A DNA stretch of 64,000 nt, taken from the IMG/VR virus record IMGVR_UViG_3300028388_004772, positions 1 to 64,000 of that record; one strand, 5' to 3'. Source of the stretch: a virus. Under the pieces are notes generated by a model. That model saw only the letters and a list, made by a program, of their open reading frames with translations, was not told the DNA's origin and did no database searches. Positions 1 to 64,000 of this stretch are shown one piece after another. Position numbers and translations under genes: made by a program. How positions within the stretch are numbered: position 1 is the stretch's first letter; each line of letters begins with the position of its first letter.

Positions 1-86
1 TCAACCCACTTAAATGGGTTATCCCCTCCAATAGATTCATCTCGTACTCTCTTCTTGAAAGTTACGTCTGGTACTGGGGTAATCAT
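1..86 (-). CDS. Probable peroxiredoxin/redoxin-like protein (N-terminal 28 residues only)
   Basis: Only the first 28 codons are in the window; the gene runs off the left edge. The visible peptide begins MITPVPDVTFKKRVRDE and continues through an IGGDNPF segment. From memory this matches the N-terminus of AhpC/TSA-type peroxiredoxin-like proteins carried by marine T4-like phages, where a beta strand (VTFK) precedes the thioredoxin-fold core; the catalytic cysteine would lie beyond the edge. The ATG overlaps the stop of the preceding gene by one base (TAATG), and an AGGACAAGG ribosome site lies just upstream inside that gene. If correct, it would reduce peroxides during infection. The assignment rests on 28 residues and stays tentative. 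Confidence 0.45.
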   Translation of the reverse strand, partial: MITPVPDVTFKKRVRDESIGGDNPFKWV

Positions 87-229
87 TATCCTTGTCCTCT
101 ATATCCCTTATATGATCTCTTCTTTGACTTATTCATAGAAGATGTCTTCGTTGTACCTCTACCAATAGAAGTACCTTTTTTAAATGATTCGGGAGTCCAT
201 GCGACTCCCGCAGATGATTTACTAGCCAT
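86..229 (-). CDS. Small basic hypothetical protein, 47 aa
   Basis: A 47-residue open frame, rich in Lys, Arg, Ser and Gly (begins MASKSSAGVAW, ends YKGYRGQG). It sits in a tightly packed chain of tiny genes: its ATG overlaps the stop of the preceding 44-residue gene, and its own stop overlaps the next ATG as TAATG. This coupling and the lack of gaps argue that it is translated. I recall similar short basic proteins in marine T4-like phages but know no function. The composition suits a nucleic-acid or virion-interior binding protein, which is only inference. Confidence 0.6.
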   Translation of the reverse strand: MASKSSAGVAWTPESFKKGTSIGRGTTKTSSMNKSKKRSYKGYRGQG

Positions 230-356
230 TTTTTAATTCTAATTCCATTTCAATAATTTGTTGTTCAAGCTTAGCTGCTTTTTTAGACTTACCTTTGACT
301 GTAGCTTTTAGAAGCTTTAACCAAAGTTTTGCCATTTGGGTTTTTGCATAACTCAT
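222..356 (-). CDS. Small hypothetical helical protein, 44 aa
   Basis: A 44-residue frame: an amphipathic Lys/Leu-rich N-terminal half (AKLWLKLLKATVKGK) followed by a charged helix (KLEQQIIEMELELKNG). Its stop (TAG) overlaps the ATG of the 47-residue gene by a few bases, and its start lies just past the stop of the 34-residue membrane peptide upstream. Four or five heptad-spaced hydrophobics in the second half suggest a short coiled coil. No family is recognised. Because the unit follows a peptidase and a membrane peptide, a lysis-related or membrane-associated role is possible but unproven. Confidence 0.55.
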   Translation of the reverse strand: MSYAKTQMAKLWLKLLKATVKGKSKKAAKLEQQIIEMELELKNG

Positions 357-357
357 T

Positions 358-462
358 TTATTTAAACGCCTCTATAACGAATAATATTATAGCATAAAGT
401 GCAATTCCATAAGGGACTGACATAAGAATCCAGTCAGTCCAATGGTTTTTCTTATTATGCAT
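358..462 (-). CDS. Single-span membrane peptide, 34 aa
   Basis: A 34-residue frame with a hydrophilic, positively charged N-terminus (MHNKKNHWTDW) and one hydrophobic segment from about residue 13 to 30 (LMSVPYGIALYAIILFV), ending EAFK. It looks like a single transmembrane helix. It overlaps the last codons of the M15 peptidase gene and sits 2 bases before the next small gene. Placement directly after a cell-wall peptidase invites a holin- or spanin-accessory reading, but 34 residues is shorter than known T4-type holins. A small virion or membrane peptide of another kind is equally possible. Confidence 0.5.
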   Translation of the reverse strand: MHNKKNHWTDWILMSVPYGIALYAIILFVIEAFK

Positions 463-838
463 TAATACCTTCAGCATACTGTGTTTTACCATCTACACGA
501 GATGCAGTTAGAATAGATTTACGATTAGATCCATCAGCTTTGTATGATACATGTACCCAGCCACTATCAGGGATACCAGGAGTATAAAACTCGAGAATGA
601 GCTGATCGAAGTCAAGATTATCTCTAATCCACTCAGCAACTTCCGCGTTAGGAACCCCTGGGACTTCAATATCTGCAGCTTCACCCTTGCAATGCTGAGA
701 TCGAGAAGATCCCCCCACAGCATCATTAAGCTCGGGAGAGCGATAACCACTATTAAGCACAGTTGGACCAAAATGGTCACGAACTTTTTGAACCACGTTT
801 TCAAACACATTATATTCTTCTTCAGTATAAGGCCACAT
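455..838 (-). CDS. Peptidase M15A-like (D,D-carboxypeptidase/endolysin)
   Basis: This 127-residue protein carries the M15_3 signature: SGYRSPELN near residues 30-38, then GGSSRSQHCKGEAADIE with the first zinc His and Asp, and GWVHVS near residue 93 for the third zinc ligand. Such zinc peptidases cut peptidoglycan cross-links or stem peptides, and in phages often act as endolysins. The start chosen is the ATG at 838 (MWPYTEEEY): it has AAGGA about 10 bases upstream and lies 5 bases after the preceding stop. An alternative start 30 bases upstream would overlap that gene. No signal peptide is seen, so release would need a holin. Confidence 0.85.
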   Translation of the reverse strand: MWPYTEEEYNVFENVVQKVRDHFGPTVLNSGYRSPELNDAVGGSSRSQHCKGEAADIEVPGVPNAEVAEWIRDNLDFDQLILEFYTPGIPDSGWVHVSYKADGSNRKSILTASRVDGKTQYAEGINA

Positions 839-842
839 TGTA

Positions 843-1064
843 TTAGTCCTTCTTAGATACGAAGGCATACATTTCCTTAGCCTTTTCCATTAAATCATCC
901 ATTGAGTACATTTTGTACATTTCTTGTACTTCTTCAACGGATTTTTTTCCTGCTTCTAATGCTTTCTCAGCAAATGCGACATTCATGTGATACTGTTGAT
1001 CCATGTAGTCTTTTGCCAGTGCTAGCATTTCAGTACGGATTTCAAATGGATTTTTGTTCGACAT
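843..1064 (-). CDS. Conserved hypothetical protein, 73 aa
   Basis: A 73-residue acidic, helical protein starting MSNKNPFEIRTEML. The start at 1064 is preferred over an upstream ATG because GGAG lies at the right distance before it, and the CA-repeat-rich leader (ACACACACACAGG) does not look coding. The pattern of Met/Ala/Lys/Glu suggests two or three amphipathic helices. I recall near-identical small proteins in many marine T4-like phages, function unknown. It is followed 5 bases later by the M15 peptidase. Confidence 0.7.
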   Translation of the reverse strand: MSNKNPFEIRTEMLALAKDYMDQQYHMNVAFAEKALEAGKKSVEEVQEMYKMYSMDDLMEKAKEMYAFVSKKD

Positions 1065-1167
1065 AACTTTGTCTCCTGTGTGTGTATGTGTCCAATACGG
1101 ACTTATGTTTTGCGTGAGCATTTCCAACAGTGCATAGGATAACCATTAAGAATATCCCAAAGTAGAA

Positions 1168-1392
1168 CTACTCACGCTCCTTTACAACATCGCCCATAAT
1201 TTGTTGGACGATATCATGATGCGACATATGCTTAAAGTCTTTATTGTGTGACTTTAAACTAACCGCAATCTCTGTTGCTGCCTGTAGTTGGCGAGCTCTA
1301 ATAAATGCATTACCGATACCAACAAAGAACTCAATAACCTTCTTCAGTGAGAAAGTGTTGGCTGTTGTTAGTCTGATCATCTGTGTTGTCAT
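1168..1392 (-). CDS. Hypothetical protein, 74 aa, overlapping the 3' end of hsp20
   Basis: This frame starts MTTQMIRLTTANTFSLKK at 1392, with a clear GAGGAG ribosome site 6-8 bases upstream, inside the hsp20 coding region. It then overlaps the last 62 bases of that gene in another frame. A start 57 bases further up lacks such a site. The product has a hydrophobic stretch (VIEFFVGIGNAFI) and a His-rich segment (KHMSHHDIVQQI), and ends KERE. The hydrophobic stretch is short for a membrane span. No family is recognised. Confidence 0.6.
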   Translation of the reverse strand: MTTQMIRLTTANTFSLKKVIEFFVGIGNAFIRARQLQAATEIAVSLKSHNKDFKHMSHHDIVQQIMGDVVKERE

Positions 1393-1819
1393 GTGTGACT
1401 CCTCGTGAATTGATTTCAATTGTACGAGGACGCATTTCTTCTGGGACAACTACTTCCAATTCGATGGCAAGAATGCCGTCCGTAAGATCTGCTCCATTTA
1501 CCTGAACATATTCAGACAAACGAAAGTTCTTTTCAAACCGTTTAGTTGAAATACCACGATGGATATAATCACGTCCGCGATTATCATGTTTACCCACTAC
1601 TCTTAACGATCTATCTTTTACAACTACATCGAGCTCATCGCGATTGAAACCTGCAACCGCCAGTTCAATTAAATAGTTGTGGTCGTCGACTTTGACGATA
1701 TTGTGAGGGGGATATTGATCATTTGCATTTCGTGCAACTCGATCAAGCTCATCAAAAAGATGATCGAATCCAACAAATGCTGAACGAGGGAAGAGAGTAT
1801 TTACACCTTGTGTTGTCAT
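1331..1819 (-). CDS. hsp20: Small heat-shock protein, Hsp20/IbpA-type
   Basis: The 162-residue protein shows the alpha-crystallin domain: an N-terminal FDHLFDELDRVAR segment, NIVKVDDHNYLIELAVAGF (strands of the sandwich) around residues 40-60, LRVVGKHDNRG, and the conserved A.L.DGILAIELEVVVP C-terminal strand near residue 115. Hsp20 proteins hold unfolding proteins in soluble form, and many marine T4-like phages carry one. The ATG has a near-perfect TAGGAGGTCAAT leader. The last ~40 residues are polar and overlap the next gene. A TATAAT-like hexamer (1878-1883) lies about 60 bases upstream without a good -35 box, so its promoter is uncertain. Confidence 0.92.
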   Translation of the reverse strand: MTTQGVNTLFPRSAFVGFDHLFDELDRVARNANDQYPPHNIVKVDDHNYLIELAVAGFNRDELDVVVKDRSLRVVGKHDNRGRDYIHRGISTKRFEKNFRLSEYVQVNGADLTDGILAIELEVVVPEEMRPRTIEINSRGVTHDNTDDQTNNSQHFLTEEGY

Positions 1820-1878
1820 TATTGACCTCCTATTAAAGCAAGGTTATGTTAAGGACCGGACCTATTCCGCATCCATGA

Positions 1879-1998
1879 TTATATATAAAGGAACTTGTAT
1901 ATTTCCAGCATATATTTGAATTTTTTTGGCTGATGGATTGGATCGGGTATCTCCCCGAACAATTCGACCATCCTTTTCAAGTGATCATCTATTGTCAT
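1879..1998 (-). CDS. Small hypothetical protein, 39 aa
   Basis: A 39-residue frame (MTIDDHLKRMVELFGEIPD..., ending KFKYMLEIYKFLYI) starting inside the last codons of the 66-residue gene. The composition looks coding: a helix, a Pro-rich turn (IPDPIHQP) and a second aromatic helix. The ribosome site is weak, so it may rely on translational coupling through the 14-base overlap. It would otherwise leave a 105-base gap in a genome that has almost none. No family is recognised. Confidence 0.5.
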   Translation of the reverse strand: MTIDDHLKRMVELFGEIPDPIHQPKKFKYMLEIYKFLYI

Positions 1999-2185
1999 TG
2001 CAATCAACAGTTATGTCAACATCAAATGAGTCTGCAGCTCCATTAACTGCTTTGAGAATATTTTCAAGAGCTTCGGTTATCTCAACCAAATCAGCATTTC
2101 CGATTGCTTCTCTTAACTCTCTGACCCCTTCTTCTACGGATTCCAATTCCCGTACAATTGTATCATTATCAGGAAAGCTTGCCAT
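1985..2185 (-). CDS. Hypothetical acidic protein, 66 aa
   Basis: A 66-residue, strongly acidic, helical protein (ESVEEGVRELREAIGNAD, ALENILKAVNGAADSF). Its ATG lies right at the RegA stop, sharing a base (TAATG), with AAGG in the RegA tail as ribosome site. Heptad-like spacing of Ile/Leu/Val suggests a small coiled coil. Nothing identifies its role. The position at the end of the 45-44-62-regA replication operon suggests early/middle expression together with those genes. Confidence 0.65.
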   Translation of the reverse strand: MASFPDNDTIVRELESVEEGVRELREAIGNADLVEITEALENILKAVNGAADSFDVDITVDCNDNR

Positions 2186-2556
2186 TACCTTGTACCAATG
2201 TTATACTTGGGACATAGATCCCACTGATCCTTGTCCTTAAAAGAAATAATTTTAATCTGTCTTAATGGAGCAACTGGCTGTGCCTGCTGCTGATTCTCGA
2301 TTGTAATCAAACCCCAGTCAGACATTAGTGTTGCAATTGTATTGCGGCGAGCAATATCATTTTCTTCTAGGTTTGATTTCTTTCCGTCGAGCAAGAATAA
2401 TTCTTTGAAATGAACAATAAAATATCTACCCTGCTTATGTAAAATATGACAGGACTGATACAGTTTATTTTCTTTTCTTGATGCAACACCAATCCGTGTT
2501 AGTGTCTCTTTGACCTTCAAAAAATCATCTGGTTCATTAAGTGTAATCTCAAGCAT
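2185..2556 (-). CDS. regA: RegA translational repressor
   Basis: From the ATG at 2556 this is a 123-residue match to T4 RegA (122 aa). It starts MLEITLNEPDDFLKVKETL, contains LYQSCHILHKQGRYFIVHFKEL in the middle, and ends ISFKDKDQWDLCPKYNIG. RegA binds around the start codons of early mRNAs (gp44, gp45 and others in T4) and blocks initiation. A GTG at 2595 would add 13 residues; I prefer the ATG because it matches the family start. The gene follows 62, as in T4 (45-44-62-regA). A TATAAATA sequence 200 bases upstream could give a late transcript. Confidence 0.95.
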   Translation of the reverse strand: MLEITLNEPDDFLKVKETLTRIGVASRKENKLYQSCHILHKQGRYFIVHFKELFLLDGKKSNLEENDIARRNTIATLMSDWGLITIENQQQAQPVAPLRQIKIISFKDKDQWDLCPKYNIGTR

Positions 2557-2581
2557 TTTGCTTGGGTTCCACTCTACAAGT

Positions 2582-2959
2582 TTATTTTCTTCCACCTTTC
2601 ACTACCTTCTTATGTAGAATAGCGATCTGTTCAGTGGAAAGTAAGGGGAGAACTTGAAGGGCTTTTTCTTCGCTGTATCCATAATACTCTTTAACTACTT
2701 CCACATCACTGCTACTATTTTTCTTATTCCATTTCGAAAAGCGTTTCCGCTTACGGATTATATTTATAAGAAAATCAAATTGGAGTTTATTATCTATCTG
2801 ATGATGGATGTTCATTTCATTAGCAGCGAGGACTGTATCCGGAAAGTAAGATAGTCCTCTGTTAACCATGAAGCTGTTGTAATCCTTTTCAGCAAGGTCA
2901 TCGACCATGATATCCTTCTTGCCATATACAATCTGATTCTGAAACTCAAATGGGCTCAT
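2582..2959 (-). CDS. 62: Clamp loader small subunit gp62
   Basis: This 125-residue protein starts MSPFEFQNQIVYGKKDIM. Its ATG overlaps the gp44 stop (ATGA), with GGAG upstream. Together with gp44 it forms the ATP-driven loader of the gp45 clamp. Diagnostic points are the position between 44 and regA, the N-terminal SPFEF, the SYFPDTVLAANEMN segment, and a basic linker (IIRKRKRFSKWNKK). It is shorter than T4 gp62 (187 aa), as I recall for marine relatives. An upstream ATG (2995) would extend back into gene 44 and is not preferred. Confidence 0.85.
   Translation of the reverse strand: MSPFEFQNQIVYGKKDIMVDDLAEKDYNSFMVNRGLSYFPDTVLAANEMNIHHQIDNKLQFDFLINIIRKRKRFSKWNKKNSSSDVEVVKEYYGYSEEKALQVLPLLSTEQIAILHKKVVKGGRK
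2761..2768 (-). promoter_or_regulatory. T4-type late promoter match inside gene 62
   Basis: The minus strand reads TATAAATA, an exact match to the T4 late -10 consensus recognised by gp55. It lies within gene 62 and would start transcription about 200 bases before regA. Chance occurrence in AT-rich coding DNA is a real possibility. Confidence 0.3.
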
Positions 2960-3885
2960 ACAAACTCCACATTGGCCATAATCTCTGTCATACACGCTAC
3001 AATATTTAGCTCATGGTCAGCCACGAATGCATTCTTATATTGATAGTCCGCCAAGATCAAGACGAGCTGAGGGATTGACTCGGGCTTGACCTTTTCTCCC
3101 ATTCGATCATAGATCGAGCGAAAGATAGCTGTGGCGTCAGCATCAACGTGTTGCGCTACCCATGAGCGCATCTTCTTGAAGTCCTTGGCTTTGAGATATT
3201 CTAGTAAATTCTCAAAGGATCCACTGTTATTAGAAACAGACCCAATAATACTCCCAGAAATAGAATTTCTTTGTAACTCATTTAGAATTCTCCTCCAGTC
3301 TGGAGCATGTTTCATAATTAGATCGGCTACTGTCATTTGATCATAGCTGACACCTTCTTCTTCTAGAATTCCAGTAGCACGTTTCATAAACTGAGCAGCC
3401 AACTGAGCCAACTCTTTCTTGGTTGTGTTAAATTCATACACACCACAACGTGAATGGAGTGGTTCAATGATTCTATTCTTAAAGTTACAAGTTAGAATAA
3501 ATCGACAGTTGTTTGCAAATTCCTCAATGAATCCACGTAAAGCTGGTTGAGTTGATTGTGCATTAAGATAGTCTGCCTCATCAAGGATAACTACTTTGTA
3601 TCCACCTTGTAGGGATACAGTAGATGCAAACTGTTTAATCTTTGTTCGAAGTGTATCAATATTACCTGACTCGGATGCGTTAATAATAATCCAGTCAAGG
3701 TCAAGCTCGTTACATAGAGCCTTTGCTACTGTTGTCTTGCCGAGACCAGCTGTACCAGTAAACAGCATGTTTGGTAACTCGCCGCCATCGACAATCTTTT
3801 GGAAAGTCTGCTTGAGAGTGTCTGGTAAAACACAATCAGAAATAGTCTTAGGTCGATACTTCTCGACCCACAAAAAATCATTCAT
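2956..3885 (-). CDS. 44: Clamp loader ATPase gp44 (AAA+)
   Basis: From the ATG at 3885 this is a 309-residue AAA+ ATPase (T4 gp44 is 319). It opens MNDFLWVEKYRPKTI, the usual RFC-type start. Walker A GTAGLGKT lies at about residues 44-51, Walker B VVILDEAD at about 98-105, sensor-1 ILTCNFKNRII, and the SRC arginine-finger motif (LHSRC) follows. Four gp44 with one gp62 load the gp45 clamp. A TTG 21 bases upstream could extend it, but GTGAGAG precedes the ATG properly. A strong GC hairpin sits between this gene and the small gene before it. Confidence 0.95.
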   Translation of the reverse strand: MNDFLWVEKYRPKTISDCVLPDTLKQTFQKIVDGGELPNMLFTGTAGLGKTTVAKALCNELDLDWIIINASESGNIDTLRTKIKQFASTVSLQGGYKVVILDEADYLNAQSTQPALRGFIEEFANNCRFILTCNFKNRIIEPLHSRCGVYEFNTTKKELAQLAAQFMKRATGILEEEGVSYDQMTVADLIMKHAPDWRRILNELQRNSISGSIIGSVSNNSGSFENLLEYLKAKDFKKMRSWVAQHVDADATAIFRSIYDRMGEKVKPESIPQLVLILADYQYKNAFVADHELNIVACMTEIMANVEFV

Positions 3886-3911
3886 TATATAACTCTCACT
3901 AATCAAGGGAA

Positions 3912-3926
3912 GGGGGCAAAGCCCCC
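3912..3926 (-). promoter_or_regulatory. GC-rich hairpin between the 68-aa gene and gene 44
   Basis: Perfect 6-bp stem GGGGGC/GCCCCC with a 3-base loop, just after a stop codon and about 25 bases before the gp44 start. There is no U-run, so it is not a standard intrinsic terminator. It may stabilise the clamp mRNA 3' end or reduce readthrough, setting the high gp45 to gp44 ratio. Confidence 0.45.
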
Positions 3927-3930
3927 CATA

Positions 3931-4137
3931 TTACTCGTCGTCGACGTTCAGTTGATCTTCCTGTTGAAGTTGCTCAACAACAGAAATAGTTTGAACGCAC
4001 TGGTCACGGAGTTGACCAATTGTGGAGAGCTCTTCTCCTTTAAAGCCACCACGCTGTGTTACAGCATCAACGACTGCGATAGTAGAACGAGAAATACGAT
4101 TTGCAAGTTCTACAAGTTGTTTTGTCTGATCAGACAT
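3931..4137 (-). CDS. Conserved hypothetical protein between clamp and clamp loader genes, 68 aa
   Basis: A 68-residue acidic protein (starts MSDQTKQLVELANRIS; core VDAVTQRGGFKGEELSTIG; ends acidic, DQLNVDDE). It lies between gene 45 (12 bases upstream) and gene 44 with its own AAGGAG-type site. I recall similar proteins at this place in marine T4-like phages but no known function. The two helices and the RGGFKGEEL turn suggest a small helical hairpin. Given its place, a role at the replisome (clamp handling) is a reasonable guess only. Confidence 0.65.
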   Translation of the reverse strand: MSDQTKQLVELANRISRSTIAVVDAVTQRGGFKGEELSTIGQLRDQCVQTISVVEQLQQEDQLNVDDE

Positions 4138-4149
4138 TATACTAACTCC

Positions 4150-4821
4150 TTAGTTAAAAGTCGAGGTTTTCTCAACAGCAATCCAATAATTTAGATTGTG
4201 TTCCTTATGAGAGAAGTTTGAAATAAGCTTACTTGAAATACTCACATCATAATCACCTGGAAGAATCTTGAGATTCGCGATGTTTATGACAAAGTTAAAT
4301 GTGGCATCACCAAACTCACCATCGACATCGATTGAGTACTTATTCGATGTTGAGTTTTGGCTTTCAACCACCGAAAGACTGAGTACACCATCTTTGCCAG
4401 AGATAGAGACCTCTTCATGACCGAGTGTCGATGCAGCGCGCTTCAACCGATTCAGAGTGTCATTGTCGAGAGTAAACTTGACATCTGGTTCGGGCATGTT
4501 AATGTCTTTCGATGGGGTTGTCAATGTTTCTTCTGGTGACCAGAAGTACTTGACTTTAGAACGACCGCTTGAATCAGAGATGATACCAAACCCTTCGTCT
4601 AATTTTAGTCGTGGAGTATCTACGAGACCAAGAACTCCAAGAAATTCATTGAGATCATAGATGCCAATGTCTTGAGGAAACTCCTCACTAACGACTGCTG
4701 TAGCAAGTACGTTACGAGCTTCAGAAATTGTCTTAATAGTGTTACCAGAACGGATCATTAGATTCTGGTTAATAGTAGAAAAGTTCTTGAGAACCTGTAG
4801 GGTGTTATCACTTAGTTCCAT
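4150..4821 (-). CDS. 45: Sliding clamp gp45
   Basis: A 223-residue protein (T4 gp45 is 228) with the expected start MELSDNTLQVLKNFSTINQN and the clamp pattern of two similar domains, the second opening EPDVKFTLDNDTLNRLKRAAS. The trimeric ring tethers the DNA polymerase. In late infection it also acts as a mobile activator of gp55-dependent transcription. Gene order 46-45-(68 aa)-44-62-regA is conserved with T4. A TATAAT hexamer lies about 30 bases upstream. GGAG is placed correctly before the ATG. Confidence 0.93.
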   Translation of the reverse strand: MELSDNTLQVLKNFSTINQNLMIRSGNTIKTISEARNVLATAVVSEEFPQDIGIYDLNEFLGVLGLVDTPRLKLDEGFGIISDSSGRSKVKYFWSPEETLTTPSKDINMPEPDVKFTLDNDTLNRLKRAASTLGHEEVSISGKDGVLSLSVVESQNSTSNKYSIDVDGEFGDATFNFVINIANLKILPGDYDVSISSKLISNFSHKEHNLNYWIAVEKTSTFN

Positions 4822-4849
4822 TATTTACTCCATGTGCAATATGTAGTAC

Positions 4850-4855
4850 ATTATA
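4850..4855 (-). promoter_or_regulatory. Possible sigma70-type -10 element upstream of gene 45
   Basis: The gap between genes 46 and 45 contains TATAAT about 30 bases before the gp45 ATG, in an AT-rich leader. No convincing -35 box lies 16-18 bases upstream, so it would need an activator, as middle promoters do. Low confidence. Confidence 0.3.
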
Positions 4856-4883
4856 CATTAATTCAATTCAAAAGGATACAAAA

Positions 4884-6599
4884 TTATACGATCATCTTAC
4901 TAAAGTTTTTGTCCTTCACAAATTCAATCTTCGATCTGAACTTTCCATCCAAGATATCACCTTTATGTGATATCACAAACACATTTGTATCTTCAATAGT
5001 TGATAATATTTTCTGTAGATTCTCCACACCATCAACATCCAATGAAGAATCAAATGTCTCATCAAGAATCAAAAGATTTGTTGAGATTGAGTTCTTCATC
5101 TTGGCGATCTGTCGCCATGTAAAAAGCAGGGACAAATCGATTCGTTGTTTTTCACCCTCACTGAATGAATCATATGTAAATTCATCCCGATGGCGAGACC
5201 GAATTGTCTCCTGAAAGCTTTCATCCAGATCAAAGTGTACAAAGAAGTCGAGAATCTGTAGATACTGATTAACAAGCTTATTGATTACCGGTAAGTATTG
5301 CTTAATAATTTTTGTTTTGATACCAGTATCTTTTAGCATCTCTCCAATCACTTCGTTATATGATCTTTGCTCACTAAGGACTAACCGTTGTTCCTGATAG
5401 GAGTCTTTTTGGTCTGAAAGGCTCTGAAGTGTCTTCGTTGCTTCTGCCAAATCTCCTCCGCCTCCTTCGATTTTTCCCAGGTCACCTTTTTTAGATGCCA
5501 AACTTTCATAAATCTGTTTGAGACGTGTTGTGTTAGTAGATAGTAGATGCTGTTTGTTCGTGACTGCATCCTGTACTTTAGTCGCGACTGCAATATCTGA
5601 GTCAATTTTAATCGACTCGTCATCGATATTTTTGAGTTGCGATGTGATGCTCTTTGCATTGGCCGATGCGGCTGAAATCTTTTCGTTCCTGAGTGATTCA
5701 CTAATATCTTGGGAACATGTTGGACAAGTGCTATTCTCTTCGAAGAATTTTGTTTCTTTAACGAGGTTACGGATGTTAGATTTGAGTTCATGCTCATGTT
5801 CTTTGACTTGGGAATGCTTTTCTTGAAGCTTGAGCAATGTTGCTTGAACCTTCTCGAAATTATTCTCAATAAATTTCCCGAGCTCGTGATTCTCGTCCGT
5901 GAGTCTTGCCTGCTCTTTCTCGAGCTCAACAATCTCCGCCTTAATCTTATCAGCATATTCCTTATTCAATGCCTCTACATCTTTGATGTATTTCTTCTGT
6001 GTTTTAATCTTATCTGTAATCAAATCACACTGATATGCCACCTGATTAGATTGATCCTTCAGCTCACTATTCTTTTCTCTGAGTAGCTGATTCATCTTAC
6101 TGAATACATTAATATCCAGTAAGTCCTCGATCACATCTCGTCTATGACCAGATGCAAGTTGCATGAATGGAATAAACGATGATGATCCAAGGACAACAAC
6201 CTGATGGAATGATTTGTGAGTCAGCTTGAGAATATTCTGTTCTAAGATCTTCTGATACTCTTTAGCATGAGACGACTGATTAATCATCTCATCATTCTTC
6301 CAGATCTCAAATACAGAAGGTTTGATACCACGAACAACTTTGAAGTATGAATTTCCAACACTGAACTCAACTTCCACAACACATTGCTTCTGATTGATAG
6401 AGTTAACAAGTTGAGGTTTATTAATGTTACGATGTGGCTTACCAAACAACCCAAACGATATTGCATCGAGCATTGTTGACTTACCAGCACCATTCTGACC
6501 AACAATCAATGTTGATTGAGATCTGTCCAGTTGAATTTCGGTAAATTTATTTCCAGTACTTAAAAAGTTCTTGTATCGTACTACTTTAAACAATATCAA
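4884..6599 (-). CDS. 46: Recombination nuclease subunit gp46 (SbcC/Rad50-like ATPase)
   Basis: A 571-residue SMC-type ATPase (T4 gp46 is 560). Walker A GQNGAGKST is at residues 34-42. Long coiled-coil arms flank a zinc hook CPTC near the middle (about residue 295). The ABC signature FSEGEKQR and Walker B LLILDETFD follow near the C-terminus, then the H-loop VISHK. With gp47 it resects DNA ends for recombination-dependent replication and host DNA breakdown. Its ATG lies inside the last codons of gp47 (14-base overlap), which indicates coupled translation. Confidence 0.95.
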   Translation of the reverse strand: MILFKVVRYKNFLSTGNKFTEIQLDRSQSTLIVGQNGAGKSTMLDAISFGLFGKPHRNINKPQLVNSINQKQCVVEVEFSVGNSYFKVVRGIKPSVFEIWKNDEMINQSSHAKEYQKILEQNILKLTHKSFHQVVVLGSSSFIPFMQLASGHRRDVIEDLLDINVFSKMNQLLREKNSELKDQSNQVAYQCDLITDKIKTQKKYIKDVEALNKEYADKIKAEIVELEKEQARLTDENHELGKFIENNFEKVQATLLKLQEKHSQVKEHEHELKSNIRNLVKETKFFEENSTCPTCSQDISESLRNEKISAASANAKSITSQLKNIDDESIKIDSDIAVATKVQDAVTNKQHLLSTNTTRLKQIYESLASKKGDLGKIEGGGGDLAEATKTLQSLSDQKDSYQEQRLVLSEQRSYNEVIGEMLKDTGIKTKIIKQYLPVINKLVNQYLQILDFFVHFDLDESFQETIRSRHRDEFTYDSFSEGEKQRIDLSLLFTWRQIAKMKNSISTNLLILDETFDSSLDVDGVENLQKILSTIEDTNVFVISHKGDILDGKFRSKIEFVKDKNFSKMIV

Positions 6600-7647
6600 G
6601 GGATTGGGCCTCGGTCATCAAATCTTTCATTTCACCTTTGATACGATCCTTATCAAGATCAGTATCTACATTATCCACATAGGTATTCAATAGCTCAGAT
6701 GTATCCTCTACATCAATACCTGTATCTTCGACGTTTTCACCAAGAAACTCCTGGAAGTTTTCAGCTACCTTGAGCTCATAAATGTTCTGTGATTGAATCT
6801 TATCTAAGAAGCGCTCAAACGTAAATAGATCTGATTTGTTTACAACAACCACTTTGACAAACTTATGGCTAAGGTCTCCAACGTCATAGGTATTATAGTC
6901 TATTTTGGAGTCATCGTAAACAACTTTTTGGAATAAAACATTTGGATTTCTGACAGCTTCAAGCTCTCGTGTTTCAGTATCAAGTACATGGAAGTACTTT
7001 GGATCACCACAGTCGGACCATGTCAGTTCCATTTGATTACCGAGGTAATGAATATTTCCTTTGGTTGACTTAGTATGATAGTGACCTGAAAGGACCATCT
7101 CAAATCGTGAGAACAATGAGGGATCCATACCTGATGTTGCAGGCATACCACGATGCATATCGAACCCATTGAGCTCCAAGTGAGCTCCGATCATACTCGC
7201 ATCTGTGTTCTGTAACCAATCGACAGTCGAGTGATAGTTCTCATTGTTGATCCATGGGATCAAACCAAACTTCAACGAACCATATTCCATCACTGTCGGT
7301 TCCATGACAATGTGGACGTTGTTCATATAGTAACCAAGAACTTCCTTCAATGTGTTCAGTTCATTGGTATTTTTATAGTAGGTGTCATGGTTACCTGGAA
7401 TGATATCCATACACATACCATAATTCCGCAAAGGGTCGAGGAAGATCTTTCGATTATAATTCAGTGCCTTGATACTAATTGATTTTCGGTTGTCGTAATA
7501 GTCACCCAAATGAACAACCTGTTTAATATCATTTTCTAAGCAATACGGAAAGAAGACCTCCTCATAAAACTTCCTTTGATTTTCCAGAAAGATGTCAGCT
7601 GAGTTACGTACATCACAATGGGTATCATTTAAGATTGCAATTTTCAT
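6586..7647 (-). CDS. 47: Recombination nuclease subunit gp47 (SbcD/Mre11-like)
   Basis: A 353-residue metallophosphoesterase (T4 gp47 is 339). The motifs occur in order: NDTHCD at residues 7-12, HLGDYYDNR near 46-54, PGNHDTYY near 84-91, and the metal-binding GHYHTKS around residue 192. These residues bind two metal ions for exo/endonuclease activity in complex with gp46. The acidic C-terminal tail (VEDTGIDVEDTSELL) is probably the gp46-binding part. Its start overlaps the stop of the small AbrB-like gene upstream (AAATGA). Confidence 0.94.
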   Translation of the reverse strand: MKIAILNDTHCDVRNSADIFLENQRKFYEEVFFPYCLENDIKQVVHLGDYYDNRKSISIKALNYNRKIFLDPLRNYGMCMDIIPGNHDTYYKNTNELNTLKEVLGYYMNNVHIVMEPTVMEYGSLKFGLIPWINNENYHSTVDWLQNTDASMIGAHLELNGFDMHRGMPATSGMDPSLFSRFEMVLSGHYHTKSTKGNIHYLGNQMELTWSDCGDPKYFHVLDTETRELEAVRNPNVLFQKVVYDDSKIDYNTYDVGDLSHKFVKVVVVNKSDLFTFERFLDKIQSQNIYELKVAENFQEFLGENVEDTGIDVEDTSELLNTYVDNVDTDLDKDRIKGEMKDLMTEAQSLDIV

Positions 7648-7796
7648 TTTTTAGTTAGAGTCCACGTACCGTCTTCATTGTCATTCCATACTAATGTATC
7701 GCCTTCATTCCATTGCATTGCGTCCATTAGCTCATCTGGGAATACCAGATACAACTCACCGTCTGAATCTGCTTCAACAGGTGCATAATATGTCAT
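7644..7796 (-). CDS. Small AbrB/SpoVT-like protein, 50 aa
   Basis: A 50-residue frame sitting between genes 55 and 47. The peptide (MTYYAPVEADSDGELYLVFP then DELMDAMQWNEGDTLVW) has the shape of a swapped-hairpin AbrB-type domain: a strand, a turn, 'L.FP.EL', and a 'GD.L.W' strand. Its ATG overlaps the gp55 stop (CAATGA), and its stop overlaps the gp47 start, so it is part of one coupled operon. AbrB folds usually bind DNA as dimers. Here the domain is alone and its target is unknown. Confidence 0.7.
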   Translation of the reverse strand: MTYYAPVEADSDGELYLVFPDELMDAMQWNEGDTLVWNDNEDGTWTLTKK

Positions 7797-8395
7797 TGTA
7801 AAAACTCCACTAAATCTGAGTCAGCATGAACTGCTCGTTTCTTACGTTTCTTCTCTTCTTTCGCATATTCTTTGATCTTCATATCCTGATCTTTCACCTT
7901 GTCGATCCGATCCCTTAACTGATCCACATAGCTCGTTACAGCTGAAGACCCTTCATCGGATGCATCATAACCATCAATGAAGTCTTCGATATCAGCTCTG
8001 GTCAGATATTTGATCTTAATATCTTGCTGCTTCTTCTCGCGAGAAATCCTTCGAAGAAAAGCATACCAAGCAATCTGCGTAAAGTAAGCAAATGCATTCG
8101 GTTTACCAGTGCGCGTAGCAGCTTCAATGTTGTAATTATATATTGCTTTGAGACAATTTTCAACAGCATCCATGACCATTTCTTCACGATACGTATACCG
8201 AATAAAATTATGCTTGTGGGATAGACCTTCTGAAATCCTCAGAAAGCACTCCGCAATATAATCCGGAACAATTGGTTGTGGTGCACCAGCATCTTTTGCT
8301 TTGTTAACTTCTGTTACATAATCAAGGACTGCTTGTGAGAAATCAGCGTTATTTACATAATGTATGCTTTCTTTCTTTGACACGTCAAACTCCAT
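7793..8395 (-). CDS. 55: Late-transcription sigma factor gp55
   Basis: A 200-residue protein (T4 gp55 is 185). It matches the small sigma family by its region-2-like segment (NAFAYFTQIAWYAFLRRISREKK) and by its place next to 47. gp55 replaces the host sigma factor on RNA polymerase and directs it to TATAAATA promoters. A C-terminal hydrophobic end (SDLVEFLQ) fits the sliding-clamp-binding tail seen in T4 (there ending in a DFLYE-like motif). There is no Shine-Dalgarno sequence before the ATG. The predicted transcript from the promoter at 8415-8443 would have a leader of only about a dozen bases. Confidence 0.92.
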   Translation of the reverse strand: MEFDVSKKESIHYVNNADFSQAVLDYVTEVNKAKDAGAPQPIVPDYIAECFLRISEGLSHKHNFIRYTYREEMVMDAVENCLKAIYNYNIEAATRTGKPNAFAYFTQIAWYAFLRRISREKKQQDIKIKYLTRADIEDFIDGYDASDEGSSAVTSYVDQLRDRIDKVKDQDMKIKEYAKEEKKRKKRAVHADSDLVEFLQ

Positions 8396-8408
8396 TTAAT
8401 AAAATACT

Positions 8409-8443
8409 GCGTATATTATACGCTAAAAAAATAATAAAGTAAA
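8409..8443 (-). promoter_or_regulatory. Sigma70-type promoter of gene 55 with a palindrome over the -10 box
   Basis: On the minus strand a TTTACT -35 element (8438-8443), exactly 17 bases, and a perfect TATAAT (8415-8420). The -10 box lies inside the inverted repeat GCGTATA-A-TATACGC (8409-8423), which would suit a dimeric regulator. The predicted start is about 12 bases before the gp55 ATG. Confidence 0.6.
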
Positions 8444-8457
8444 CACTAAAATAATTG

Positions 8458-8486
8458 TTGACCAAATTTAATTCATGGTGTAAAAT
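8458..8486 (+). promoter_or_regulatory. Sigma70-type promoter pointing right, antisense to the gene cluster
   Basis: The plus strand has TTGACC (8458-8463), a 17-base spacer, and TAAAAT (8481-8486). Transcription would run into the 3' end of the 121-residue gene and onward antisense to uvsW and uvsY. No plus-strand gene of credible length follows, so any product would be an antisense RNA. Confidence 0.45.
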
Positions 8487-8516
8487 AAGATTGTTGTCTT
8501 GGGGGGAATGAATATA

Positions 8517-8882
8517 CTAATGGACAATATCTTTCTGAAACTCAATAAAGTTGGTTTCTGATGAGTCGCGGAGATATATTTCCGGTTCATCTTCTTCAGA
8601 CATTTCTTTAATTACATCATTGAAGTACTCTACAGCAACCGTGCTTGGTGTTGTCTGTGAAAGAATATGATATGCGTTGAGAATATGTAACGCACCAGGA
8701 TTGTTATTCATCAGCTGCCAAGGTTTGAAAGTATAGTACCTCATACTCTGATCGAGGTCATCCATAGAAACAATCTTTAAAGCTTTGGTGACAACCATCA
8801 TGTCGTTGTCTTCAGTATTATATTCTAAAACCTCACAAATGACTTCATCGCCGTTAATTAATTTAAATTGTTTTAGATCCAT
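8517..8882 (-). CDS. Conserved hypothetical protein, possible Sm-like fold, 121 aa
   Basis: The N-terminal half (FKLINGDEVICEVLEYNTED, then VTKALKIVSM) has the strand-turn pattern of an Sm/Lsm barrel, where a Gly-Asp turn separates strands. The rest contains YYTFKPWQLM and a helical C-terminus. I recall homologues between uvsW and 55 in marine T4-like phages, called hypothetical. Its ATG is one base away from the uvsW stop. A role in RNA binding is inference from the fold-like pattern and would need structure prediction to confirm. Confidence 0.7.
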   Translation of the reverse strand: MDLKQFKLINGDEVICEVLEYNTEDNDMMVVTKALKIVSMDDLDQSMRYYTFKPWQLMNNNPGALHILNAYHILSQTTPSTVAVEYFNDVIKEMSEEDEPEIYLRDSSETNFIEFQKDIVH

Positions 8883-8883
8883 A

Positions 8884-10368
8884 TTATAGCTCCACTTTGT
8901 ATGTTTTATATATGAAGTTCTCAGCCTTGTACATTTTTAGTCGTTCGTAGGAATGCAATAAAGCAAAATTTTGTTGGGAGGATCCGTTTGATAAGTCATC
9001 CGTGATATCGTACAGTTGAGTGACTCGCCCGTCATCTGATTTACGAAGACCCCTTCCGATTGATTGTAAGACTCTGATTTGGGATTTGCTTGGACTTGCA
9101 AATATAATATTGTGAAGATTACGAATATTGATACCAGTACTAAATGTGCCCAGTGATGCAACGATAATTGCATCACTTTGTTTTTCAGTAATCTTACGAA
9201 TTGCTTCCCGGTCTGATGTTTCTGTTGCCCCAGATACAAAGAATACTTTTCGGTCTTCATGTGCTTTACTCTCAATTAAATCAAATAATATTTTACCATG
9301 TTTCTCAACGAATTGAAACAGTACGAGGGTATTCCCCTTTTGATCCAAGGCGAGGTTCCGGATAAAATTATTTCGCTTCTCGTGTCTTACGATATAGTCA
9401 ATTTCATCTTGGTATGACCGTTTTCCGAAATCTTCTTGATCTTTGTATTCGAGTACGAGTCTTCTGATTTCCAGCTTCGCCAATGTATCATTATCTTGGA
9501 GAGTTCTGGTGGTAGTGACTTTGTGTACTCTTCCGAAGAGTCCTTGCAATACGAGCTCATGAGTCTGTGTCCCATCTAACGTGCCAGTAGTACCAAATCG
9601 ATATCCTGCTTCTGTGCACTTATTCATGATTGATGTTAGTGACTTTGATTTGAATCCATGACATTCATCACCAATAACCATACCAAACTGTTCAAACCAT
9701 CCACTGCCTAATTTATATATACTTTGCCATGTAGAAATAATGATGGGACAATCTGTGTCCTTATCCTTACCTGAATAAATTTTATGGACGTTTTCTAAGG
9801 GATAACCATAGTCTTTAAAATCATTGGCCATTTGTTCTACTAGAGATGTCGTCGGTACAACTACTAATATTTTTTGATAATCTTCTGCTATCTGTGATAA
9901 AAAATAACGGGCAAGTACATAGATTATTAAAGACTTACCAGAGCCAGTTGGGGATACAAGGATCGCTCTTTTCTTCTCTAGTCCTCTACAGACTGCATCA
10001 AATTGATAGTCACGTATCTCATATGGAAGATTAATACTATGAACGAAATTTATTACCTCTTTTGGATCTACCTTAGCATTGTGAGTAGCATCGTCAGGGT
10101 ATCCATATTCAGTGCGTTCTGCCTCTATGGTATAGTCACGTTGTACAGCAAACTTCTCGAGATGGTCGATGAGTCCAGCGGGTAAGGTATAGTTTCTAAT
10201 ATTGAACAGACGGATTTTACCATCCCACACCTTATTGCGATACGCTGGCATGAACTTGTATCCGGGAACATAGAACGAAAAGAACTCATTGAGCTCTTGA
10301 GCTTGTCCGAAATCACATTCCACTCGGAGCTCGCTATGGCTCAGTTTCCTGACTCGAATTGTCTCCAC
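8884..10368 (-). CDS. uvsW: UvsW recombination helicase
   Basis: A 494-residue SF2 helicase. Walker A SPTGSGKS is at about residues 139-146, motif II GDECHG, motif III GTTGTLDG, and motif VI QSIGRGLRKS near the C-terminus. UvsW unwinds branched DNA and R-loops, switching replication from origin to recombination mode late in infection. The N-terminal ~100 residues hold the small DNA-binding domain (VPGYKFMPAYRNKVWDGKI) typical of UvsW. It overlaps the end of uvsY by 28 bases. Order uvsY-uvsW-55 matches other marine T4-like phages. Confidence 0.95.
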   Translation of the reverse strand: METIRVRKLSHSELRVECDFGQAQELNEFFSFYVPGYKFMPAYRNKVWDGKIRLFNIRNYTLPAGLIDHLEKFAVQRDYTIEAERTEYGYPDDATHNAKVDPKEVINFVHSINLPYEIRDYQFDAVCRGLEKKRAILVSPTGSGKSLIIYVLARYFLSQIAEDYQKILVVVPTTSLVEQMANDFKDYGYPLENVHKIYSGKDKDTDCPIIISTWQSIYKLGSGWFEQFGMVIGDECHGFKSKSLTSIMNKCTEAGYRFGTTGTLDGTQTHELVLQGLFGRVHKVTTTRTLQDNDTLAKLEIRRLVLEYKDQEDFGKRSYQDEIDYIVRHEKRNNFIRNLALDQKGNTLVLFQFVEKHGKILFDLIESKAHEDRKVFFVSGATETSDREAIRKITEKQSDAIIVASLGTFSTGINIRNLHNIIFASPSKSQIRVLQSIGRGLRKSDDGRVTQLYDITDDLSNGSSQQNFALLHSYERLKMYKAENFIYKTYKVEL

Positions 10369-10787
10369 TTAATAATGTTCCCTATCGTTTGATGGCGCCA
10401 TTTAATATTATCAACAATCTCAACTAGTGTATCTATGATTGTCTTCCAATACTGAATTAGCTCTTCAGATTTTTGAATTTCGGGATCAGAATTGTAGTAG
10501 TAATCCATTTCACCTTTCATTACCTTCAATCCATTGAATGGATCCGGATCCCAGCCTTTTTCTTCTAATTCATCCTGAGACATCTTTCCGTTATAGTATA
10601 GCCATTTTTCTTTTAACAAGGCCTTTTGCTTCGACTCACATCTTTTAAGTGTCATCTTAGCCTGGGCCAATAATTGAAGATATTTGGCATGGAGTTTGGG
10701 TGTTTCGGAAGATGCATTATCTAATCTCATATTATCGATAACAGAGTCTTTCGCCCACATATCGAGAATCGTTTCAAGTTCTTTCAT
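10341..10787 (-). CDS. uvsY: UvsY recombination mediator
   Basis: A 148-residue protein (T4 UvsY is 137). It shows the recognisable central ALLKEKWLYYNGKMSQDEL (T4 has ALKARLDYYSGR) and the C-terminal helix ending NIIKWRQFESGN (T4 ends MRAFEAGK). UvsY helps load UvsX recombinase onto gp32-coated single strands. It sits between gp3 and uvsW and shares 28 bases with uvsW. The insert around residues 75-95 (EEKGWDPDPFNGLKVM) is a little longer than in T4. No uvsX or gene 32 is in this window. Confidence 0.9.
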   Translation of the reverse strand: MKELETILDMWAKDSVIDNMRLDNASSETPKLHAKYLQLLAQAKMTLKRCESKQKALLKEKWLYYNGKMSQDELEEKGWDPDPFNGLKVMKGEMDYYYNSDPEIQKSEELIQYWKTIIDTLVEIVDNIKWRHQTIGNIIKWRQFESGN

Positions 10788-10800
10788 AATAATCCTATAA

Positions 10801-11349
10801 TCAAGTTGTTATACTAAATGAATTAGTAATTTCTCCTGTACTACTTATACTCTTCAATTCGAAGTAAGAAAACCGGAACGATGCATTGAAAGTAATGAAC
10901 GTATCACCAGTGGAGGTAGATTCAAATTGAATGTCACCAAGTGAAGTGGGTACACAATCTTTGTATTGAACCTGCTTTGTTGTGTTGTTATGGCTCGACA
11001 AAATGTGCAATGTAATGTCTGCATAACTTGGAACAACTGTTGCTGTTCTATCGAGTGGATTCTTTACAGGTGTATCAAGTAACCTGCGAATCCAATTGTA
11101 CATTTCTTCATAACCCTGCATATCCTCATCGAGAATAACATTTGCTGAGAGTTCATTGAAAACTAACTTGTCACCTGGAAATGGTACCCCACCTATCTTT
11201 TGATAGGGCATTTCGACTGCACTGAACAACATACCAGGATGGGTGACGTTCTGACAGAAGAACTCCAGATTTGGATAGTTAGCACGATCCAGCACCAGCT
11301 TAAAACTGGTGGGCTGAAGATAATTGATGTTTGTAGTTAATGTTGCCAT
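10801..11349 (-). CDS. 3: Tail completion and sheath stabiliser protein gp3
   Basis: The 182-residue protein aligns by eye with T4 gp3 (176 aa): LSANVILDEDMQGYEEMYNWI corresponds to the T4 stretch IVRFIVDEELKSWIGMYEWM, then ITLHILSS, and a C-terminal ASFRFSYFELKSI like the T4 IPYTYFQVEKDG. gp3 caps the upper end of the tail tube. A T4-type late promoter ends 5 bases before the ATG, so the late transcript would begin at or next to the A of the ATG. A strong terminator separates it from gene 23. It resembles the tube protein fold, but gp19 itself lies elsewhere. Confidence 0.82.
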   Translation of the reverse strand: MATLTTNINYLQPTSFKLVLDRANYPNLEFFCQNVTHPGMLFSAVEMPYQKIGGVPFPGDKLVFNELSANVILDEDMQGYEEMYNWIRRLLDTPVKNPLDRTATVVPSYADITLHILSSHNNTTKQVQYKDCVPTSLGDIQFESTSTGDTFITFNASFRFSYFELKSISSTGEITNSFSITT

Positions 11350-11354
11350 GAGTT

Positions 11355-11362
11355 TATTTATA
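11355..11362 (-). promoter_or_regulatory. T4-type late promoter for gene 3
   Basis: Exact TATAAATA on the minus strand, directly after the terminator of gene 23 and 5 bases before the gp3 ATG. T4 late transcripts start about six bases downstream, which puts +1 at the start codon. Confidence 0.6.
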
Positions 11363-11365
11363 CCT

Positions 11366-11392
11366 AAAAAAAAGGGCTTCCGAAGAAGCCCT
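11366..11392 (-). terminator. Intrinsic terminator after gene 23
   Basis: The minus strand reads AGGGCTTC, a TTCG tetraloop, GAAGCCCT, then a run of eight T. The stem is a perfect 8 bp with the very stable UUCG loop. It ends the capsid transcript about 40 bases after the gp23 stop. Confidence 0.92.
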
Positions 11393-11431
11393 AATATTCA
11401 AAGGAGAAACATTATTATTATTAAGCAAGAA

Positions 11432-12793
11432 TCAAGCGAGAATATTGTCTACGCGGAAGATTCTGTAGTACTGGTTAGTCTTAACCGTTGCAAGACCGTC
11501 AGCAGGAGTCGCACCAACGAATGGGTTTGAAGCCATACCGTAACGAGTCTTGAAGCCGATCTTAGGCTGGAATGTATCTTCTCCAACCGCACGAACCATT
11601 GTTAATGGAACGTATGGGCAATAGAAGAGACCAGCGTCATATGGGTTAGTACCCTTATAACCAACTGTGACATAGTCAGTAGCCGCATATGGATCGATGT
11701 ATACACGAGTACGTCCGTTCAATACACCAGCGAATGTGTTACCAGTGTCATCAACATTCAAGTTAGTTGACATAGCTGGTGAGTAATCAAGCATACCAGA
11801 AGCAGCAAGTGCAGAAGCGATGTCAGAAGAACAAACAATGAAGTTGCCCTTTCCACGTCTTGTTTCTTTTGCAATTACGTTTGCTTCACGCTCGATCTGT
11901 ACGATCAAGCCCTTGAACTTCTCAACTGACCAACGACCGTCAGCATCTGTTGACAAGTCAAAGATACCGTTAGTAGCTGTGTTAGCCTGGAGAGCACCAG
12001 TCTTAGCTTGTGAGTTAATAGTACGGATAACTTCACGGTTGATTTCAGCCAAGATTTCTGTAGACAGAATATTAGCAAGTTCTGTCTCAGCGTCCAATCC
12101 GTGGATTGCTTTCAAATCTTGAGCGAGTTCAAGTGAGTACTCAGCTTTCAATGCACGAGACTTAGCTGTAACAGTAGCCTTCTCGATTGTGAAGCCCATT
12201 TCGTTGAATGAAGAATTATCAGGAGCTGTAGTAGATCCCAAACCTTCTGCAGACGATGTAGGCATACCACCACCAAAGTTAGCCGCGTCACGGTTATCAT
12301 TGATAGTTGAGTCTGATGGTGAATCATCAGCAATGCCAAGAAGGCCAGATGGTGATGAATCATGGTTACCTGTTGAGTCACCAGAGAAGTTAGTATTTGC
12401 TTCGTTGAACAATGCTTCGTCACCGTTAGCAACATAACCTGGAGTACCAGCTGTTCCAATAGTTGACTTGTAGCGTGACTTCATAGCGAAGATCAAGCCA
12501 GTAGGGCCAGTCATTGGCTGAACACCACATACGTCATATGCCATCAAGTTAGGCATTGCACGACGAACAAGTGCAATCAGAACTGGGTTCCAGTTTGCAG
12601 CTGAAGTAGTGTTGTTAGCTGGAGCAGCTTCATTCAGAGCTTGCCCTTGAGCAGCTTCTTCAGCAAAAGCACGTTCTTGGTTTTCGAGAATCGCAGCTGT
12701 AACAGCACGGCGATGGCTATCTTTGATCTCACCAGCAGCTTCGTTATCAAGCACTGGAGACCATTTTTCGATCAAACGATCATATGATTCCAT
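11432..12793 (-). CDS. 23: Major capsid protein gp23
   Basis: A 453-residue protein with the T4-like capsid signature: N-terminal prohead-type region, then NWNPVLIALVRRAMPNLMAYD and GVQPMTGPTGLIFAMKSRY. The gp21 consensus cleavage site L-x-E is present as ALNE/AAP, predicting removal of the first 55 residues. The end RYGMASNPFVG and YYRIFRVDNIL is also typical. An Asp/Ser/Gly-rich insert after residue 130 (SGDSTGNHDSS) is a loop exposed in relatives. It is preceded by gp22 (scaffold) and followed by a strong terminator. Shorter than T4 gp23 (521 aa), as in marine relatives. Confidence 0.97.
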   Translation of the reverse strand: MESYDRLIEKWSPVLDNEAAGEIKDSHRRAVTAAILENQERAFAEEAAQGQALNEAAPANNTTSAANWNPVLIALVRRAMPNLMAYDVCGVQPMTGPTGLIFAMKSRYKSTIGTAGTPGYVANGDEALFNEANTNFSGDSTGNHDSSPSGLLGIADDSPSDSTINDNRDAANFGGGMPTSSAEGLGSTTAPDNSSFNEMGFTIEKATVTAKSRALKAEYSLELAQDLKAIHGLDAETELANILSTEILAEINREVIRTINSQAKTGALQANTATNGIFDLSTDADGRWSVEKFKGLIVQIEREANVIAKETRRGKGNFIVCSSDIASALAASGMLDYSPAMSTNLNVDDTGNTFAGVLNGRTRVYIDPYAATDYVTVGYKGTNPYDAGLFYCPYVPLTMVRAVGEDTFQPKIGFKTRYGMASNPFVGATPADGLATVKTNQYYRIFRVDNILA

Positions 12794-12811
12794 TTTGGAA
12801 CTCCTTATTTC

Positions 12812-13876
12812 TTATTTTGAGGTCTTTGTAAGAGCTGTTAAGTAAGCATCCATTGAGCTTGAAGTAGAAACAACTGATTGTCCCTGTTCTTCAGTAGCTA
12901 CAAACTCAGCTTCTTTTGACTCGGTTACTTCTTTATTAAAGTATGAATTCTTGACAGTTTCTACTTTCATAGCGAAAGTTTCTTCGTCTTCAAAATCAAC
13001 ATCTTCAACAAGAGATTTTAGCTTCTCTACCTGAGTAGCTGCAAGACCACGAGCTGATTCACGAATGATGAAATCACGCTTGTAAACTTCCAATTCTTCA
13101 GATAGTTCGATGGCTTTTGCAGTAGTTGCATTCAGAGACTCTTCGAGTTCTTCAACAGTATCTGCTAGGTCATCAACGAGGTCGACTTTAGAATCAGGAA
13201 CATCGATGTAAGACTCTTCAAACAGACCCTTGAGGCTTGTCATGAAGTTCTCAGCAATTTCAGCTCTGAGACCAGATTGGATAGCGACTTTATTGTCTTC
13301 CATCCACTGTTCAACAACGTAGTTGAGGTATGAATCGACTTTTTCTACGAGGTCAGCTTTAGTAGATTCGATCTCTTCAGAGAGTTCTTCTTCGTACTTA
13401 GCTTCCAAACGGTCAATTTCTTCTGACAGCTTAGACTTAATAGCTGCTTCAAAGATTGTTTCCGCCTTTGACTTAAACTCTTCAGACAATGTAGCTTCAT
13501 CAGAGATGAGAGCATTCAAGTCTTGAGAAAAGTCTGCCTGATAGTCAAATTCAGGAGATTCTGCAACATATCCTTCCTCAGACTCTAAATCTTCTGCCAT
13601 GAGCTTAGAGAGAACACCTGAAAGCTGTTCTTTCTTCATGCCATTCAATTTAGTGTAAGCTGCATTAATCATACCAGCTTTAGTCTTAGGCATTGGATCT
13701 TGCTTAGTGTTGTCACCTTTACGCTTCTTAGCGGTTCCAGTTGCTTCACCAGCTTTGTCAACAGATGCTACTGATTGAGCTTCAGCATTCTTAGGATCAT
13801 GAGCTTCTTCCACGACTTCGTTCTCAACGTCATCATGGAGTTCTAGATCTTGATCTTCTGTATATTGATCAGTCAT
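12812..13876 (-). CDS. 22: Prohead core scaffold protein gp22
   Basis: A 354-residue, very acidic, mostly helical protein (EEIDRLEAKYEEELSEEI and similar stretches) between gp21 and gp23, the position of the T4 scaffold gp22 (269 aa). Scaffold proteins assemble the prohead core and are then cut to peptides by gp21. Possible L/I-x-E sites occur several times. The N-terminal 110 residues are low-complexity with a basic patch (GTAKKRKGD). The C-terminal segment MDAYLTALTKTSK is the conserved capsid-contacting end in this family. Low sequence identity is normal here; the place carries much of the assignment. Confidence 0.88.
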   Translation of the reverse strand: MTDQYTEDQDLELHDDVENEVVEEAHDPKNAEAQSVASVDKAGEATGTAKKRKGDNTKQDPMPKTKAGMINAAYTKLNGMKKEQLSGVLSKLMAEDLESEEGYVAESPEFDYQADFSQDLNALISDEATLSEEFKSKAETIFEAAIKSKLSEEIDRLEAKYEEELSEEIESTKADLVEKVDSYLNYVVEQWMEDNKVAIQSGLRAEIAENFMTSLKGLFEESYIDVPDSKVDLVDDLADTVEELEESLNATTAKAIELSEELEVYKRDFIIRESARGLAATQVEKLKSLVEDVDFEDEETFAMKVETVKNSYFNKEVTESKEAEFVATEEQGQSVVSTSSSMDAYLTALTKTSK

Positions 13877-13888
13877 TATTGACTCCTA

Positions 13889-14545
13889 TTATTTTGATTT
13901 GAGTAACGAGAGGAAATTCTTAAACTCACGAACTTGAGTCTCATAGAGATCTTTTCGCGGAGCTTTTTTAATTTCAGTCTCCATTCTTTCAATTGTTTGA
14001 GCTTCAATGATACCGTTATTCCATACCCATTCAACACCTTCCATAATTCCATTAACGAAAGCATTAGGTGCTGATGGATCCTGAACGATATCTACGGCGT
14101 TAAGCATAAAATCAGGTCCTACGACCATGCCACTACCGCCACGCTGCAAACTTCCCATACCACGAGTTGAAACGCCAACCCTGACCCCACCATCGAGTAA
14201 ACCCTTTACGATTTGCCCCATAGGAGTTTCAAGTATTGTCGCTTTTCCTACAACATCGTTTCCCTTAAACTGAAGAGACTCGATCTTGTGAGAAACTTTA
14301 TCTAGGTTAACAGTTGGTCCATCTGGATGGTTTAACTCACCAACTGCTCTACCCTTTGAAACTTGTTCGTCGACATATTTACCGACTGCCTTTTCCATAA
14401 CAGGCATAGGATATACACGACCATTTCTGTTCTTTTGCTCTGCCTGAGCAAACACTCCTTCAATCGAATATTTCTTACCACCACCTTCTTTGGCTTCAGT
14501 AAGAACTTCGAGATGTTGATCTGTATATTCCGCAATAAGTTTCAT
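13889..14545 (-). CDS. 21: Prohead protease gp21
   Basis: A 218-residue protein (T4 gp21 is 212) of the herpes-type serine protease fold. The catalytic His lies in GELNHPDG (about residue 73) and the Ser in GVSTRGMG (about 126), and the PDFMLNAVDIVQDPSAPNA stretch is conserved. It cuts the scaffold, gp23 and other prohead proteins after L/I-x-E sites before DNA packaging. Its ATG overlaps the stop of the 69-residue gene (ATGA). The N-terminal strand MKLIAEY is typical. Confidence 0.95.
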   Translation of the reverse strand: MKLIAEYTDQHLEVLTEAKEGGGKKYSIEGVFAQAEQKNRNGRVYPMPVMEKAVGKYVDEQVSKGRAVGELNHPDGPTVNLDKVSHKIESLQFKGNDVVGKATILETPMGQIVKGLLDGGVRVGVSTRGMGSLQRGGSGMVVGPDFMLNAVDIVQDPSAPNAFVNGIMEGVEWVWNNGIIEAQTIERMETEIKKAPRKDLYETQVREFKNFLSLLKSK

Positions 14546-14751
14546 TTCATTTGTCCGTATTGTTTCACAAATTGTGTAGCAGCTTTCTCTGCTTCTTTTT
14601 GTGATTTGTAAGCATCAAGTCTGTCACCATCAACATACGCAACAAACTTGCCTTTGTCCTTGTGAATCATTACTGAAACACGATCCACCTTGAAGTCTCT
14701 TACGTGTTCTCCAGGTGGCATTTTTTTTCTAAGTTCTGTGAAGTATTTCAT
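14542..14751 (-). CDS. Small prohead-cluster protein, 69 aa
   Basis: A 69-residue basic protein (starts MKYFTELRKKMPPGEHVRDF; core VSVMIHKDKGKFVAYVDGD; ends FVKQYGQMK) upstream of gene 21 and coupled to it by ATGA. Its place corresponds to T4 genes 67/68, but gp67 is identified elsewhere (17990-18247). It does not look like T4 gp68 (141 aa) either. The strand-turn-strand KFVAYVDGDRLDAY followed by a helix suggests a small double-stranded-RNA-binding-like or DUF fold. A late promoter lies about 20 bases upstream. Confidence 0.65.
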   Translation of the reverse strand: MKYFTELRKKMPPGEHVRDFKVDRVSVMIHKDKGKFVAYVDGDRLDAYKSQKEAEKAATQFVKQYGQMK

Positions 14752-14772
14752 ATTAACTTTTCTTTACGTAAT

Positions 14773-14780
14773 TATTTATA
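14773..14780 (-). promoter_or_regulatory. T4-type late promoter of the 21-22-23 head operon
   Basis: Exact TATAAATA on the minus strand in the 41-base gap before the 69-residue gene, about 22 bases from its ATG. It would allow head genes 21, 22 and 23 to be transcribed separately from the adhesin genes upstream. Confidence 0.65.
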
Positions 14781-14792
14781 TGTTTTAAGTTT

Positions 14793-15602
14793 TCAACCTG
14801 CTATAAAAACTTCTGCAGTTTCGCCGGTCTGCAGAGAACCAACGATTATACTTTCACCCGAAATTGCCACTTTTGTAAAATAGCCGCTCTGTACAGGATT
14901 TGTTGCCTGAAGCTTCTTCTGTTGTGTCCAAGTTGAACCTGATCGAGTAAAAATATACGCTGCACCGGCGTCATCCACTGCTCCAGCTGGTGTTGTTAAC
15001 GCACCGACTACTACTACATCACCTTCTATTGCAGTGTTATATCCAAATCCATCCCCTGCTTGTATATCTGACGCCTGAATCTTCGCTTGTTGTGTCCAAG
15101 TTGAACCTGATCTTGTAAAAATATATACAATAGTATCACCATCTATTGCTACAGATCGAGATAATTCGCCTAAGCGATCCGATGACTCTTTGTCCGATGC
15201 CTGAATCTTTGCTTGTTGTGTCCAAGTAGAACCCGATCCGGTAAAAACGTATAGAGAGCCAGCATTAGAAGCACCAGTATCTTCATTTGGCGCGCTTACG
15301 ACAATGGTGTCCCCGTCTATTGCGACAGACTTTCCAAATTGATCACCTGCTTGTATATCTGACGCCTGAATCTTCGCTTGTTGTGTCCAAGTTGAACCTG
15401 ATCTTGTAAAAATATATGCAGCACCGGCACTTGATCCGCCAGTGTCTTCACCAGAAGCTCCTACAATAACGGTGTCGCCATCTATTGCAGCTGAAGTACC
15501 GAATTGATCACTTGCTTCTTTATCTGACGCCTGAATCTTCGCTTGTTGTGTCCAAGTTGAACCTGATCTTGTAAAAATATATACAGCACCAGCACTTGAC
15601 AT
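14793..15602 (-). pseudogene. C-terminal part of a frameshifted FG-GAP propeller adhesin
   Basis: This frame carries the FG-GAP blades 2 to 6 of an adhesin whose N-terminal part (15520-16263) is in another frame. The repeats read SAGAVYIFTRSGSTWTQQAK, then FG..VAIDGDT. One blade is broken internally: GDTIVYIFTRSG lacks the usual VGA...GAA strand, an in-frame deletion. Possible internal starts are a GTG at 15626 or the ATG at 15602 with GGGAG closely upstream, so a partial product could be made. The intact paralogue next door has seven blades, this one six or fewer. Sequencing error cannot be excluded for the frameshift, but the second deletion favours decay. Confidence 0.7.
15055..15585. repeat. 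Near-identical direct repeats encoding FG-GAP blades
   Basis: 15055-15126 and 15346-15417 are identical over 72 bases. A third copy at 15521-15585 matches 15065-15129 over 65 bases. They encode the SDIQAGD/FTRSGSTWTQQAK strands of successive blades. Such long identical repeats favour slippage and recombination, consistent with the deletion and frameshift seen here. Confidence 0.85.
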
Positions 15603-16263
15603 AAGCTCCCACGACAGCTGTGTCACCTTCTATTGCAACTGAAGTACCGAATTGATCACCATTCGTCCAATCCTCTGAAATAAGTGTTGCTTGCCGAGAA
15701 GTTAAAGACCAATCAGGGGCAAATGATAACTCAAATGTCTGAGCAGCTGAAACTGCAGTATTAATACCATCGGTTGTTCTAAATGTAATTGTGCCCGATT
15801 CAGTCGTTGCTGAATCTTCGCTGAACGGTGTAATCGTAAATACATTATCATCTTGACTAATAGTCGCGAGTCCATTAAAATTACTGTCGGCTGTTGCACT
15901 GAACGTAATTACCGTATCATCTGAATCTGTTGCTGTAATTGTAATTGTTGTCGGTGTTCCATCTGTGGCAAGTACAAAAGGCGTTGTTCCACCATCACTG
16001 TCCTGTACAGAAGATATCGCTGGCGACCTGTTAATCATTGCAACATAATACCAGCCAGATCCCTGCCAAAGGTATAGTCTATCATTTGAATTGACAAACG
16101 CTTTATCACCTGCTGTGTTTCCAGCATACGGCAGAAGACCTATCGAGTCATATATCCCAGTACGAGCTCCAATATCGCCGCCAACAACACCATCATCCGT
16201 TAGATCTCCGGATGCATTGATGTCTCGGGCTAGTTTACTGAAAAGTAGATTAGGTGTCGCCAT
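15520..16263 (-). pseudogene. N-terminal part of a frameshifted FG-GAP adhesin
   Basis: The first ~205 residues match the paralogue at 16278-17984: the start MATPNLLFSKLARDI, the module VYDSIGLLPYAGN/AFVNSNDRLYLWQGSGWY, the immunoglobulin/cadherin-like segment TITITATDSDDTVITFSATA, and the first blade DQFGTSVAIEGDTAVVGAY. After this point the frame runs into a non-homologous tail (VKCWCCIYFYKIRF) and stops. A one-base shift near 15603-15606 restores the SAGAVYIFTRSG frame. The N-terminal module would anchor the protein to the virion. It lies, unusually, between prohead genes 67 and 21. Confidence 0.75.
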
Positions 16264-16277
16264 GATAATACTCTAAC

Positions 16278-17984
16278 TTATGCCGTAAAAATATATGCTG
16301 CCCCCACGTTACTGGATTCTCCGGATGCACCAACAATAATAGTTTCTTCATCTATTCTTATTGTTTCACCAAAACGATCGCTCGCTTCGGCATCTGACGC
16401 AGTAAGTTTTGCTTGTTGAGTCCAAGTTGATCCAGAACCTGTAAAGACATATGCTGCGCCGGCTCCAGATAAACCGGATGGGTCAGCATTGCGCGCGGTG
16501 ACAACAATTACACCATCTCCAATGTCTATGGATTCACCAAAATTATCATCTGCAGCTGCATCATTTGCCTGAATCTTTGCTTGTTGTGTCCAAGTCGAAC
16601 CTGATCGAGTAAAAATATACGCTGCACCAGCATCTGTTGCGGTAGTGCTTTCTTCAATTGCTCCAATTACAACAGTATCACCCGATATTCCTAGTCCCCC
16701 AAAACCAAAATTATCATCTGCTTCGGCATCTGACGCAGTAAGTTTTGCTTGTTGAGTCCAAGTTGAACCCGATCTGGTAAAAATATATGCTGCGCCGGCA
16801 TTAGATAAACCGGATGGGTCGTGCAAATATGCTCCAACGCCAATTGTGTCACCTGATATTCCGATTGCGCTACCAAAGCGATCACCGCTTCCTATATCTG
16901 AACTTCTCAGTTTTGCCTGTTGAGTCCATGTAGAACCTCCGTCTGAAGTGACAAAGACATATACAGCTCCGAGCTCATTGTCTTGTCTCCAAGCACTAAC
17001 AACGACAGTGTCTCCTTCTATCGCGACGCCATATCCAAAAAACCCACTTACTGCTGGATCAGACGCACCAAGTTTTGCCTGCTCAGTCCAAGTTGAACCC
17101 GATCTGGTAAAAATATATGCTGCGCCGGAATTAATTACATTGGATGTATGGTGATCGCGTGATCCGACAACAACTGTATCACCTTCTATTGCAACACTAT
17201 AACCGAACATATCTTGAGACACACCATCAGATGGTGTAAGTTTTGCCTGCTGAGTCCAAGTTGAACCCGATCTAGTAAAAATATATGCTGCGCCGACATT
17301 AGTTACACCGGATGGGTCGTGCTGCCAGGCACCAACAATTGCAGTGTCTCCATCTATTGCAACACTACGTCCAAAAAAGTCGGTTTCAGCTCCATCATCA
17401 GCTTGGATCTTTGCTTGTTGTGAAACAGCGGTCCAATTCGGCGCAAATGACAACGTAAACGTATTGATATCGGTTGAAATATTAATACCATCAGTAGCAG
17501 TAAAGGTTACGGTACCTGATGTAGTAGTTGCTGAATCTTCGCTCAACGGTGTAACCGTAAATACCGATGCATCTTGACTAATCGTTGCGAGTCCATTAAA
17601 GTCGCTGTCGGCTGTTGCACTAAATGTAATAGGATCACCGTCAGAATCAGTTGCGGTTATGGTAATTGTAGTAACATTTCCTTCACTCGATAATTCAAAT
17701 GGTGTTGTTCCACCGTCACTATCTTGAACCGATAAAATTGATGGAGCTTGGTTTATCAATGCAATATTATACCAACCAGATCCTTGCCAGAGGTATAGTC
17801 TATTGTTAGAGTTAACAAAAGCCTCGTCTCCAATTTGATTTCCTTGATACGGTAAAAGCCCTATTGAGTCATATACTGTAACACTACCACCTAACTCACC
17901 GCCGACAACTCCATCGGCTGTTAGGTTGCCATTGGCATCAATATCCGTGGCTAATTTACTGAGAAACAGGGCTTTACTTGGCAT
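16278..17984 (-). CDS. FG-GAP seven-bladed propeller adhesin (intact head-locus copy)
   Basis: A 568-residue protein. Residues 1-90 form the shared virion-anchor module (VYDSIGLLPYQGN, AFVNSNNRLYLWQGSGWY). About 90-185 is a cadherin/Ig-like domain rich in DSD (TATDSDGDPITFSATADSD). About 190-568 holds seven FG-GAP repeats (AK-LxxSD...FG..VAI.GDT..VGA...GAAYIFTRSGSTWTQQ), the number needed for a closed integrin-alpha-type propeller. The last strand AAYIFTA would close the ring. It probably binds host surface sugars or proteins. It lies directly after gp67 and is over 90% identical in DNA, by eye, to part of the gene at 30696-32348. No signal peptide. Confidence 0.8.
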   Translation of the reverse strand: MPSKALFLSKLATDIDANGNLTADGVVGGELGGSVTVYDSIGLLPYQGNQIGDEAFVNSNNRLYLWQGSGWYNIALINQAPSILSVQDSDGGTTPFELSSEGNVTTITITATDSDGDPITFSATADSDFNGLATISQDASVFTVTPLSEDSATTTSGTVTFTATDGINISTDINTFTLSFAPNWTAVSQQAKIQADDGAETDFFGRSVAIDGDTAIVGAWQHDPSGVTNVGAAYIFTRSGSTWTQQAKLTPSDGVSQDMFGYSVAIEGDTVVVGSRDHHTSNVINSGAAYIFTRSGSTWTEQAKLGASDPAVSGFFGYGVAIEGDTVVVSAWRQDNELGAVYVFVTSDGGSTWTQQAKLRSSDIGSGDRFGSAIGISGDTIGVGAYLHDPSGLSNAGAAYIFTRSGSTWTQQAKLTASDAEADDNFGFGGLGISGDTVVIGAIEESTTATDAGAAYIFTRSGSTWTQQAKIQANDAAADDNFGESIDIGDGVIVVTARNADPSGLSGAGAAYVFTGSGSTWTQQAKLTASDAEASDRFGETIRIDEETIIVGASGESSNVGAAYIFTA

Positions 17985-17989
17985 CGAGA

Positions 17990-18247
17990 TTACTCTTCGT
18001 CTAATTCGTCGTCATCTGACCAATCAATTTCTTCATCATCCAATTCCAAATCTTCTTCGTCAAATTCTAAATCATCTTCTTCTTCTGGCTCTTCACCATT
18101 ATAGATCTGACCAGCAACAGCAATCTTCTCTTGCTCTAATGCATCTTGCATCTTTTGTCCAACCATGTCATTAAAGATCTCTGTTGCGGCTGTATAGTTC
18201 TGATCGAAAATAGATTGTACCAAATCTTCTGTGTTATGTTCACTCAT
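17990..18247 (-). CDS. 67: Prohead core protein gp67
   Basis: An 85-residue protein from the ATG at 18247, with AAGGAG upstream inside gp20. It matches T4 gp67 (80 aa): an N-terminal helix LVQSIFDQNYTAATEIFNDM, then the diagnostic LEQEKIAVAGQIYNGEEPEEED, and an extremely acidic tail (DDEEIDWSDDDELDEE). gp67 is part of the prohead core and is cut by gp21 into internal peptides. It directly follows gene 20, as in T4. Usually gene 68 or 21 comes next, but here two adhesin genes intervene. Confidence 0.88.
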   Translation of the reverse strand: MSEHNTEDLVQSIFDQNYTAATEIFNDMVGQKMQDALEQEKIAVAGQIYNGEEPEEEDDLEFDEEDLELDDEEIDWSDDDELDEE

Positions 18248-19742
18248 TGTCTTCTCCTTCGGGTGCTTGTTCACCTTCACCATTCATTTGATCTTGCATT
18301 CTTTCAATATCATCATCATTGAAATGTAATACATTCTTCATTACCCATTCCTTCGAGAAAAATTCACCGACATAGTTCTGAATCTGATCCAATGACTGTA
18401 ATTTTTCTCTGAGAATTTCTGCGTCTTTGAGTTCAGCAAAGTGATTGTCTTTGGTGAACTCAATTACTAAATCTGACTTCCATCCGTTCCAATCTTCTTC
18501 TGTAATAATTCCTTTGAGAATCAATTGCTTCTTGAGAATATTAAGGAATAGGTGTGAGAACCGACGACGAAGTCTATCAATAAACTTCTGAAACTTCAAT
18601 TCGTCTCTTGTAATCTCTGATGAACGACCTAACGAAAACTGAGCTTCTTGTTCGAGTCTATTAATAGGTACATTCAATGCACGATACATTTTCTTCTGAA
18701 AGTAAACAATATCGTCAATCTGTCCTAAGTTTTCTCCACCAGGTAGAGTTGAGATTTCTGTACCACGACCACCTTCCCTGCGTGGCAACCAGAAGTCTTC
18801 TAGTAACGACTGATGTTTTCTGTCGTCTCTAATTTGACCAGTCTTTGCATCATAGACAAGCTTATTTCTGTATCTTGCCATAATGTCTTTCATATATTGT
18901 TCAGCCTTACCCCGAGGTAAGTTACCAACATCAATATAGAAAATACGGCGTTCTGGAGCACGGGCCAAGCGATAGATGACAAGAGAATCTTCCATCATTC
19001 TCAATTGATTGATTGGCTTCATTGCTTTGTGTAGATACGATACAATCTTCTTGCGGTCTTCATTCAACAAGCCTGATGTCACATAAGAGACAGCATCTTC
19101 TGTCATCTTAACACCACCAGACTGTTGAGATCCAGGCTTCTCCTGGTAAATGAAATACTCATCAATGTTTTCGATTAACTTGGCACCGGTCTGTTGATCA
19201 GTCTTTGTTTTGATCTGTTTGACTTTTCGCATCTTAGATGCATCGATTGGACGAATCTCTTTGATACCTTGTTTGAGGTTACTTTCGTCCACTACTAGGT
19301 GATGGTATAATCTACCATCAACATACCATCTACGGAATATATCATGACCATAGTCCCCAAAGTCAAGCATCCCATAGATGTTATCGAATTCTTCTTTAAT
19401 TTGCTTTTTGATTGAGTCTGAGATATCAATATTATCCATATTAACATCAACAATCATATCTTGATCAGAAATTGTTACGGCTTCATTTACAATCTCTTCG
19501 ATAGCCATATCAACTTCAGGGTGCATCGCAAGTCCACGATACTGCATAATAAGTTGATGATTATCTTTTGAATCATCACCGTCAATATTTAAGTATTGTC
19601 CATAATGCATCCCGGATGCAGTAACATATCCTGCACCATCATCATCACGCGCAGGAACGATCGAGGGAGTCTTCTTAGGATCTTCTTCCTTAGCTCTCTT
19701 GATTTCAAAGCCAAATAATCTGAGGCCTCTATCTTCTGCCAT
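18240..19742 (-). CDS. 20: Portal vertex protein gp20
   Basis: A 500-residue protein (T4 gp20 is 524). It starts MAEDRGLRLFGFEIKRA and shows the conserved portal core QLIMQYRGLAMHPEVDMAIE, ERRIFYIDVGNLPRGKAEQY and LPGGENLGQIDDIVYF, the last used widely as a marine myovirus marker. Twelve copies form the DNA gate at one vertex, start head assembly and bind terminase. The stop codon overlaps the gp67 start region. The gene follows gp19 with a hairpin in between. Confidence 0.97.
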   Translation of the reverse strand: MAEDRGLRLFGFEIKRAKEEDPKKTPSIVPARDDDGAGYVTASGMHYGQYLNIDGDDSKDNHQLIMQYRGLAMHPEVDMAIEEIVNEAVTISDQDMIVDVNMDNIDISDSIKKQIKEEFDNIYGMLDFGDYGHDIFRRWYVDGRLYHHLVVDESNLKQGIKEIRPIDASKMRKVKQIKTKTDQQTGAKLIENIDEYFIYQEKPGSQQSGGVKMTEDAVSYVTSGLLNEDRKKIVSYLHKAMKPINQLRMMEDSLVIYRLARAPERRIFYIDVGNLPRGKAEQYMKDIMARYRNKLVYDAKTGQIRDDRKHQSLLEDFWLPRREGGRGTEISTLPGGENLGQIDDIVYFQKKMYRALNVPINRLEQEAQFSLGRSSEITRDELKFQKFIDRLRRRFSHLFLNILKKQLILKGIITEEDWNGWKSDLVIEFTKDNHFAELKDAEILREKLQSLDQIQNYVGEFFSKEWVMKNVLHFNDDDIERMQDQMNGEGEQAPEGEDNE

Positions 19743-19763
19743 TTTAATTCCTTAGGTAGAAAG

Positions 19764-19786
19764 AGGGACTAGAAAACCTAGTCCCT
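19764..19786 (-). terminator. Terminator-like hairpin after gene 19
   Basis: The minus strand gives AGGGACTAG-GTTTT-CTAGTCCCT, a perfect 9-bp stem, followed by CTTTCT; the flanking AGAAA/TTTCT can extend the stem past one bulged base. The T-run is weak, so it is probably a partial terminator that lowers gp20 expression relative to gp19. Confidence 0.65.
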
Positions 19787-19802
19787 TTCTATATGTTATA
19801 TA

Positions 19803-20339
19803 TTAGGTTGTTGTATTAGGCTCTTGTGAATCGAAGTACTGGTACTCGAAGGTAACAGTGAATCTTTCGATTTCATCAACTGAAGCGTAGCTTACATCAA
19901 TTGGTGATACTTCAGTTGGGAAAGCTCCCCTAAAAGTATACTTCTTAATAGCCTCACCTGAACGATCTAATTGTTCAACAAACAAGTCTGCTTCGTACAA
20001 AATTGGTGAAGTTAGACCTGTGTTGGCTGAATGAGCATTAATACCATTCATCCAACGCTCCATCGCATTACGTACATCAAAGTCTGTATCATTGATGATT
20101 GTAACAGTCCATGGTCCAAAGGTTCTATCGCCAGCCATTTTTAACTGACGACCTCTGAATGGTACAACAATCGTGCCCATAGTTGAACCAGGTAACTGAG
20201 CCGTTTCACAAAGGAAACTTGTCAACTCAGTATCACCACCTACATATCCTGGATAGTTGATCGTCGCCTTAAATAGATTAGGACGAGCGCCACCACCTCT
20301 CAGTTTTGACTTAAAGTCATCGACTCCTAAAACTGCCAT
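19803..20339 (-). CDS. 19: Tail tube protein gp19
   Basis: A 178-residue protein (T4 gp19 is 163). It contains the conserved N-terminal GGARPNLFKATINYP, the AQLPGSTMGTIVVPFRGRQLKMAGDR strand pair, TIINDTDFDVRNAMERW, and the end FPTEVSPIDVSYASVDEIERFTVTF. Hexameric rings stack to form the inner tail tube. It sits 11 bases after the sheath gene 18, as in T4 (17-18-19-20). The high expression needed is served by the tandem late promoters before gene 18. Confidence 0.95.
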   Translation of the reverse strand: MAVLGVDDFKSKLRGGGARPNLFKATINYPGYVGGDTELTSFLCETAQLPGSTMGTIVVPFRGRQLKMAGDRTFGPWTVTIINDTDFDVRNAMERWMNGINAHSANTGLTSPILYEADLFVEQLDRSGEAIKKYTFRGAFPTEVSPIDVSYASVDEIERFTVTFEYQYFDSQEPNTTT

Positions 20340-20350
20340 TTGTTATCTCC

Positions 20351-22072
20351 TTATACCGTGCCTACGACTTCTTCAAAGTCCACACCAGTTCTTACAGCTA
20401 CGAAGCTCAATGTTACGTAGTTGATTGAACGTGCTGGCTTGATAAAGATGTCAGCTTTAAATTCATTACGGTCAATAACAGCTGCTGTGTTATTTGTTTC
20501 GTCACAAACAACTCTAAAGTCCGTAATACCACGACGACCTTGTACTTCACGAAGTACTGGTTCGACAATGTTAACAAATTCAGCTCTAGTGAACTCATCG
20601 TTAAGTTCGAACAAAACTTGCTCTGCTGCTCTACCAATTGCTCTTTCAAGTACGAGGAACAATCTACGTACATTGATTCGATCAAATGCAGATACTCTTC
20701 CTAAGAATGTCTTATCTCCAAAGAGAAGAGCACCCTGACCAGGAATGTTTGCAATTGGGTTAACGCCTGCCTTATAGAGAGTATCTCTCTGACCCTTAGT
20801 TGGGCTGAATGCAAGACTTGTGATTCCTAACAATTGACCTCTACGAGAACCAGCTGGTGAGAACCAAGGTGCTCTGTTGAAATCAGTTGATGCCATGATA
20901 CCTGCTACAGTAGAAGATGCTGGAATTGTTCGATACTTGTCGTTATACTTATCGTATACTTTAATCGCGTTTCCATCAACAATCAGGTAAGAGGATCTAG
21001 TAAAGTTACTTACAGCACTAGTGATATTTGATACTTTTGTTGCATCACTGTTGGAAGTAAAGTTACTGATATTTGGCGATGTAACTACCACACAATCTTT
21101 TCTTGTTGACTGTGCTGTTGCAACAAGATCATTTACCAATGTTGTTTGTACGCTATTGGAATCCATATTACCAGCAATCAAGAAATCGACTTCTACTTGA
21201 TCTCTGTCTTCGTATAGATCCCATCCTGACAAGTAATCCCCTGTTGTTGGTGCAGTACCACTTGTACCACCAGTTAACACAATACGAACAGAAGCACTAT
21301 CTCCTGTTAAGCCATAGTCTGTGTTTAACGCGGCTAAAGAACTAAAGTTATCACCATAATCAGTAACTGTTCTTAGGAAAATATATTCAGATGTATTATT
21401 TACAACAGTCTGACCATAAACAGAAACGCCTTGAGAATTCTTAGCATCTGCAAGAATTGAAAGATTCGGAAATGTTTCAAGAACTGTTCCTCTAGTACCC
21501 GTTACTAAACCATCGCTGTCAACTACACTTAAATGAAATTCGTCATTTGATGATCCTTTAGCTGCAGCTGTAACTGATGTTCCTGGCGCAGCATCAAAAC
21601 TTGAAGCGCTTGGCCAACTCGTAAAATTACTATCAGAACCTGCAGCCAAAGTACGAACAACAACGCCATTTCCAAGTGCACTTGGATTTCTCCAATATAC
21701 TTGACCGGTTAAAGCTCCGCCGTCATCAGACCTATTAGTAAAATCGTCTAAATCCCTAATGTATGCTGCATTTGATGAATCAGCAGCATTTTTCGCTGTA
21801 TCCGTATCTACCACTCGAGTTACAAATAGCGATCCTGAATATCTTAAAAACTGAGCCGCTGTCAAAAAATCGATAGCTGTAGCGTCTGTTGGAGTGCCAA
21901 ACTGTTCTACGAGCTCTTGTTCATTAGCAACTAGTACTCTCTGCATTGGTGGGCCATCAGTAAACTGACCTACAAATGCGCCTGTAGTTGACTGGACGTT
22001 TGGTACGCCACCAGTCAAATCAATCTCCCTTACGACAACCGCAGGAGATTCTGAAGGTGCAAAAAGTGCCAT
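20351..22072 (-). CDS. 18: Tail sheath protein gp18
   Basis: A 573-residue sheath protein (T4 gp18 is 659). It starts with the family motif MALFAPSESPAVVVREIDLTGGV and VQSTTGAFVGQF, and carries the conserved C-terminal contractile core NPIANIPGQGALLFGDKTFL, RINVRRLFLVLERAI and INYVTLSFVAVRTG. The protein contracts to drive the tube through the cell envelope. The central 200 residues (AAPGTSVTAAAKGSSND...) are the variable outer domain. The leader has an AAGGAAAAGG ribosome site, a 12-base palindrome TATGATATCATA and two late promoters. Confidence 0.97.
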   Translation of the reverse strand: MALFAPSESPAVVVREIDLTGGVPNVQSTTGAFVGQFTDGPPMQRVLVANEQELVEQFGTPTDATAIDFLTAAQFLRYSGSLFVTRVVDTDTAKNAADSSNAAYIRDLDDFTNRSDDGGALTGQVYWRNPSALGNGVVVRTLAAGSDSNFTSWPSASSFDAAPGTSVTAAAKGSSNDEFHLSVVDSDGLVTGTRGTVLETFPNLSILADAKNSQGVSVYGQTVVNNTSEYIFLRTVTDYGDNFSSLAALNTDYGLTGDSASVRIVLTGGTSGTAPTTGDYLSGWDLYEDRDQVEVDFLIAGNMDSNSVQTTLVNDLVATAQSTRKDCVVVTSPNISNFTSNSDATKVSNITSAVSNFTRSSYLIVDGNAIKVYDKYNDKYRTIPASSTVAGIMASTDFNRAPWFSPAGSRRGQLLGITSLAFSPTKGQRDTLYKAGVNPIANIPGQGALLFGDKTFLGRVSAFDRINVRRLFLVLERAIGRAAEQVLFELNDEFTRAEFVNIVEPVLREVQGRRGITDFRVVCDETNNTAAVIDRNEFKADIFIKPARSINYVTLSFVAVRTGVDFEEVVGTV

Positions 22073-22132
22073 ATCCTTTTCCTTTCGTTAATTATATGAT
22101 ATCATAATACGGTTGAAGTTTCAAGTCACTAT

Positions 22133-22148
22133 TATTTATATATTTATA
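22133..22148 (-). promoter_or_regulatory. Tandem T4-type late promoters upstream of gene 18
   Basis: Two exact TATAAATA octamers stand back to back on the minus strand (22141-22148 and 22133-22140), 60-75 bases before the gp18 ATG and overlapping the gp17 stop. Doubling suits the very high need for sheath and tube proteins. Confidence 0.7.
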
Positions 22149-23742
22149 GATTTGGATCAATTTCTATCGCCCAAGGGACAGTTTTATCCTCCTCAATAGA
22201 TTGGATATGTTGAGATCCATCGTCAACAAATCCAAATGGCACCAGGTCGTCTTCGATCTCTTTCATTTTCTGTTCGAACATCATTTGCTTAAGGTTGATG
22301 TCTGTCATGTCTGCAAAGAATTGGGTTGAGACAAAATATCCAAACATTACCAGATTCATCATAAGGTCATCGTGATTTCCATCCGATGCCTCATATGATT
22401 GACCTTTGGCTTCAAATGTTGAGATTTCGAGAATAGTGTTCTCATCGTGAACAGTTATTTTATTGTTCTCGAGAATGTCTTTGATTGCAGAACACCCAAG
22501 TCGTTTGACCCTACGATTCATTTCAATACCAAGACCTGAAGACTTCACTGTAGACGTAACGTGCATGTTTTCATATTCAAGCTCGTGATATAGTCCGTTA
22601 CAAACCACACCACCTTGATCATTTGACTCAATAACAATATAAGCGTTGTTATAGACTTTTGCATACTTATATATAATGTTAGGGTAGAGTATGGGCGAGA
22701 TAGTGTTATTGCGATACACAGCAACCTGTTCAAACGGGCGAACGCTAATATCGATCAAATTAAAAGTAGAATAGTCTTGACCTCTACCCTTACTTACATC
22801 TACGGTCATGATGTATTCATGATCCTTGATTGGTTCATTATAAATTAGAAGATCCCCGTTCTCAAGAACACGAGAAGGATTTTTTGCCCTCAGACCCATC
22901 AATGTTTCTGAATTGATCAGGGTATCTCCGGTTCCAAAAAATGTATTACCAAACTCTTGGTCAAACTGAAGTTGAGACGTGTTTGCAATTGTTTGCTTTT
23001 TCCAAGCTTCATCTCGTCCGGGAACGTCCCACCAATCAACTCTGAATGGTTTGAATTCATTCGTTCCTTGTACTGCACCTTCCCAAATTTTATGAAAGAT
23101 GTTACCAATACCATTTGCTGTAGATGTAATAATAATCTTGGTATCTTTACCAGATGAAACAACAGGATAGGTTGATGTATAGAATTCTGCTGCACGTTCT
23201 ACGAATGCAAACTCATCGAGATACAGAAGGTTGACAGACATACCACGAATAGAGGAACCTGATGTGGCTGCAGCAATGATTCGCGAATTGTTAGAAAATT
23301 CAATTGATCCTTTGTTCAAGGCCTTACACCCAGGTTGTAGGAAGAACGGAATATTTTCTAGCATTAATGTGACCCGAGCAAGCATCTCTCTTGCTGTAGC
23401 CCCTTTGTTAGCCATTACTGCAATTGTTTTCTCAGAATTAAATAAAGCAAACCATAGAAGGTAAGCACAAGCAGAAATTGATTTACCAGACTGTCGGCAG
23501 GCAAGGACGATGTTGAATCGATTGTCGTTAAAATGATCAAACATGTTCTTTTGATATTCGTACAACTCAAAAGACACTAGGCCTTTATCGAGTGCAATCA
23601 CTTTAACATATTTTTCACAAAAGTAAACTGGATTTTTCATGCACTTGGCATATTCTAAAACAAGATCCTGGGTCCATTCTTCTTGAACCCCATCTCGTTT
23701 TACATTTGGATTACCAAGATACGACTCATTCTTTGGAATCAT
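22144..23742 (-). CDS. 17: Terminase large subunit gp17
   Basis: A 532-residue packaging motor (T4 gp17 is 610). ATPase motifs: Walker A CRQSGKS (about residues 82-88), Walker B LLYLDEFAFVE, and the coupling motif ITSTANG. The nuclease domain shows YIMTVDVSKGRGQDYS, VIESNDQGG and the later Asp-rich DGNHDDLMMN. It cuts concatemeric DNA and pumps it through the portal. The ATG at 23742 is preferred; a TTG two codons earlier is possible. It overlaps the gp16 stop by 17 bases. Confidence 0.96.
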   Translation of the reverse strand: MIPKNESYLGNPNVKRDGVQEEWTQDLVLEYAKCMKNPVYFCEKYVKVIALDKGLVSFELYEYQKNMFDHFNDNRFNIVLACRQSGKSISACAYLLWFALFNSEKTIAVMANKGATAREMLARVTLMLENIPFFLQPGCKALNKGSIEFSNNSRIIAAATSGSSIRGMSVNLLYLDEFAFVERAAEFYTSTYPVVSSGKDTKIIITSTANGIGNIFHKIWEGAVQGTNEFKPFRVDWWDVPGRDEAWKKQTIANTSQLQFDQEFGNTFFGTGDTLINSETLMGLRAKNPSRVLENGDLLIYNEPIKDHEYIMTVDVSKGRGQDYSTFNLIDISVRPFEQVAVYRNNTISPILYPNIIYKYAKVYNNAYIVIESNDQGGVVCNGLYHELEYENMHVTSTVKSSGLGIEMNRRVKRLGCSAIKDILENNKITVHDENTILEISTFEAKGQSYEASDGNHDDLMMNLVMFGYFVSTQFFADMTDINLKQMMFEQKMKEIEDDLVPFGFVDDGSQHIQSIEEDKTVPWAIEIDPNL

Positions 23743-24061
23743 GTTCAATCACGTTTTCATTCTGTAGCATTTTCTGAAGATCAGCTGTTGATCCAACAAA
23801 GAAATTATTCTGTTGATTTTCAACTTGCTTTGGTTGTTGAGTGATCTCTTTATTCTTTTTATTGAGATCCATCAGCTTATCATTAACGTCAGACAAATTC
23901 TTAATCATATTAGAAAGAACTTCATAGGCACGTGGATGCTCTGACTCACGAGCAACATGAATCATATCTTCCATAGCCTCACGACCTTTCTCCAAGAGAT
24001 CATAATATGTTTCTCTCGAATAATCGTAATCACTTTTTACATTATCTTTATCGTCTTTCAT
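23726..24061 (-). CDS. 16: Terminase small subunit gp16
   Basis: A 111-residue helical protein (T4 gp16 is 164). It follows gp15 with a TAATG overlap and runs into gp17. The central helices YYDLLEKGREAMEDMIHVA and RAYEVLSNMIKNLSDVNDKLMDL form the oligomerisation coiled coil, and a Gln/Asn-rich linker (QQPKQVENQQNNFF) precedes the gp17-contacting C-terminus. It regulates the motor and starts packaging. It is shorter than in T4 at the N-terminus, as I recall for cyanophages and pelagiphages. Confidence 0.88.
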   Translation of the reverse strand: MKDDKDNVKSDYDYSRETYYDLLEKGREAMEDMIHVARESEHPRAYEVLSNMIKNLSDVNDKLMDLNKKNKEITQQPKQVENQQNNFFVGSTADLQKMLQNENVIEHDSKE

Positions 24062-24843
24062 TATGCACTGTCTACTATAGTAGTTGTAAATCCAAAGTCA
24101 GAGTCAGCTAAACCAATAATATCCAATGGATTGGGTGTGACTTGTACGGTTTCAAGATATACATCCGAATCAGCTGGTCCAATACCAAGATCATATAAAT
24201 CAGCATTTGCTTTACGAATGATCGCACTATTATATATTGGACCGTGAAAACTTACTTTCATTTCGAAATCCATCGAGTATACAATCGTGCGTCTCGTATC
24301 AAGTGTCCCTTCGAAGTCATCAGAGAAACTCACCCCTTGAATAATAATTGGAATATCTTCTTTGAATTCAGGATAGTCATCAGGGAACGGATTGATTGTT
24401 AGTGTATACTGGGGATTGAAATATGGCAATACTTGTTCTACAACTTGTAAAGCATCGTCTTGTGATTTTGCATAGACATTTAACTGAAAGTTGATTGTAT
24501 ATGGAACAGGTGGGAAGAATTTCTGTCTAGTGGAACTTGTTGTACCAGCCGTCTTAAATGTCGCTGTCTTGGTCAACTGCCTTGATGCATCATAGGCAAA
24601 GTTTGTGATCTCAAATGACATCCGAGGTAACTTAATTGCTACTTTTGTATCATCATACAAATCTTCTTGTTCACGAATTCTGCTGAGGTATTTTCTGCTT
24701 GGGGCATATGATAAAGGAACCTTTACCTGACTAACACCTCCACCAGACGAATTTCTACGAATGATGTAAATATCATTAAACATTCTTCCGAAGATTGCAA
24801 CACATTTTCTAATTTTTTCGTGATAAAAATACGTACCAAACAT
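24061..24843 (-). CDS. 15: Tail sheath stabiliser/completion protein gp15
   Basis: A 260-residue protein (T4 gp15 is 272). The start MFGTYFYHEKIRKCVAIFG corresponds to the T4 MFGYFYNSSFRRYATLMGD. KVPLSYAPSRKYL, LPRMSFEITNFAYDASR and QVVEQVLPYFNPQYTLTI each have clear T4 counterparts. gp15 forms the hexameric ring on top of the tail that joins it to the head neck. It begins one base into the gp14 stop and ends at the gp16 start, in the T4 order 13-14-15-16-17. Confidence 0.95.
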   Translation of the reverse strand: MFGTYFYHEKIRKCVAIFGRMFNDIYIIRRNSSGGGVSQVKVPLSYAPSRKYLSRIREQEDLYDDTKVAIKLPRMSFEITNFAYDASRQLTKTATFKTAGTTSSTRQKFFPPVPYTINFQLNVYAKSQDDALQVVEQVLPYFNPQYTLTINPFPDDYPEFKEDIPIIIQGVSFSDDFEGTLDTRRTIVYSMDFEMKVSFHGPIYNSAIIRKANADLYDLGIGPADSDVYLETVQVTPNPLDIIGLADSDFGFTTTIVDSA

Positions 24844-25730
24844 TAACTATTCTCCGGATCACCAAATGGGTTATTCTCACTAAAGTCTATGAAACCATCT
24901 GAAAGTGAGCTGAAGTCATCATTCTGTTCATTTTCAGATATCTTATTATCTTCTGCTAAAACGTTGATAATAGTATAATCCGAATCCCTAATTGTAAGGT
25001 CTCCGATAATAAACTCATGATATTCTCCATCACTCGCTCCAACATGGATAACATGAAGAATATGATCAGAATCTGACCACTTAGATACTTCACCAGAAAT
25101 TGTTAATCCAAGATCAGAATCTAATGTTTGTGTTACTGTAGATCCTATCTCAATACCAGAGGCCGGTACACTATTGATATACAACTTATACGTGTATGCA
25201 TAATCCTGTTCAATACCATCAATATCTTCAACATTGGTATCAAAGTCTTCATCATTGTATTCGAACAATTGACAACGCATCTTATACGTAGGAAGATTAC
25301 TTAACTGATAGAATGGTTGCTCATGCTCAACATGCATGATTTCAAATAATGACTTGGACATAGGAAGGTAGATCAGATCACCTTCTTTTGGTCTTTCTAC
25401 GGTAACATCATTATCATACCGGCCGATTAACTTTGTCCACTTTCTTCTCGCTACAACAAAAGTTGCTTCATCTCGTATCTCAACACCAAACCGAGTAAAC
25501 AGATCACCCTCTCCTTCGAATCCTTCAGTGTTTTCAATGTACATCGTTACCTTGTACGCTGAACTAAAACGAGATGGAATATCATCACCAAAGATTCTAT
25601 CCTCAGCGACAATAGTACGAGGAAGATAATAGACAATTTGTCCGTATATCTCTAAAGCTTCAATCGTGATGTCTTCATACAAGTTCTGTTCCGATCGAAC
25701 ATCTTGTCTGAAGTAAGGATTCATACCCAT
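24843..25730 (-). CDS. 14: Neck protein gp14
   Basis: A 295-residue protein in the place of T4 gp14 (256 aa). The N-terminus (MGMNPYFRQDVRSEQNLYED, then IEALEIYGQIVYYLPR) and the KEGDLIYLPMSKSLFEIMHVE section followed by MRCQLFEYNDED fit the family. The C-terminal part is acidic and Ser/Asp-rich. With gp13 it forms the neck that completes the filled head and joins it to gp15. A second in-frame ATG two codons down is an alternative start. Confidence 0.9.
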   Translation of the reverse strand: MGMNPYFRQDVRSEQNLYEDITIEALEIYGQIVYYLPRTIVAEDRIFGDDIPSRFSSAYKVTMYIENTEGFEGEGDLFTRFGVEIRDEATFVVARRKWTKLIGRYDNDVTVERPKEGDLIYLPMSKSLFEIMHVEHEQPFYQLSNLPTYKMRCQLFEYNDEDFDTNVEDIDGIEQDYAYTYKLYINSVPASGIEIGSTVTQTLDSDLGLTISGEVSKWSDSDHILHVIHVGASDGEYHEFIIGDLTIRDSDYTIINVLAEDNKISENEQNDDFSSLSDGFIDFSENNPFGDPENS

Positions 25731-25734
25731 ATGT

Positions 25735-26490
25735 TTAACCTACAAAGAAGTCAGCTGGCATCTCATGTTCGAGTCGAATACTTTCTCTAAGTCTGTCGAT
25801 CTCTTGAACAGCGTCATCATAAATCTGGCGGCCATTTAAAGTAACACCACCAGGGAGTTGCATTCCTTCAAATTTAATTAAGTTCTGACCCCATTGTCTT
25901 TTAATCAATGATGTTGTATACTCCTTCAACCACATATCATTATAGATTGATGTGTGATCGTCAGGATTGATAATCTGATAAATTTCAGCAATGATATAGT
26001 CATCTACATTGATATCGTCATCGTCAAAATCACCAAAAATATACAATCTATTTTGCTTCCGTGAAAACTGAACCTGCGGCTGACCATTGAGCTTCATGTC
26101 CAGCAATGACAGATATTGTTGCATCTGCTCGTAGTATGCAAGATCGCCAGCAAAATGAATCAGAGAGGCCATGTCATTCAACATCATTTGATATTTGATA
26201 TCAAAAAAGTTTCTACCATTGTTGAATGTTGATTGTAACGGAAACATTTTTGAGACGTATGTGATATTACTGTTTAATGTAATGTACTGATTAGATACAT
26301 CATCTGCAGTAATCTTATGTTTCAGATATGTGCGAAGAGTTGCATCAGAGTGGAACTCTTGATAATATTGAAGAGCCTCGTCAACACGATCCTCGAGTTG
26401 ATCCTCATCAACATTAATCTCGATGACAGGATCACCAAGTTGACGAAGACAATAGTCGATTAATTGTTGACGTGAAGCTGGATTTGCCAT
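25735..26490 (-). CDS. 13: Neck protein gp13
   Basis: A 251-residue protein (T4 gp13 is 309). It starts MANPASRQQLIDYCLRQLGDP, has the DRVDEALQYYQEFHSD helix and the ending IKRQWGQNLIKFEGMQLPGG / LNGRQIYDDAVQEI, all conserved in gp13. It connects portal and tail through gp14. The transcript begins at a late promoter 34 bases upstream, and its leader folds into an 11-bp hairpin that partly covers the GGGAC ribosome-site-like region. Confidence 0.94.
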   Translation of the reverse strand: MANPASRQQLIDYCLRQLGDPVIEINVDEDQLEDRVDEALQYYQEFHSDATLRTYLKHKITADDVSNQYITLNSNITYVSKMFPLQSTFNNGRNFFDIKYQMMLNDMASLIHFAGDLAYYEQMQQYLSLLDMKLNGQPQVQFSRKQNRLYIFGDFDDDDINVDDYIIAEIYQIINPDDHTSIYNDMWLKEYTTSLIKRQWGQNLIKFEGMQLPGGVTLNGRQIYDDAVQEIDRLRESIRLEHEMPADFFVG

Positions 26491-26494
26491 ACCA

Positions 26495-26526
26495 ATAGTC
26501 CCAAGAGTTTCTTTTCTTAGGACTAT
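26495..26526 (-). promoter_or_regulatory. Hairpin in the gp13 leader
   Basis: On the minus strand ATAGTCCTAAG pairs with CTTGGGACTAT (11 bp with one G-U pair) around a 10-base purine-rich loop. It overlaps the end of the late promoter and ends 4 bases before the gp13 ATG. It may hide the ribosome site or act as a weak terminator for the adhesin transcript upstream. Confidence 0.5.
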
Positions 26527-26531
26527 TTATA
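26524..26531 (-). promoter_or_regulatory. T4-type late promoter of the gp13-17 operon
   Basis: Exact TATAAATA on the minus strand in the 46-base gap between an adhesin gene and gene 13, 34 bases before the gp13 ATG. Confidence 0.65.
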
Positions 26532-26536
26532 ACAAT

Positions 26537-28027
26537 TTAACCAAGGAGAGCTGTTGGGATTGCAAAAAACACCGCACCCTGGAAACCATTACCAGCTGCA
26601 TATGTTCCACCCGCTGTATGCATTGCTGTGCCGCCCGCAGATCCATAATTCGTAGCACTTGTAGGTGCGCGCACGTTCGCCCCTGATGATATTTGACTTA
26701 TTCCTGCTCCTCCCAGGCCGGGATCTCCTGCAGCGCTGGAATAATTAACTCCACCAGAACCTGCTGCAAAATAACCACCATTTGATGCACCAGAAGAGGC
26801 CTCTAGTGTTGAAAATATAGACATCCGAAGTCCATTACCACCGCGGCCTGATAATGAATTACCAGGATAGCCAGCCTGGCCGGCACCACCACCTCCGCCG
26901 CCGCCTCCAGATGCACCATCACCCCCACCATTTCTATATAATGTAAATCCGGATGGTGTTGTACCAGCATAAGTCGCTAAGTTAGGAGCCGTTGTATTTA
27001 TCTGTTCACCACCACCTGAAGAGGATCCTCCATTATAGTTTCCACCTGTATATGTCAAACCACCAGACCATCCCTGTATACCACCTTGACCACCCATTGC
27101 TCTAGCCCAAGTGGATCCTCCAATGGCAACAGTTGTGGCGCCCCCATCGTCACCTTTAACCCGAACATTACCGTTAACATTATAGCCTGTACCGCCCTGT
27201 CCTATAGTAAAGCTAAGGGTTCCATCTGGTATTGTTAGTACATTATTTGAATTATATATGACAGCACCTCCACCGCCACCGCCACCGTAGTATCTATTTG
27301 CGCCACCGCCACCACCGCCGATCACACCCATGTAGCCTTGGATACCAGTAATTCCAGCAACCTGCATTGTATAAGAACTATTAGTAAATTTAAATAATGT
27401 GTACTGTGAGGATGTTGAAGTAATTCCCGCAGCAACCAATTCAGTATAGTTTGTGACTACAGAACTTGCAGGAACAATAATTGAAATATTTTTAGTTGCA
27501 AGGTTTACAGTATCGCTTGCAGTAGCAGTGAACACACCACTCTCTTGGGTAGTAGCTGAATCATATGTCAAAGTAAATGTGCCGTTAGAATCATTAACGA
27601 CACCACTCAAAATATCATTAGCATTACTATCAAGAATATAGTTCCAGAAAATATATGGACCATCAGAATCAACAGCTGTGAAGTTAAAGATAGTGTCGGA
27701 GTCAGTAAGTTCGCCGGAATCTAATCCTCCAAAAACAGTTGGTCCAACAATTTGAGGAGAGTTGTTAGCAGTGGAAATGGTATACCATCCGGACCCGTTA
27801 TTAACATAATACTTGTTTGTAGCATCAATATAGGCAAGAGAAGCTTCCGGAACTCCTGTCAAAGGTAGCTGAGCAAATGAATCATAAACTGTAATGCCGG
27901 CCCCTCCAGCATCTACACTTCCAACATAATCCTGATCAATAATACCGGTAAACGCAGAATCCTTTAATGATCCTGTTTCAGTTATATTTTGAGAAAAAAA
28001 TGTCGATACGTTTCTTATCTTAGACAT
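26537..28027 (-). CDS. Glycine-rich adhesin with shared virion-anchor module
   Basis: A 496-residue protein. The N-terminal ~90 residues carry the anchor module (VYDSFAQLPLTG, LAYIDATNKYYVNNGSGWY), and about 90-190 is a DSD-rich Ig/cadherin-like domain. From about 225 on it is a glycine-rich domain with poly-Gly runs (GGGGGGANRYYGGGGGGG), a pattern known from phage tip adhesins such as the T2-type gp38 polyglycine sandwich and from generic Gly-rich surface proteins. It is probably a receptor-binding tip. It is one of five adjacent paralogues with exchangeable C-terminal parts, directly upstream of gp13. Confidence 0.72.
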   Translation of the reverse strand: MSKIRNVSTFFSQNITETGSLKDSAFTGIIDQDYVGSVDAGGAGITVYDSFAQLPLTGVPEASLAYIDATNKYYVNNGSGWYTISTANNSPQIVGPTVFGGLDSGELTDSDTIFNFTAVDSDGPYIFWNYILDSNANDILSGVVNDSNGTFTLTYDSATTQESGVFTATASDTVNLATKNISIIVPASSVVTNYTELVAAGITSTSSQYTLFKFTNSSYTMQVAGITGIQGYMGVIGGGGGGANRYYGGGGGGGAVIYNSNNVLTIPDGTLSFTIGQGGTGYNVNGNVRVKGDDGGATTVAIGGSTWARAMGGQGGIQGWSGGLTYTGGNYNGGSSSGGGEQINTTAPNLATYAGTTPSGFTLYRNGGGDGASGGGGGGGGAGQAGYPGNSLSGRGGNGLRMSIFSTLEASSGASNGGYFAAGSGGVNYSSAAGDPGLGGAGISQISSGANVRAPTSATNYGSAGGTAMHTAGGTYAAGNGFQGAVFFAIPTALLG

Positions 28028-28029
28028 AT

Positions 28030-29424
28030 CTAGTCGCCCAATATCCTTATGATAACAACGCCATCTGCGCCATCTCCAGCTCTTACGTAACCCGATTGTC
28101 TTCGATCAGCTCCACCGCCACCAGATCCTGTATTTGCTATTCCAGTTAACTCTGTAAGGTCGATTGCGGACGTATAGCCACCACTCGACTTACCACCAAT
28201 TCCACTTGCTCTTGTACCGTAACCGGATGGTCCGCTAAAGTAGAAACCGCCACCACCTGCAGCATAAAATTGTGAGGAACCAGTAATCGTCGATGATCGG
28301 CCAGCACCACCATTTGATATATTAGTGTTCCAGTAAGAACTGTCAGGAGTAACACCAGCAGCGCCAGCACCACCACCGCCCCCTCCATTAGGAGATGATC
28401 CAGTACCCCCATCATTACCGTCACCAGCACCACTACCGCCTGGCCGAGCTGATCCACCACCACCTCCGCCCGAGGAACCAGAGGCGTTATCACCTGCTTG
28501 GCCAAGTACTCCGTCTGCCCCATCACCACTCCAACCACCGGCGCGAGCACCACCGGCCGCGTATAGTGTATAACCGCCACCGACTATCGATGATGTTCCT
28601 CCTGTACCGGACCCCGCGACATCATTTATTGCGCCACCCTGTTGTCCAGCTCCTACTGTGATATTCAAAGTACCAGCCGGTAATGTAGTATTAGTAAGTT
28701 CGTTGTAGGCGCCAGCACCTCCGCCACCGGAGTAGTAACTACCGCCACCACCACCGCCGCCGCCAACGACCAATACCCAGGCACTAGTACTCGATCCAAG
28801 TGAGATTGTTCCATTTCCTGTGAATTTGTATACAGTATCGTTTCCAACAGTTGTCTGTGTATAAGTGCCTGTGACCCCAGTGACAACTTGAGCAGTCACT
28901 TCCAGTGTAGTACTGATACTTGCCGTATTAACGCCATCCGAAGCTGTAAATGTAATGTCCGTTGATCCTGTTGAGTCGCCTGAGATCACTGTAAACTGAG
29001 ACGAATCTTGCGTTACATAAAGAATACCTGAATCAACCAGAGGATCAAGTGAATAGGAATATGTGAGATCAAATCCATCTGAATCAATCGCAGATATTGA
29101 AAAACGTTGAGAGTCTTGGAGTCCTAATGTATACAACGCATTTAGGCTTGTAAATATTGTTGGATTGACGTTTGCTGAAATTGTTTCAAGCCAACCTTCA
29201 CCAGTACCAACTATTAAAGTATCTGTATTGTTAATGTATGCATAATTGCCAACTGTTCCTATACTTGGTACTACTCCTATAGAATCATACTGAGTAACAC
29301 CAGACACAATACGATCACTAAGGTAATCTGAATCAATAACTTCTGTCACAGTGTTTTCAGACAAGGATGTGTTTGTGATCCCTGTGTTCAAAAATTTGGC
29401 AAGTGAAACATTTCTTCTTGTCAT
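28030..29424 (-). CDS. Glycine-rich adhesin with shared virion-anchor module (second)
   Basis: A 464-residue protein with the anchor module in divergent form (QYDSIGVVPSIG, YAYINNTDTLIVGTGEGW), then a DSD-rich Ig-like domain to about residue 190. A glycine-rich domain starts LVVGGGGGGGGSYYSGGGGAG and ends GDGADGVVIIRILGD. The ending is the standard closing strand of Gly-rich surface domains. It starts 3 bases after the stop of the next paralogue, so the adhesin genes form one operon. Receptor recognition is inferred from the resemblance to polyglycine adhesins. Confidence 0.72.
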   Translation of the reverse strand: MTRRNVSLAKFLNTGITNTSLSENTVTEVIDSDYLSDRIVSGVTQYDSIGVVPSIGTVGNYAYINNTDTLIVGTGEGWLETISANVNPTIFTSLNALYTLGLQDSQRFSISAIDSDGFDLTYSYSLDPLVDSGILYVTQDSSQFTVISGDSTGSTDITFTASDGVNTASISTTLEVTAQVVTGVTGTYTQTTVGNDTVYKFTGNGTISLGSSTSAWVLVVGGGGGGGGSYYSGGGGAGAYNELTNTTLPAGTLNITVGAGQQGGAINDVAGSGTGGTSSIVGGGYTLYAAGGARAGGWSGDGADGVLGQAGDNASGSSGGGGGGSARPGGSGAGDGNDGGTGSSPNGGGGGGAGAAGVTPDSSYWNTNISNGGAGRSSTITGSSQFYAAGGGGFYFSGPSGYGTRASGIGGKSSGGYTSAIDLTELTGIANTGSGGGGADRRQSGYVRAGDGADGVVIIRILGD

Positions 29425-29427
29425 ATA

Positions 29428-30687
29428 TTAGTTTCCAAAAACTACCGTATCAAAATTATTTAACATTTCTTCATCAGTCATCGAGGTTGGATATATGGCC
29501 ACCCCTGCAATATAGGATGTTAATACAGAACGATTGAATCCAGTGATTACGCCTGAGACCGCACTACTGTATGCCACGAATTCATTATCATTTGCAGCGT
29601 AACCGTGTGCATACCCTCTGTTCTCTGTTGTACTAATTGTGTATGGAGTATTCCCTGGTACTTTAGCTGCAATCAAACTTCCAAGAGCATAACTAGAGCC
29701 GGGTGTCATAATATACCATTCCGCAGCATCCATTGTAGGACTTAAATTACGAGACGTAGTAGTTGTTCCTTGAAATACAGCTTGCTGTTGACCCCCATTT
29801 GTCTCTGTCGAAAAGGATACTATTCTACTATCTTCATCTCGTACTGATAAACCGGCTCTGAGCGATCCATCATAACTTGGTATATACCATGCCCAGACAA
29901 ATTTATACTTCCCAGCCTCTCTAGTAAAATCTATATTGTTATATTGGATTCTTAAATAGTCCCCTGATGTTGATATCTCAGACATTTCTCCAGAAAGTGT
30001 TTCTGTAGCAGCACCTGTTGTAAGAGTCGAAAGTCCATTAGTAGTAACTGTAACGCCAGTATTATCTCCAAACTCTCCACCTGGAGTCCACAAATAAACA
30101 TAAGAAGCTGGTTCATTTAAGCCTATCGCTTTAAACAAAGTTGAAGATGAAGTGATTGATCGTCCATCCGTGACAGAAAATGTTACAGTGCTTTCAATTG
30201 ACAATCCATCAGAATCTGCATCTGGGGTCACAGTGAATACACCAGCATCCCCTTGTGATATAGATGCCACTGAATCAAAACGATCATCACCAGAAAATGA
30301 AAATGAAAGTTGGTCCAGGGCATTTGAGTCAGAACCAATCAGAGTAATAGTAAAATCACTATCAGCAAAACTAAACGAATAACTATCCTGTAGTCCGGTG
30401 AATGTTGGTGCAAAGTTTTCGGGAAAGTTAACATTATACCATCCTTCACCAGAAAACACATAATGCTTATTTGCAGAATCAATGAAAGCAAGATCACCTG
30501 CAGAATTACCAGTCCTTGGCAGAGAGTCTAAAGATGAATAAACAGAAACTTCAACGCCACCACCTCCGGAAGTAAAACCTGAGACATAGTCTGCGTCAAT
30601 AATAGTGTTAACACCAGACTCAAGTAGGCCTCCAGCGCTATCGACTAGATTTCCTGCAAATTTAGCTATGTCTCTTGCTCTTGTCAT
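29428..30687 (-). CDS. Adhesin with LamG/concanavalin-like tip
   Basis: A 419-residue protein. The anchor module (VYSSLDSLPRTGN, AGDLAFIDSANKHYVFSGEGWY) is followed by a DSD-rich Ig-like domain (to ~195). The C-terminal ~220 residues form an all-beta domain (YVYLWTPGGEFGDN, GDYLRIQYNNIDFTREAGKYKF, AGLSVRDEDSRIVSFS) that looks like a jelly-roll lectin (LamG or concanavalin-like). Such domains often bind sugars. Seen directly: the module and the alternating beta pattern; the lectin assignment is by shape only. Confidence 0.65.
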   Translation of the reverse strand: MTRARDIAKFAGNLVDSAGGLLESGVNTIIDADYVSGFTSGGGGVEVSVYSSLDSLPRTGNSAGDLAFIDSANKHYVFSGEGWYNVNFPENFAPTFTGLQDSYSFSFADSDFTITLIGSDSNALDQLSFSFSGDDRFDSVASISQGDAGVFTVTPDADSDGLSIESTVTFSVTDGRSITSSSTLFKAIGLNEPASYVYLWTPGGEFGDNTGVTVTTNGLSTLTTGAATETLSGEMSEISTSGDYLRIQYNNIDFTREAGKYKFVWAWYIPSYDGSLRAGLSVRDEDSRIVSFSTETNGGQQQAVFQGTTTTSRNLSPTMDAAEWYIMTPGSSYALGSLIAAKVPGNTPYTISTTENRGYAHGYAANDNEFVAYSSAVSGVITGFNRSVLTSYIAGVAIYPTSMTDEEMLNNFDTVVFGN

Positions 30688-30695
30688 TATTAATA

Positions 30696-32348
30696 CTATG
30701 TGTTTCTAAAAATGTATACTGTATTTACTGCATAAGCCCCGCCCACTGCAATATCTCCGTCTATCGATGCAGAGTATAAAAACGGAGAATTAACTGGGTC
30801 CCCACGATCGATAATCGATTGTTCGTTCCATGTATTACCACCATCAGAGGTTCTGAATATATATGCACCCCCAGTACTTCCGTCGTCGTTGGCCCTCCGG
30901 GGTGCACCTACAATCACAATATCCCCTAAACTTGAGATATCCATAGAATGTTGTGCACCTAAATACTCAGCTGTACCAGAGTGTGTAATTTTCTGAATCT
31001 CGGACCAAGTAGAACCTGACCTTTTAAAGAAATACACAGCTCCATCACTAGAGTTATGGCCCTGTGCTCCAACAGCGATAATATCGCCACTCACAACAAC
31101 GTCTTTACCAAACTGATCACCTGATGCACCATCAGACGGTGTAAGTTTCTGCTGTTGCGTCCAAGTAGATCCAGATCTTGTAAAAACGTAAGCGGCGCCA
31201 GCAGGATCATCTCCAGTGGAACTAACAACAATTGTATCACCATCTATATCACATGCTTCCCCAAATTGATCTGAGGCAGCATAATCACTTGCAAATATTT
31301 TTTGTTGTTCTGTAAACGTCCCTTCGGCGCTATCTCTTGCGTATACATAAGCTGATCCAGTACTTGAAACGCTTTGATAATCTTCGAGGTATGCACCGAC
31401 AACAATATGGTTTGAGCTAATAGCTACCTGAAAACCATATCGATCGGACCCCTGGGCATCTGAGGCAAATAGTTTCTGAGATTGCGTCCACGATGATCCT
31501 GAGCGCTTAAAAACATACGCCGCTCCTGCATCACCACCCTCATCATCATCTCCATATGCTCCTATAACTGCTGTGTCACCATCGAGATCAACGTAGTAAC
31601 CAAATCGTGGATTCGATTGATTTGCAGCATCACTGGCTTGAAGAGTAGCCTGCTCGGTAAACGTCCCTTCGGCGCTATCTCTTGTATAAACATGTACTCT
31701 GCCAGAATTTGTCGATGGTACTGCATAGCCATGCTCTCCTAGAATCACAGTATCCCCTGACACTGCACTAGTAAATCCTAGATTTGTTCCAAACGATAAC
31801 TCCTGAACTTGGGTTATGGATGCAAATGAGGGATTGAATGTCAATGTAAACGTATTGATATCGGTTGAAATATTAACACCATCAGTTGCAGTAAAGGTTA
31901 TAGTGCCAGATTGAGTCGTTGCTGAATCTTCGCTCAACGGTGTAATCGTAAATACCGATGCATCCTGACTAATCGTCGCGAGTCCATTGAAGTCGCTGTC
32001 GGCTGTTGCACTGAATGTAATAGGATCACCGTCAGAATCAGTTGCGGTTATAGTAATTGTAGTAACGGCTCCAGCTGTGTCAAGTGTAAATGGTGTTACT
32101 CCACCGTTACTATCTTCGACTGATAATATTGCTGGTGATCTATTAACTAACGCAACATTGTACCATCCAGATCCTTCCCAGATATACAGTCTATCATTTG
32201 ATTTGACAAATGCTCTATCACCAGCACTATTACCTATATACGGCAATGAACTGACGTCATCATACAGCGGGACAGCACCAGGAGTTGTTCCAGCAACAGA
32301 CTGTGTATCGGCTATTACTGTACTTTTATAACTTGAAAAAGTTGTCAT
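30696..32348 (-). CDS. FG-GAP seven-bladed propeller adhesin
   Basis: A 550-residue paralogue of the head-locus adhesins. Anchor module (PLYDDVSSLPYIGN, AFVKSNDRLYIWEGSGWY), Ig-like domain (TATDSDGDPITFSATADSD), then seven FG-GAP-type repeats such as QKLTPSDGASGDQFGKDVVVSGDIIAVGAQG. Blades are more divergent than in the gene at 16278, with two linkers reading RDSAEGTFTEQ. Around 31860-32050 its DNA is over 90% identical by eye to 17460-17640, so the two loci have exchanged sequence recently. Ends VNTVYIFRNT, closing the propeller. Confidence 0.78.
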   Translation of the reverse strand: MTTFSSYKSTVIADTQSVAGTTPGAVPLYDDVSSLPYIGNSAGDRAFVKSNDRLYIWEGSGWYNVALVNRSPAILSVEDSNGGVTPFTLDTAGAVTTITITATDSDGDPITFSATADSDFNGLATISQDASVFTITPLSEDSATTQSGTITFTATDGVNISTDINTFTLTFNPSFASITQVQELSFGTNLGFTSAVSGDTVILGEHGYAVPSTNSGRVHVYTRDSAEGTFTEQATLQASDAANQSNPRFGYYVDLDGDTAVIGAYGDDDEGGDAGAAYVFKRSGSSWTQSQKLFASDAQGSDRYGFQVAISSNHIVVGAYLEDYQSVSSTGSAYVYARDSAEGTFTEQQKIFASDYAASDQFGEACDIDGDTIVVSSTGDDPAGAAYVFTRSGSTWTQQQKLTPSDGASGDQFGKDVVVSGDIIAVGAQGHNSSDGAVYFFKRSGSTWSEIQKITHSGTAEYLGAQHSMDISSLGDIVIVGAPRRANDDGSTGGAYIFRTSDGGNTWNEQSIIDRGDPVNSPFLYSASIDGDIAVGGAYAVNTVYIFRNT

Positions 32349-32363
32349 TTTATTGAATAACTC

Positions 32364-34073
32364 CTATGATACTGCGGTATTATTAAGTATATATGTTGAA
32401 CCAGCATTGGAACCTTCATCATCCTCATCTGGAGCTCCTACTACGACAGTATCTCCATCAACTGAAACTGAGTATCCAAATACATCATTTGCTTGTAAAT
32501 CATCTGGGGAGAACGCGGTCTCTTCCGTTACATATATTGTGTTACCATCAAACTCATAAGTAAACACATAGATTTTACCACCGTAAATACCATCCTCTGT
32601 ATGATAAGGGGCTCCTACTACAAATCTGTTATTCGCTGTGTCTAGTTCAACCCAATGGCCAAAACGAGCGCTAGCTGTGTAATCTGATGCGACAACGCGG
32701 GCCCTAAAAGAAAAGGCGCCACCTGACCCATCCCATATATAAACAGCCCCACAATCAAACACACCAGATTCATCGTCTCTAGGAGCCCCGGCTATTATCA
32801 ACCATCTATTAGCATCAGGCCGTTTATCTAAATCAACAGAGTATCCTAACCAAGCGGAAGTTGACGGAGTACTTGATGTAAGTTTTACTCGCTCGGTAAA
32901 GGTACTACCTGATCGAGTATAAACATAGACTGCACCTGCGTCAACAGTTGATCCAGCTTCATCTTTGTAAGCTCCCACAGCCGCATATCCAGTTCCATGA
33001 TGTCCAACAGCATGGCCAAACTCTGTGATGGATTTGTTAATTCTGTCCTGTTCGCTCCAGTTGGTTACAGACCGTTTATAAACATAAGCTGAGTTATTAC
33101 CTGCCGCTCCCACAATTAACCATTCACCATTTAAATCTATACTTGCGCGCCCTGCCGTTGTGCCGCCAAAACTTATACCAGTGCTCGGGCTTCCCTCTGA
33201 AGGTACAACTTTTGCCTGTTGAGACCAGGTAGATCCGGATCTATAAAAAATGTAAGCGGCGCCAGCCGTACCATGGCCAGGTGCACTGACTGCTATGTAA
33301 TCACCATCAATTCCGACACCGGTTCCAAAATAATCGTCACTTACAATATCATTTGGAAGTAGTTTAGTCTGCTGAGACCAGTTTCCATTACCATCTCTGG
33401 CAAAAACATAAGCTGCACCAGATCTGTTTCCGTTTTCGTCCCGCTCGGGGGCCCCAATAACCATATAGTCCCCTGATACTGAGACAGAACGTCCAAATAC
33501 ATCACCGGCTAGAATATCACTTCCTTGAATCTTATCTGTTTGAAGCCATCCAAATGATAAAGTAAACGTTTGAGCTGCAGATGACGCGATATTAATACCG
33601 TCAGTTGCTGTGAATGTAATTGTTCCTGATGTAGTAGTTGCTGAGTCCACGCCAAACGGTGTAATAGTAAATACAGACGAATCCTGACTAAGCGAAGCAA
33701 GACTATTGAAGTTACTGTCTGGTGTTGCTGAATATGTAATTAGTCTATCATCAGAATCAGCTGCAGTAATAGTAATCGTTGTAAGATTTCCTTCCGTTGA
33801 CAGCTCAAAAGGAGAAGTACCTCCGGCACTATCTTGTACTGATGTTATCGTCGGAGATCTGTTGATCATCACAACACTGAACCATCCACTTCCATCATAA
33901 ATGTAATATCGATTATTCGAATTTACAAATGCTTCTTGACCATTAGAAACACCTACTCGAGGCAGTTCACCTATCGAATCATATATTGGTACTTGGGCCT
34001 CAGGTGTTGTCCCAGCATTTGCCTGAGAAACAGTAATGATATTATTTTTAAAATTCGAAAAATTACCCATCAA
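32364..34073 (-). CDS. FG-GAP seven-bladed propeller adhesin (divergent)
   Basis: A 569-residue protein with anchor module (PIYDSIGELPRVG, AFVNSNNRYYIYDGSGWF), Ig-like domain (TITAADSDDRLITYSATPDSN) and seven FG-GAP repeats (DILAGDVFGRSVSVSGDY, DIVSDDYFGTGVGIDGDY and so on). Several blades have longer loops (DLDKRPDANRWLIIAGAPRDDE), so the propeller face differs from its sisters. It overlaps the stop of the 1406-residue fibre gene by 4 bases and is first in the adhesin operon. Confidence 0.78.
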   Translation of the reverse strand: MMGNFSNFKNNIITVSQANAGTTPEAQVPIYDSIGELPRVGVSNGQEAFVNSNNRYYIYDGSGWFSVVMINRSPTITSVQDSAGGTSPFELSTEGNLTTITITAADSDDRLITYSATPDSNFNSLASLSQDSSVFTITPFGVDSATTTSGTITFTATDGINIASSAAQTFTLSFGWLQTDKIQGSDILAGDVFGRSVSVSGDYMVIGAPERDENGNRSGAAYVFARDGNGNWSQQTKLLPNDIVSDDYFGTGVGIDGDYIAVSAPGHGTAGAAYIFYRSGSTWSQQAKVVPSEGSPSTGISFGGTTAGRASIDLNGEWLIVGAAGNNSAYVYKRSVTNWSEQDRINKSITEFGHAVGHHGTGYAAVGAYKDEAGSTVDAGAVYVYTRSGSTFTERVKLTSSTPSTSAWLGYSVDLDKRPDANRWLIIAGAPRDDESGVFDCGAVYIWDGSGGAFSFRARVVASDYTASARFGHWVELDTANNRFVVGAPYHTEDGIYGGKIYVFTYEFDGNTIYVTEETAFSPDDLQANDVFGYSVSVDGDTVVVGAPDEDDEGSNAGSTYILNNTAVS

Positions 34074-37000
34074 CTATTACCAGTCACAATCCAACCTTCT
34101 GAAGCATTGTAATATACTAAATCAACAAATGCTCGATTGACATCAAGAATAAAGTCTGAATCCGATCCAAGAATCTTATCACTACTTGTAATTGTAATAT
34201 TGTTTGTCTCTGCATCTCCTGTTCCATCACCAACCTTAACCTCATCACCAAAAGATGGAGAAGATGGTAGTGTAATAGTAACAGCTGTCGTAGTATCAAC
34301 GATATATTTCTTATTGACAACTGCTGTAATATCAGTAGTTGCCTCTTGATACATTCCTGTTAGGAAGTTTGTGATGAAAGTCTCAGTACTACCAGTCGCG
34401 ACTGAAACACTGACATAGTCACCAGATACACACGCATCTTCCAACGTAACTGACAATCCATTTGTTGCTGTGTAGTCAGCCGAATCAATTAACAGAATAC
34501 CGTTTCTGAATACCTGTATTCTACCTTGGGTATATGATAGTGTTTGACTGCTCAGATCAGCTCCATCGAATGTTACTTGATCTGAATCAGCAAGGTAATT
34601 GTATGTAATTATATTCGACGATGGTGTAGCTGCTAAATTAGTAGTCGTATTGACAGACATAATGCTAAGAATATCATCTGTCTGTGCAGCTTCTGTTAGA
34701 ACAACTGATGTTCCGGTTGTTGCAGTATAGTCAGCTGAGTCTGCCAAGAATAGACCATTAAGATAAACAGCAATATTTCCTGGATTATAGGTCAGTGTTG
34801 CTCCTCGATTATCCCCACCAGAGAATACAGTTTGTCCATTTGCTGCTGTAAAGTCAAACGTATTAACAACACCATTCTGATTATCAAGGATACCAAGAAC
34901 ACCGGCTGAATCCAGTCCGCCACCAGCACCACCGCCACCACTAATTGTAATAGTCTTAGTAGCCCCTGTACCTGACGCTGTTACCCCATCGCCAACAAAG
35001 TTCAGAGTTGTTCCAGCTGTTGCAAGCGGAGTACCTTCATCCTGAATTGTGACACCGCTACCAGCAGTCGTTTGCCTTGCCTGTACGTATGCTGAGTCAA
35101 CTGTTGCATTAATAATAGTTACAACTGTTGCTGAATCAGTACCACCTGATCCTCCACTAACTGTAGACTGTCTGGCTTGAATGTAATCTGAATCGATCAA
35201 CGAAATCACTTCGCCAGAGTTTAGATACCCCTGTGTTGCAATCAAACTAATCGCTTCGCCAGAGTCTAACGCGTCTGTTAGATACCCTTGTGTTGCAATC
35301 AAGCTAATTACTTCAGCTGAATCGAGGAATGAGGTGTCGCTTAATAATACAATATTTCCAACCATTCCAGCATGAATAGTACACTGATACACTAGTGTTT
35401 CAGGTGCATTCATTGGAACATTGAAGATCAACTCTCCATTGTTTTGAGCATTATTAGTAACGCCTGTGCTATATGCTGATCCGCCGTCACTAACTCTAAT
35501 CTCAAACGGATGCGATACAGCATCAATGTTAAACTTATAGGTGAGACCTCTTTGAAGATAGAGAGTTGGATTATCAGCTGAGTCAAATCCATCACCAGTA
35601 AATCTATATGCAGATGCTCCGCTATTAACTACATTGAATACTGCCTCAGGTGGTCTACGCGCCTCAATATAGTCAGAATCAATAAGTGATATTGTATTGG
35701 CTGAATCGAATGTCGTATATCCAGCATCGTTAGTTAAATCACTAACTGACTTATTGTTGAAGTCGGAGTCAAATCCAACGTACGTACCTTCGAAGGCACC
35801 TGCTTGGACTATAGCAAGTTCAAACGATGCATCAGCAGTATTGATTGTTCCTTCTATTTCAGGATCATATTTGTTAAAGAACTTAAACTTCTGGTCAGTT
35901 GCATCTCTGAATACACCAGCGTGAGTGTATGGTGCATTAGGAAGATTGTAATTACCAACAAATCCAAGATCGACATTTACAGGAGCCGCATCACCGGTCC
36001 AACGATCACCGCTATCATGACCCGTAACAGCCTCAAAATCAAATGTGATGTTGTACCGAAGTGGAATATTTGTATTTCCGTCAGTACCAAGTTGCCATGT
36101 TGTCTGACCGCCCGCCGAATCAAATCCTAAACCAGCTGAATCAGTGCCCAGATACCATTTAATTGTATCTCCACCAGCACCTTCTGAATCTGTTGCAACA
36201 ATCTCGACATTGTATGTGAGGTTGCTGTCACCTTCATAATAATCTTTAAATAAACCATCATCAAGGCCTGTTCCAACATGGCTAGTAATAATTGTATCAC
36301 CGGCACCAAGATATACAAAGTTGTCAGTAACACGAAGATTAGCAACTTGAGTTACTGTTTCAGCACCGAGAAGGTTAAAGTTTCCTTCGACAGTTAAATC
36401 ACCACCAATTCTAGCTTCGCCAGTAGTTCGAATTACCTCAAAAACATGATCAATAATATTAATGAAAACCGTGCCCTCGGCTGAATCAATAACCAGAGCA
36501 TAGCCTAAATCTACAGCAAAGTTAGGATATGTCGGAGCAGTTTTCTGGAATGTACCTGCAACTGTTCCTACATGAAATCTTTCACCAGAAGTAAGACCAG
36601 TCGTATTGATACCATTGACAACTCCCTTTGTTGTTACATATCCTATTTCATTATTACCTATTTCATGAGTAGCAAGGCCTATTGCGTGAACCTTTGGCTC
36701 ATCTGTAGCATCAGCAAGATCAATTGTAGGAATACCATTGTCCTGTCCTGTTATGTAAACAGGAGCTCCATTTGCAATAGCTGTACCTGTATTATTCTTT
36801 ACTCTTAGCCATTCTTCTTGGCCGACCTGTAGAGTAACATCTTGCTCATTATTGTAAACAGCAAGTGCCCCATTGGCTGAATCATAGAATATTCTGCCTT
36901 CGCGATGATCTGGCTCAGAACCAGTAAAGTCAATAAAGTTGTGGTTTTTTGTTTCTCTTAATTGAACATATGCTGAGTCAATAAAATCAATTACATTGGC

Positions 37001-38290
37001 TGAATCCAGTACATTAGGTCTTCCAGTAAGTGAACTATATGCAAAATCTTGTCTTGCTTGGACATACGCCGAATTAACTAAACCAATGGTACTTGTAGAA
37101 TCAAAGGTCGTGTATCCATAAGACGTGATAATACTATTGACGTTTGTGGAATCCAGTACGTTAGGAGCACCAGTTAAACTTGAGTATGCAAAGTCCTGAG
37201 CAGTTTGTCTTTGTTGTACATAAGCCGAATCCACAAGTGATGTGACATCGGCTGTAATAATCGACGATACATTAGATGAATCCAGTACATTAGGTGCACC
37301 AGTTAAACTTGAGTAGGCAAAGTCCTGAGCTGTTTGTCTTTGTTGTACATATGCTGAGTCTACTAAGTTTACAACACCTGTAGAGTCAATCTTATCCCCT
37401 ATGAAATTAATTAAGGTGGCATAAGCTGAATCATCATCATTTAAGGCAGCAGCAATCTCATTTAAAGTATTCAGAGCATCAGGTGCCCCATCAATGAGAT
37501 TGTTAATTTGAGTTGTTACATATGTTTGTGTAGCATATGAAGTTAAAGCCGAATCAACAATAATAGTAACAGCAGCTGAATCTGCAAACCCCAAAGAAGG
37601 TTTATTGGATAATAGATTATAATCTAATCCAGTAGCATGGAGTTGGACGTAAGCTGAATCAACAACACTCTGGATTCTTGCAGAGTCACCACCGAAAGTA
37701 GTGACAATTAATGTATCCCCAGAGTCTGCTGCTTCAGTAAGAACAACTGTGGATCCATTTGTAGCTGTATAGTCCTCGCCGTTTAAAAGTATAATACCGT
37801 TAAGAGTGACTAATAAAGCACCTGGAACATAGGCAGCCGAAAAGTCAGTTTGACTTGCACTTGCCGTAAAGGATGTTTCGGTAATTCCAACACGACCTAA
37901 TGGGTCAATTAATCCAGCAACGTATCCGGAGTCGACTACTTCATTAATAATCTGAGTTGTTACAGCAGAGTCTGTGGATAAGTTTGCCGTGGAAATTGAT
38001 AATACATCAGCTGAATCAAGGACGTTTGGCGTGTCTGTTAAACTATTGTAACTTAACCCGAAAGCATGCAATTGCACATAATCAGAGTCAATTAATGCTG
38101 TGGTATCGATACCATCAATTAGATTCTGTACTAATGCAGAATCGATAAAAGACTTGACTTGATTCGAGGAATTCTTATAGTAAATTTTACCATCAGCAAA
38201 GTTGATGGCAATTTCACCATATTCTAGATCGCTAGTACTAGGAATCCGTCCAGCAACACTAGACTTCTTTAGTTTAATGTTAGTAGCCAT
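34070..38290 (-). CDS. Long tail-fibre protein with repeats and a cupredoxin-like segment
   Basis: A 1406-residue structural protein. The start (MATNIKLKKSSVAGRIPSTSDLEYGEIAINFADGKIYYK) is the common head of marine phage fibres. Many short repeats follow (DSAYVQQRQTAQDFAYSSLTGAPNVLDS), giving a periodic shaft. About residue 890-985 is a cupredoxin-like stretch (FNIDAVSHPFEIR ... YQCTIHAGMVGNIVLL) with His, Cys, His, Met in copper-ligand order. Two or three copies of a strand pair (TATNGSTVVLTEAADSGDTLIV) and the end EGWIVTGNS complete it. It is probably a trimeric fibre or its proximal part; the adhesins downstream may attach to it. Confidence 0.75.
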   Translation of the reverse strand: MATNIKLKKSSVAGRIPSTSDLEYGEIAINFADGKIYYKNSSNQVKSFIDSALVQNLIDGIDTTALIDSDYVQLHAFGLSYNSLTDTPNVLDSADVLSISTANLSTDSAVTTQIINEVVDSGYVAGLIDPLGRVGITETSFTASASQTDFSAAYVPGALLVTLNGIILLNGEDYTATNGSTVVLTEAADSGDTLIVTTFGGDSARIQSVVDSAYVQLHATGLDYNLLSNKPSLGFADSAAVTIIVDSALTSYATQTYVTTQINNLIDGAPDALNTLNEIAAALNDDDSAYATLINFIGDKIDSTGVVNLVDSAYVQQRQTAQDFAYSSLTGAPNVLDSSNVSSIITADVTSLVDSAYVQQRQTAQDFAYSSLTGAPNVLDSTNVNSIITSYGYTTFDSTSTIGLVNSAYVQARQDFAYSSLTGRPNVLDSANVIDFIDSAYVQLRETKNHNFIDFTGSEPDHREGRIFYDSANGALAVYNNEQDVTLQVGQEEWLRVKNNTGTAIANGAPVYITGQDNGIPTIDLADATDEPKVHAIGLATHEIGNNEIGYVTTKGVVNGINTTGLTSGERFHVGTVAGTFQKTAPTYPNFAVDLGYALVIDSAEGTVFINIIDHVFEVIRTTGEARIGGDLTVEGNFNLLGAETVTQVANLRVTDNFVYLGAGDTIITSHVGTGLDDGLFKDYYEGDSNLTYNVEIVATDSEGAGGDTIKWYLGTDSAGLGFDSAGGQTTWQLGTDGNTNIPLRYNITFDFEAVTGHDSGDRWTGDAAPVNVDLGFVGNYNLPNAPYTHAGVFRDATDQKFKFFNKYDPEIEGTINTADASFELAIVQAGAFEGTYVGFDSDFNNKSVSDLTNDAGYTTFDSANTISLIDSDYIEARRPPEAVFNVVNSGASAYRFTGDGFDSADNPTLYLQRGLTYKFNIDAVSHPFEIRVSDGGSAYSTGVTNNAQNNGELIFNVPMNAPETLVYQCTIHAGMVGNIVLLSDTSFLDSAEVISLIATQGYLTDALDSGEAISLIATQGYLNSGEVISLIDSDYIQARQSTVSGGSGGTDSATVVTIINATVDSAYVQARQTTAGSGVTIQDEGTPLATAGTTLNFVGDGVTASGTGATKTITISGGGGAGGGLDSAGVLGILDNQNGVVNTFDFTAANGQTVFSGGDNRGATLTYNPGNIAVYLNGLFLADSADYTATTGTSVVLTEAAQTDDILSIMSVNTTTNLAATPSSNIITYNYLADSDQVTFDGADLSSQTLSYTQGRIQVFRNGILLIDSADYTATNGLSVTLEDACVSGDYVSVSVATGSTETFITNFLTGMYQEATTDITAVVNKKYIVDTTTAVTITLPSSPSFGDEVKVGDGTGDAETNNITITSSDKILGSDSDFILDVNRAFVDLVYYNASEGWIVTGNS

Positions 38291-38316
38291 TTTAGTCCTT
38301 AATAAGGGAGTTTAGA

Positions 38317-38340
38317 GTCTGGGAGTAAAAACCCCCAGAC
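38317..38340 (-). terminator. Hairpin between two fibre genes
   Basis: GTCTGGG/CCCAGAC, a perfect 7-bp stem with a U-rich 10-base loop, right after the stop of the 580-residue gene and about 30 bases before the next start. No U-run follows, so it is at best a partial terminator or a processing signal. Confidence 0.4.
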
Positions 38341-38347
38341 TTATTAT

Positions 38348-40090
38348 TTAGTAAGTTCCACCATCCACTGTTTCAATGGATACTAATCCACCTGATACAT
38401 TGAAGCTTGCAGAATCAAATGATGCTGTACCACGCTGCGCAGTTGTAGCAGCTACCGCATTAAATGTAATCTGACCATCTGAATCAGCAGTTGTTGTAAT
38501 ACCTGAGGTTGCATTACCAGCAAATGTAATACCTTCACCAACCGACAATGCACTTGCACCAGATCCTGTAGTGATTGTAATATCATTAGCTACAACATCA
38601 CCATTTGTTACAGTGAAGTTAGTAGCATTAAAGCTTGCAATACCTTTGTTTGTATCAGATGCATCCTCACCTGCAATGGTATATGTTCCAGCACTATCAG
38701 TGATGTCAATACCTTCACCAGCAACTAATGCAGCTCCTAAATCTGAATCAAATCCCTGATAATCCCCAACTAGTGTATTACCTTGTAAGTTTGTCGCGTA
38801 GATATTACCGACATTCAGATCTGATAAAGTAAAGCCAGTACCATTTCTGTCAATTACGTTAGTTGGTAAAGAAGAATCAAGGGCTGAATCAATTAGTCCA
38901 TTAAAAAGATAATATTGTGAGTTCGATGCATCCCGGAAGAAACCAGTATGTGCCTTTGTAGCTCCACCATCAGGAGAGTAGTGAGCCACAAAACCAATAT
39001 CCACCACATCGGAAGTTTCATTACTATCGGCAAGATGAAGTAATGGATCCGTTACTGAGTAGGTGATGGTGTTAACAGTAGTAGTTGTACCATTAACAGT
39101 CAAGTCTCCGTCAACAGTAAGGTCTGTACCTACAAGTACAGATCCAGTTGTTGTGATTGAATCAAACGTCACCCCAGCATCTGTTGCGACCGACTGACCG
39201 ATTGCAACTTGACCATCAGTAATTGTAACACCAGTACCATTAGAGAAGTGTGCTCTGACTTCTGCTGGAGAAGGTCCAGTGTAAGTAAATTGTCCACTAG
39301 CAGAATCATATGTAAATGATCCGTCTCCACCAGCATCTACGACACTAAGATTATTACGAGCAAGAGCAATTGTACCATTAGAATCAATCGCTTGGTTAAC
39401 TGCAATAGTAGATACAGCCGTAACAACACCAGTGCTAGTAACTGTAACAACAGGAATTTCAACTGCTGAACCAAATGTACCAACGTTGGTATTGACAGAG
39501 TCAAGTGCATATGAAACAGATGTACCAGATGCAGTTGCTGTTAAACCTACACCCGTAAATGTAAGATCTGAGTTCGCAAGTGATACTGATCCTGATCCAG
39601 CATCACCAGCTGTAAGTAATGTAATTCCAGAACCACCAGTAATTCCGTCAACATAGCCTTTGGTTGCTGCATCTGTTGCTGACTGAGGAGCTCCTAGATT
39701 AACAATTAATGCACTGTTGACGTCAACACTACCAGTACCATTTGGATCAAGTGAAATATCACCATTAGCATTGGTAGAGCTAATTGTATTACCGTCAACT
39801 GTAATATTGTCGACTAGTAACTCGTTTAGCTTCTTACTTCCATCAACAATTAGCGCGCTTGATGCAGTAGTAGTGCCAGGAGTATGATCCAATAGACCAG
39901 TATAATATTCACCACCAATTTGTACAACCGAGGTGGCATTTCCTGACCCATCATCGCCCTTACCAAAATAAAGTCGATCACCGCCATTAGCATCAGTACC
40001 AGCGCCATATGAATAGGCTAGTTCGCCTGATTTAAGCGAACCAGGTGCGCTGGTGCCGGTTGATCGCTTAATTTTTATAATTGACGACAT
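38348..40090 (-). CDS. Virion structural/tail-fibre protein, 580 aa
   Basis: A 580-residue beta-rich protein starting [29 protein letters not shown], a frequent head of phage fibre proteins. It has [16 protein letters not shown], tandem [18 protein letters not shown] strands, and the segment [24 protein letters not shown] followed by [19 protein letters not shown] shorter version of that segment occurs in the 1406-residue fibre (VDLGFVGNYN... HAGVFRDATDQKFKFFNK), so the two proteins share a domain. Role: probably part of a tail fibre or collar whisker. No enzyme motif. Confidence 0.72.
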
Positions 40091-40425
40091 TAGTAAAAGC
40101 CTCCGTCAGTCGTTACATTTTGATCATCGTTTGGTGTATCAAGTTGTGTACTTGGTACCCATCTTTGATTGGCAGAATCATATTGCAATAATCCGCCGTT
40201 TGTTAAACCAGTCAAAACAACATCATTTAAATCTGCTAGGTTAGTGGCTCCGCCTCCGCCGCCACCACCCGATACTGTGGTAAAGGTTAAGTTGCCGTTA
40301 CCATCAGTAGTTAAAACCTGTCCATCAGTTCCATCAGTCGTGGGAAACGATAGACCTCCAATTGTCGCTGAGTCAGTAACAACCAGGGCACCTTCAATTT
40401 TAAAGGGTTTCCTCACTGCTGCCAC
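40090..40425 (-). CDS. Small virion/fibre protein, 111 aa
   Basis: A 111-residue protein beginning with a GTG codon (GTG GCA GCA GTG), preceded by GAGGAG. It has the fibre-type head [20 protein letters not shown], the strand [17 protein letters not shown], a run of seven glycines, and the domain [32 protein letters not shown], which is common in phage fibre connectors. It overlaps the next gene by a base. It is probably a small fibre joint. Confidence 0.68.
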
Positions 40426-40452
40426 GATAGACTCCTCGACTGTTGTAATGTA

Positions 40453-40460
40453 TATTTATA
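40453..40460 (-). promoter_or_regulatory. T4-type late promoter for the 40425-38348 fibre genes
   Basis: Exact TATAAATA on the minus strand, 28 bases before the GTG start of the 111-residue gene, in the gap after the 310-residue gene. Confidence 0.6.
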
Positions 40461-40469
40461 TAAAAACAT

Positions 40470-41402
40470 TTATATACCGCTTATCAATCTCTTGGCTTTG
40501 ACAGAAACATTAAATGTACTAGGCGTAAATAGTAAACTTACTTGATCATTATCGGTATCGATAACAGCATCAAAAGAACCCAAGTCTTGTCCTGTAAATA
40601 ATTTTGCAAATTCTTGTATATACACTTCTGAGCTGTCATGGATTAATAGGATTTCAGCTGCACCAAATTGGTTACTTGCATTTTGTTCCATTTGGATAAA
40701 ATACTTAGCGGAGCGTTGGGTGGCCGTCGAGAATGTATCAAGAACTTCTTGGGTAATCCCACCAAAATCTTGATCAACAACACTACTAAGATTCTCAGCG
40801 GCCAGACCTCCAGCACCACCAGTGATCGTACCAACTTCTTGTTCCACAATACCAAAGGCATTGACCTGTTGAATACTTAACGAGCCACCCTCATCCTTCA
40901 GTGCCAAACTACCAATGTAAAGGGTGTTTCCTGTTAACCATAGATCTTTCCATCTATTGGTTGGACTACCAAGAGATCTAACAACATCAGCGTCTGGGAT
41001 CAGGTCTGTATCAATTGAATCGAAATTTTGTCGAGTCTTGATATAGTCAGAATCGATAATGTCACTAATTGGAAATTCAGCTGATGTAATAACTCGACCA
41101 AAATCATCTACCTCAATTAGGGGTATAGTAGTCGTACCACCAAAGGTACCGGCTGATCCGAGATTAGGTAAATTGATCGACAGTGTGTTTGTGGCGCTAT
41201 CGTACGTTTCGTTAATCTCACCACCGACAGCTAATCTAGAACTCGTGTACTTTCCTGTATTAGAGTCATATACAAAAATGTCAAGATGCTGTCTATCAGT
41301 GGCATCAAAATCTGTAATCGAAGTGATGCTCTGCTGTGCTCCTGATACACTTCTAACAGGAGTACCGACTACAATTTTTTTAACAATAGTTTTGGCTGTC
41401 AT
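40470..41402 (-). CDS. Virion structural/fibre protein, 310 aa
   Basis: A 310-residue protein. The N-terminal half (GAQQSITSITDFDATDRQH, LDIFVYDSNTGKYTSS) and the segment DADVVRSLGSPTNRWKDLWLTGNTLYIGSLAL are typical of T4-like fibre or collar proteins, where 'LGSxxxRWKDLWLSG' repeats are common. The C-terminal 100 residues form a separate beta domain (SAKYFIQMEQNASNQFGAAEILLIHDSSEVYI). This domain is frequent in marine phage virion proteins. No enzyme motif is seen. It follows the 117-residue gene by 3 bases. Confidence 0.7.
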   Translation of the reverse strand: MTAKTIVKKIVVGTPVRSVSGAQQSITSITDFDATDRQHLDIFVYDSNTGKYTSSRLAVGGEINETYDSATNTLSINLPNLGSAGTFGGTTTIPLIEVDDFGRVITSAEFPISDIIDSDYIKTRQNFDSIDTDLIPDADVVRSLGSPTNRWKDLWLTGNTLYIGSLALKDEGGSLSIQQVNAFGIVEQEVGTITGGAGGLAAENLSSVVDQDFGGITQEVLDTFSTATQRSAKYFIQMEQNASNQFGAAEILLIHDSSEVYIQEFAKLFTGQDLGSFDAVIDTDNDQVSLLFTPSTFNVSVKAKRLISGI

Positions 41403-41405
41403 GTA

Positions 41406-41759
41406 TTACCTCGTGACAGATGGTGTAACTTGAGCACGACCTTCTAGTATACGTTCGATTATTGTATTGTCATCGCTATCAGTGTACGAAAGCTCAACAT
41501 CATACACGTATCTTCCCTTTGTCAGAGCATCCGTTTGGGTATTAGTTAACGAAAGGGTAACAATTCCTAAGGTAGGGGGCGTTGCAATAAGAGTGGTGAA
41601 ATCAGTGGTTTCGTCACTGTCACTATTATAGTTTTTCTTAAGCTTAGCTGCAACTAAGTAATTGGTGAGATCTTTGACGGAGCCATCTACATTGACTAAA
41701 TGCAATTCGATCGCTAGATCAGTTCCCTGATCTATTGTAAATTCTTCGTAGGTGGCCAT
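41406..41759 (-). CDS. Virion structural protein, 117 aa
   Basis: A 117-residue beta-sandwich-like protein (starts MATYEEFTIDQGTDLAIELHL; middle DLTNYLVAAKLKKNYNSD; end IIERILEGRAQVTPSVTR). I recall similar proteins in marine phages next to fibre genes, usually called structural. The 'IDQGTD' start followed by alternating hydrophobics resembles the N-terminal domain of BppU-type baseplate proteins, an inference only. It has a GAGG site and a late promoter 52 bases upstream, and marks the boundary between the fibre genes and the modification island. Confidence 0.7.
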   Translation of the reverse strand: MATYEEFTIDQGTDLAIELHLVNVDGSVKDLTNYLVAAKLKKNYNSDSDETTDFTTLIATPPTLGIVTLSLTNTQTDALTKGRYVYDVELSYTDSDDNTIIERILEGRAQVTPSVTR

Positions 41760-41810
41760 GAATACCTCAGTAATTCTTTGTCGGACGTTATTGCCCCTGC
41801 CTTTAGTATT

Positions 41811-41818
41811 TATTTATA
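41811..41818 (-). promoter_or_regulatory. T4-type late promoter at the edge of the modification island
   Basis: Exact TATAAATA on the minus strand in the 70-base gap between the last island gene (stop at 41830) and the 117-residue virion gene. It lets the fibre genes be transcribed independently of the island. Confidence 0.65.
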
Positions 41819-41829
41819 AAAAAAAGAAT

Positions 41830-42390
41830 TTACATTTGAAGAAAAATGTCAACAGGAATAGCTAATCTTAATTGAGATGTATATTGTTTGACATAGTGAT
41901 ATACATAACCAGGAAAAATTAAAACATCTCCCGTCTGAGGTTTATGTTCTATGGAAGCAAAATCATTTATGAATGGCGGCATAAATCCTCTGTTAGCGTT
42001 GAAGCGAGGGTCTTGCATAACAATTTCTCCGCCTGAGTCTTGTTCTTCGGCCATTATATAAAATACAGAAACAAATTGAGATCCACTATGGTTATGAGTC
42101 GCCATATTGTATCCATTTGTAGTTCCTGTTAACCATGCTTTGAGCGAAAAGTCAATAGTGTCTAAATCAAAGTTATAAACGTCTTTGAAAAAGTCACTAT
42201 ACTTTTCAGTAGCTACTTCTTTCAATAATGGTGCAGTTTCTATTAGATTAGACGTCCAATCACCCTGAGGTTTAGTGACATCTTCAGTTGATAATACAGA
42301 AGTTGCAATTTGGTCACAAACTTGGTAATCGATAGATGTCTTATAGATTGGTGTAGACCAGGCTTTATTTAAGCCCGCATTCAGCTTCAT
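41830..42390 (-). CDS. 2-oxoglutarate/Fe(II) oxygenase-like protein (2OG-FeII_Oxy_5 type)
   Basis: A 186-residue protein with the look of the small phage 2OG oxygenases: N-terminal STPIYKTSI, then a double-stranded beta-helix core with ATHNHSGSQFVSVFYIMA (His 99/101), SGGEIVMQDPR, GDVLIFPGYVYHYVKQY (His 165) and Arg 175 for 2-oxoglutarate. Such enzymes hydroxylate amino-acid side chains or nucleotides. The first-half His-x-Asp motif is replaced by His-Asn-His, so the metal site is not textbook. It is the last gene of the island and overlaps the 130-residue gene. Confidence 0.8.
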   Translation of the reverse strand: MKLNAGLNKAWSTPIYKTSIDYQVCDQIATSVLSTEDVTKPQGDWTSNLIETAPLLKEVATEKYSDFFKDVYNFDLDTIDFSLKAWLTGTTNGYNMATHNHSGSQFVSVFYIMAEEQDSGGEIVMQDPRFNANRGFMPPFINDFASIEHKPQTGDVLIFPGYVYHYVKQYTSQLRLAIPVDIFLQM

Positions 42391-42757
42391 AGTATTTCCT
42401 TACATCTGGTACCATTCCTTTTGTTGGTATAATTGGTACTTGATCTAAAATAGCATCATATGTTTCAGGATCTAAGTCATAAGGTACGAAGTATGGATCG
42501 TTTCCGTAAAGAAGTTCGGGATCATTCAGTAACTGATAAAAGTCTTCTCCATAATCTTCACAAATCCATGTAGCATAACAAATAGCAACAAAATATGATT
42601 TAGCAGGGTAAATCCATTCTGAGACATTTTCATAAAAATGTTTTACTGCATCCCCTACAATATCTTGTGAGTTAATTATATTAACTTTATTAAGATCATC
42701 ATTATAGTCTTTGTTTAGACGATGATATATCTCTTGTTTGATTTTCCATAACTTCAT
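42365..42757 (-). CDS. Island protein of unknown function, 130 aa
   Basis: A 130-residue acidic, helical protein from the ATG at 42757 (MKLWKIKQEIYHRLNKDYND). A TTG 9 bases upstream is the alternative. It contains INSQDIVGDAVKHFYENV and a conserved-looking patch GEDFYQLLNDPELLYGNDPYF. It overlaps the end of the radical-SAM gene by 56 bases and the start of the oxygenase by 26, so all three are coupled. I recall related proteins in marine phages but no function. It could be a partner or recognition protein for the enzymes. Confidence 0.6.
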   Translation of the reverse strand: MKLWKIKQEIYHRLNKDYNDDLNKVNIINSQDIVGDAVKHFYENVSEWIYPAKSYFVAICYATWICEDYGEDFYQLLNDPELLYGNDPYFVPYDLDPETYDAILDQVPIIPTKGMVPDVRKYYEAECGLK

Positions 42758-43655
42758 ACCATTCAATTAGCCCCTTGTAACCATTACAGCTATTTTCCAA
42801 ATCACGAACATATCTATAATGTTCTGTTAAACATCTTCCTTTGTATCGACAGCTCTGACATATAGGACTAAGGTTGTTTTTTTCCTTTTGTGTCCATTCA
42901 ATATATTCATCAAAACTTTTTAGCTCTAAAAAATATTCCTTATCATTAATATCAAACTCAAGAACACCAAAGTTTCCATCCGGCGTGATATAAACATGGT
43001 CATCTGAAAACGCGTTATATTGACCATCAATACTTTCAATAATTTTAGATTCATTGACAAAGTTAAACTTTTTGTCAACTCCAGATTGAATCCATTTTTT
43101 AACAAATTCTTCAAAGTCTCTGTGTGTTATATTATAGGAGTTGGCTTGATTAATACTATATGGTTTGATTTCAACTGATTCAATTGACCCGCATACATTT
43201 AACTGGCTAATCATGCTGTCAACATTCATCTGCAATACAGCAGGGGATGCTAAGACTAATACAGCAATAGGTTTAGGTGAGAACATCATGTTTTGAAAAA
43301 CAAGCTCGTTTTTTTCTCGTGCATTAAAGTCATAAGATACTGAAAGATATACATCTTCATCAAAAAAATAATTATGAATCATAGACATATTCGTAATAAT
43401 ATTAATCTCACCATCATAATACTTTCTAATTACATTTTTATAATTGTAAAACACTTCTGGCTTAAGTAGACCTATCTCCCCACCATACATATCCAAATAT
43501 TTTATTTCTGGTACTTCTGATAACCTTTGATCTAATTTTTCAAAAGATAAGCGCCGGCGATCAGACAGCTGTTCTTCAGTCAAGTAACAAAAAGAACATC
43601 TAAAGTTACAATGATAACTAGGATTTAGTGATAATGTGACTGCTTTCGTCGACAT
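42702..43655 (-). CDS. Radical-SAM enzyme with C-terminal Cys cluster
   Basis: A 317-residue protein. The [4Fe-4S] site CNFRCSFC is at residues 16-23, followed by the GGE motif (MYGGE, ~58-60) for S-adenosylmethionine binding. The C-terminal part has CQSCRYKGRCLTEHY and a further Cys (NSCNGYK), suggesting a SPASM/Twitch-type auxiliary cluster as in peptide-modifying enzymes. The ATG has GAGGTG upstream, inside the preceding radical-SAM gene. The substrate is unknown; the neighbourhood points to the Cys-His-x-Ser protein at 50969. Confidence 0.88.
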   Translation of the reverse strand: MSTKAVTLSLNPSYHCNFRCSFCYLTEEQLSDRRRLSFEKLDQRLSEVPEIKYLDMYGGEIGLLKPEVFYNYKNVIRKYYDGEINIITNMSMIHNYFFDEDVYLSVSYDFNAREKNELVFQNMMFSPKPIAVLVLASPAVLQMNVDSMISQLNVCGSIESVEIKPYSINQANSYNITHRDFEEFVKKWIQSGVDKKFNFVNESKIIESIDGQYNAFSDDHVYITPDGNFGVLEFDINDKEYFLELKSFDEYIEWTQKEKNNLSPICQSCRYKGRCLTEHYRYVRDLENSCNGYKGLIEWYEVMENQTRDISSSKQRL

Positions 43656-44667
43656 ATGGGGTCACCTCAAGGTTCAGTCCATTGGCTTCTATAATAGATG
43701 GGGCAATAGATTTCATAAGTTTACAATGGTCTTCTACCATATTATGTAGCTTCTGATCCTTAATTGTCTTCTTACAACCATTACAGATCTGAAACATAGG
43801 ACAGGAATAACATGCTTGCTTCATTGAATTAAGATACAAGTCATCTCGCAGAGGATGAAACATCTCCCCATTCATCTCTTGTTCAAAGTTAATGGCTTTC
43901 TCTCTATCATCTCCAAACGCCCCGCATGAATAGTAATCACCTTCTGGCTGTAGGGTTCGAATACCTGAATCACAATCCCTATTCTGAGGACAGACGGTCT
44001 GTTCGCCTCTGAGTCTCCTGACCATCTGTTGAGTATTATGTTCCCAATCTGTCAGACCAGCCTTCCAGATCTCAACATACTTTTCATAAATCTTTGCAAG
44101 CATATAAGGTTCTGATTGAACACCAGAGGCCATTGCATAGTTGACCTTACACACCACACCCATCTTTTTAGCGAGCTCGACAGTTTTTAACACGGTGTCT
44201 TCATTGTCCTCTGTAATCACTGCGATGAATGAAGGACGATAACCAACCTTGTCCAACATCATATCAGAAACAGCCCAGAAGTCATCTTCTGTGAATACGG
44301 TATAGTCACCTTTGAGTCTTCCGTCTCCATATTGAAAAGATGTAGCGATTCCGACACGTGGATGTCTGAATAAATCTAACCACTTGCTCGGTTTCTTATA
44401 GAATGGCCACAGATTAGTAGTCAGTGAAATAGAGGTATCATAGCCTCTTTCATCTAAAAAATCAATGATTTTCCAATAATAACTTGGATCGATCATTAGC
44501 GGATCGCCACCATTGACGATGATGGTGTTTGTATTTGGATACCGATCAAGAAATCTGTACACGTGCTCTAGATCAAGCTCAGCTGCTTTATCTTCAACGA
44601 TATCTGTCGAGGAACAGAATGTGCATTTAAAATTACACAGCTCAGTTGGTTTAATAATTAAGTCCAT
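43618..44667 (-). CDS. Radical-SAM/SPASM-type enzyme
   Basis: A 349-residue protein. CNFKCTFC at residues 11-18 binds the catalytic cluster, and IIVNGGDPLM carries the GGD/GGE motif. The C-terminal cysteines (CPQNRDCDSG, YYSCGAFG, CYSCPMFQICNGCKK, DHCKLM) fit one or two auxiliary clusters, as in SPASM proteins that modify peptides. It overlaps the next radical-SAM gene by 38 bases and the oxygenase before it by 17. The full-length cysteine set suggests an active enzyme; the substrate is inferred only from context. Confidence 0.9.
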   Translation of the reverse strand: MDLIIKPTELCNFKCTFCSSTDIVEDKAAELDLEHVYRFLDRYPNTNTIIVNGGDPLMIDPSYYWKIIDFLDERGYDTSISLTTNLWPFYKKPSKWLDLFRHPRVGIATSFQYGDGRLKGDYTVFTEDDFWAVSDMMLDKVGYRPSFIAVITEDNEDTVLKTVELAKKMGVVCKVNYAMASGVQSEPYMLAKIYEKYVEIWKAGLTDWEHNTQQMVRRLRGEQTVCPQNRDCDSGIRTLQPEGDYYSCGAFGDDREKAINFEQEMNGEMFHPLRDDLYLNSMKQACYSCPMFQICNGCKKTIKDQKLHNMVEDHCKLMKSIAPSIIEANGLNLEVTPYVDESSHIITKS

Positions 44668-45118
44668 CTACCTTATACGCCAAATTAATAGCAACCCTTA
44701 CTTGATCTGTAGGATTTACTCTGTGTTTAACATGCGATGCTTGGCTAAGCATAACTAGTAAATGTTTTTTAGGCTGAACACACCCGACGACGCTATCATT
44801 ACACTGTATCATCAACTCTCCACCGTGGTCAACAGTAGTGAGATAATACAGAAAAAACGTGTTGTATCCCTCAACTAGATCATTATGCCATTCCATAGTC
44901 GAATGTTCTGATCCTACAAACATAGAGTATGTGTAGTCAGAATAACCTGGGAAATACGGAGCAATATAAGAGCTACCGACATAGCTACTCATATCGTTAA
45001 GATTAACATCAATCATACTAAATGAATTAGACTGCGGCATGTCGTATTGAGGTATCATTTTCTCAATACTTCTGTCTTCAAATGTCACAAATCCATGAGT
45101 AAAAAAGTTATCAATCAT
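44651..45118 (-). CDS. Small 2OG/Fe(II) oxygenase
   Basis: A 155-residue protein with the double-stranded beta-helix signature: MEWHND (His 78, Asp 80), HGGELMIQ, then SHVKHRV (His 129/132) and RVAINLAY with the 2-oxoglutarate Arg at 141. The metal triad His-x-Asp...His and the Arg are all present. This resembles prolyl/asparaginyl-hydroxylase-like phage proteins. It is one of four such genes in the island. Small size and no extra domain suggest it acts on an exposed side chain of a protein. Confidence 0.85.
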   Translation of the reverse strand: MIDNFFTHGFVTFEDRSIEKMIPQYDMPQSNSFSMIDVNLNDMSSYVGSSYIAPYFPGYSDYTYSMFVGSEHSTMEWHNDLVEGYNTFFLYYLTTVDHGGELMIQCNDSVVGCVQPKKHLLVMLSQASHVKHRVNPTDQVRVAINLAYKVDGLNY

Positions 45119-45133
45119 ATAGTAAAGTAATTT

Positions 45134-45664
45134 TTATCTACCTAAACCAGGAATAAAAAATTCAAAAGTTAACATACGGCGTTCTCCACCTTTATGAGTT
45201 GCTTTATGTTTAAACGCGTGTGTTTGATTTACCCATACGAATTGGTTTGGTTTGTGCGAAATACTAAATTCTTCAAAACCATTAGAAAAATCGATTGTAT
45301 TTCCGTATGGGTCTCCATCGTCTAAATAAATTAAAAAATTAGTATTCAAAGGTCTTTTGACTTCTTCGTAATCGCTATGCCACAGTGAAGACTTGTAGTC
45401 AACGCCAGACCACATACCATTAGTTATAAATTCAAATTCATTCGACACTTGCTTAATGTATTTTTCTGCAACGACTTCTGTAATTTTATCTAATAGTTCT
45501 TGAGATTCTGGAGCATAGACCATTTCTTCTTTCAAGTCTCGCTCTTTGTCTTCGCTTACACAAGTTGGAAACTCGTGTCCTTCGAATAAAGATACAACAT
45601 CCATACAAAATTGATCAGAATAGTATCCTTTTACAAAAAAATCTGTTAATTCTTGCTTTTCCAT
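45134..45664 (-). CDS. 2OG/Fe(II) oxygenase-like protein
   Basis: A 176-residue protein. SSLWHSDYEE gives His 96 and Asp 98. NFLIYLDDGD is the usual strand, GNTIDFSNG corresponds to the 'GG.L' strand, and HAFKHKATHKGGERRMLTFEFF supplies the distal His (149, 153 or 157) and Arg (162/163). The ending F.FFIPG is typical of this family. It is followed 15 bases later by a second oxygenase of the same size class. A TATAAACA sequence, one base off the late consensus, lies in its leader (near 45690-45697). Confidence 0.85.
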   Translation of the reverse strand: MEKQELTDFFVKGYYSDQFCMDVVSLFEGHEFPTCVSEDKERDLKEEMVYAPESQELLDKITEVVAEKYIKQVSNEFEFITNGMWSGVDYKSSLWHSDYEEVKRPLNTNFLIYLDDGDPYGNTIDFSNGFEEFSISHKPNQFVWVNQTHAFKHKATHKGGERRMLTFEFFIPGLGR

Positions 45665-45705
45665 TATTGATTATCCTGCTGTAATCTATGTGTTTATATA
45701 TGCTA

Positions 45706-46194
45706 TTAAGACCAACCAACACTCAATGTCTTTCTTGGTACTGATCCAAAGTATGGACATATCTTGTGTAAAAGAGACGCGTCAAAAGTCACAATTGTTC
45801 CTTTCTCAGGTTGAATTCTAATTTTGTTATTGGGAAAATTAAATAAGTTGTGATTAAAATATATGTCAAGTTCTCCACCAACCCATTTACTAGTATCATA
45901 GTCGAGAAATAATAAAGTTATCCACTCAGCCTCGTTTTTGTCGTCATGTAACTCCCACAATATACAATCTCGCGAATTTTTATCATAAGTTGGAACACTA
46001 ATAGTATGCGCAAGCACTGGATCCATTAATTTATGAGTTAACCCATATACTTCAGCTTGCAACAATTTTAAAATATAGTGATCACTGAGCTTTTGTAAAA
46101 CGTTATGCCCTTCTCCTTCTTTGAAAGGAAGACATAGTATATCGTCGAGCATCTGCTGAGGTATTGCTTTATGTGATATATTATATTTTTGCAT
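45706..46194 (-). CDS. 2OG/Fe(II) oxygenase-like protein
   Basis: A 162-residue protein. WELHDDKNEAEW gives His 83 and Asp 85, LLFLDYDTSKWVGGELDIYF matches the central strands, and LLHKICPYFGSVPRKTLSVGW gives His 143 and Arg 154. The set of metal and 2-oxoglutarate ligands is complete. It overlaps the end of the cobalamin-type radical-SAM gene by 14 bases. Sequence similarity to the two neighbours is low outside the motifs, suggesting different substrates or sites. Confidence 0.85.
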   Translation of the reverse strand: MQKYNISHKAIPQQMLDDILCLPFKEGEGHNVLQKLSDHYILKLLQAEVYGLTHKLMDPVLAHTISVPTYDKNSRDCILWELHDDKNEAEWITLLFLDYDTSKWVGGELDIYFNHNLFNFPNNKIRIQPEKGTIVTFDASLLHKICPYFGSVPRKTLSVGWS

Positions 46195-47749
46195 CGATAT
46201 AATTCTCTAGAATGTCTCGGTTTTCATTCAATATCTTTTGTCCTCTATATTGAATATTGTCACCATTAGGTAAAGTATCCATACTAAATCGATTCTGAGA
46301 TAATAGCGAAGATTTAAGAATAGTGCATAGTGCTATAAATTCTGGAAGTTGATTAAGCCCATTCCATAATGCTTTAATATATGGCGATATTTTTTTAAAA
46401 GACATATACTTGGCCATCCATGTTTTGTCTAATCCTTTACATATCTTATTCATTAGAGTCATTTCAATATAATCGTCTATTGAATACGAATAACATTCGA
46501 CTATTGTTTCATATTCAAGTTTAAGATCTTTATAGATCGTATTATCTAAATCGTCTTGGTGGCCAAAGTTAGGATCCATCTCGTTTGTAACAACGATGGT
46601 CTTGATACCATACTTGTTTTTATACTCTGGGTCTGCCGCTTCTGTAGCTGGCAATATCATATACGGATATCTATTATCGTCCCAATAATTTAGATGATGA
46701 TAAAGATCATATTCTTCGTAAAAATCGCTAATAGTTGAGCCAGGCATTCCCATAATTAACTCAAGATCTATGTAGAAATCTGATGGATCTGTCGCTTCAT
46801 TTTGTATCTCCCGAGCTCTATCTAAGACGTAATATATCTGATCTTTTTTAATATCAATTCGTTTAGCCACTTCTCTGGCTTCGTCTGATATAGACTGAAT
46901 ACTAATCGATATTTGTCTTTTAGACATACCCAATTGAACCATACGTCTTAGTATGTCCAACTTTCTCTCAATATCGAGTGTTTTTAATATTGACAATGAA
47001 TCTCCAACACTCAAATTATATTTTGCAAACAAAGATATTACTTCAAAATCTCTTTCTTTAAACATCCCAGTGTTTGCGTCAGTAAGATCTACGTACATTA
47101 ATTCAAACTGACTTAAGTACCGAAGCTCATCTTCAAATATATTTAAAGGCTTTTTAATTACCTTTATTCCTGTACCACCACCCCATTCGCAATAAGTGCA
47201 CTTAAAAGGGCATCCTCTAGTAGTCTCACCTGAAATTATGATCCGTTCAAAGATGTCAAGGTTTTCTTTAAAATAATAAAAGACTTTTCGAAAATAAGAG
47301 TCGCATCTTTTATATACATTTGTATAGCCGTAAACAAAATTAGTTTTTTTTGGAAGCGAAGGATCAATATAGCGATCAATATAGTTTGTTATAAACAACT
47401 CCCCATATGTTAATGGGTCTGCAGCTACAGTATAGTTTTTAACTATGTCAGAATTGAGATGAGGTCCACCGACTACTGTGATCACATTAGGATCAAGTTG
47501 AGATCTAATATTTTCATTAATTGAATAGTTCCACACATAGTTGCAGAACAACACAATATCGCAGTCTCTTAGATTATCAAGAATCATGTCATAAGTCATA
47601 TGATCCCATTGGTATACTGGTTCGACCCATTCAACTCTATCGTTAAATGCACCATGATCTTCATAGTATGTTTTAAACAACATCCAACTATAATTGAACT
47701 CACTTCGAGAAGCATTACTTGCTGGATTTATGTAGCCGATTTTTAGCAT
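46181..47749 (-). CDS. Cobalamin-binding-type radical-SAM enzyme
   Basis: A 522-residue protein, the largest enzyme of the island. The first ~130 residues resemble the Rossmann-like B12-binding domain of class B radical-SAM proteins (IGYINPASN, DIVLFCNYVWNYSI, VITVVGGPHLNSD), though the His of the DxHxxG motif is not evident. The core has TTRGCPFKCTYCEWGGG with Cys 180, 184 and 187. Further strands MYVDLTDANTGMF, ISISIQSIS and DLELIMGMPGST are typical of the TIM barrel. Such enzymes often methylate unreactive carbons. The C-terminal 150 residues are helical and of unknown role. Confidence 0.88.
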   Translation of the reverse strand: MLKIGYINPASNASRSEFNYSWMLFKTYYEDHGAFNDRVEWVEPVYQWDHMTYDMILDNLRDCDIVLFCNYVWNYSINENIRSQLDPNVITVVGGPHLNSDIVKNYTVAADPLTYGELFITNYIDRYIDPSLPKKTNFVYGYTNVYKRCDSYFRKVFYYFKENLDIFERIIISGETTRGCPFKCTYCEWGGGTGIKVIKKPLNIFEDELRYLSQFELMYVDLTDANTGMFKERDFEVISLFAKYNLSVGDSLSILKTLDIERKLDILRRMVQLGMSKRQISISIQSISDEAREVAKRIDIKKDQIYYVLDRAREIQNEATDPSDFYIDLELIMGMPGSTISDFYEEYDLYHHLNYWDDNRYPYMILPATEAADPEYKNKYGIKTIVVTNEMDPNFGHQDDLDNTIYKDLKLEYETIVECYSYSIDDYIEMTLMNKICKGLDKTWMAKYMSFKKISPYIKALWNGLNQLPEFIALCTILKSSLLSQNRFSMDTLPNGDNIQYRGQKILNENRDILENYIDAKI

Positions 47750-48261
47750 TTTATTCTAAACACTCTACCGTTCTCAACAACCTTAGGCCCATCATATACC
47801 GAAGACGCGTAGGGGGATTCCATAATATTTGTATTTAATTCTTTAGCTCTTTCTCGCATTGTTTCTACAGTTGGAATCAAATCACCTTTTTTACAAAATG
47901 TGTCAATGAGTAGTTTATACATTACTTTTTGCTCTTTGCGGCTAAAGTAATGTATAAAATTGCCATTGATTTGAATGTTGTTAACTATATTGCCTTCAAA
48001 ACTAATCCACATAATCTCAAGTTCGTCAAGATGTGTTTTTGGCAAACCATTAAATTTTTCAGTTTTTTCTTCAATCGCATTTGTAATATTCTTGTCGCTG
48101 AAAAAACGATCATGAATTGGGAGAGAACAGATGTAAATTTTATTAATTGGTGTTTTAAAATATATGCATGGCGGCACGCCCTGTGGTATATAATCAAAAC
48201 ACACTTCTGTGACTGTGTACGGAAACTTTATTCCGTTTTCAATATCTGTTTGTGAAAACAT
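47743..48261 (-). CDS. Island protein of unknown function, 172 aa
   Basis: A 172-residue protein with mixed alpha/beta character: DIENGIKFPYTVTEVCFDYIP, PINKIYICSLPIHDRFF, DELEIMWISFEGNIVNNI. It lies between two radical-SAM genes with one-base spacing on one side and a 7-base overlap on the other. Nothing identifies a catalytic site. A peptide-recognition or scaffold role in the island is possible. No family is recognised. Confidence 0.6.
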   Translation of the reverse strand: MFSQTDIENGIKFPYTVTEVCFDYIPQGVPPCIYFKTPINKIYICSLPIHDRFFSDKNITNAIEEKTEKFNGLPKTHLDELEIMWISFEGNIVNNIQINGNFIHYFSRKEQKVMYKLLIDTFCKKGDLIPTVETMRERAKELNTNIMESPYASSVYDGPKVVENGRVFRIKC

Positions 48262-48262
48262 A

Positions 48263-49279
48263 TTATGCTCGAGCTATAATGCCACTTGCTGCATCAATGT
48301 ATCTGAATGTTTCTTTATAGACGCACTCTTCCATTTCTTGTCTATATCTATAATCGTGTTGCATAAAGCAGCCTAGTGTGCACCGATTAAAATATTCACA
48401 CGTAAGACATCCATACTTTTCCATGAAACTTTCTTCGATGGGTGAGTTATCCATTGGTTGTATGTCATGATCATACATCACTTTGTCTTCAGGCGATTGT
48501 ACAAGGTTACCACACATACACATTGTATTATCTTCTAATATAAGCTTACTGCTTCTGCAACTAATGTAGTTCGTTTGCCTTTCAATCCACTCAGCAATAG
48601 GGCTAAGTTTAGGGTAGTTGTTTATAAAGTATTTGAATACAGCATATAGCTCATGATCAGTTGGTGCTTGGTGGTGTGCTGTTTTGTCTGGCATGTAGTA
48701 GTCAGCGTACAGATAGAATCCATCTCTATAGAATTGATCTAAGTTTTTATCTCCTTTAAGAAATGCTTTGATGTTCTGTTTAGTCAACAAAAGACCAATA
48801 CCATCCAAATGCTCTTGAAAGTAGTATAAGTTTTTCTTGAACAATGCTAAGTCTTTTTTATTGAATCTACCAGAGGGATCGTAGCTAGTAAAAAGAGTAG
48901 AAGGAATTGCTTTTAATAGAGTTTCTATTAGGTCAATTTTAGTTGTGACGAGATTTGTTACCCAATTGACAGACGTATTAATGTTATATTTCTCACCAAG
49001 GTCAAAAATCCCTTGAGCAAGTTTTATATAATCTTGGTTGAGCTTTTCATTATAGATTGAGTCAGCGAATATTTCTCCACCCATAATATTAAAAACTACA
49101 GATGATTTTTTCTCTTCTAGAAGAAACTGCTCAATTGGCTCAAGCTTTTCAAGAACCGTATCGATCCCTGTCAGATTACCATGATCTTGCCAACAAAACG
49201 AGCAAGAGAGATTACAAAACTCAAAAAGATGAATGGTGTACTCTTGTTGGTGATCTCTCTTTGCATCTAATAAAATCAT
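48263..49279 (-). CDS. Radical-SAM enzyme with C-terminal Cys cluster
   Basis: A 338-residue protein. CNLSCSFC at residues 22-29 and NIMGGEIF (~66-70) are the cluster and SAM motifs. The C-terminal cysteines (YISCRSSKL, MCMCGNLV, GCLTCEYFNRCTLGCFMQH, ECVYKE) resemble a SPASM-type auxiliary site. The start at 49279 shares bases with the stop of the 353-residue gene (GAGATGA). The arrangement is like peptide maturases that act on ribosomal peptides; the substrate is not shown by sequence. Confidence 0.88.
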   Translation of the reverse strand: MILLDAKRDHQQEYTIHLFEFCNLSCSFCWQDHGNLTGIDTVLEKLEPIEQFLLEEKKSSVVFNIMGGEIFADSIYNEKLNQDYIKLAQGIFDLGEKYNINTSVNWVTNLVTTKIDLIETLLKAIPSTLFTSYDPSGRFNKKDLALFKKNLYYFQEHLDGIGLLLTKQNIKAFLKGDKNLDQFYRDGFYLYADYYMPDKTAHHQAPTDHELYAVFKYFINNYPKLSPIAEWIERQTNYISCRSSKLILEDNTMCMCGNLVQSPEDKVMYDHDIQPMDNSPIEESFMEKYGCLTCEYFNRCTLGCFMQHDYRYRQEMEECVYKETFRYIDAASGIIARA

Positions 49280-50337
49280 CTCAAACTATAATTTTTCAGC
49301 TTCTCAGGATTTGTTCTATATAAAGTTCTGCAGTACGAAATAAAGATTGTATTGATCTTACCCATTCTACCTATATCGGTAGAACTAACATGAGTAGCAT
49401 CGGTCTTACATTCTAAAAACTCTTTGATCACCTTGTTCAGTTGAGTGTCGGTAAGCTCACCTTTCATGATTGAATTCAAATATGGAATCTCATCGTCAAG
49501 TGTTTTAAACATCGCGATTGAAGATTGTGCTGATCCAGTGTTTTCTAATTTTGAACAAACATCGATTGCTGCGTTTACTATTTTCTTCGCTTGAGTGTAG
49601 GTAAGCCCTTCTAGTGTAAACTTGCCGGCCGAGCCCGCTATGTAAGGACTCTTATTAACGTCCTCAAAGCTTTTATACGTGGATGATTCAAATATTTCTT
49701 TAAAGAAATTTAAAGACGAATAATTAGAAACATCTAATAATTCGCCTGTGTTGCCAAGAATCTTCTGTAGCTCATCATCTAGAATGTTTAACTCCATGTG
49801 TTGCATCAAACACATCAATCCGTCATCAATTTCTCTACGCATGAACGTAGCAAATGTTTTCTTAAGATTAGATTTGTATCGTGTGTCACCATTTACTTGA
49901 CTAGCAACCATAAATTCTAGCGAAGGAGTATATTGGTAACTTGACAGGTCCAGCTCCGGAGCTTCATCCCAATAATTAATAAGAAAATCTTTCATGCCTT
50001 CACATGATTCATTATACAATTCTCGGTGCTTTACGATACACTCAGCATATATCACCCAATCGTCAGCACTCATATTCGTAGCTGATTTATACCACGTGGC
50101 AGCGATCTTCGCAAATGATTCTATATCAGCATGAATAGCTCTCTTATCATTAGCCAACAGCATATGTAAAAATAAATTTTCTGCATCTTCAAAATCAAAT
50201 GATGGAGCAATGAATTGCTCCTCAGGTTTCAAATCTTCTTTAATAGTATCTGACCAATCAAAATATGCACCGCCAATCTTAGTGTTGTACAACACATCAG
50301 GTGTGTCTAAATAAATTCTATTAAACAGGTGTAGCAT
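49276..50337 (-). CDS. Island protein of unknown function, 353 aa
   Basis: A 353-residue protein from the ATG at 50337 (MLHLFNRIYLDTPDVLYN), which overlaps the stop of the 210-residue gene (CTGATG). It is mainly helical and acidic, with a His/Cys-containing central part (GLMCLMQHMELNILDDE) and a C-terminal helix-rich region. I recall proteins with a similar MLHLFN start in marine phages next to a Cys-His-rich protein, but cannot verify it. No catalytic motif is seen. With the 210-residue protein and the Cys-His-x-Ser protein it forms a gene trio. Confidence 0.62.
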   Translation of the reverse strand: MLHLFNRIYLDTPDVLYNTKIGGAYFDWSDTIKEDLKPEEQFIAPSFDFEDAENLFLHMLLANDKRAIHADIESFAKIAATWYKSATNMSADDWVIYAECIVKHRELYNESCEGMKDFLINYWDEAPELDLSSYQYTPSLEFMVASQVNGDTRYKSNLKKTFATFMRREIDDGLMCLMQHMELNILDDELQKILGNTGELLDVSNYSSLNFFKEIFESSTYKSFEDVNKSPYIAGSAGKFTLEGLTYTQAKKIVNAAIDVCSKLENTGSAQSSIAMFKTLDDEIPYLNSIMKGELTDTQLNKVIKEFLECKTDATHVSSTDIGRMGKINTIFISYCRTLYRTNPEKLKNYSLR

Positions 50338-50969
50338 CAGTTTGCCTCTTGTACTTCTTGAATATTGCCGGATGCAATTGCCCATGTAAGGAGAAACATT
50401 GGGTTATTCTCATTAGCCCAGTAAGAAAATAAATTATTTCCTTTAAACATGTAATCGTTAAAGTAACTTGAAAAATATGTAAGATTATTTGGATTTACTT
50501 TTTTGAACAACAAATAAAAATCTTTATTCTTAACCAAACTTATGAAGTTTATTCCTGTTAAATCTTTTGTATCATCTTCTGGAAATTGTTTAACCCAATT
50601 TTGCATTTCTTCAGAATTAACTGAATATATGTTAAAAAGAGTTAATGAATCGATTTTTCTTTCCCAAGATAACAATTCTTCTTTATTATCTACATCTTCA
50701 CCCATCTTTAATTTGCCTAACATAGCTATGACGACAGTTTCAAGAGACGGAATGTTTACTAACACTTGAGTTTTTAAATAATCCCCAACAAACTCTTGAT
50801 CAAAGTTAATTACATCACATGGAAGATCTAAATTACCTAAGTACGTTAATAATCTATCACCCCGTAACTCAGAATTTTGATAATCAATAATAAAGTATGT
50901 TTCTTTATCTTCAAAATACTTTTTCAAATCATCAATTGCAATTGGTGCAGTTGTATCAATAACATTCAT
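50337..50969 (-). CDS. Island protein of unknown function, 210 aa
   Basis: A 210-residue protein beginning MNVIDTTAPIAIDDLKKYFED and then YFIIDYQNSELRGDRLLTYLGNLDLP. Its ATG overlaps the stop of the Cys-His-x-Ser gene as TAATG, so the two are strictly coupled. The start 'DDLKKYFEDK..YFIIDY' followed by 'LLTYLGNLDLPCDV' looks like an alpha/beta fold. The second half is helical and aromatic (YFSSYFNDYMFKGNNLFSYW). It could be the chaperone or recognition partner of the preceding protein. No family is recognised. Confidence 0.62.
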   Translation of the reverse strand: MNVIDTTAPIAIDDLKKYFEDKETYFIIDYQNSELRGDRLLTYLGNLDLPCDVINFDQEFVGDYLKTQVLVNIPSLETVVIAMLGKLKMGEDVDNKEELLSWERKIDSLTLFNIYSVNSEEMQNWVKQFPEDDTKDLTGINFISLVKNKDFYLLFKKVNPNNLTYFSSYFNDYMFKGNNLFSYWANENNPMFLLTWAIASGNIQEVQEAN

Positions 50970-51568
50970 TATCTTCTACCTCTTGAAGAGTGACACGAGG
51001 AGTGGCAGCTAGCGTGACAAACATTTCGTGTTAAAGTAATAGTGTTATCTCTTTCGCTGTTATATGCAGCTCTAAAATTACTAAAAAGAGTTTCCAAATT
51101 ATCATCGTCAATTATCTCGCCTGCGGAAACGCTAGCATTATCTGGATCGGTGATAGTTTGTAAATAATCATCTGATAAGTATGCAACTTGGGTTTGGTCA
51201 AACACAATACCAAACGTACCAATAGGTCCTTTGTCCGTATTCGATGTGCCAGATACTCCAGTAACGTTTAATCTAGCTCTAACTTTACGTATGGATGTAT
51301 ACCGATTTGTTTCTGTAACAAGTGCATTGTAAATTGCATTAGCATCTATCAATTCACTTCCGTCAGCTTTAATATCATCCCCATCAATGCTAATTGATTT
51401 TCCGTCTGAATTGCCACCCATAAATGCATCAGTAAGCACAGTAACACCTGAATACGTAGGATTTGTATTTGTAGCCCATACAATCCCACCATTTGCATGA
51501 TCCACTACAAATTCTTTGAATCGATTCACTATATTCTGGGCTGTGACTGGATTAGTTAATGTAGCCAT
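50969..51568 (-). CDS. Structural-type protein with C-terminal Cys-His-x-Ser repeats; putative modification substrate
   Basis: A 199-residue protein. Residues 1-180 are beta/alpha structural-looking (NPVTAQNIVNRFKEFVVDH, GVTVLTDAFMGG, a DSDG-like turn set). Residues 184-195 are three perfect four-residue repeats CHAS-CHSS-CHSS, followed by the basic end RGRR. Cys falls at 184, 188 and 192. The His-x-Ser triplets recall the HxsA peptides modified by radical-SAM enzymes, here with an added Cys. The gene overlaps the radical-SAM/SPASM gene upstream by 17 bases and lies 90 bases after a late promoter match. It may be a virion protein whose tail is chemically modified. Confidence 0.78.
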   Translation of the reverse strand: MATLTNPVTAQNIVNRFKEFVVDHANGGIVWATNTNPTYSGVTVLTDAFMGGNSDGKSISIDGDDIKADGSELIDANAIYNALVTETNRYTSIRKVRARLNVTGVSGTSNTDKGPIGTFGIVFDQTQVAYLSDDYLQTITDPDNASVSAGEIIDDDNLETLFSNFRAAYNSERDNTITLTRNVCHASCHSSCHSSRGRR

Positions 51569-52571
51569 TTATTTCTTCATCCATCTTTATCATTAATAAC
51601 TTTGGAGCCGGACATACATCATCTTCCCATTCAAGCTGATGGCAGTCTCCTTTACAGTATTTATACATGTTACAGGTGTAACACCTTGGATCTCTTGTTA
51701 GCTCTTGGGCAATGATTTCACACCGTTTTGGCTTATTAAGCACATTTAACCCATCGTCAATATGTCCATACACTTCTTCAGGAGCAGCGTTTGGGCAACC
51801 TGATATAGACCCATCGGCATTAATTGTAAATAATTTCTGTTCACAATCACGACAAAAAGTACCAGCTGAGTTAAAATTGTCTTCGAACTTTGTATATATG
51901 TTTTCTAAAAAGTCATTTCTAAACCAAGCTCTTGCATCATAGCGTTTAGTTTGTTCATACATTTTTAAAAACCAGCGCTGGAGCTCCAGATTAGTAGGAA
52001 AAATTATTGGATTTTTTCTTGCTGATCCGTTTAAGGTTAATCTTTCGAGTGCTAATTCCTGCACTCCTAGTTTTTTTACAAATTTAAGAAGATCTATTGG
52101 TTCCATATCTATAACTGATCTACTAAGAGAAACAAACAATTTAATTGTATAACCGCGGTCAAGCAGCAATTTGATATTGTGTTCCCACAGATCGATTTGT
52201 TTTTTATTCTCAAATCGAATGTCTGAATCCCACGACGTTCCAATACGTTTATTTAACGCATTATCCATAAAGTCTAATTTATCATCAGTAAGCTTAAAAA
52301 CAAGATTTGTTGTAGCTCCGTAGCTAAATCCATTAGCTTTTGTGCGATGATAAAAATCCCACATGCTTTCTATAGAGGCGAGAAATGGTTCACCTCCATG
52401 AAACTCAAAATGGCCTGTCCTTCCACTTGTTAACAAATTGCACCAATCTGCAGTTTTTTTAGAATCAAAAAATATCTTTCTACCATTCTTTCCAGAAGTA
52501 AAGCAGTGACTACAATTAAGATTACACGTCTCAGTAGTTTTAATGTAAAACATCAGGTCATTTTTAATCAT
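51552..52571 (-). CDS. Radical-SAM/SPASM maturase-like enzyme
   Basis: A 339-residue protein. CNLNCSHC at residues 16-23 and FHGGEP (58-62) are the cluster and SAM motifs. Nine C-terminal cysteines follow in SPASM-like order: 240, 243, 259, 284, 297, 300, 306, 310 and 320 (CYTCNMYKYCKGDCHQLEW). This is the pattern of the anaerobic sulfatase-maturase and peptide-maturase group. It lies directly upstream of the Cys-His-x-Ser protein, with coding overlap, making it the best candidate to modify that protein. Confidence 0.9.
   Translation of the reverse strand: MIKNDLMFYIKTTETCNLNCSHCFTSGKNGRKIFFDSKKTADWCNLLTSGRTGHFEFHGGEPFLASIESMWDFYHRTKANGFSYGATTNLVFKLTDDKLDFMDNALNKRIGTSWDSDIRFENKKQIDLWEHNIKLLLDRGYTIKLFVSLSRSVIDMEPIDLLKFVKKLGVQELALERLTLNGSARKNPIIFPTNLELQRWFLKMYEQTKRYDARAWFRNDFLENIYTKFEDNFNSAGTFCRDCEQKLFTINADGSISGCPNAAPEEVYGHIDDGLNVLNKPKRCEIIAQELTRDPRCYTCNMYKYCKGDCHQLEWEDDVCPAPKLLMIKMDEEINGYIN
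51658..51665 (-). promoter_or_regulatory. T4-type late promoter match inside the radical-SAM gene
   Basis: Exact TATAAATA on the minus strand near the 3' end of the SPASM maturase gene, 90 bases before the ATG of the Cys-His-x-Ser protein. It would give the substrate extra late transcription over its enzyme. Confidence 0.45.
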
Positions 52572-52948
52572 TCGTCACCGATCGACAACATTACAGAATC
52601 ATACTTATTGATTGCTTCATGAGGTGTATTGGCTGGTATAAGTAGAGTGTCTGTAATCTCTAACTCTTTACCATTTATTATCATTGTCTTCGTCCCCGAT
52701 AGCACTTTTAATTGTACATCATATGGGTCAATATGACAACGAAAACTTACAGCATTTTTTGGGGAAATGTATAGGTGGACAGTCTTGGGACAGTACTCTG
52801 TATAGTACGACTCTAATCCCTCAACCTTTATTGTCTTTTTATTTTCAGCAATATAATAACCAACCTGATCTAGTGTTATCTCATGATCAAGTTGGTTCTC
52901 ATCAATTATGTAAGCCTTAGTACCATACTTTAAAATTTCAGATAACAT
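52568..52948 (-). CDS. Cupin-fold protein
   Basis: A 126-residue protein with cupin character: a strand VSFRCHIDPYDVQLKVLSGTKTMIING (His and Asp in the first motif), then TLLIPANTPHEAIN in the second motif with His. The His residues fit an Fe/Mn site, but the full four-ligand set is not certain. Its end overlaps the radical-SAM start by 4 bases and its start overlaps the upstream virion gene. It may be an oxygenase-like or binding member of the modification island. Confidence 0.75.
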   Translation of the reverse strand: MLSEILKYGTKAYIIDENQLDHEITLDQVGYYIAENKKTIKVEGLESYYTEYCPKTVHLYISPKNAVSFRCHIDPYDVQLKVLSGTKTMIINGKELEITDTLLIPANTPHEAINKYDSVMLSIGDE

Positions 52949-53829
52949 TCAACTATTTTTACTTCCTCAAAATTATTGCTTTGTAAAGCAATGCCAACCA
53001 TTGGACCAGTACCTGTTACTGATGCGAGACCAGGAGAACAAGCGTATACCACATCTCCTTTCGCTACAGTCCCCTTGATTCTGACAGGTACCCTTCCGAC
53101 AAGGGCTACTGATTGACCCTCAGAAGAAGAATTCATTATATATGCGGGATTTGTTGAAATGACCCCAGTAACCTCTTTACCAGAAGTCCATGGCTCCATT
53201 TCATCATCTTTGTTGGTACCTATTGTCATTACAGTCCCTGGGGGCTGAATGGTCTCCGTTGTATATTTCTCGGCTACGTCAGCATATTGTGCTTGAGTAG
53301 CAGTAGCGGTAATTATATTGGCACTAAAATTGCTCGAATCATCACGAAATACAATTGTATTTGCAGTATTGTCCGCAGTAGCATTTGATGTAACAGTAAA
53401 TGTTCCTCCGTTCGAGCTAACGCTACCAGAAATACCATTACCTGATGTTGCACCTACAGCTACGTAGTTGCCAATTGTAAACTCACCTGTAATTGAATCA
53501 TAATTTAGCCCATTACCCGAGGAAAATAAGCTTCTAGTACTTTGCGCATCTACAGAGCCTGTAAGAGTAAATATACCAGAACCGCTATTGTAAGATAAAG
53601 AAACGCCAGTAGCTTGGTCATCCACGCTAATCGATTGTCTTGATATAGTAGTAAGTTCACCTGAATCATCAAAGGCGCTGACTATATTTCTTACTGTGTT
53701 AATAGCATCAACAACATTACTATCACCTGTCACTAAATTATCGACATTTCCAACATCATTAGAAATAGTATTTGTCTTAGTGACAAATACCGACATAGTG
53801 TCTGACAGGTTAACATTAGTTATAGCCAT
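52930..53829 (-). CDS. Virion fibre-like protein with a conserved C-terminal beta domain, 299 aa
   Basis: A 299-residue protein. The N-terminal half has fibre-type beta repeats (LSYNSGSGIFTLTG, LNYDSITGEFTIGNYVAVG). The C-terminal ~120 residues (QYADVAEKYTTETIQPPGTVM, VTGVISTNPAYIMNS, VALVGRVPVRIKGTVAKGDVVY) form a widespread phage tail-fibre end domain, related in pattern to the Peptidase_G2 type that can self-cleave. I do not see proof of self-cleavage. It overlaps the cupin gene by 19 bases. Confidence 0.75.
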   Translation of the reverse strand: MAITNVNLSDTMSVFVTKTNTISNDVGNVDNLVTGDSNVVDAINTVRNIVSAFDDSGELTTISRQSISVDDQATGVSLSYNSGSGIFTLTGSVDAQSTRSLFSSGNGLNYDSITGEFTIGNYVAVGATSGNGISGSVSSNGGTFTVTSNATADNTANTIVFRDDSSNFSANIITATATQAQYADVAEKYTTETIQPPGTVMTIGTNKDDEMEPWTSGKEVTGVISTNPAYIMNSSSEGQSVALVGRVPVRIKGTVAKGDVVYACSPGLASVTGTGPMVGIALQSNNFEEVKIVECYLKF

Positions 53830-53835
53830 TTTAGA

Positions 53836-54069
53836 TTACCTATTTTTCTCGACTAATTGTACCAATAAATCTTTGATTTCTTTTATCTCGTCTTTAAGAT
53901 CTTCGACCTCATTGGCGAGCGACAGCTGCTGTTCTTTTTGCTGCTTCATTAATTGTTTTCTCTTTCGGGCCGCTTCAATTTCAGCCTTGTTTGTATTGAT
54001 GACAACATTTGTTTCTGTGTCTCTTACAAAACCCGAAAGATTTTCCACTTCCTTATACTGCAAGTGCAA
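53836..54069 (-). CDS. Coiled-coil virion accessory protein, 77 aa
   Basis: A 77-residue frame starting with TTG (TTG CAC TTG CAG); a second TTG two codons later may be the true start, since GAGGG is better spaced for it. Sequence LSGFVRDTETNVVINTNKAEIEAARKRK is followed by a long coiled coil (LANEVEDLKDEIKEIKDLLVQLV). I recall similar short proteins next to the large structural gene in marine phages. It probably forms a trimeric or dimeric connector. It overlaps the 3' end of the 1749-residue gene by 17 bases. Confidence 0.65.
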   Translation of the reverse strand: MHLQYKEVENLSGFVRDTETNVVINTNKAEIEAARKRKQLMKQQKEQQLSLANEVEDLKDEIKEIKDLLVQLVEKNR

Positions 54070-57000
54070 TGGCCCTCAAGTCCTTCAATACTGGGATGTA
54101 TGAAGTACTTGTGGATTCCATTACAATCTTAATCTGGAAGGATGTGAATGCTGGCAATTGGCCACCTTCACCACCAATCAAGTACTCATACTCTCTGAAC
54201 ACCAATACCTCATCAGAAGGCACAGTTGTAGTAGCGCTCGCGAGCTGCCAACTAGTATCCCTAATTGTCTCTGCGTCAGTAGATGTTCTGTAGTAAACTT
54301 TAAAGTTACCAGCAGATGGTCTGTACGCTGCAAAGAACAACTTAATACCAACAGCCTCTTCTGCCAACGTTGCAACAGTTGTAATGTGCTTCGAAGCTGA
54401 TGAGCCATTGTATGGATCGGTTTCATCTACAATCGAAATTGGTACATTGAAACCAGATGTGTTGGACGAATCTTGCTTATCAATAGAGTTCTCAATAAAT
54501 GTCATCGAAGCTCTTTGAAGATCAAGAATTGGAGATACTTTAGTATCGCTTGTTGACAAAGTCAACTTAATCGTAGCAGCATCTGCAACCTGGTTCTTCG
54601 AGTTAGGAATTAGCTTAGGAGCCTGTGTTCCATTCACCTCATTAATAATGATTGGGGTGAAAGAAGATGCCACACTATAAGCTGAGTTGGTTGCCTCGTT
54701 ACGATCAGTACCCCAACTTGCTCCACTTGTCAACTTAATACTACCAGAAATACCAGTATTATTAGGTGTTAGGGTTTGTACCGTTGTGAAGTACTCATTG
54801 AACATGAACTGCTGAGTAGACTTAACATTTGTTCCACCCGTGCGAATTGATCCTGTTGCTGCTGAATCAGCTGCAAAAGTATATCCAGTCCAGTCAGTAT
54901 TAATGATTGTTCTATCACCAAGCATCGACGCACCTTTAATTCCAGCATATGTCGATCCTGAATCTAAGCCATACAAAGCCACTGTATCATTCTTAACAAA
55001 TCCATGGCCTTCATGGAACACACGAATAGTCGTAGAACCTGAATCAGTTAGAATTGGATCACTACCGAGCAAATACAATGGTGGTTGTGCATTGGTTAGG
55101 TAAGCATCACCTGAGCTGCTAAATTCAGCACGGTTAATTCTAAACATCAAATCTCTATTCTGATCTGGTGTCCAGGTTGTACCGTTTTGTGATCTATACA
55201 ATGAACCAAGAGTTGGTTGCTTCGATACTCTTGCATCCGTAGATCCAAGAACAAAATCATATGTCTTGGCAACATAGACTGTGTAGTCTGTAGTCTCTGC
55301 TGCAACCACTATTGCATACTCTTGACCAGGGGCCAGGTAAATTGGCTCGTCAAATGTAAATGTTGTTGGAGCTGCTCTTACACTTTCAAGGTCTTCTAAA
55401 TCAGCAGGAATTGATACTTCAGTTGGTGATAGATATTTGACAGCACCTGGTAACGGATATGCTAAAGGTGTGCCGTTCTCTACTCCACGAATTTGAACCT
55501 GTACAGGTTGACCTCCAGTTGGAGCCTTTGTTCTAAAGAATACATCAACACTTGTTACAAAGATACCAGATGGGTTCTCTGTTTGTGATACAAAGAATGA
55601 TTGGGCAACTGGGTCCCAGAAACAGAAAATCGATTTCTTCTTAACAACAATTGTCTGAACATCAATCTCTCGTGTTACTTTAAGTGTTCTTTCTCTTACT
55701 TCCAATACACCAGTTGATGTAAAGATGTCTTGACACAATGATGTTGCGTTGTCATCATTATCAGCTGTGATATCAAGAAGTTTGAGAATCTTTGATCCAG
55801 TTCTGAATTTGATTGCATTAGTAGAAGGAATGAAGAATGATCCTTCAATTTTACCCTCAGCATCTGAGATCAAACGACTCTTACCCTCAGGATGCTCAGT
55901 TGCTCTTTGATAGATATTACCATAATCTTCAGTAGTAGAACTGTATCGTACAAATGATTCTTCTCGAACCCAATCAGCAACACTAACACCATTAAAGAAG
56001 GCAAAATGTTCTGTGTTCGGTTTTAATCCTTGAGCCTTAAAGTATACTTTCTTAGATCTCATGTAAGGAATAAGGAATGTTTCTATTACTCTGTTGCCAA
56101 CCTGCTCAATAATAATATCATCTCTGACTACAGCTTCGTTTGATGCAATTGATACGCTTGGTTGATCATCAATCAATGCATTGACGGCAGCTGCTGTGGC
56201 AGAGCTTGCAGCTGCAAGACTAGCTGCAGTGAGATAATTACCTGCCATTAGCTGACCGAGTGCAGTTGTGGAAAGAGAGAATCCAGTACTTGCAGCTCCA
56301 ACACCAGTAGCAGCTCCTCCTGCAGTTCCTCCACCAAGTAGTCCAAAACCACCCGTTTTTGCTGCTATTACCAAGGCAACTGCTATACCAAACCAGCCAC
56401 CAAAGGTTCTTTGAACAACCGTTCGAGTACCCACATTTCTCTTCTTGACACCACCATCAATTAGAACGTCCGGTAAGAATGCTTGCTCAATCCAGTCGTC
56501 CGATGCTGGGGAAAGCTGAAGAGTACCAGTGTTGATAATAACTTCAAATGGGTTAACATTAATTGCTTCGTTACACAAATCTTGATATGAAAACTGAGTT
56601 TCTGTGTACGGAAGAGTAACAAGATCACCTGTCTTATTAGTTGTCTGACTGACGCCATCTGAATCGAAGAACAGCCGCACATTACCATAGTAAATCGCTG
56701 GCGTAATAACTTTGGCCGATGGATCCAAAGCAGCTCTATAGCTAACATTGTCCACATCAGAAAAAACAAAATCCTTGAAGTTATCAGCAAAGAATCCTGA
56801 CTTAGTTCTTTGCAATCCGTTTGAATCTAGTACAGATAATGTCGATGTATTCAATTCAAGCAAACTCAGAGAGGTAACATCTGCTAACTTGTTTATTCTT
56901 TTTTCAAGTGAACCGATGTCTTTCATCGTATATCTTCTATTATTAATGAAAGATAGGTTTACATCAGAATCACTCAAAGTGTATGGAGGAAGAGTTATAT

Positions 57001-59302
57001 CATAAAGGGGCAATGCACCAGATGGTGTTTCTGGAAGAGAAGCTTCCGTGGATGAAATGCCCGTTGTCACTCTAACTTCACCTACACCCTCATTACCCTC
57101 GGCATCCAAAGACGATACGATTAGCTGATCTCTTCTTGGAAGATAATACTCAGCATCAAGTGTTACAATATCAGTAGATTGAGGAATATTATTAACATTA
57201 GCTTCAGGGTAAGCACCTGAAGAGTTTTGAATTGATCTAAAGTCTAGTACATCTCTTAAGCTAACATCACCAAAGCTCGGTATACTGGTATAATCTACCG
57301 CTCCGTTGTAAGAGTTGATAGCAAATAAATCCCCAGCACCGTGAGTAAAGTAATCGAACTGAACAAGAATGTCTCCAGTTGGAATAGAGGTTCCAGCCTT
57401 TTCAACAAGTCTTCCTAGTCCATAGTAGTTCGCTCTTTGACCATTATCCGCAATAAAGTTATTGGATAGATCGGCTCCATTGGAATCAGCTTGAGTGATA
57501 CTTGTTACTCTGTAAATATCAGCAACACCAAGATCGATATATCTAAGACCATTTCCATCTGAATCAGCTTCTGAAGGCCAAGCCTTTGTTAAACTATTTC
57601 CTGTTGATAAAGATTTTGTACGAATAACAGGTGTATCAACTTGGATATAAGCAATCAATTCGTAATTCGAAGAGACATCGAGACCCGAAATGTCGACTTG
57701 AGAGCCAACAGGAGATCCAGTAAGTGTGAATGTTGCATTCGTGTCACTTACCGCTTCACCTTCTTTAGTGATAATCCAATCCCCCGTGTTAGTGAATGTA
57801 TCACCACCACCAGCTGAAAGTGTATAGGAACTTCCTGTAGTCGGGAAGGCATAACGCTTTCTTGTTGTTAATACAATATCAGATACACCATCAATTACAG
57901 GGCGTGATCTTGGAAGCGGGAACAACATTGTGTTGATAGAGCTTTGCTTGAGATTAGTAATCCCAGCTTCAACTACTGTATTAACATAATCTGTTGTACC
58001 ATTACCAAAACTTCTGACGTTACGGAATGATTGACCCGAATTCATTTGAATATCAAACAGATAGAATCTTAGGTTACCACCATCCTCATCAATTCCTCTG
58101 ACTCTAGCAGTACCAATACTGTCCCCAGTCCATCCTTTAGCACTCATCAAGTCAACTTGCTCAAGAGTGTTAATATTTGGAAGACCCGCACAACTATCCG
58201 GATTTCCTAATACATAATTACCATATTGAACAACGATTGGTTCGTTTTCTACAGTTTCTGTATCTCTTGCCTTTGGAACGGTAATTTTTGTAGGAGCAAT
58301 ATCTAAACGATAACCATCTACATATGCAATACCACTTGAAACATCCAATGTTAAGTTAGAGTCGTTTAGATCGTCAAACTTCGCTCGGAACGCTTTAACA
58401 ACATAATCACCCGACTCTTCTTTTGTTCTTCGAGCAAGAGCCTTATTAATCTGATTATAGTTATCATCTCCACCAATCTCTTTTGTGATCAATCCATTTG
58501 TTACTTTGGCCACAAGTACGAAGTTCTGGTCAGAGTCAACTTCACTTCGCGTTGTAAGAATTAAACGAATACGGTATCTGTCTGCACCTGGGGCTGCAAT
58601 ATTTGGTTCCGATCCTTGATTGTCATACAAACGATTGTCATCATTCGCCGTGACAACTTCTTCAACAATCCTAAAACCAATATCATCGGTGGGTGTGGAA
58701 CTGTATTTGTCTATGAAAGTTGATTGAGGAGCAGCATAGATAAAATGACCTTGTGCAAAGAATTCACCTTCCCCAACAGATGCAAGTGTTCCTCTACCTG
58801 TAGCGCTGGCATTAGCTGCTTTAAGTGATGCCAATCCATCAGACGTGAAGATAGCTCCATTCTGTACTCGAATTGGATCAGCGGTTGCTGTGCCGGCAGT
58901 TGTGTCTGTATATCTAACATATAAAGTTGCTGGATCTGTAGCAGTCGCAGCTTCTACACGAATAATCTTAAACTTAATCGCAGCATTTGGAGCACTTACT
59001 GTATACTCTGCCCCAACAAGAGCTGAAGTATCTGCTGGCAGAGGAAATGTAACCGTATCAAGTTTAATAAATTCAAACCGGTTGTTAACCGTTACTCCAC
59101 CTGGTGTGACTGTAGCACCTTCAGTAAAGATGTTTCTACCAAACCGCGCAATTTCTTCCTGAATAATCGTTTGCATCTGAGTAAGTTCTCTTGCCTGAAG
59201 AGCTCTACCAGAATTAAACAGAATACGATGGAAGTTATCACTGTCGCGATAATCATCCTTGTATGTTGAAGAAAATGTGGTATCTTTAACCGTTGTTGCC
59301 AT
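54053..59302 (-). CDS. Large baseplate-associated structural protein, 1749 aa
   Basis: The N-terminus (FHRILFNSGRALQARELTQMQTIIQEEIARFGRNIF) is the start of DUF4815-type phage structural proteins. Repeated beta domains follow, including TFDEPIYLAPGQEYAIVVAAE, found in baseplate or fibre proteins. About residues 967-1042 is an Ala/Gly-rich hydrophobic stretch (FGIAVALVIAAKTGGFGLLGGG then ATAAAVNAL) that could insert into membrane. It sits in the baseplate cluster right after gp8, the position of large wedge/fibre genes. Its exact T4 counterpart is not evident. Confidence 0.75.
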   Translation of the reverse strand: MATTVKDTTFSSTYKDDYRDSDNFHRILFNSGRALQARELTQMQTIIQEEIARFGRNIFTEGATVTPGGVTVNNRFEFIKLDTVTFPLPADTSALVGAEYTVSAPNAAIKFKIIRVEAATATDPATLYVRYTDTTAGTATADPIRVQNGAIFTSDGLASLKAANASATGRGTLASVGEGEFFAQGHFIYAAPQSTFIDKYSSTPTDDIGFRIVEEVVTANDDNRLYDNQGSEPNIAAPGADRYRIRLILTTRSEVDSDQNFVLVAKVTNGLITKEIGGDDNYNQINKALARRTKEESGDYVVKAFRAKFDDLNDSNLTLDVSSGIAYVDGYRLDIAPTKITVPKARDTETVENEPIVVQYGNYVLGNPDSCAGLPNINTLEQVDLMSAKGWTGDSIGTARVRGIDEDGGNLRFYLFDIQMNSGQSFRNVRSFGNGTTDYVNTVVEAGITNLKQSSINTMLFPLPRSRPVIDGVSDIVLTTRKRYAFPTTGSSYTLSAGGGDTFTNTGDWIITKEGEAVSDTNATFTLTGSPVGSQVDISGLDVSSNYELIAYIQVDTPVIRTKSLSTGNSLTKAWPSEADSDGNGLRYIDLGVADIYRVTSITQADSNGADLSNNFIADNGQRANYYGLGRLVEKAGTSIPTGDILVQFDYFTHGAGDLFAINSYNGAVDYTSIPSFGDVSLRDVLDFRSIQNSSGAYPEANVNNIPQSTDIVTLDAEYYLPRRDQLIVSSLDAEGNEGVGEVRVTTGISSTEASLPETPSGALPLYDITLPPYTLSDSDVNLSFINNRRYTMKDIGSLEKRINKLADVTSLSLLELNTSTLSVLDSNGLQRTKSGFFADNFKDFVFSDVDNVSYRAALDPSAKVITPAIYYGNVRLFFDSDGVSQTTNKTGDLVTLPYTETQFSYQDLCNEAINVNPFEVIINTGTLQLSPASDDWIEQAFLPDVLIDGGVKKRNVGTRTVVQRTFGGWFGIAVALVIAAKTGGFGLLGGGTAGGAATGVGAASTGFSLSTTALGQLMAGNYLTAASLAAASSATAAAVNALIDDQPSVSIASNEAVVRDDIIIEQVGNRVIETFLIPYMRSKKVYFKAQGLKPNTEHFAFFNGVSVADWVREESFVRYSSTTEDYGNIYQRATEHPEGKSRLISDAEGKIEGSFFIPSTNAIKFRTGSKILKLLDITADNDDNATSLCQDIFTSTGVLEVRERTLKVTREIDVQTIVVKKKSIFCFWDPVAQSFFVSQTENPSGIFVTSVDVFFRTKAPTGGQPVQVQIRGVENGTPLAYPLPGAVKYLSPTEVSIPADLEDLESVRAAPTTFTFDEPIYLAPGQEYAIVVAAETTDYTVYVAKTYDFVLGSTDARVSKQPTLGSLYRSQNGTTWTPDQNRDLMFRINRAEFSSSGDAYLTNAQPPLYLLGSDPILTDSGSTTIRVFHEGHGFVKNDTVALYGLDSGSTYAGIKGASMLGDRTIINTDWTGYTFAADSAATGSIRTGGTNVKSTQQFMFNEYFTTVQTLTPNNTGISGSIKLTSGASWGTDRNEATNSAYSVASSFTPIIINEVNGTQAPKLIPNSKNQVADAATIKLTLSTSDTKVSPILDLQRASMTFIENSIDKQDSSNTSGFNVPISIVDETDPYNGSSASKHITTVATLAEEAVGIKLFFAAYRPSAGNFKVYYRTSTDAETIRDTSWQLASATTTVPSDEVLVFREYEYLIGGEGGQLPAFTSFQIKIVMESTSTSYIPVLKDLRAIALAV

Positions 59303-59312
59303 TTTTAAAACC

Positions 59313-60671
59313 TTAAATTGTAATAACTACTTTGATGTCTTCTGTCTGAAGAGCATCGCGCACAATTCTTGCTCTATTTTCAATATACAATACCTCACCA
59401 GAGAAAGGATTGAAAGAAGTAGAGAGACCTGCACTATCAATTATACCTGATCCAGAACCATCACTTTCTTCAAGTGTCTCACCATTCTGGAACGATTTGA
59501 ATCCTGTATTTTCATTCTGATGATAGTAAATATAATCACTATCTATCTCATCAATAAATGCACCAGCTCCAGATGTAGCCCCTCTGATAAATTTATCAGC
59601 TGTAAAGGAACTCGCTGCAGCGGTCATTCTATGATACTTTAATCCACGAGCTGTGAGAGAGGTCAACAATGTGTCACTATCAGGTAATGTAATATTACGC
59701 ATCACTGTAATTTGTCTAAAATCATTACCCAGAATAAATGCACCAGATTCAGAACCATCAGGCTTTGCGTTTAACATGATTGTTGATGCTTTAAGATCAT
59801 CTCTAATATCGGCACCAATACCATCCAAAGGACCAATAATTGGTCTCGCTGTTGCACCAGTTCCTCCACCACCTGAAATAACAATATCGGCGTGATCATA
59901 ACCCGATCCAAGACCTGCGGACTCATTATTCATTTCAATCTTAACGACAGCACCACCAGAAATTGTTGCTGTAGCTGCAGCATTTGAACCATTTCCATTG
60001 ATTGTTACTGTAGGAGCTGAAGTGTAACCAGAACCACCACTTGTCAGAGTAGCTCCAAGAATCTGGCCAGGAACTGCTGCTTCTTTAACTAATGCTTGGT
60101 CTCTTTCTAAACCAGTGTAAGCCCCTGAAGAGTCATCTAAAAACTGAACAGGAAGATAATTGGCTGATAAGAACGAGTTTGCTCTGGCTGCTGAAATCTG
60201 AAACAGATATTTCCATCTATACCCATCTGAAGTTTCGAATGCTTGTGTCTGACTAACACCGGCTGTTGAGTAACTAGGCAGAACTGTTGATGGAACCGAT
60301 TGTCCTAAGGCATTTTTACCCTGTTGTAAACAAATATAAACGTCATTATTTTCTGTTAACACGTAGTAAGGATTTGTAGGAATTCCTACAACATTATCAT
60401 TATATCCTGTGTAGGTTGTACCAGATGTCCAATTATATCTTGGGACAACAAAACTTGAACTGGCTACTTTTTTAACAGATTGAATATTATCCCTAGCTTC
60501 CCTCTCAGATCGAATTGTTCTCAAAGGTGAAGTTGGAGTATCTGTCTCATTATACTCATCAGACTTTCCAATACCAATGTAGTATTCATTAGTATCAGAA
60601 GAGCTCGAAATTTCAGTTAATAATAGATTCGTTAAAATTCTCTTTAGTGAATCTGTTACAATTGCAGCCAT
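59313..60671 (-). CDS. 8: Baseplate wedge protein gp8
   Basis: A 452-residue protein (T4 gp8 is 334). YYIGIGKSDEYN, then FVVPRYNWTSGTTYTGYNDN and DGYRWKYLFQISAARANSF match the gp8 pattern (T4: FITFGRSEPW, PRRDWGD, DGYVWEYLFEI). The end SGEVLYIENRARIVRDALQTEDIKVVITI parallels the T4 SGEMIYMENRPPIIMAMDQTEEINILFTF. The extra ~100 residues are a Gly-rich insert (SGGSGYTSAPTVTINGNGSN). gp8 dimers help build the wedge with gp6, gp7 and gp10. Confidence 0.92.
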   Translation of the reverse strand: MAAIVTDSLKRILTNLLLTEISSSSDTNEYYIGIGKSDEYNETDTPTSPLRTIRSEREARDNIQSVKKVASSSFVVPRYNWTSGTTYTGYNDNVVGIPTNPYYVLTENNDVYICLQQGKNALGQSVPSTVLPSYSTAGVSQTQAFETSDGYRWKYLFQISAARANSFLSANYLPVQFLDDSSGAYTGLERDQALVKEAAVPGQILGATLTSGGSGYTSAPTVTINGNGSNAAATATISGGAVVKIEMNNESAGLGSGYDHADIVISGGGGTGATARPIIGPLDGIGADIRDDLKASTIMLNAKPDGSESGAFILGNDFRQITVMRNITLPDSDTLLTSLTARGLKYHRMTAAASSFTADKFIRGATSGAGAFIDEIDSDYIYYHQNENTGFKSFQNGETLEESDGSGSGIIDSAGLSTSFNPFSGEVLYIENRARIVRDALQTEDIKVVITI

Positions 60672-60687
60672 TTGTATTTCCTATTGA

Positions 60688-61494
60688 TTATATGATGATC
60701 AATTCATCACGACCCACGAGATACCATTCGTCTCCATCCCAAATGCATTGAGCACCAGTACTTACCGGTAATGAAAACGATGATCCTTGAGCAAAAGCAG
60801 TCGGTGTTACTACCGCAGTATTTCCACCCTTGTTGGTGAAGAACTTTAATTCACCTACACTTGATCCAGAATCTAATGTCACCAACAACGGAGTTGGCTT
60901 ATTACATATAACATAAGTTGCTGTTGCTGGAACAGAGCCATCGGCATTTAACTCAATTGAACTAAATGAAATTAAGCCAAGTTGAACTGATCCTGATCCT
61001 TTACCAACAAGACTTAGGTTTACATTTGAGTCACCACCAGTTGCACTGATAATAGGTGGATTCCCTGTCGCAGCATTTGTCACTGTGATTTCGTTAACCG
61101 CAGAAGATGTAGTCGTGAATTTAACCAACTCATTTGAATTAGTATCAAGAATCTCATTAGTGATTGTTGGCGATGTAATCGTTGGTGTTGTTAATGTTTT
61201 ATTTGTAAGTGTCTGATTAGCAGTATCGACGACAGCAATACCACCAGAATCCGGTAAAGTGATGGTAATATTTTCAGTGAGAACATCGGATGCGATCAAT
61301 GATGTTGTAAATACTGATCCTGAGAATGAAACCCCACTATCTTGAAACGACATGACATTAGACAAGTTATCGCTGTCACCAAACTTTTGATAGATCTCTA
61401 GTAGAGTTTCATTGATCTTCTGACCCGCCTGACGAAGGGTATCCCCTGTCCCATCATTTGCTGAAGATCCTAAACTGATATTTTGTCTAGCCAT
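60688..61494 (-). CDS. Baseplate/fibre protein with gp10-like N-terminus
   Basis: A 268-residue protein. NISLGSSANDGTGDTLRQAGQKINETLLEIYQKFGDSD corresponds to the N-terminus of T4 gp10 (INIGNVVDDGTGDYLRKGGIKINENFDELYYELGDGD), which anchors gp10 in the wedge. The remainder is a beta-rich fibre-like body (QTLTNKTLTTPTITSPTITN) with an end WDGDEWYLVGRDELII. It is much shorter than gp10 (602 aa), so it may be the attachment part of a fibre or a reduced gp10. A late promoter and a hairpin lie just upstream. Confidence 0.75.
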   Translation of the reverse strand: MARQNISLGSSANDGTGDTLRQAGQKINETLLEIYQKFGDSDNLSNVMSFQDSGVSFSGSVFTTSLIASDVLTENITITLPDSGGIAVVDTANQTLTNKTLTTPTITSPTITNEILDTNSNELVKFTTTSSAVNEITVTNAATGNPPIISATGGDSNVNLSLVGKGSGSVQLGLISFSSIELNADGSVPATATYVICNKPTPLLVTLDSGSSVGELKFFTNKGGNTAVVTPTAFAQGSSFSLPVSTGAQCIWDGDEWYLVGRDELIII

Positions 61495-61512
61495 TCTTTT
61501 ACCCGTAAAAGA
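61495..61512 (-). promoter_or_regulatory. Hairpin abutting the start codon of the gp10-like gene
   Basis: TCTTTTA-CGGG-TAAAAGA on the minus strand forms a perfect 7-bp stem with a 4-base loop that ends at the ATG. Together with the late promoter it makes up nearly the entire leader, so initiation may depend on melting it. Confidence 0.45.
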
Positions 61513-61521
61513 CTTTAGTTT

Positions 61522-61529
61522 TATTTATA
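61522..61529 (-). promoter_or_regulatory. T4-type late promoter of the gp10-like gene
   Basis: Exact TATAAATA on the minus strand, 27 bases before the ATG at 61494 in the 35-base gap after the wedge-like gene. Confidence 0.65.
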
Positions 61530-62489
61530 TCAAATTGCCGAGTCACTTAGGTATCTTGTGAACATTGTGTTGTCCATTGTCTCGGTACTCAATGACATAT
61601 CTGGTCTGATTGTAACATCACTATCATCAAACTTGAAGCTGTTTGGTGATAACAATTCACTAATATCCTGATAGAAACTATCCAGTTGTGTAGAAGAGAT
61701 ATCTTCGTACGTACTGAGGATTTGAGATAGATCGATTCGCACATCGTCTCCTTGTGAGTCGTACAATCCTGTAAGCTGAGTGAATCCAGTGATAGGCGTA
61801 GCCGCTGGTGCAATATCTGCTGTAAGAACTCTTGTGTTCTGAGCAGAATCTAAAGGATCTTCTGAATTTGGCATACTATCAAACCCGAGATCAACATTAC
61901 CTTCGAGTTGAGCTTGTCCTGCAAAATAGAATCCGGCCGGATGAACAAACCGTTTGTATAATTCTTCATAATCAGAGACAGAAATACCAGACTTAATCAA
62001 AATAGAAAATGTTTGGTATAATGTGTCACTAATAATGAACTTTAATGATTCAGCTCCAATCTCAGATTGGCCAACAATGAACAATTGATCTTTTGGATAT
62101 TCTACTTCTACTTCACTATTAAAAAATGCTCTGAAAAACCCTTCAACTGATACCACAGACCCCTTGGATCTATAAAAACTTGACAATAGTTTTGTCATCA
62201 ATCTAGGTTGATCAAAGAAAGAGGCGACTTGCAGTCCGTTGCCGATTTCACTAATCAGGGCATCCAGATACTGTTCCTCTGTGACACTTATGTCACGAAC
62301 AGAAAATAGACTGTTAATTTCTGTGCCAAAGGATCCTGTAGTACTACTGTCCAAGTAATCGTAATATTTTTCTAGAAATGTAACAAGTGTGGGATACTCA
62401 CTGAGATAAAACTCAGGAAGAACTTCCCTAACCTTTCTGTTAGCAAAGTTAATATCCCTTCTATTGTTGTCCTCTAGAATATGTGTCAT
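61530..62489 (-). CDS. Baseplate wedge-like structural protein, 319 aa
   Basis: A 319-residue protein. The N-terminus (REVLPEFYLSEYPTLVTFLEKYYDYLDSS) and the segment SFYRSKGSVVSVEGFFRAFFN are characteristic of a protein family found next to gp6 in marine T4-like phages. It occupies the place of T4 gp7 but is far shorter (T4 gp7 is 1032 aa). The C-terminus is acidic and Ser-rich. It overlaps the gp6 stop by 4 bases (ATGA), so the two are coupled. Identity with gp7 is not claimed. Confidence 0.75.
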   Translation of the reverse strand: MTHILEDNNRRDINFANRKVREVLPEFYLSEYPTLVTFLEKYYDYLDSSTTGSFGTEINSLFSVRDISVTEEQYLDALISEIGNGLQVASFFDQPRLMTKLLSSFYRSKGSVVSVEGFFRAFFNSEVEVEYPKDQLFIVGQSEIGAESLKFIISDTLYQTFSILIKSGISVSDYEELYKRFVHPAGFYFAGQAQLEGNVDLGFDSMPNSEDPLDSAQNTRVLTADIAPAATPITGFTQLTGLYDSQGDDVRIDLSQILSTYEDISSTQLDSFYQDISELLSPNSFKFDDSDVTIRPDMSLSTETMDNTMFTRYLSDSAI

Positions 62490-64000
62490 GTTGTCAACGA
62501 CACCGCTGTATTCTGATAATCAATTACAGACTGGGTGACTGACAGAGCTGGATCAAGTGCCAGAATATAATTTCTTAATGGTTTAATTGTACTTTGATTT
62601 GCTGGAGTTACCGACACTTTGATTGCTGATCCTTCATATGCAGTTGGAAGGAATCCATCAATACTAACTGTACCAGATGTAGCATTAAAGGAACCAACAT
62701 TATCAAGTTGTACTACACCAGCCAAATTGACAATTTGTAATTTAGTTGAACTAAGCTGATTTCTGATAAAACATGATTGATCGTTGTATGTGAACCTTGA
62801 TGATGTAACAATGTAGTTGACATCATCAGCTGCTGCGATCGCAGCTGGGTATGCCAGAGTGTAATCGCTTATAGTCGTTAAGGATGGTGTGATTCTCAAC
62901 TGAAGTTTAATGTTCATCCTCGAGTTGAGAATAGCAGGCGCCAGCCCATCAATCTCTGCAAGTAGATTAGATCTTCTAAATGTTTTACCAAACGAGTTAA
63001 GATTAGTGGCAAAATAAGATTGAACAGTGTCTTGTACATCATTCTCAACTGCCTTTGGTGACAAACCAGTCAAATCAGGATCGAGATTAAATATTGTTTC
63101 AATTTCTAGGAATGTATTGGTAGGATCAGTGAATACGGTATCGATTGACATAATAGCCAAGTTATCAGAAAGATTGATTATAATCTGATCTTTGACAGTT
63201 TGTTGTACACTAGCAGAGATGTTATCTTTGAATTTTAATGAAACATATACTCGACCATATACTGGTGGAACATTATCATTTCCACCCCAGGCAATTACAT
63301 CCTCCAAATACGATGAGTAATTTTCAAGAATGAGAGCTTTGTAATCTTCCGCTGTTACCATTCTTTGTTGGGAGGCAAATGATAGCGGAGCATTACCCTT
63401 GATTGAAGAAATTGACTCTTTAGCATCCCCACCCGAGGATTCTGAAACAACAGTCGTGGTCAAAGTATAATCTGTACCCTCAATTGTTACTGATTCATCC
63501 GCCAAGAATGTGTCAGCTCCATTGGCAGCTGCGCCTGCCGTAGAAAGATAAGTAATTACAATTTTGTTTCCTGCAACAGGAGCCTTGCCAAGAACATTAC
63601 CGTTGGAGAATGTTACTTCATAATAACCGTTCGGAGCTTCTCTCACAATATAAATTGTCGAATCATTATCAATTCTAACAGCTCGGTTGACTTCAATGTA
63701 TGTTTCAAATGAAGAAGAGGTCACTGTGTCGTATACATTAACGACCATCGTGGATGTATCAATTGTTTCATCAGGGATTACATATACCTGATCATCAGCA
63801 GTGTCCCCTACTAAAAATGTTTTAGTTTTCAGTGTCCCTTCTGTCAATTCAATATTTGTCGAACCCCCAATTGTCTCAAATGTAAACAGACCACTTCCGT
63901 TGTTGTATCCAATATATTCTTCAAGTGTCTGAAAACTATAGGATATATTATCAACTTCGGCCGTAAATGTTGTATTGGCTGGTAATGAAATAAATGTTGG
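62486..64000 (-). CDS. 6: Baseplate wedge protein gp6 (5' end beyond window)
   Basis: The reading frame is open to the right edge: 504 codons are visible and no stop occurs before 64000, so the N-terminus is missing. A TTG at 63847 is only an internal codon. It shows the baseplate-J/gp6 core APLSFASQQRMVTAEDYKALI, YLEDVIAWGGNDNVPPVYGRVYVSL and the C-terminal SQSVIDY-type end. gp6 (660 aa in T4) forms the inner ring of the wedge. The stop overlaps the next gene by ATGA. Confidence 0.85.
   Translation of the reverse strand, partial: PTFISLPANTTFTAEVDNISYSFQTLEEYIGYNNGSGLFTFETIGGSTNIELTEGTLKTKTFLVGDTADDQVYVIPDETIDTSTMVVNVYDTVTSSSFETYIEVNRAVRIDNDSTIYIVREAPNGYYEVTFSNGNVLGKAPVAGNKIVITYLSTAGAAANGADTFLADESVTIEGTDYTLTTTVVSESSGGDAKESISSIKGNAPLSFASQQRMVTAEDYKALILENYSSYLEDVIAWGGNDNVPPVYGRVYVSLKFKDNISASVQQTVKDQIIINLSDNLAIMSIDTVFTDPTNTFLEIETIFNLDPDLTGLSPKAVENDVQDTVQSYFATNLNSFGKTFRRSNLLAEIDGLAPAILNSRMNIKLQLRITPSLTTISDYTLAYPAAIAAADDVNYIVTSSRFTYNDQSCFIRNQLSSTKLQIVNLAGVVQLDNVGSFNATSGTVSIDGFLPTAYEGSAIKVSVTPANQSTIKPLRNYILALDPALSVTQSVIDYQNTAVSLTT

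Follow-up and report, generated by a model that had tools for sequence, protein, structure and literature searches.

The described systems closest to the phage locus discussed below are the Hxs system, the dynobactin and darobactin RiPPs, and the proteusins and other long-leader RiPPs. The Hxs system consists of the repeat peptide HxsA, two radical SAM enzymes (rSAMs), HxsB and HxsC, and HxsD, and it likewise combines H-x-S target repeats with paired SPASM rSAMs; in our locus, however, a Cys precedes each H-x-S, four rSAMs are joined by oxygenases, and the context is that of a phage and its tail fiber. The scores place the phage proteins outside the Hxs families, with rSAM_D reaching 27.4 bits against HxsB (cut-off 370) and rSAM_B 28.5 bits against HxsC (cut-off 268), and PREC, U133, and U172 gave no match to any Hxs family in NCBIfam. 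In dynobactin and darobactin, whose core chemistry involves Trp, Asn, His, and Tyr, a SPASM rSAM (DynA, DarE) likewise acts on a C-terminal core, and DynA is the best curated match of rSAM_B (E 3e-14), although its 52.7 bits lie far below the cut-off of 450, as do the 32 bits for DarE below 650; the island differs from both in its core chemistry, in its long folded carrier, and in having no recognized exporter. The proteusins and other long-leader RiPPs share with it a large structured N-terminal part, a flexible C-terminal core, and multi-enzyme tailoring, but PREC has no match in Pfam and falls outside the nitrile-hydratase-like (NHLP) and Nif11 leader families (Pfam, NCBIfam), and the usual arrangement is reversed, with a constant core on a variable carrier. 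At the level of single enzymes, the B12 rSAM of the island scores 91 bits against the 700 required of KedN5 rSAM methyltransferases, a likeness in presumed working and not in family membership, and the cupin shares PF08007, the HxD...H ligands, and a Lys 15 residues past the first His with the JmjC ribosomal oxygenases MINA53, NO66, and YcfD, from which it differs in being far smaller and a single barrel; plain cupins also match it, some of them better.

The genes gp70-gp82 of the Burkholderia phages FLC6 and S13 form the same clusters, which the available parts of the corresponding papers list as single enzymes (PMC8066314, PMC11898562), and the rSAM genes of RP12 and RP31 can be likened to them by gene names only (PMC5468394, likewise available in part); within those parts, none of these accounts recognizes a precursor, a core motif, or a pathway. 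As the original prediction had supposed, we found no paper describing such a system, and the jumbo-phage papers annotate single genes. Our best reading of the sequences, to which we assign a probability of about 0.68, is a RiPP-like cluster whose enzymes would modify the C-terminus of a tail-fiber-associated virion protein.

Organization of the island

The window, a stretch of 64,000 nucleotides (positions 1 to 64,000 of IMGVR_UViG_3300028388_004772), carries 15 tightly packed ORFs between 41830 and 52948, all on the minus strand. Every one of them lies where the original prediction had placed it, and its inventory of five rSAMs, four 2OG-Fe(II) oxygenase-like proteins, one cupin, four unrecognized proteins, and one Cys-His-x-Ser-tailed protein holds, as does its description of genes that overlap or abut: 11 of the 14 junctions are overlapping, and the remaining gaps measure 1, 15, and 41 nt. 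The features are as follows.

52930-53829, minus: tail-fiber-like protein with Peptidase_G2/IMC-type C-terminus (PF11962, 29.8 bits; phrog_19602, tail fiber); overlaps the cupin gene, immediately upstream of the block
52568-52948, minus: JmjC/cupin oxygenase-like protein (PF08007 above cut-off; H72-x-D74...H110)
51552-52571, minus: rSAM_D, SPASM-type C-terminal Cys (PF04055; TIGR04085)
50969-51568, minus: PREC, carrier/precursor, 199 aa, folded domain about 1-184 (phrog_35144; alignment; AlphaFold)
50972-51019, minus: codons of the core CHASCHSSCHSSRGRR, which closes the PREC C-terminus; stop at 50969-50971
50337-50969, minus: U210, conserved partner directly after PREC, 1-nt overlap (phrog_20767)
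49276-50385, minus: U369, conserved unrecognized protein; true start probably Met at residue 17 (M17 conserved)
48263-49279, minus: rSAM_C, 7 conserved auxiliary Cys (phrog_1802)
47743-48261, minus: U172, accessory slot, no family
46181-47749, minus: B12-type radical SAM, KedN5-like, accessory (NF033712)
45706-46194, minus: 2OG-Fe(II) oxygenase, accessory (PF13640, 29.1 bits, passes)
45134-45664, minus: 2OG-Fe(II) oxygenase-like protein, accessory (phrog_19592; HMM family with H96xD98...H153...R162)
44651-45118, minus: 2OG-Fe(II) oxygenase-like protein, accessory (PF13640, 26.7 bits, borderline, cut-off 27)
43618-44667, minus: rSAM_B, full SPASM, 8 auxiliary Cys (PF04055; NF041298, 3e-14, below cut-off; 4k36; distant resemblance to DynA/anSME)
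42702-43655, minus: rSAM_A, 4 auxiliary Cys, twitch-like (PF04055)
42365-42766, minus: U133, conserved small unrecognized protein (phrog_20737, 2e-45)
41830-42390, minus: OXY1, 2OG-Fe(II) oxygenase at the block end (PF13759, 44.4 bits)
41406-41759, minus: tail-fiber assembly-like protein, a neighbor just downstream and not an enzyme (phrog_3304, L-shaped tail fiber protein assembly)

Four of the five rSAMs reach the Pfam Radical_SAM cut-off of 29.5 bits (29.5, 39 for rSAM_B, 36.7, and 29.5 for rSAM_A), and the fifth, rSAM_C, which at 25 bits lies slightly under it, is backed by phrog_1802 (7e-44). Among the oxygenase-like proteins two pass Pfam, one is borderline, and the product of 45134-45664, which has no Pfam match, is assigned by its conserved HxD...H...R family. 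Two of the four unrecognized proteins belong to PHROG families of unknown function (phrog_20767 and phrog_20737), and U172, a cluster with one member only, has no counterpart in the relatives. Pfam, NCBIfam, and PHROGs revealed no protease, exporter or transporter, or immunity gene in the block, and no RRE (PqqD-like) domain was found in the cluster. An RRE domain or a protease is present in many RiPP clusters, and a leader protease with an exporter is not universal among RiPPs.

The carrier and its C-terminal core

PREC ends in NVCHASCHSSCHSSRGRR followed by the stop codon, and the Cys-His-x-Ser tail is exact. Its last 16 residues follow a recurring pattern, C-H-x-S-C-H-x-[S/N]-C-H-x-S-R-x-R-R-COOH, which over 100 viral contigs share with cultured jumbo phages that infect Burkholderia, Agrobacterium, Sinorhizobium, and Pseudomonas, and which alignment shows to be kept on carriers down to 23% identity. 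Across 94 distinct DNA cores the Cys, His, and Arg residues are invariant, and the three remaining conserved positions hold Ser in 91, Ser or Asn in 93, and Ser in 86. A pattern search with every x left free returned at least 119 viral stretches, nearly all set among the same genes, and varied synonymous codons are used for the fixed residues; the two findings together exclude a chance origin of the tail.

AlphaFold models PREC as a folded carrier (pLDDT 88.9, pTM 0.83; input rows from the window and viral contigs only) with a low-confidence tail, so that the core appears to be disordered. A fold search found no match in the PDB, and in BFVD it returned the Atu_ph07 homologue and a few uncharacterized phage proteins. 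With PREC as the query, tblastn against the phage collection gave no match even at E 10 because the carriers diverge, whereas rSAM and U210 queries did reach the jumbo phages. In two contigs a Gly_rich_2 domain, familiar from phage tail tips, is inserted within PREC.

Co-occurrence and tail-fiber neighborhood

The original prediction had proposed co-occurrence in other phages as a check, and the outcome was strongly positive. The core follows the rSAM_D gene in all 75 loci that were chosen by rSAM_D and were long enough to show it, and conversely an rSAM lies near the tail in 149 of 158 core loci, which were picked mostly by DNA pattern alone. Among the 32 loci with full flanks, 30 carry at least four rSAMs; rSAM_A is present in 32, rSAM_C in 31, rSAM_D and rSAM_B in 30 each, U210 in 31, U369 in 29, U133 in 27, the cupin in 29, any oxygenase in 29, OXY1 in 25, and the B12 rSAM in 14. 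PREC, the four orthologous rSAMs, the JmjC-like cupin, and U210 keep their order far outside the T4-like phages. All cultured hosts found are Gram-negative. Matches in bacterial genomes comprise five contigs, two of which (L043 and L044) carry tail-fiber-like giants and are therefore likely of phage origin.

The gene before the block encodes a tail fiber with a Peptidase_G2/IMC-type C-terminus in 82 of 118 loci, and in jumbo phages the gene upstream of the cluster encodes a virion protein of a different type. PREC itself sits in the tail-fiber locus, as expected of a tail-fiber-associated virion protein; the earlier proposal that the target belongs to the virion is supported, though not proven, by this neighborhood. 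One phage (G001) has two clusters, each behind such a tail fiber; its extra precursors had been considered lone copies far from any enzyme, which the DNA of the second cluster rules out. For Atu_ph07, the part of the virion study available reports a cluster of CDS 170-215 with gp170 first, and all three clusters there span exactly 46 CDS (PMC6102473); with three ranges of equal length, the border cannot serve as proof that gp170 is in the virion.

Enzymes and partner proteins

Alignments show that rSAM_A, B, C, and D combine CxxxCxxC with 4-8 conserved auxiliary Cys (3 + 8 conserved Cys in rSAM_D), the pattern of SPASM/twitch maturases, and against TIGR04085 (cut-off 27) rSAM_D scores 31.7 bits and rSAM_B 25.9 bits. 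In a tree the rSAMs group by locus position, rSAM_A and rSAM_C each forming its own clade, which indicates four old, distinct enzymes. A viperin-like antiviral reading was rejected, the matches being generic and below threshold. The cupin scores 28.7 bits against PF08007 JmjC_2 (cut-off 22), a match found in 20 of 26 relatives; across the 26 aligned sequences H72, D74, and H110 are invariant and K87 nearly so, and its profile matches the MINA53 histidyl hydroxylase (2xdv) at 2e-5, non-hydroxylase cupins scoring better. U210 is modeled with a pLDDT of 93, and the fold search gave it no significant PDB match.

Proposed mechanism and alternative explanations

In nearly all loci a ribosomal precursor with a defined core stands beside modifying enzymes, which is what defines a RiPP cluster, and the RiPP-type character that had been predicted finds good in silico support in a near-invariant, apparently disordered C-terminal core that is carried on a folded domain and linked to SPASM-type rSAMs. 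The recurrence of this tail with rSAMs and oxygenases behind a tail fiber suggests that the phages remodel, by chemical means, the end of a protein of their own. We infer a single pathway, whose target would be the last 16 residues of PREC (CHxSCHx[S/N]CHxSRxRR-COOH). The four conserved rSAMs (D, C, and B with SPASM-like auxiliary Fe-S Cys, A twitch-like) would act on the Cys/His/Ser units, where they would set irreversible bonds; hydroxylation of tail residues (His, Ser/Asn, or Arg) would fall to the JmjC-like cupin and the other 2OG oxygenases, and lineage-specific enzymes such as the B12 rSAM methylase and extra oxygenases may add further decoration, with U210, U369, and U133 as candidates for recognizing or presenting the substrate. 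Since no protease or transporter was recognized, the modified tail probably stays on its carrier, and it may be mounted on the virion beside the adjacent tail fiber, where a constant chemical tip could help the phage to attach to the Gram-negative envelope or to enter there. We hold at even odds the wider reading of an old, widespread system, shared by unrelated phages, that places one constant structure (a crosslinked/hydroxylated triplet with Arg-x-Arg-Arg) on a tail-fiber-associated protein for contacting or crossing that envelope, with RiPP chemistry as virion maturation.

In a rival reading, the tail is a RiPP core that would be cleaved away to work, free or injected, as an antibacterial or host-takeover molecule, and the carrier would be no more than a disposable leader. 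The C-terminal position of the core, as in bacteriocins, and the low-scoring resemblance of rSAM_B and rSAM_D to maturases of antibacterial peptides (DynA, DarE) fit this, but a block lacking recognized release, export, and immunity genes, its tie to a tail-fiber gene, and a product that, in contrast to the cores of bacteriocins, hardly varies among widely differing phages make it unlikely. Another proposal treats the CHxS tail as a metal-binding tip, for example for iron, along the 'Ferrojan Horse' line, which the enzymes tune or protect: Cys/His triplet repeats would suit a metal site, the hosts are Gram-negative, and iron-binding domains on phage tails have been proposed in the available part of one source (PMC11705849). 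On its own it leaves the four conserved rSAMs and the oxygenases, the conserved Ser, and the R-x-R-R unaccounted for, and we think it rather improbable, though it is compatible with our best reading and not exclusive of it.

The rSAMs could in principle act elsewhere, on host proteins or small molecules, with PREC as a structural neighbor or scaffold and its tail merely a recognition or metal site that recruits them; many small molecules serve as substrates of 2OG oxygenases and rSAMs, and the tail is assigned as substrate from sequence. That core and rSAM_D accompany each other almost without exception, and that the tail hardly varies, is most simply explained if the tail is the substrate, and we give this alternative little chance. 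That CHASCH and CHSSCH can be read as CX3CH, the C-x3-C-H motifs of a c-type heme site, carries hardly any weight beside a block without recognized cytochrome maturation genes, a tail of only 16 residues without distal ligands, and linked enzymes of rSAM/SPASM and 2OG types, and the heme reading was rejected.

If the RiPP-like reading is correct, the virions of many phages bear an enzyme-made, nonstandard chemical tip that receptor work from sequence or recombinant fibers would overlook, and the core offers a defined, testable substrate for new rSAM chemistry and points to a possible shared envelope target. The system could then be tested in phages already cultured. In the jumbo phage S13, the C-terminal peptide of gp72 reads ...CHSSCHTSCHGSRGRR.

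The gene block and its terminal tail

The window covers positions 1-64000 of a virus record of 141,247 bases, and its principal features here are as follows.

41830-52948, minus strand, read from 52948 down to 41830: block of 15 genes joined by 11 overlaps and by gaps of 1, 15 and 41 nt
54053-59302: VrlC-like virion protein, 1749 aa

The original prediction had described the block as an island resembling a RiPP-type modification system, and family searches bore out its gene list item by item: five radical-SAM (rSAM) proteins, four 2OG-like proteins (two above the Pfam cut-off, one borderline and one assigned by motif), one JmjC_2/cupin protein, four unknowns, and a tailed protein whose C-terminus reads NVCHASCHSSCHSSRGRR. 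The VrlC-like protein is closest to those of Phage C48C1 and the Pelagibacter phages Mosig/HTVC008M, at 31-38% identity.

The system centres on the Cys-His-x-Ser tail. With the tailed protein (PREC, the 199-aa carrier or precursor) as the starting query, 31 viral contigs were found, and an rSAM query led further to jumbo phages of Burkholderia, Agrobacterium, Sinorhizobium and Pseudomonas, in which the proteins in the PREC position are just 23-27% identical to the query and yet all carry the terminal core CHxSCHxSCHx[SA]RxRR. A DNA pattern in which only the Cys, His and Arg residues and the stop were fixed, every other position being left free, matches at least 119 stretches. The matches listed contain 94 distinct DNA cores, among which Cys, His and Arg are invariant, Ser4 occurs in 91, Ser or Asn at position 8 in 93, and Ser12 in 86; core serines are encoded by TCN as well as AGY codons, and this constancy of residues despite varied synonymous codons indicates that selection acts on the protein. 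In the AlphaFold model of PREC, built with 56 sequences, the folded domain is predicted with confidence and the final 15-20 residues have low confidence scores. Two contigs encode a PREC with a Gly_rich_2 insertion.

Precursor genes carrying a Gly_rich_2 insertion
L054:4201-5569 and L135 (both contigs): domain of ~250 aa that splits the gene in two; the N-terminal ORF is PREC-Gly-rich, and the core lies in the other ORF, of 140 aa

Linkage and gene order

Core and enzymes point to each other from either side. When loci were chosen by the core, rSAM genes were present at 149 of 158, some contigs being counted twice, and in most of the remaining nine the stretch is clipped and has little sequence 3' of the core, although the 5.4 kb contig L045 has no rSAM gene despite room downstream. 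When they were chosen by rSAM_D, one of four conserved rSAM enzymes (rSAM_A to rSAM_D), the core was present at 75 of 80; in the other five the sequence stops inside PREC or just past rSAM_D, so that the core is found at 75 of 75 testable loci. The conserved order is cupin, rSAM_D, PREC, U210, U369, rSAM_C, variable accessory genes, rSAM_B, rSAM_A, U133 and OXY1, where the U names denote conserved unknown proteins and OXY1 is the 2OG-Fe(II) oxygenase at the block end. Across 32 loci with full flanks, rSAM_A occurs in 32, rSAM_C and U210 in 31 each, rSAM_D and rSAM_B in 30 each, the cupin, U369 and any oxygenase in 29 each, U133 in 27, and the accessory B12 rSAM in 14. In a tree of rSAM sequences labelled by position alone, the groups follow position (28/28, 28/29, 27/27 and 27/28, with support of 0.99, 0.98, none for the third, and 1.0), so four old and distinct enzymes are maintained together, accompanied by a changeable decorating set.

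Predicted chemistry

The four conserved enzymes resemble SPASM/twitch peptide-modifying enzymes in their conserved auxiliary cysteines, of which there are eight in rSAM_B, eight in rSAM_D, seven in rSAM_C and four in rSAM_A. The closest solved structures are anaerobic sulfatase-maturating enzymes, an unnamed rSAM protein (8vpo) ranking first for rSAM_D. Sulfatase maturases modify Cys or Ser within a C/SxPxR-type motif, to which the CHxS...R of the core offers a loose parallel. The cupin conserves HxD...H and a Lys 15 residues past the first His, the spacing found in FIH, MINA53 and similar protein hydroxylases; 20 of 26 members match JmjC_2, and the histidyl hydroxylase MINA53 is matched at 2e-5, but non-hydroxylase cupins rank higher in that same search, and oxygenase activity is therefore a prediction. 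The core would be expected to carry crosslinks or oxidations at Cys, His or Ser, plus hydroxylation.

Comparison with known systems

The system would operate like a RiPP pathway, although the conservation of the usual RiPPs is reversed, the core being constant and the carrier variable, and it falls outside all the curated classes compared (Hxs, proteusin/Nif11, DynA and DarE). No relevant description of phage RiPP/rSAM systems was found in the literature within reach, which includes only a minority of subscription journals and not the collection of bioRxiv itself, and jumbo-phage papers give the cluster genes singly.

Tail-fibre neighbourhood and putative product

At 82 of 118 loci the first gene 5' of the block encodes a protein with a C-terminal tail-fibre domain of the Peptidase_G2/IMC type, and downstream of the block in the window lies U117, which has a likeness to a tail-fibre assembly protein; in jumbo phage S13 the upstream gene encodes a virion protein of another kind. 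One phage holds two clusters of differing type, each directly behind such a fibre, with a single 195-aa precursor in one and two tandem 128-aa precursors in the other.

Phage record with two clusters
L257/L258 (G001:C1:27127-57000), 151-kb record: two different CHxS clusters, each behind an IMC-type tail fibre

No protease or exporter was recognised within the block. The simplest reading is that the product is a putative tail-fibre-associated protein bearing a constant modified tip. For Atu_ph07 a virion cluster at CDS 170-215 is reported (PMC6102473); gp170 of this phage is PREC, which is the one proteomic clue, suggestive only, to a virion location.

Variants and accessory genes

The slot behind rSAM_C is often occupied by a family of ~200 aa, acetyltransferase-like by eye, two tested members of which had no Pfam match, and some clusters have an additional rSAM family with the motif NGCQFNCTGC as an extra accessory enzyme.

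Accessory family members on the contigs compared
L017:13481-14098: ~200-aa acetyltransferase-like family
L029:13346-13933: ~200-aa acetyltransferase-like family
L030:13324-13932: ~200-aa acetyltransferase-like family
L016:10179-11255: NGCQFNCTGC rSAM family
L030:14955-16013: NGCQFNCTGC rSAM family

On a 77.9 kb contig of a Bdellovibrionaceae MAG (L042) the precursor is flanked by two rSAM_D-like genes, and the flanks match solely PHROGs of unknown function. A 232 kb contig (L077) encodes a 257-aa CHxS protein with a bare match to PREC, followed by at least seven rSAM genes.
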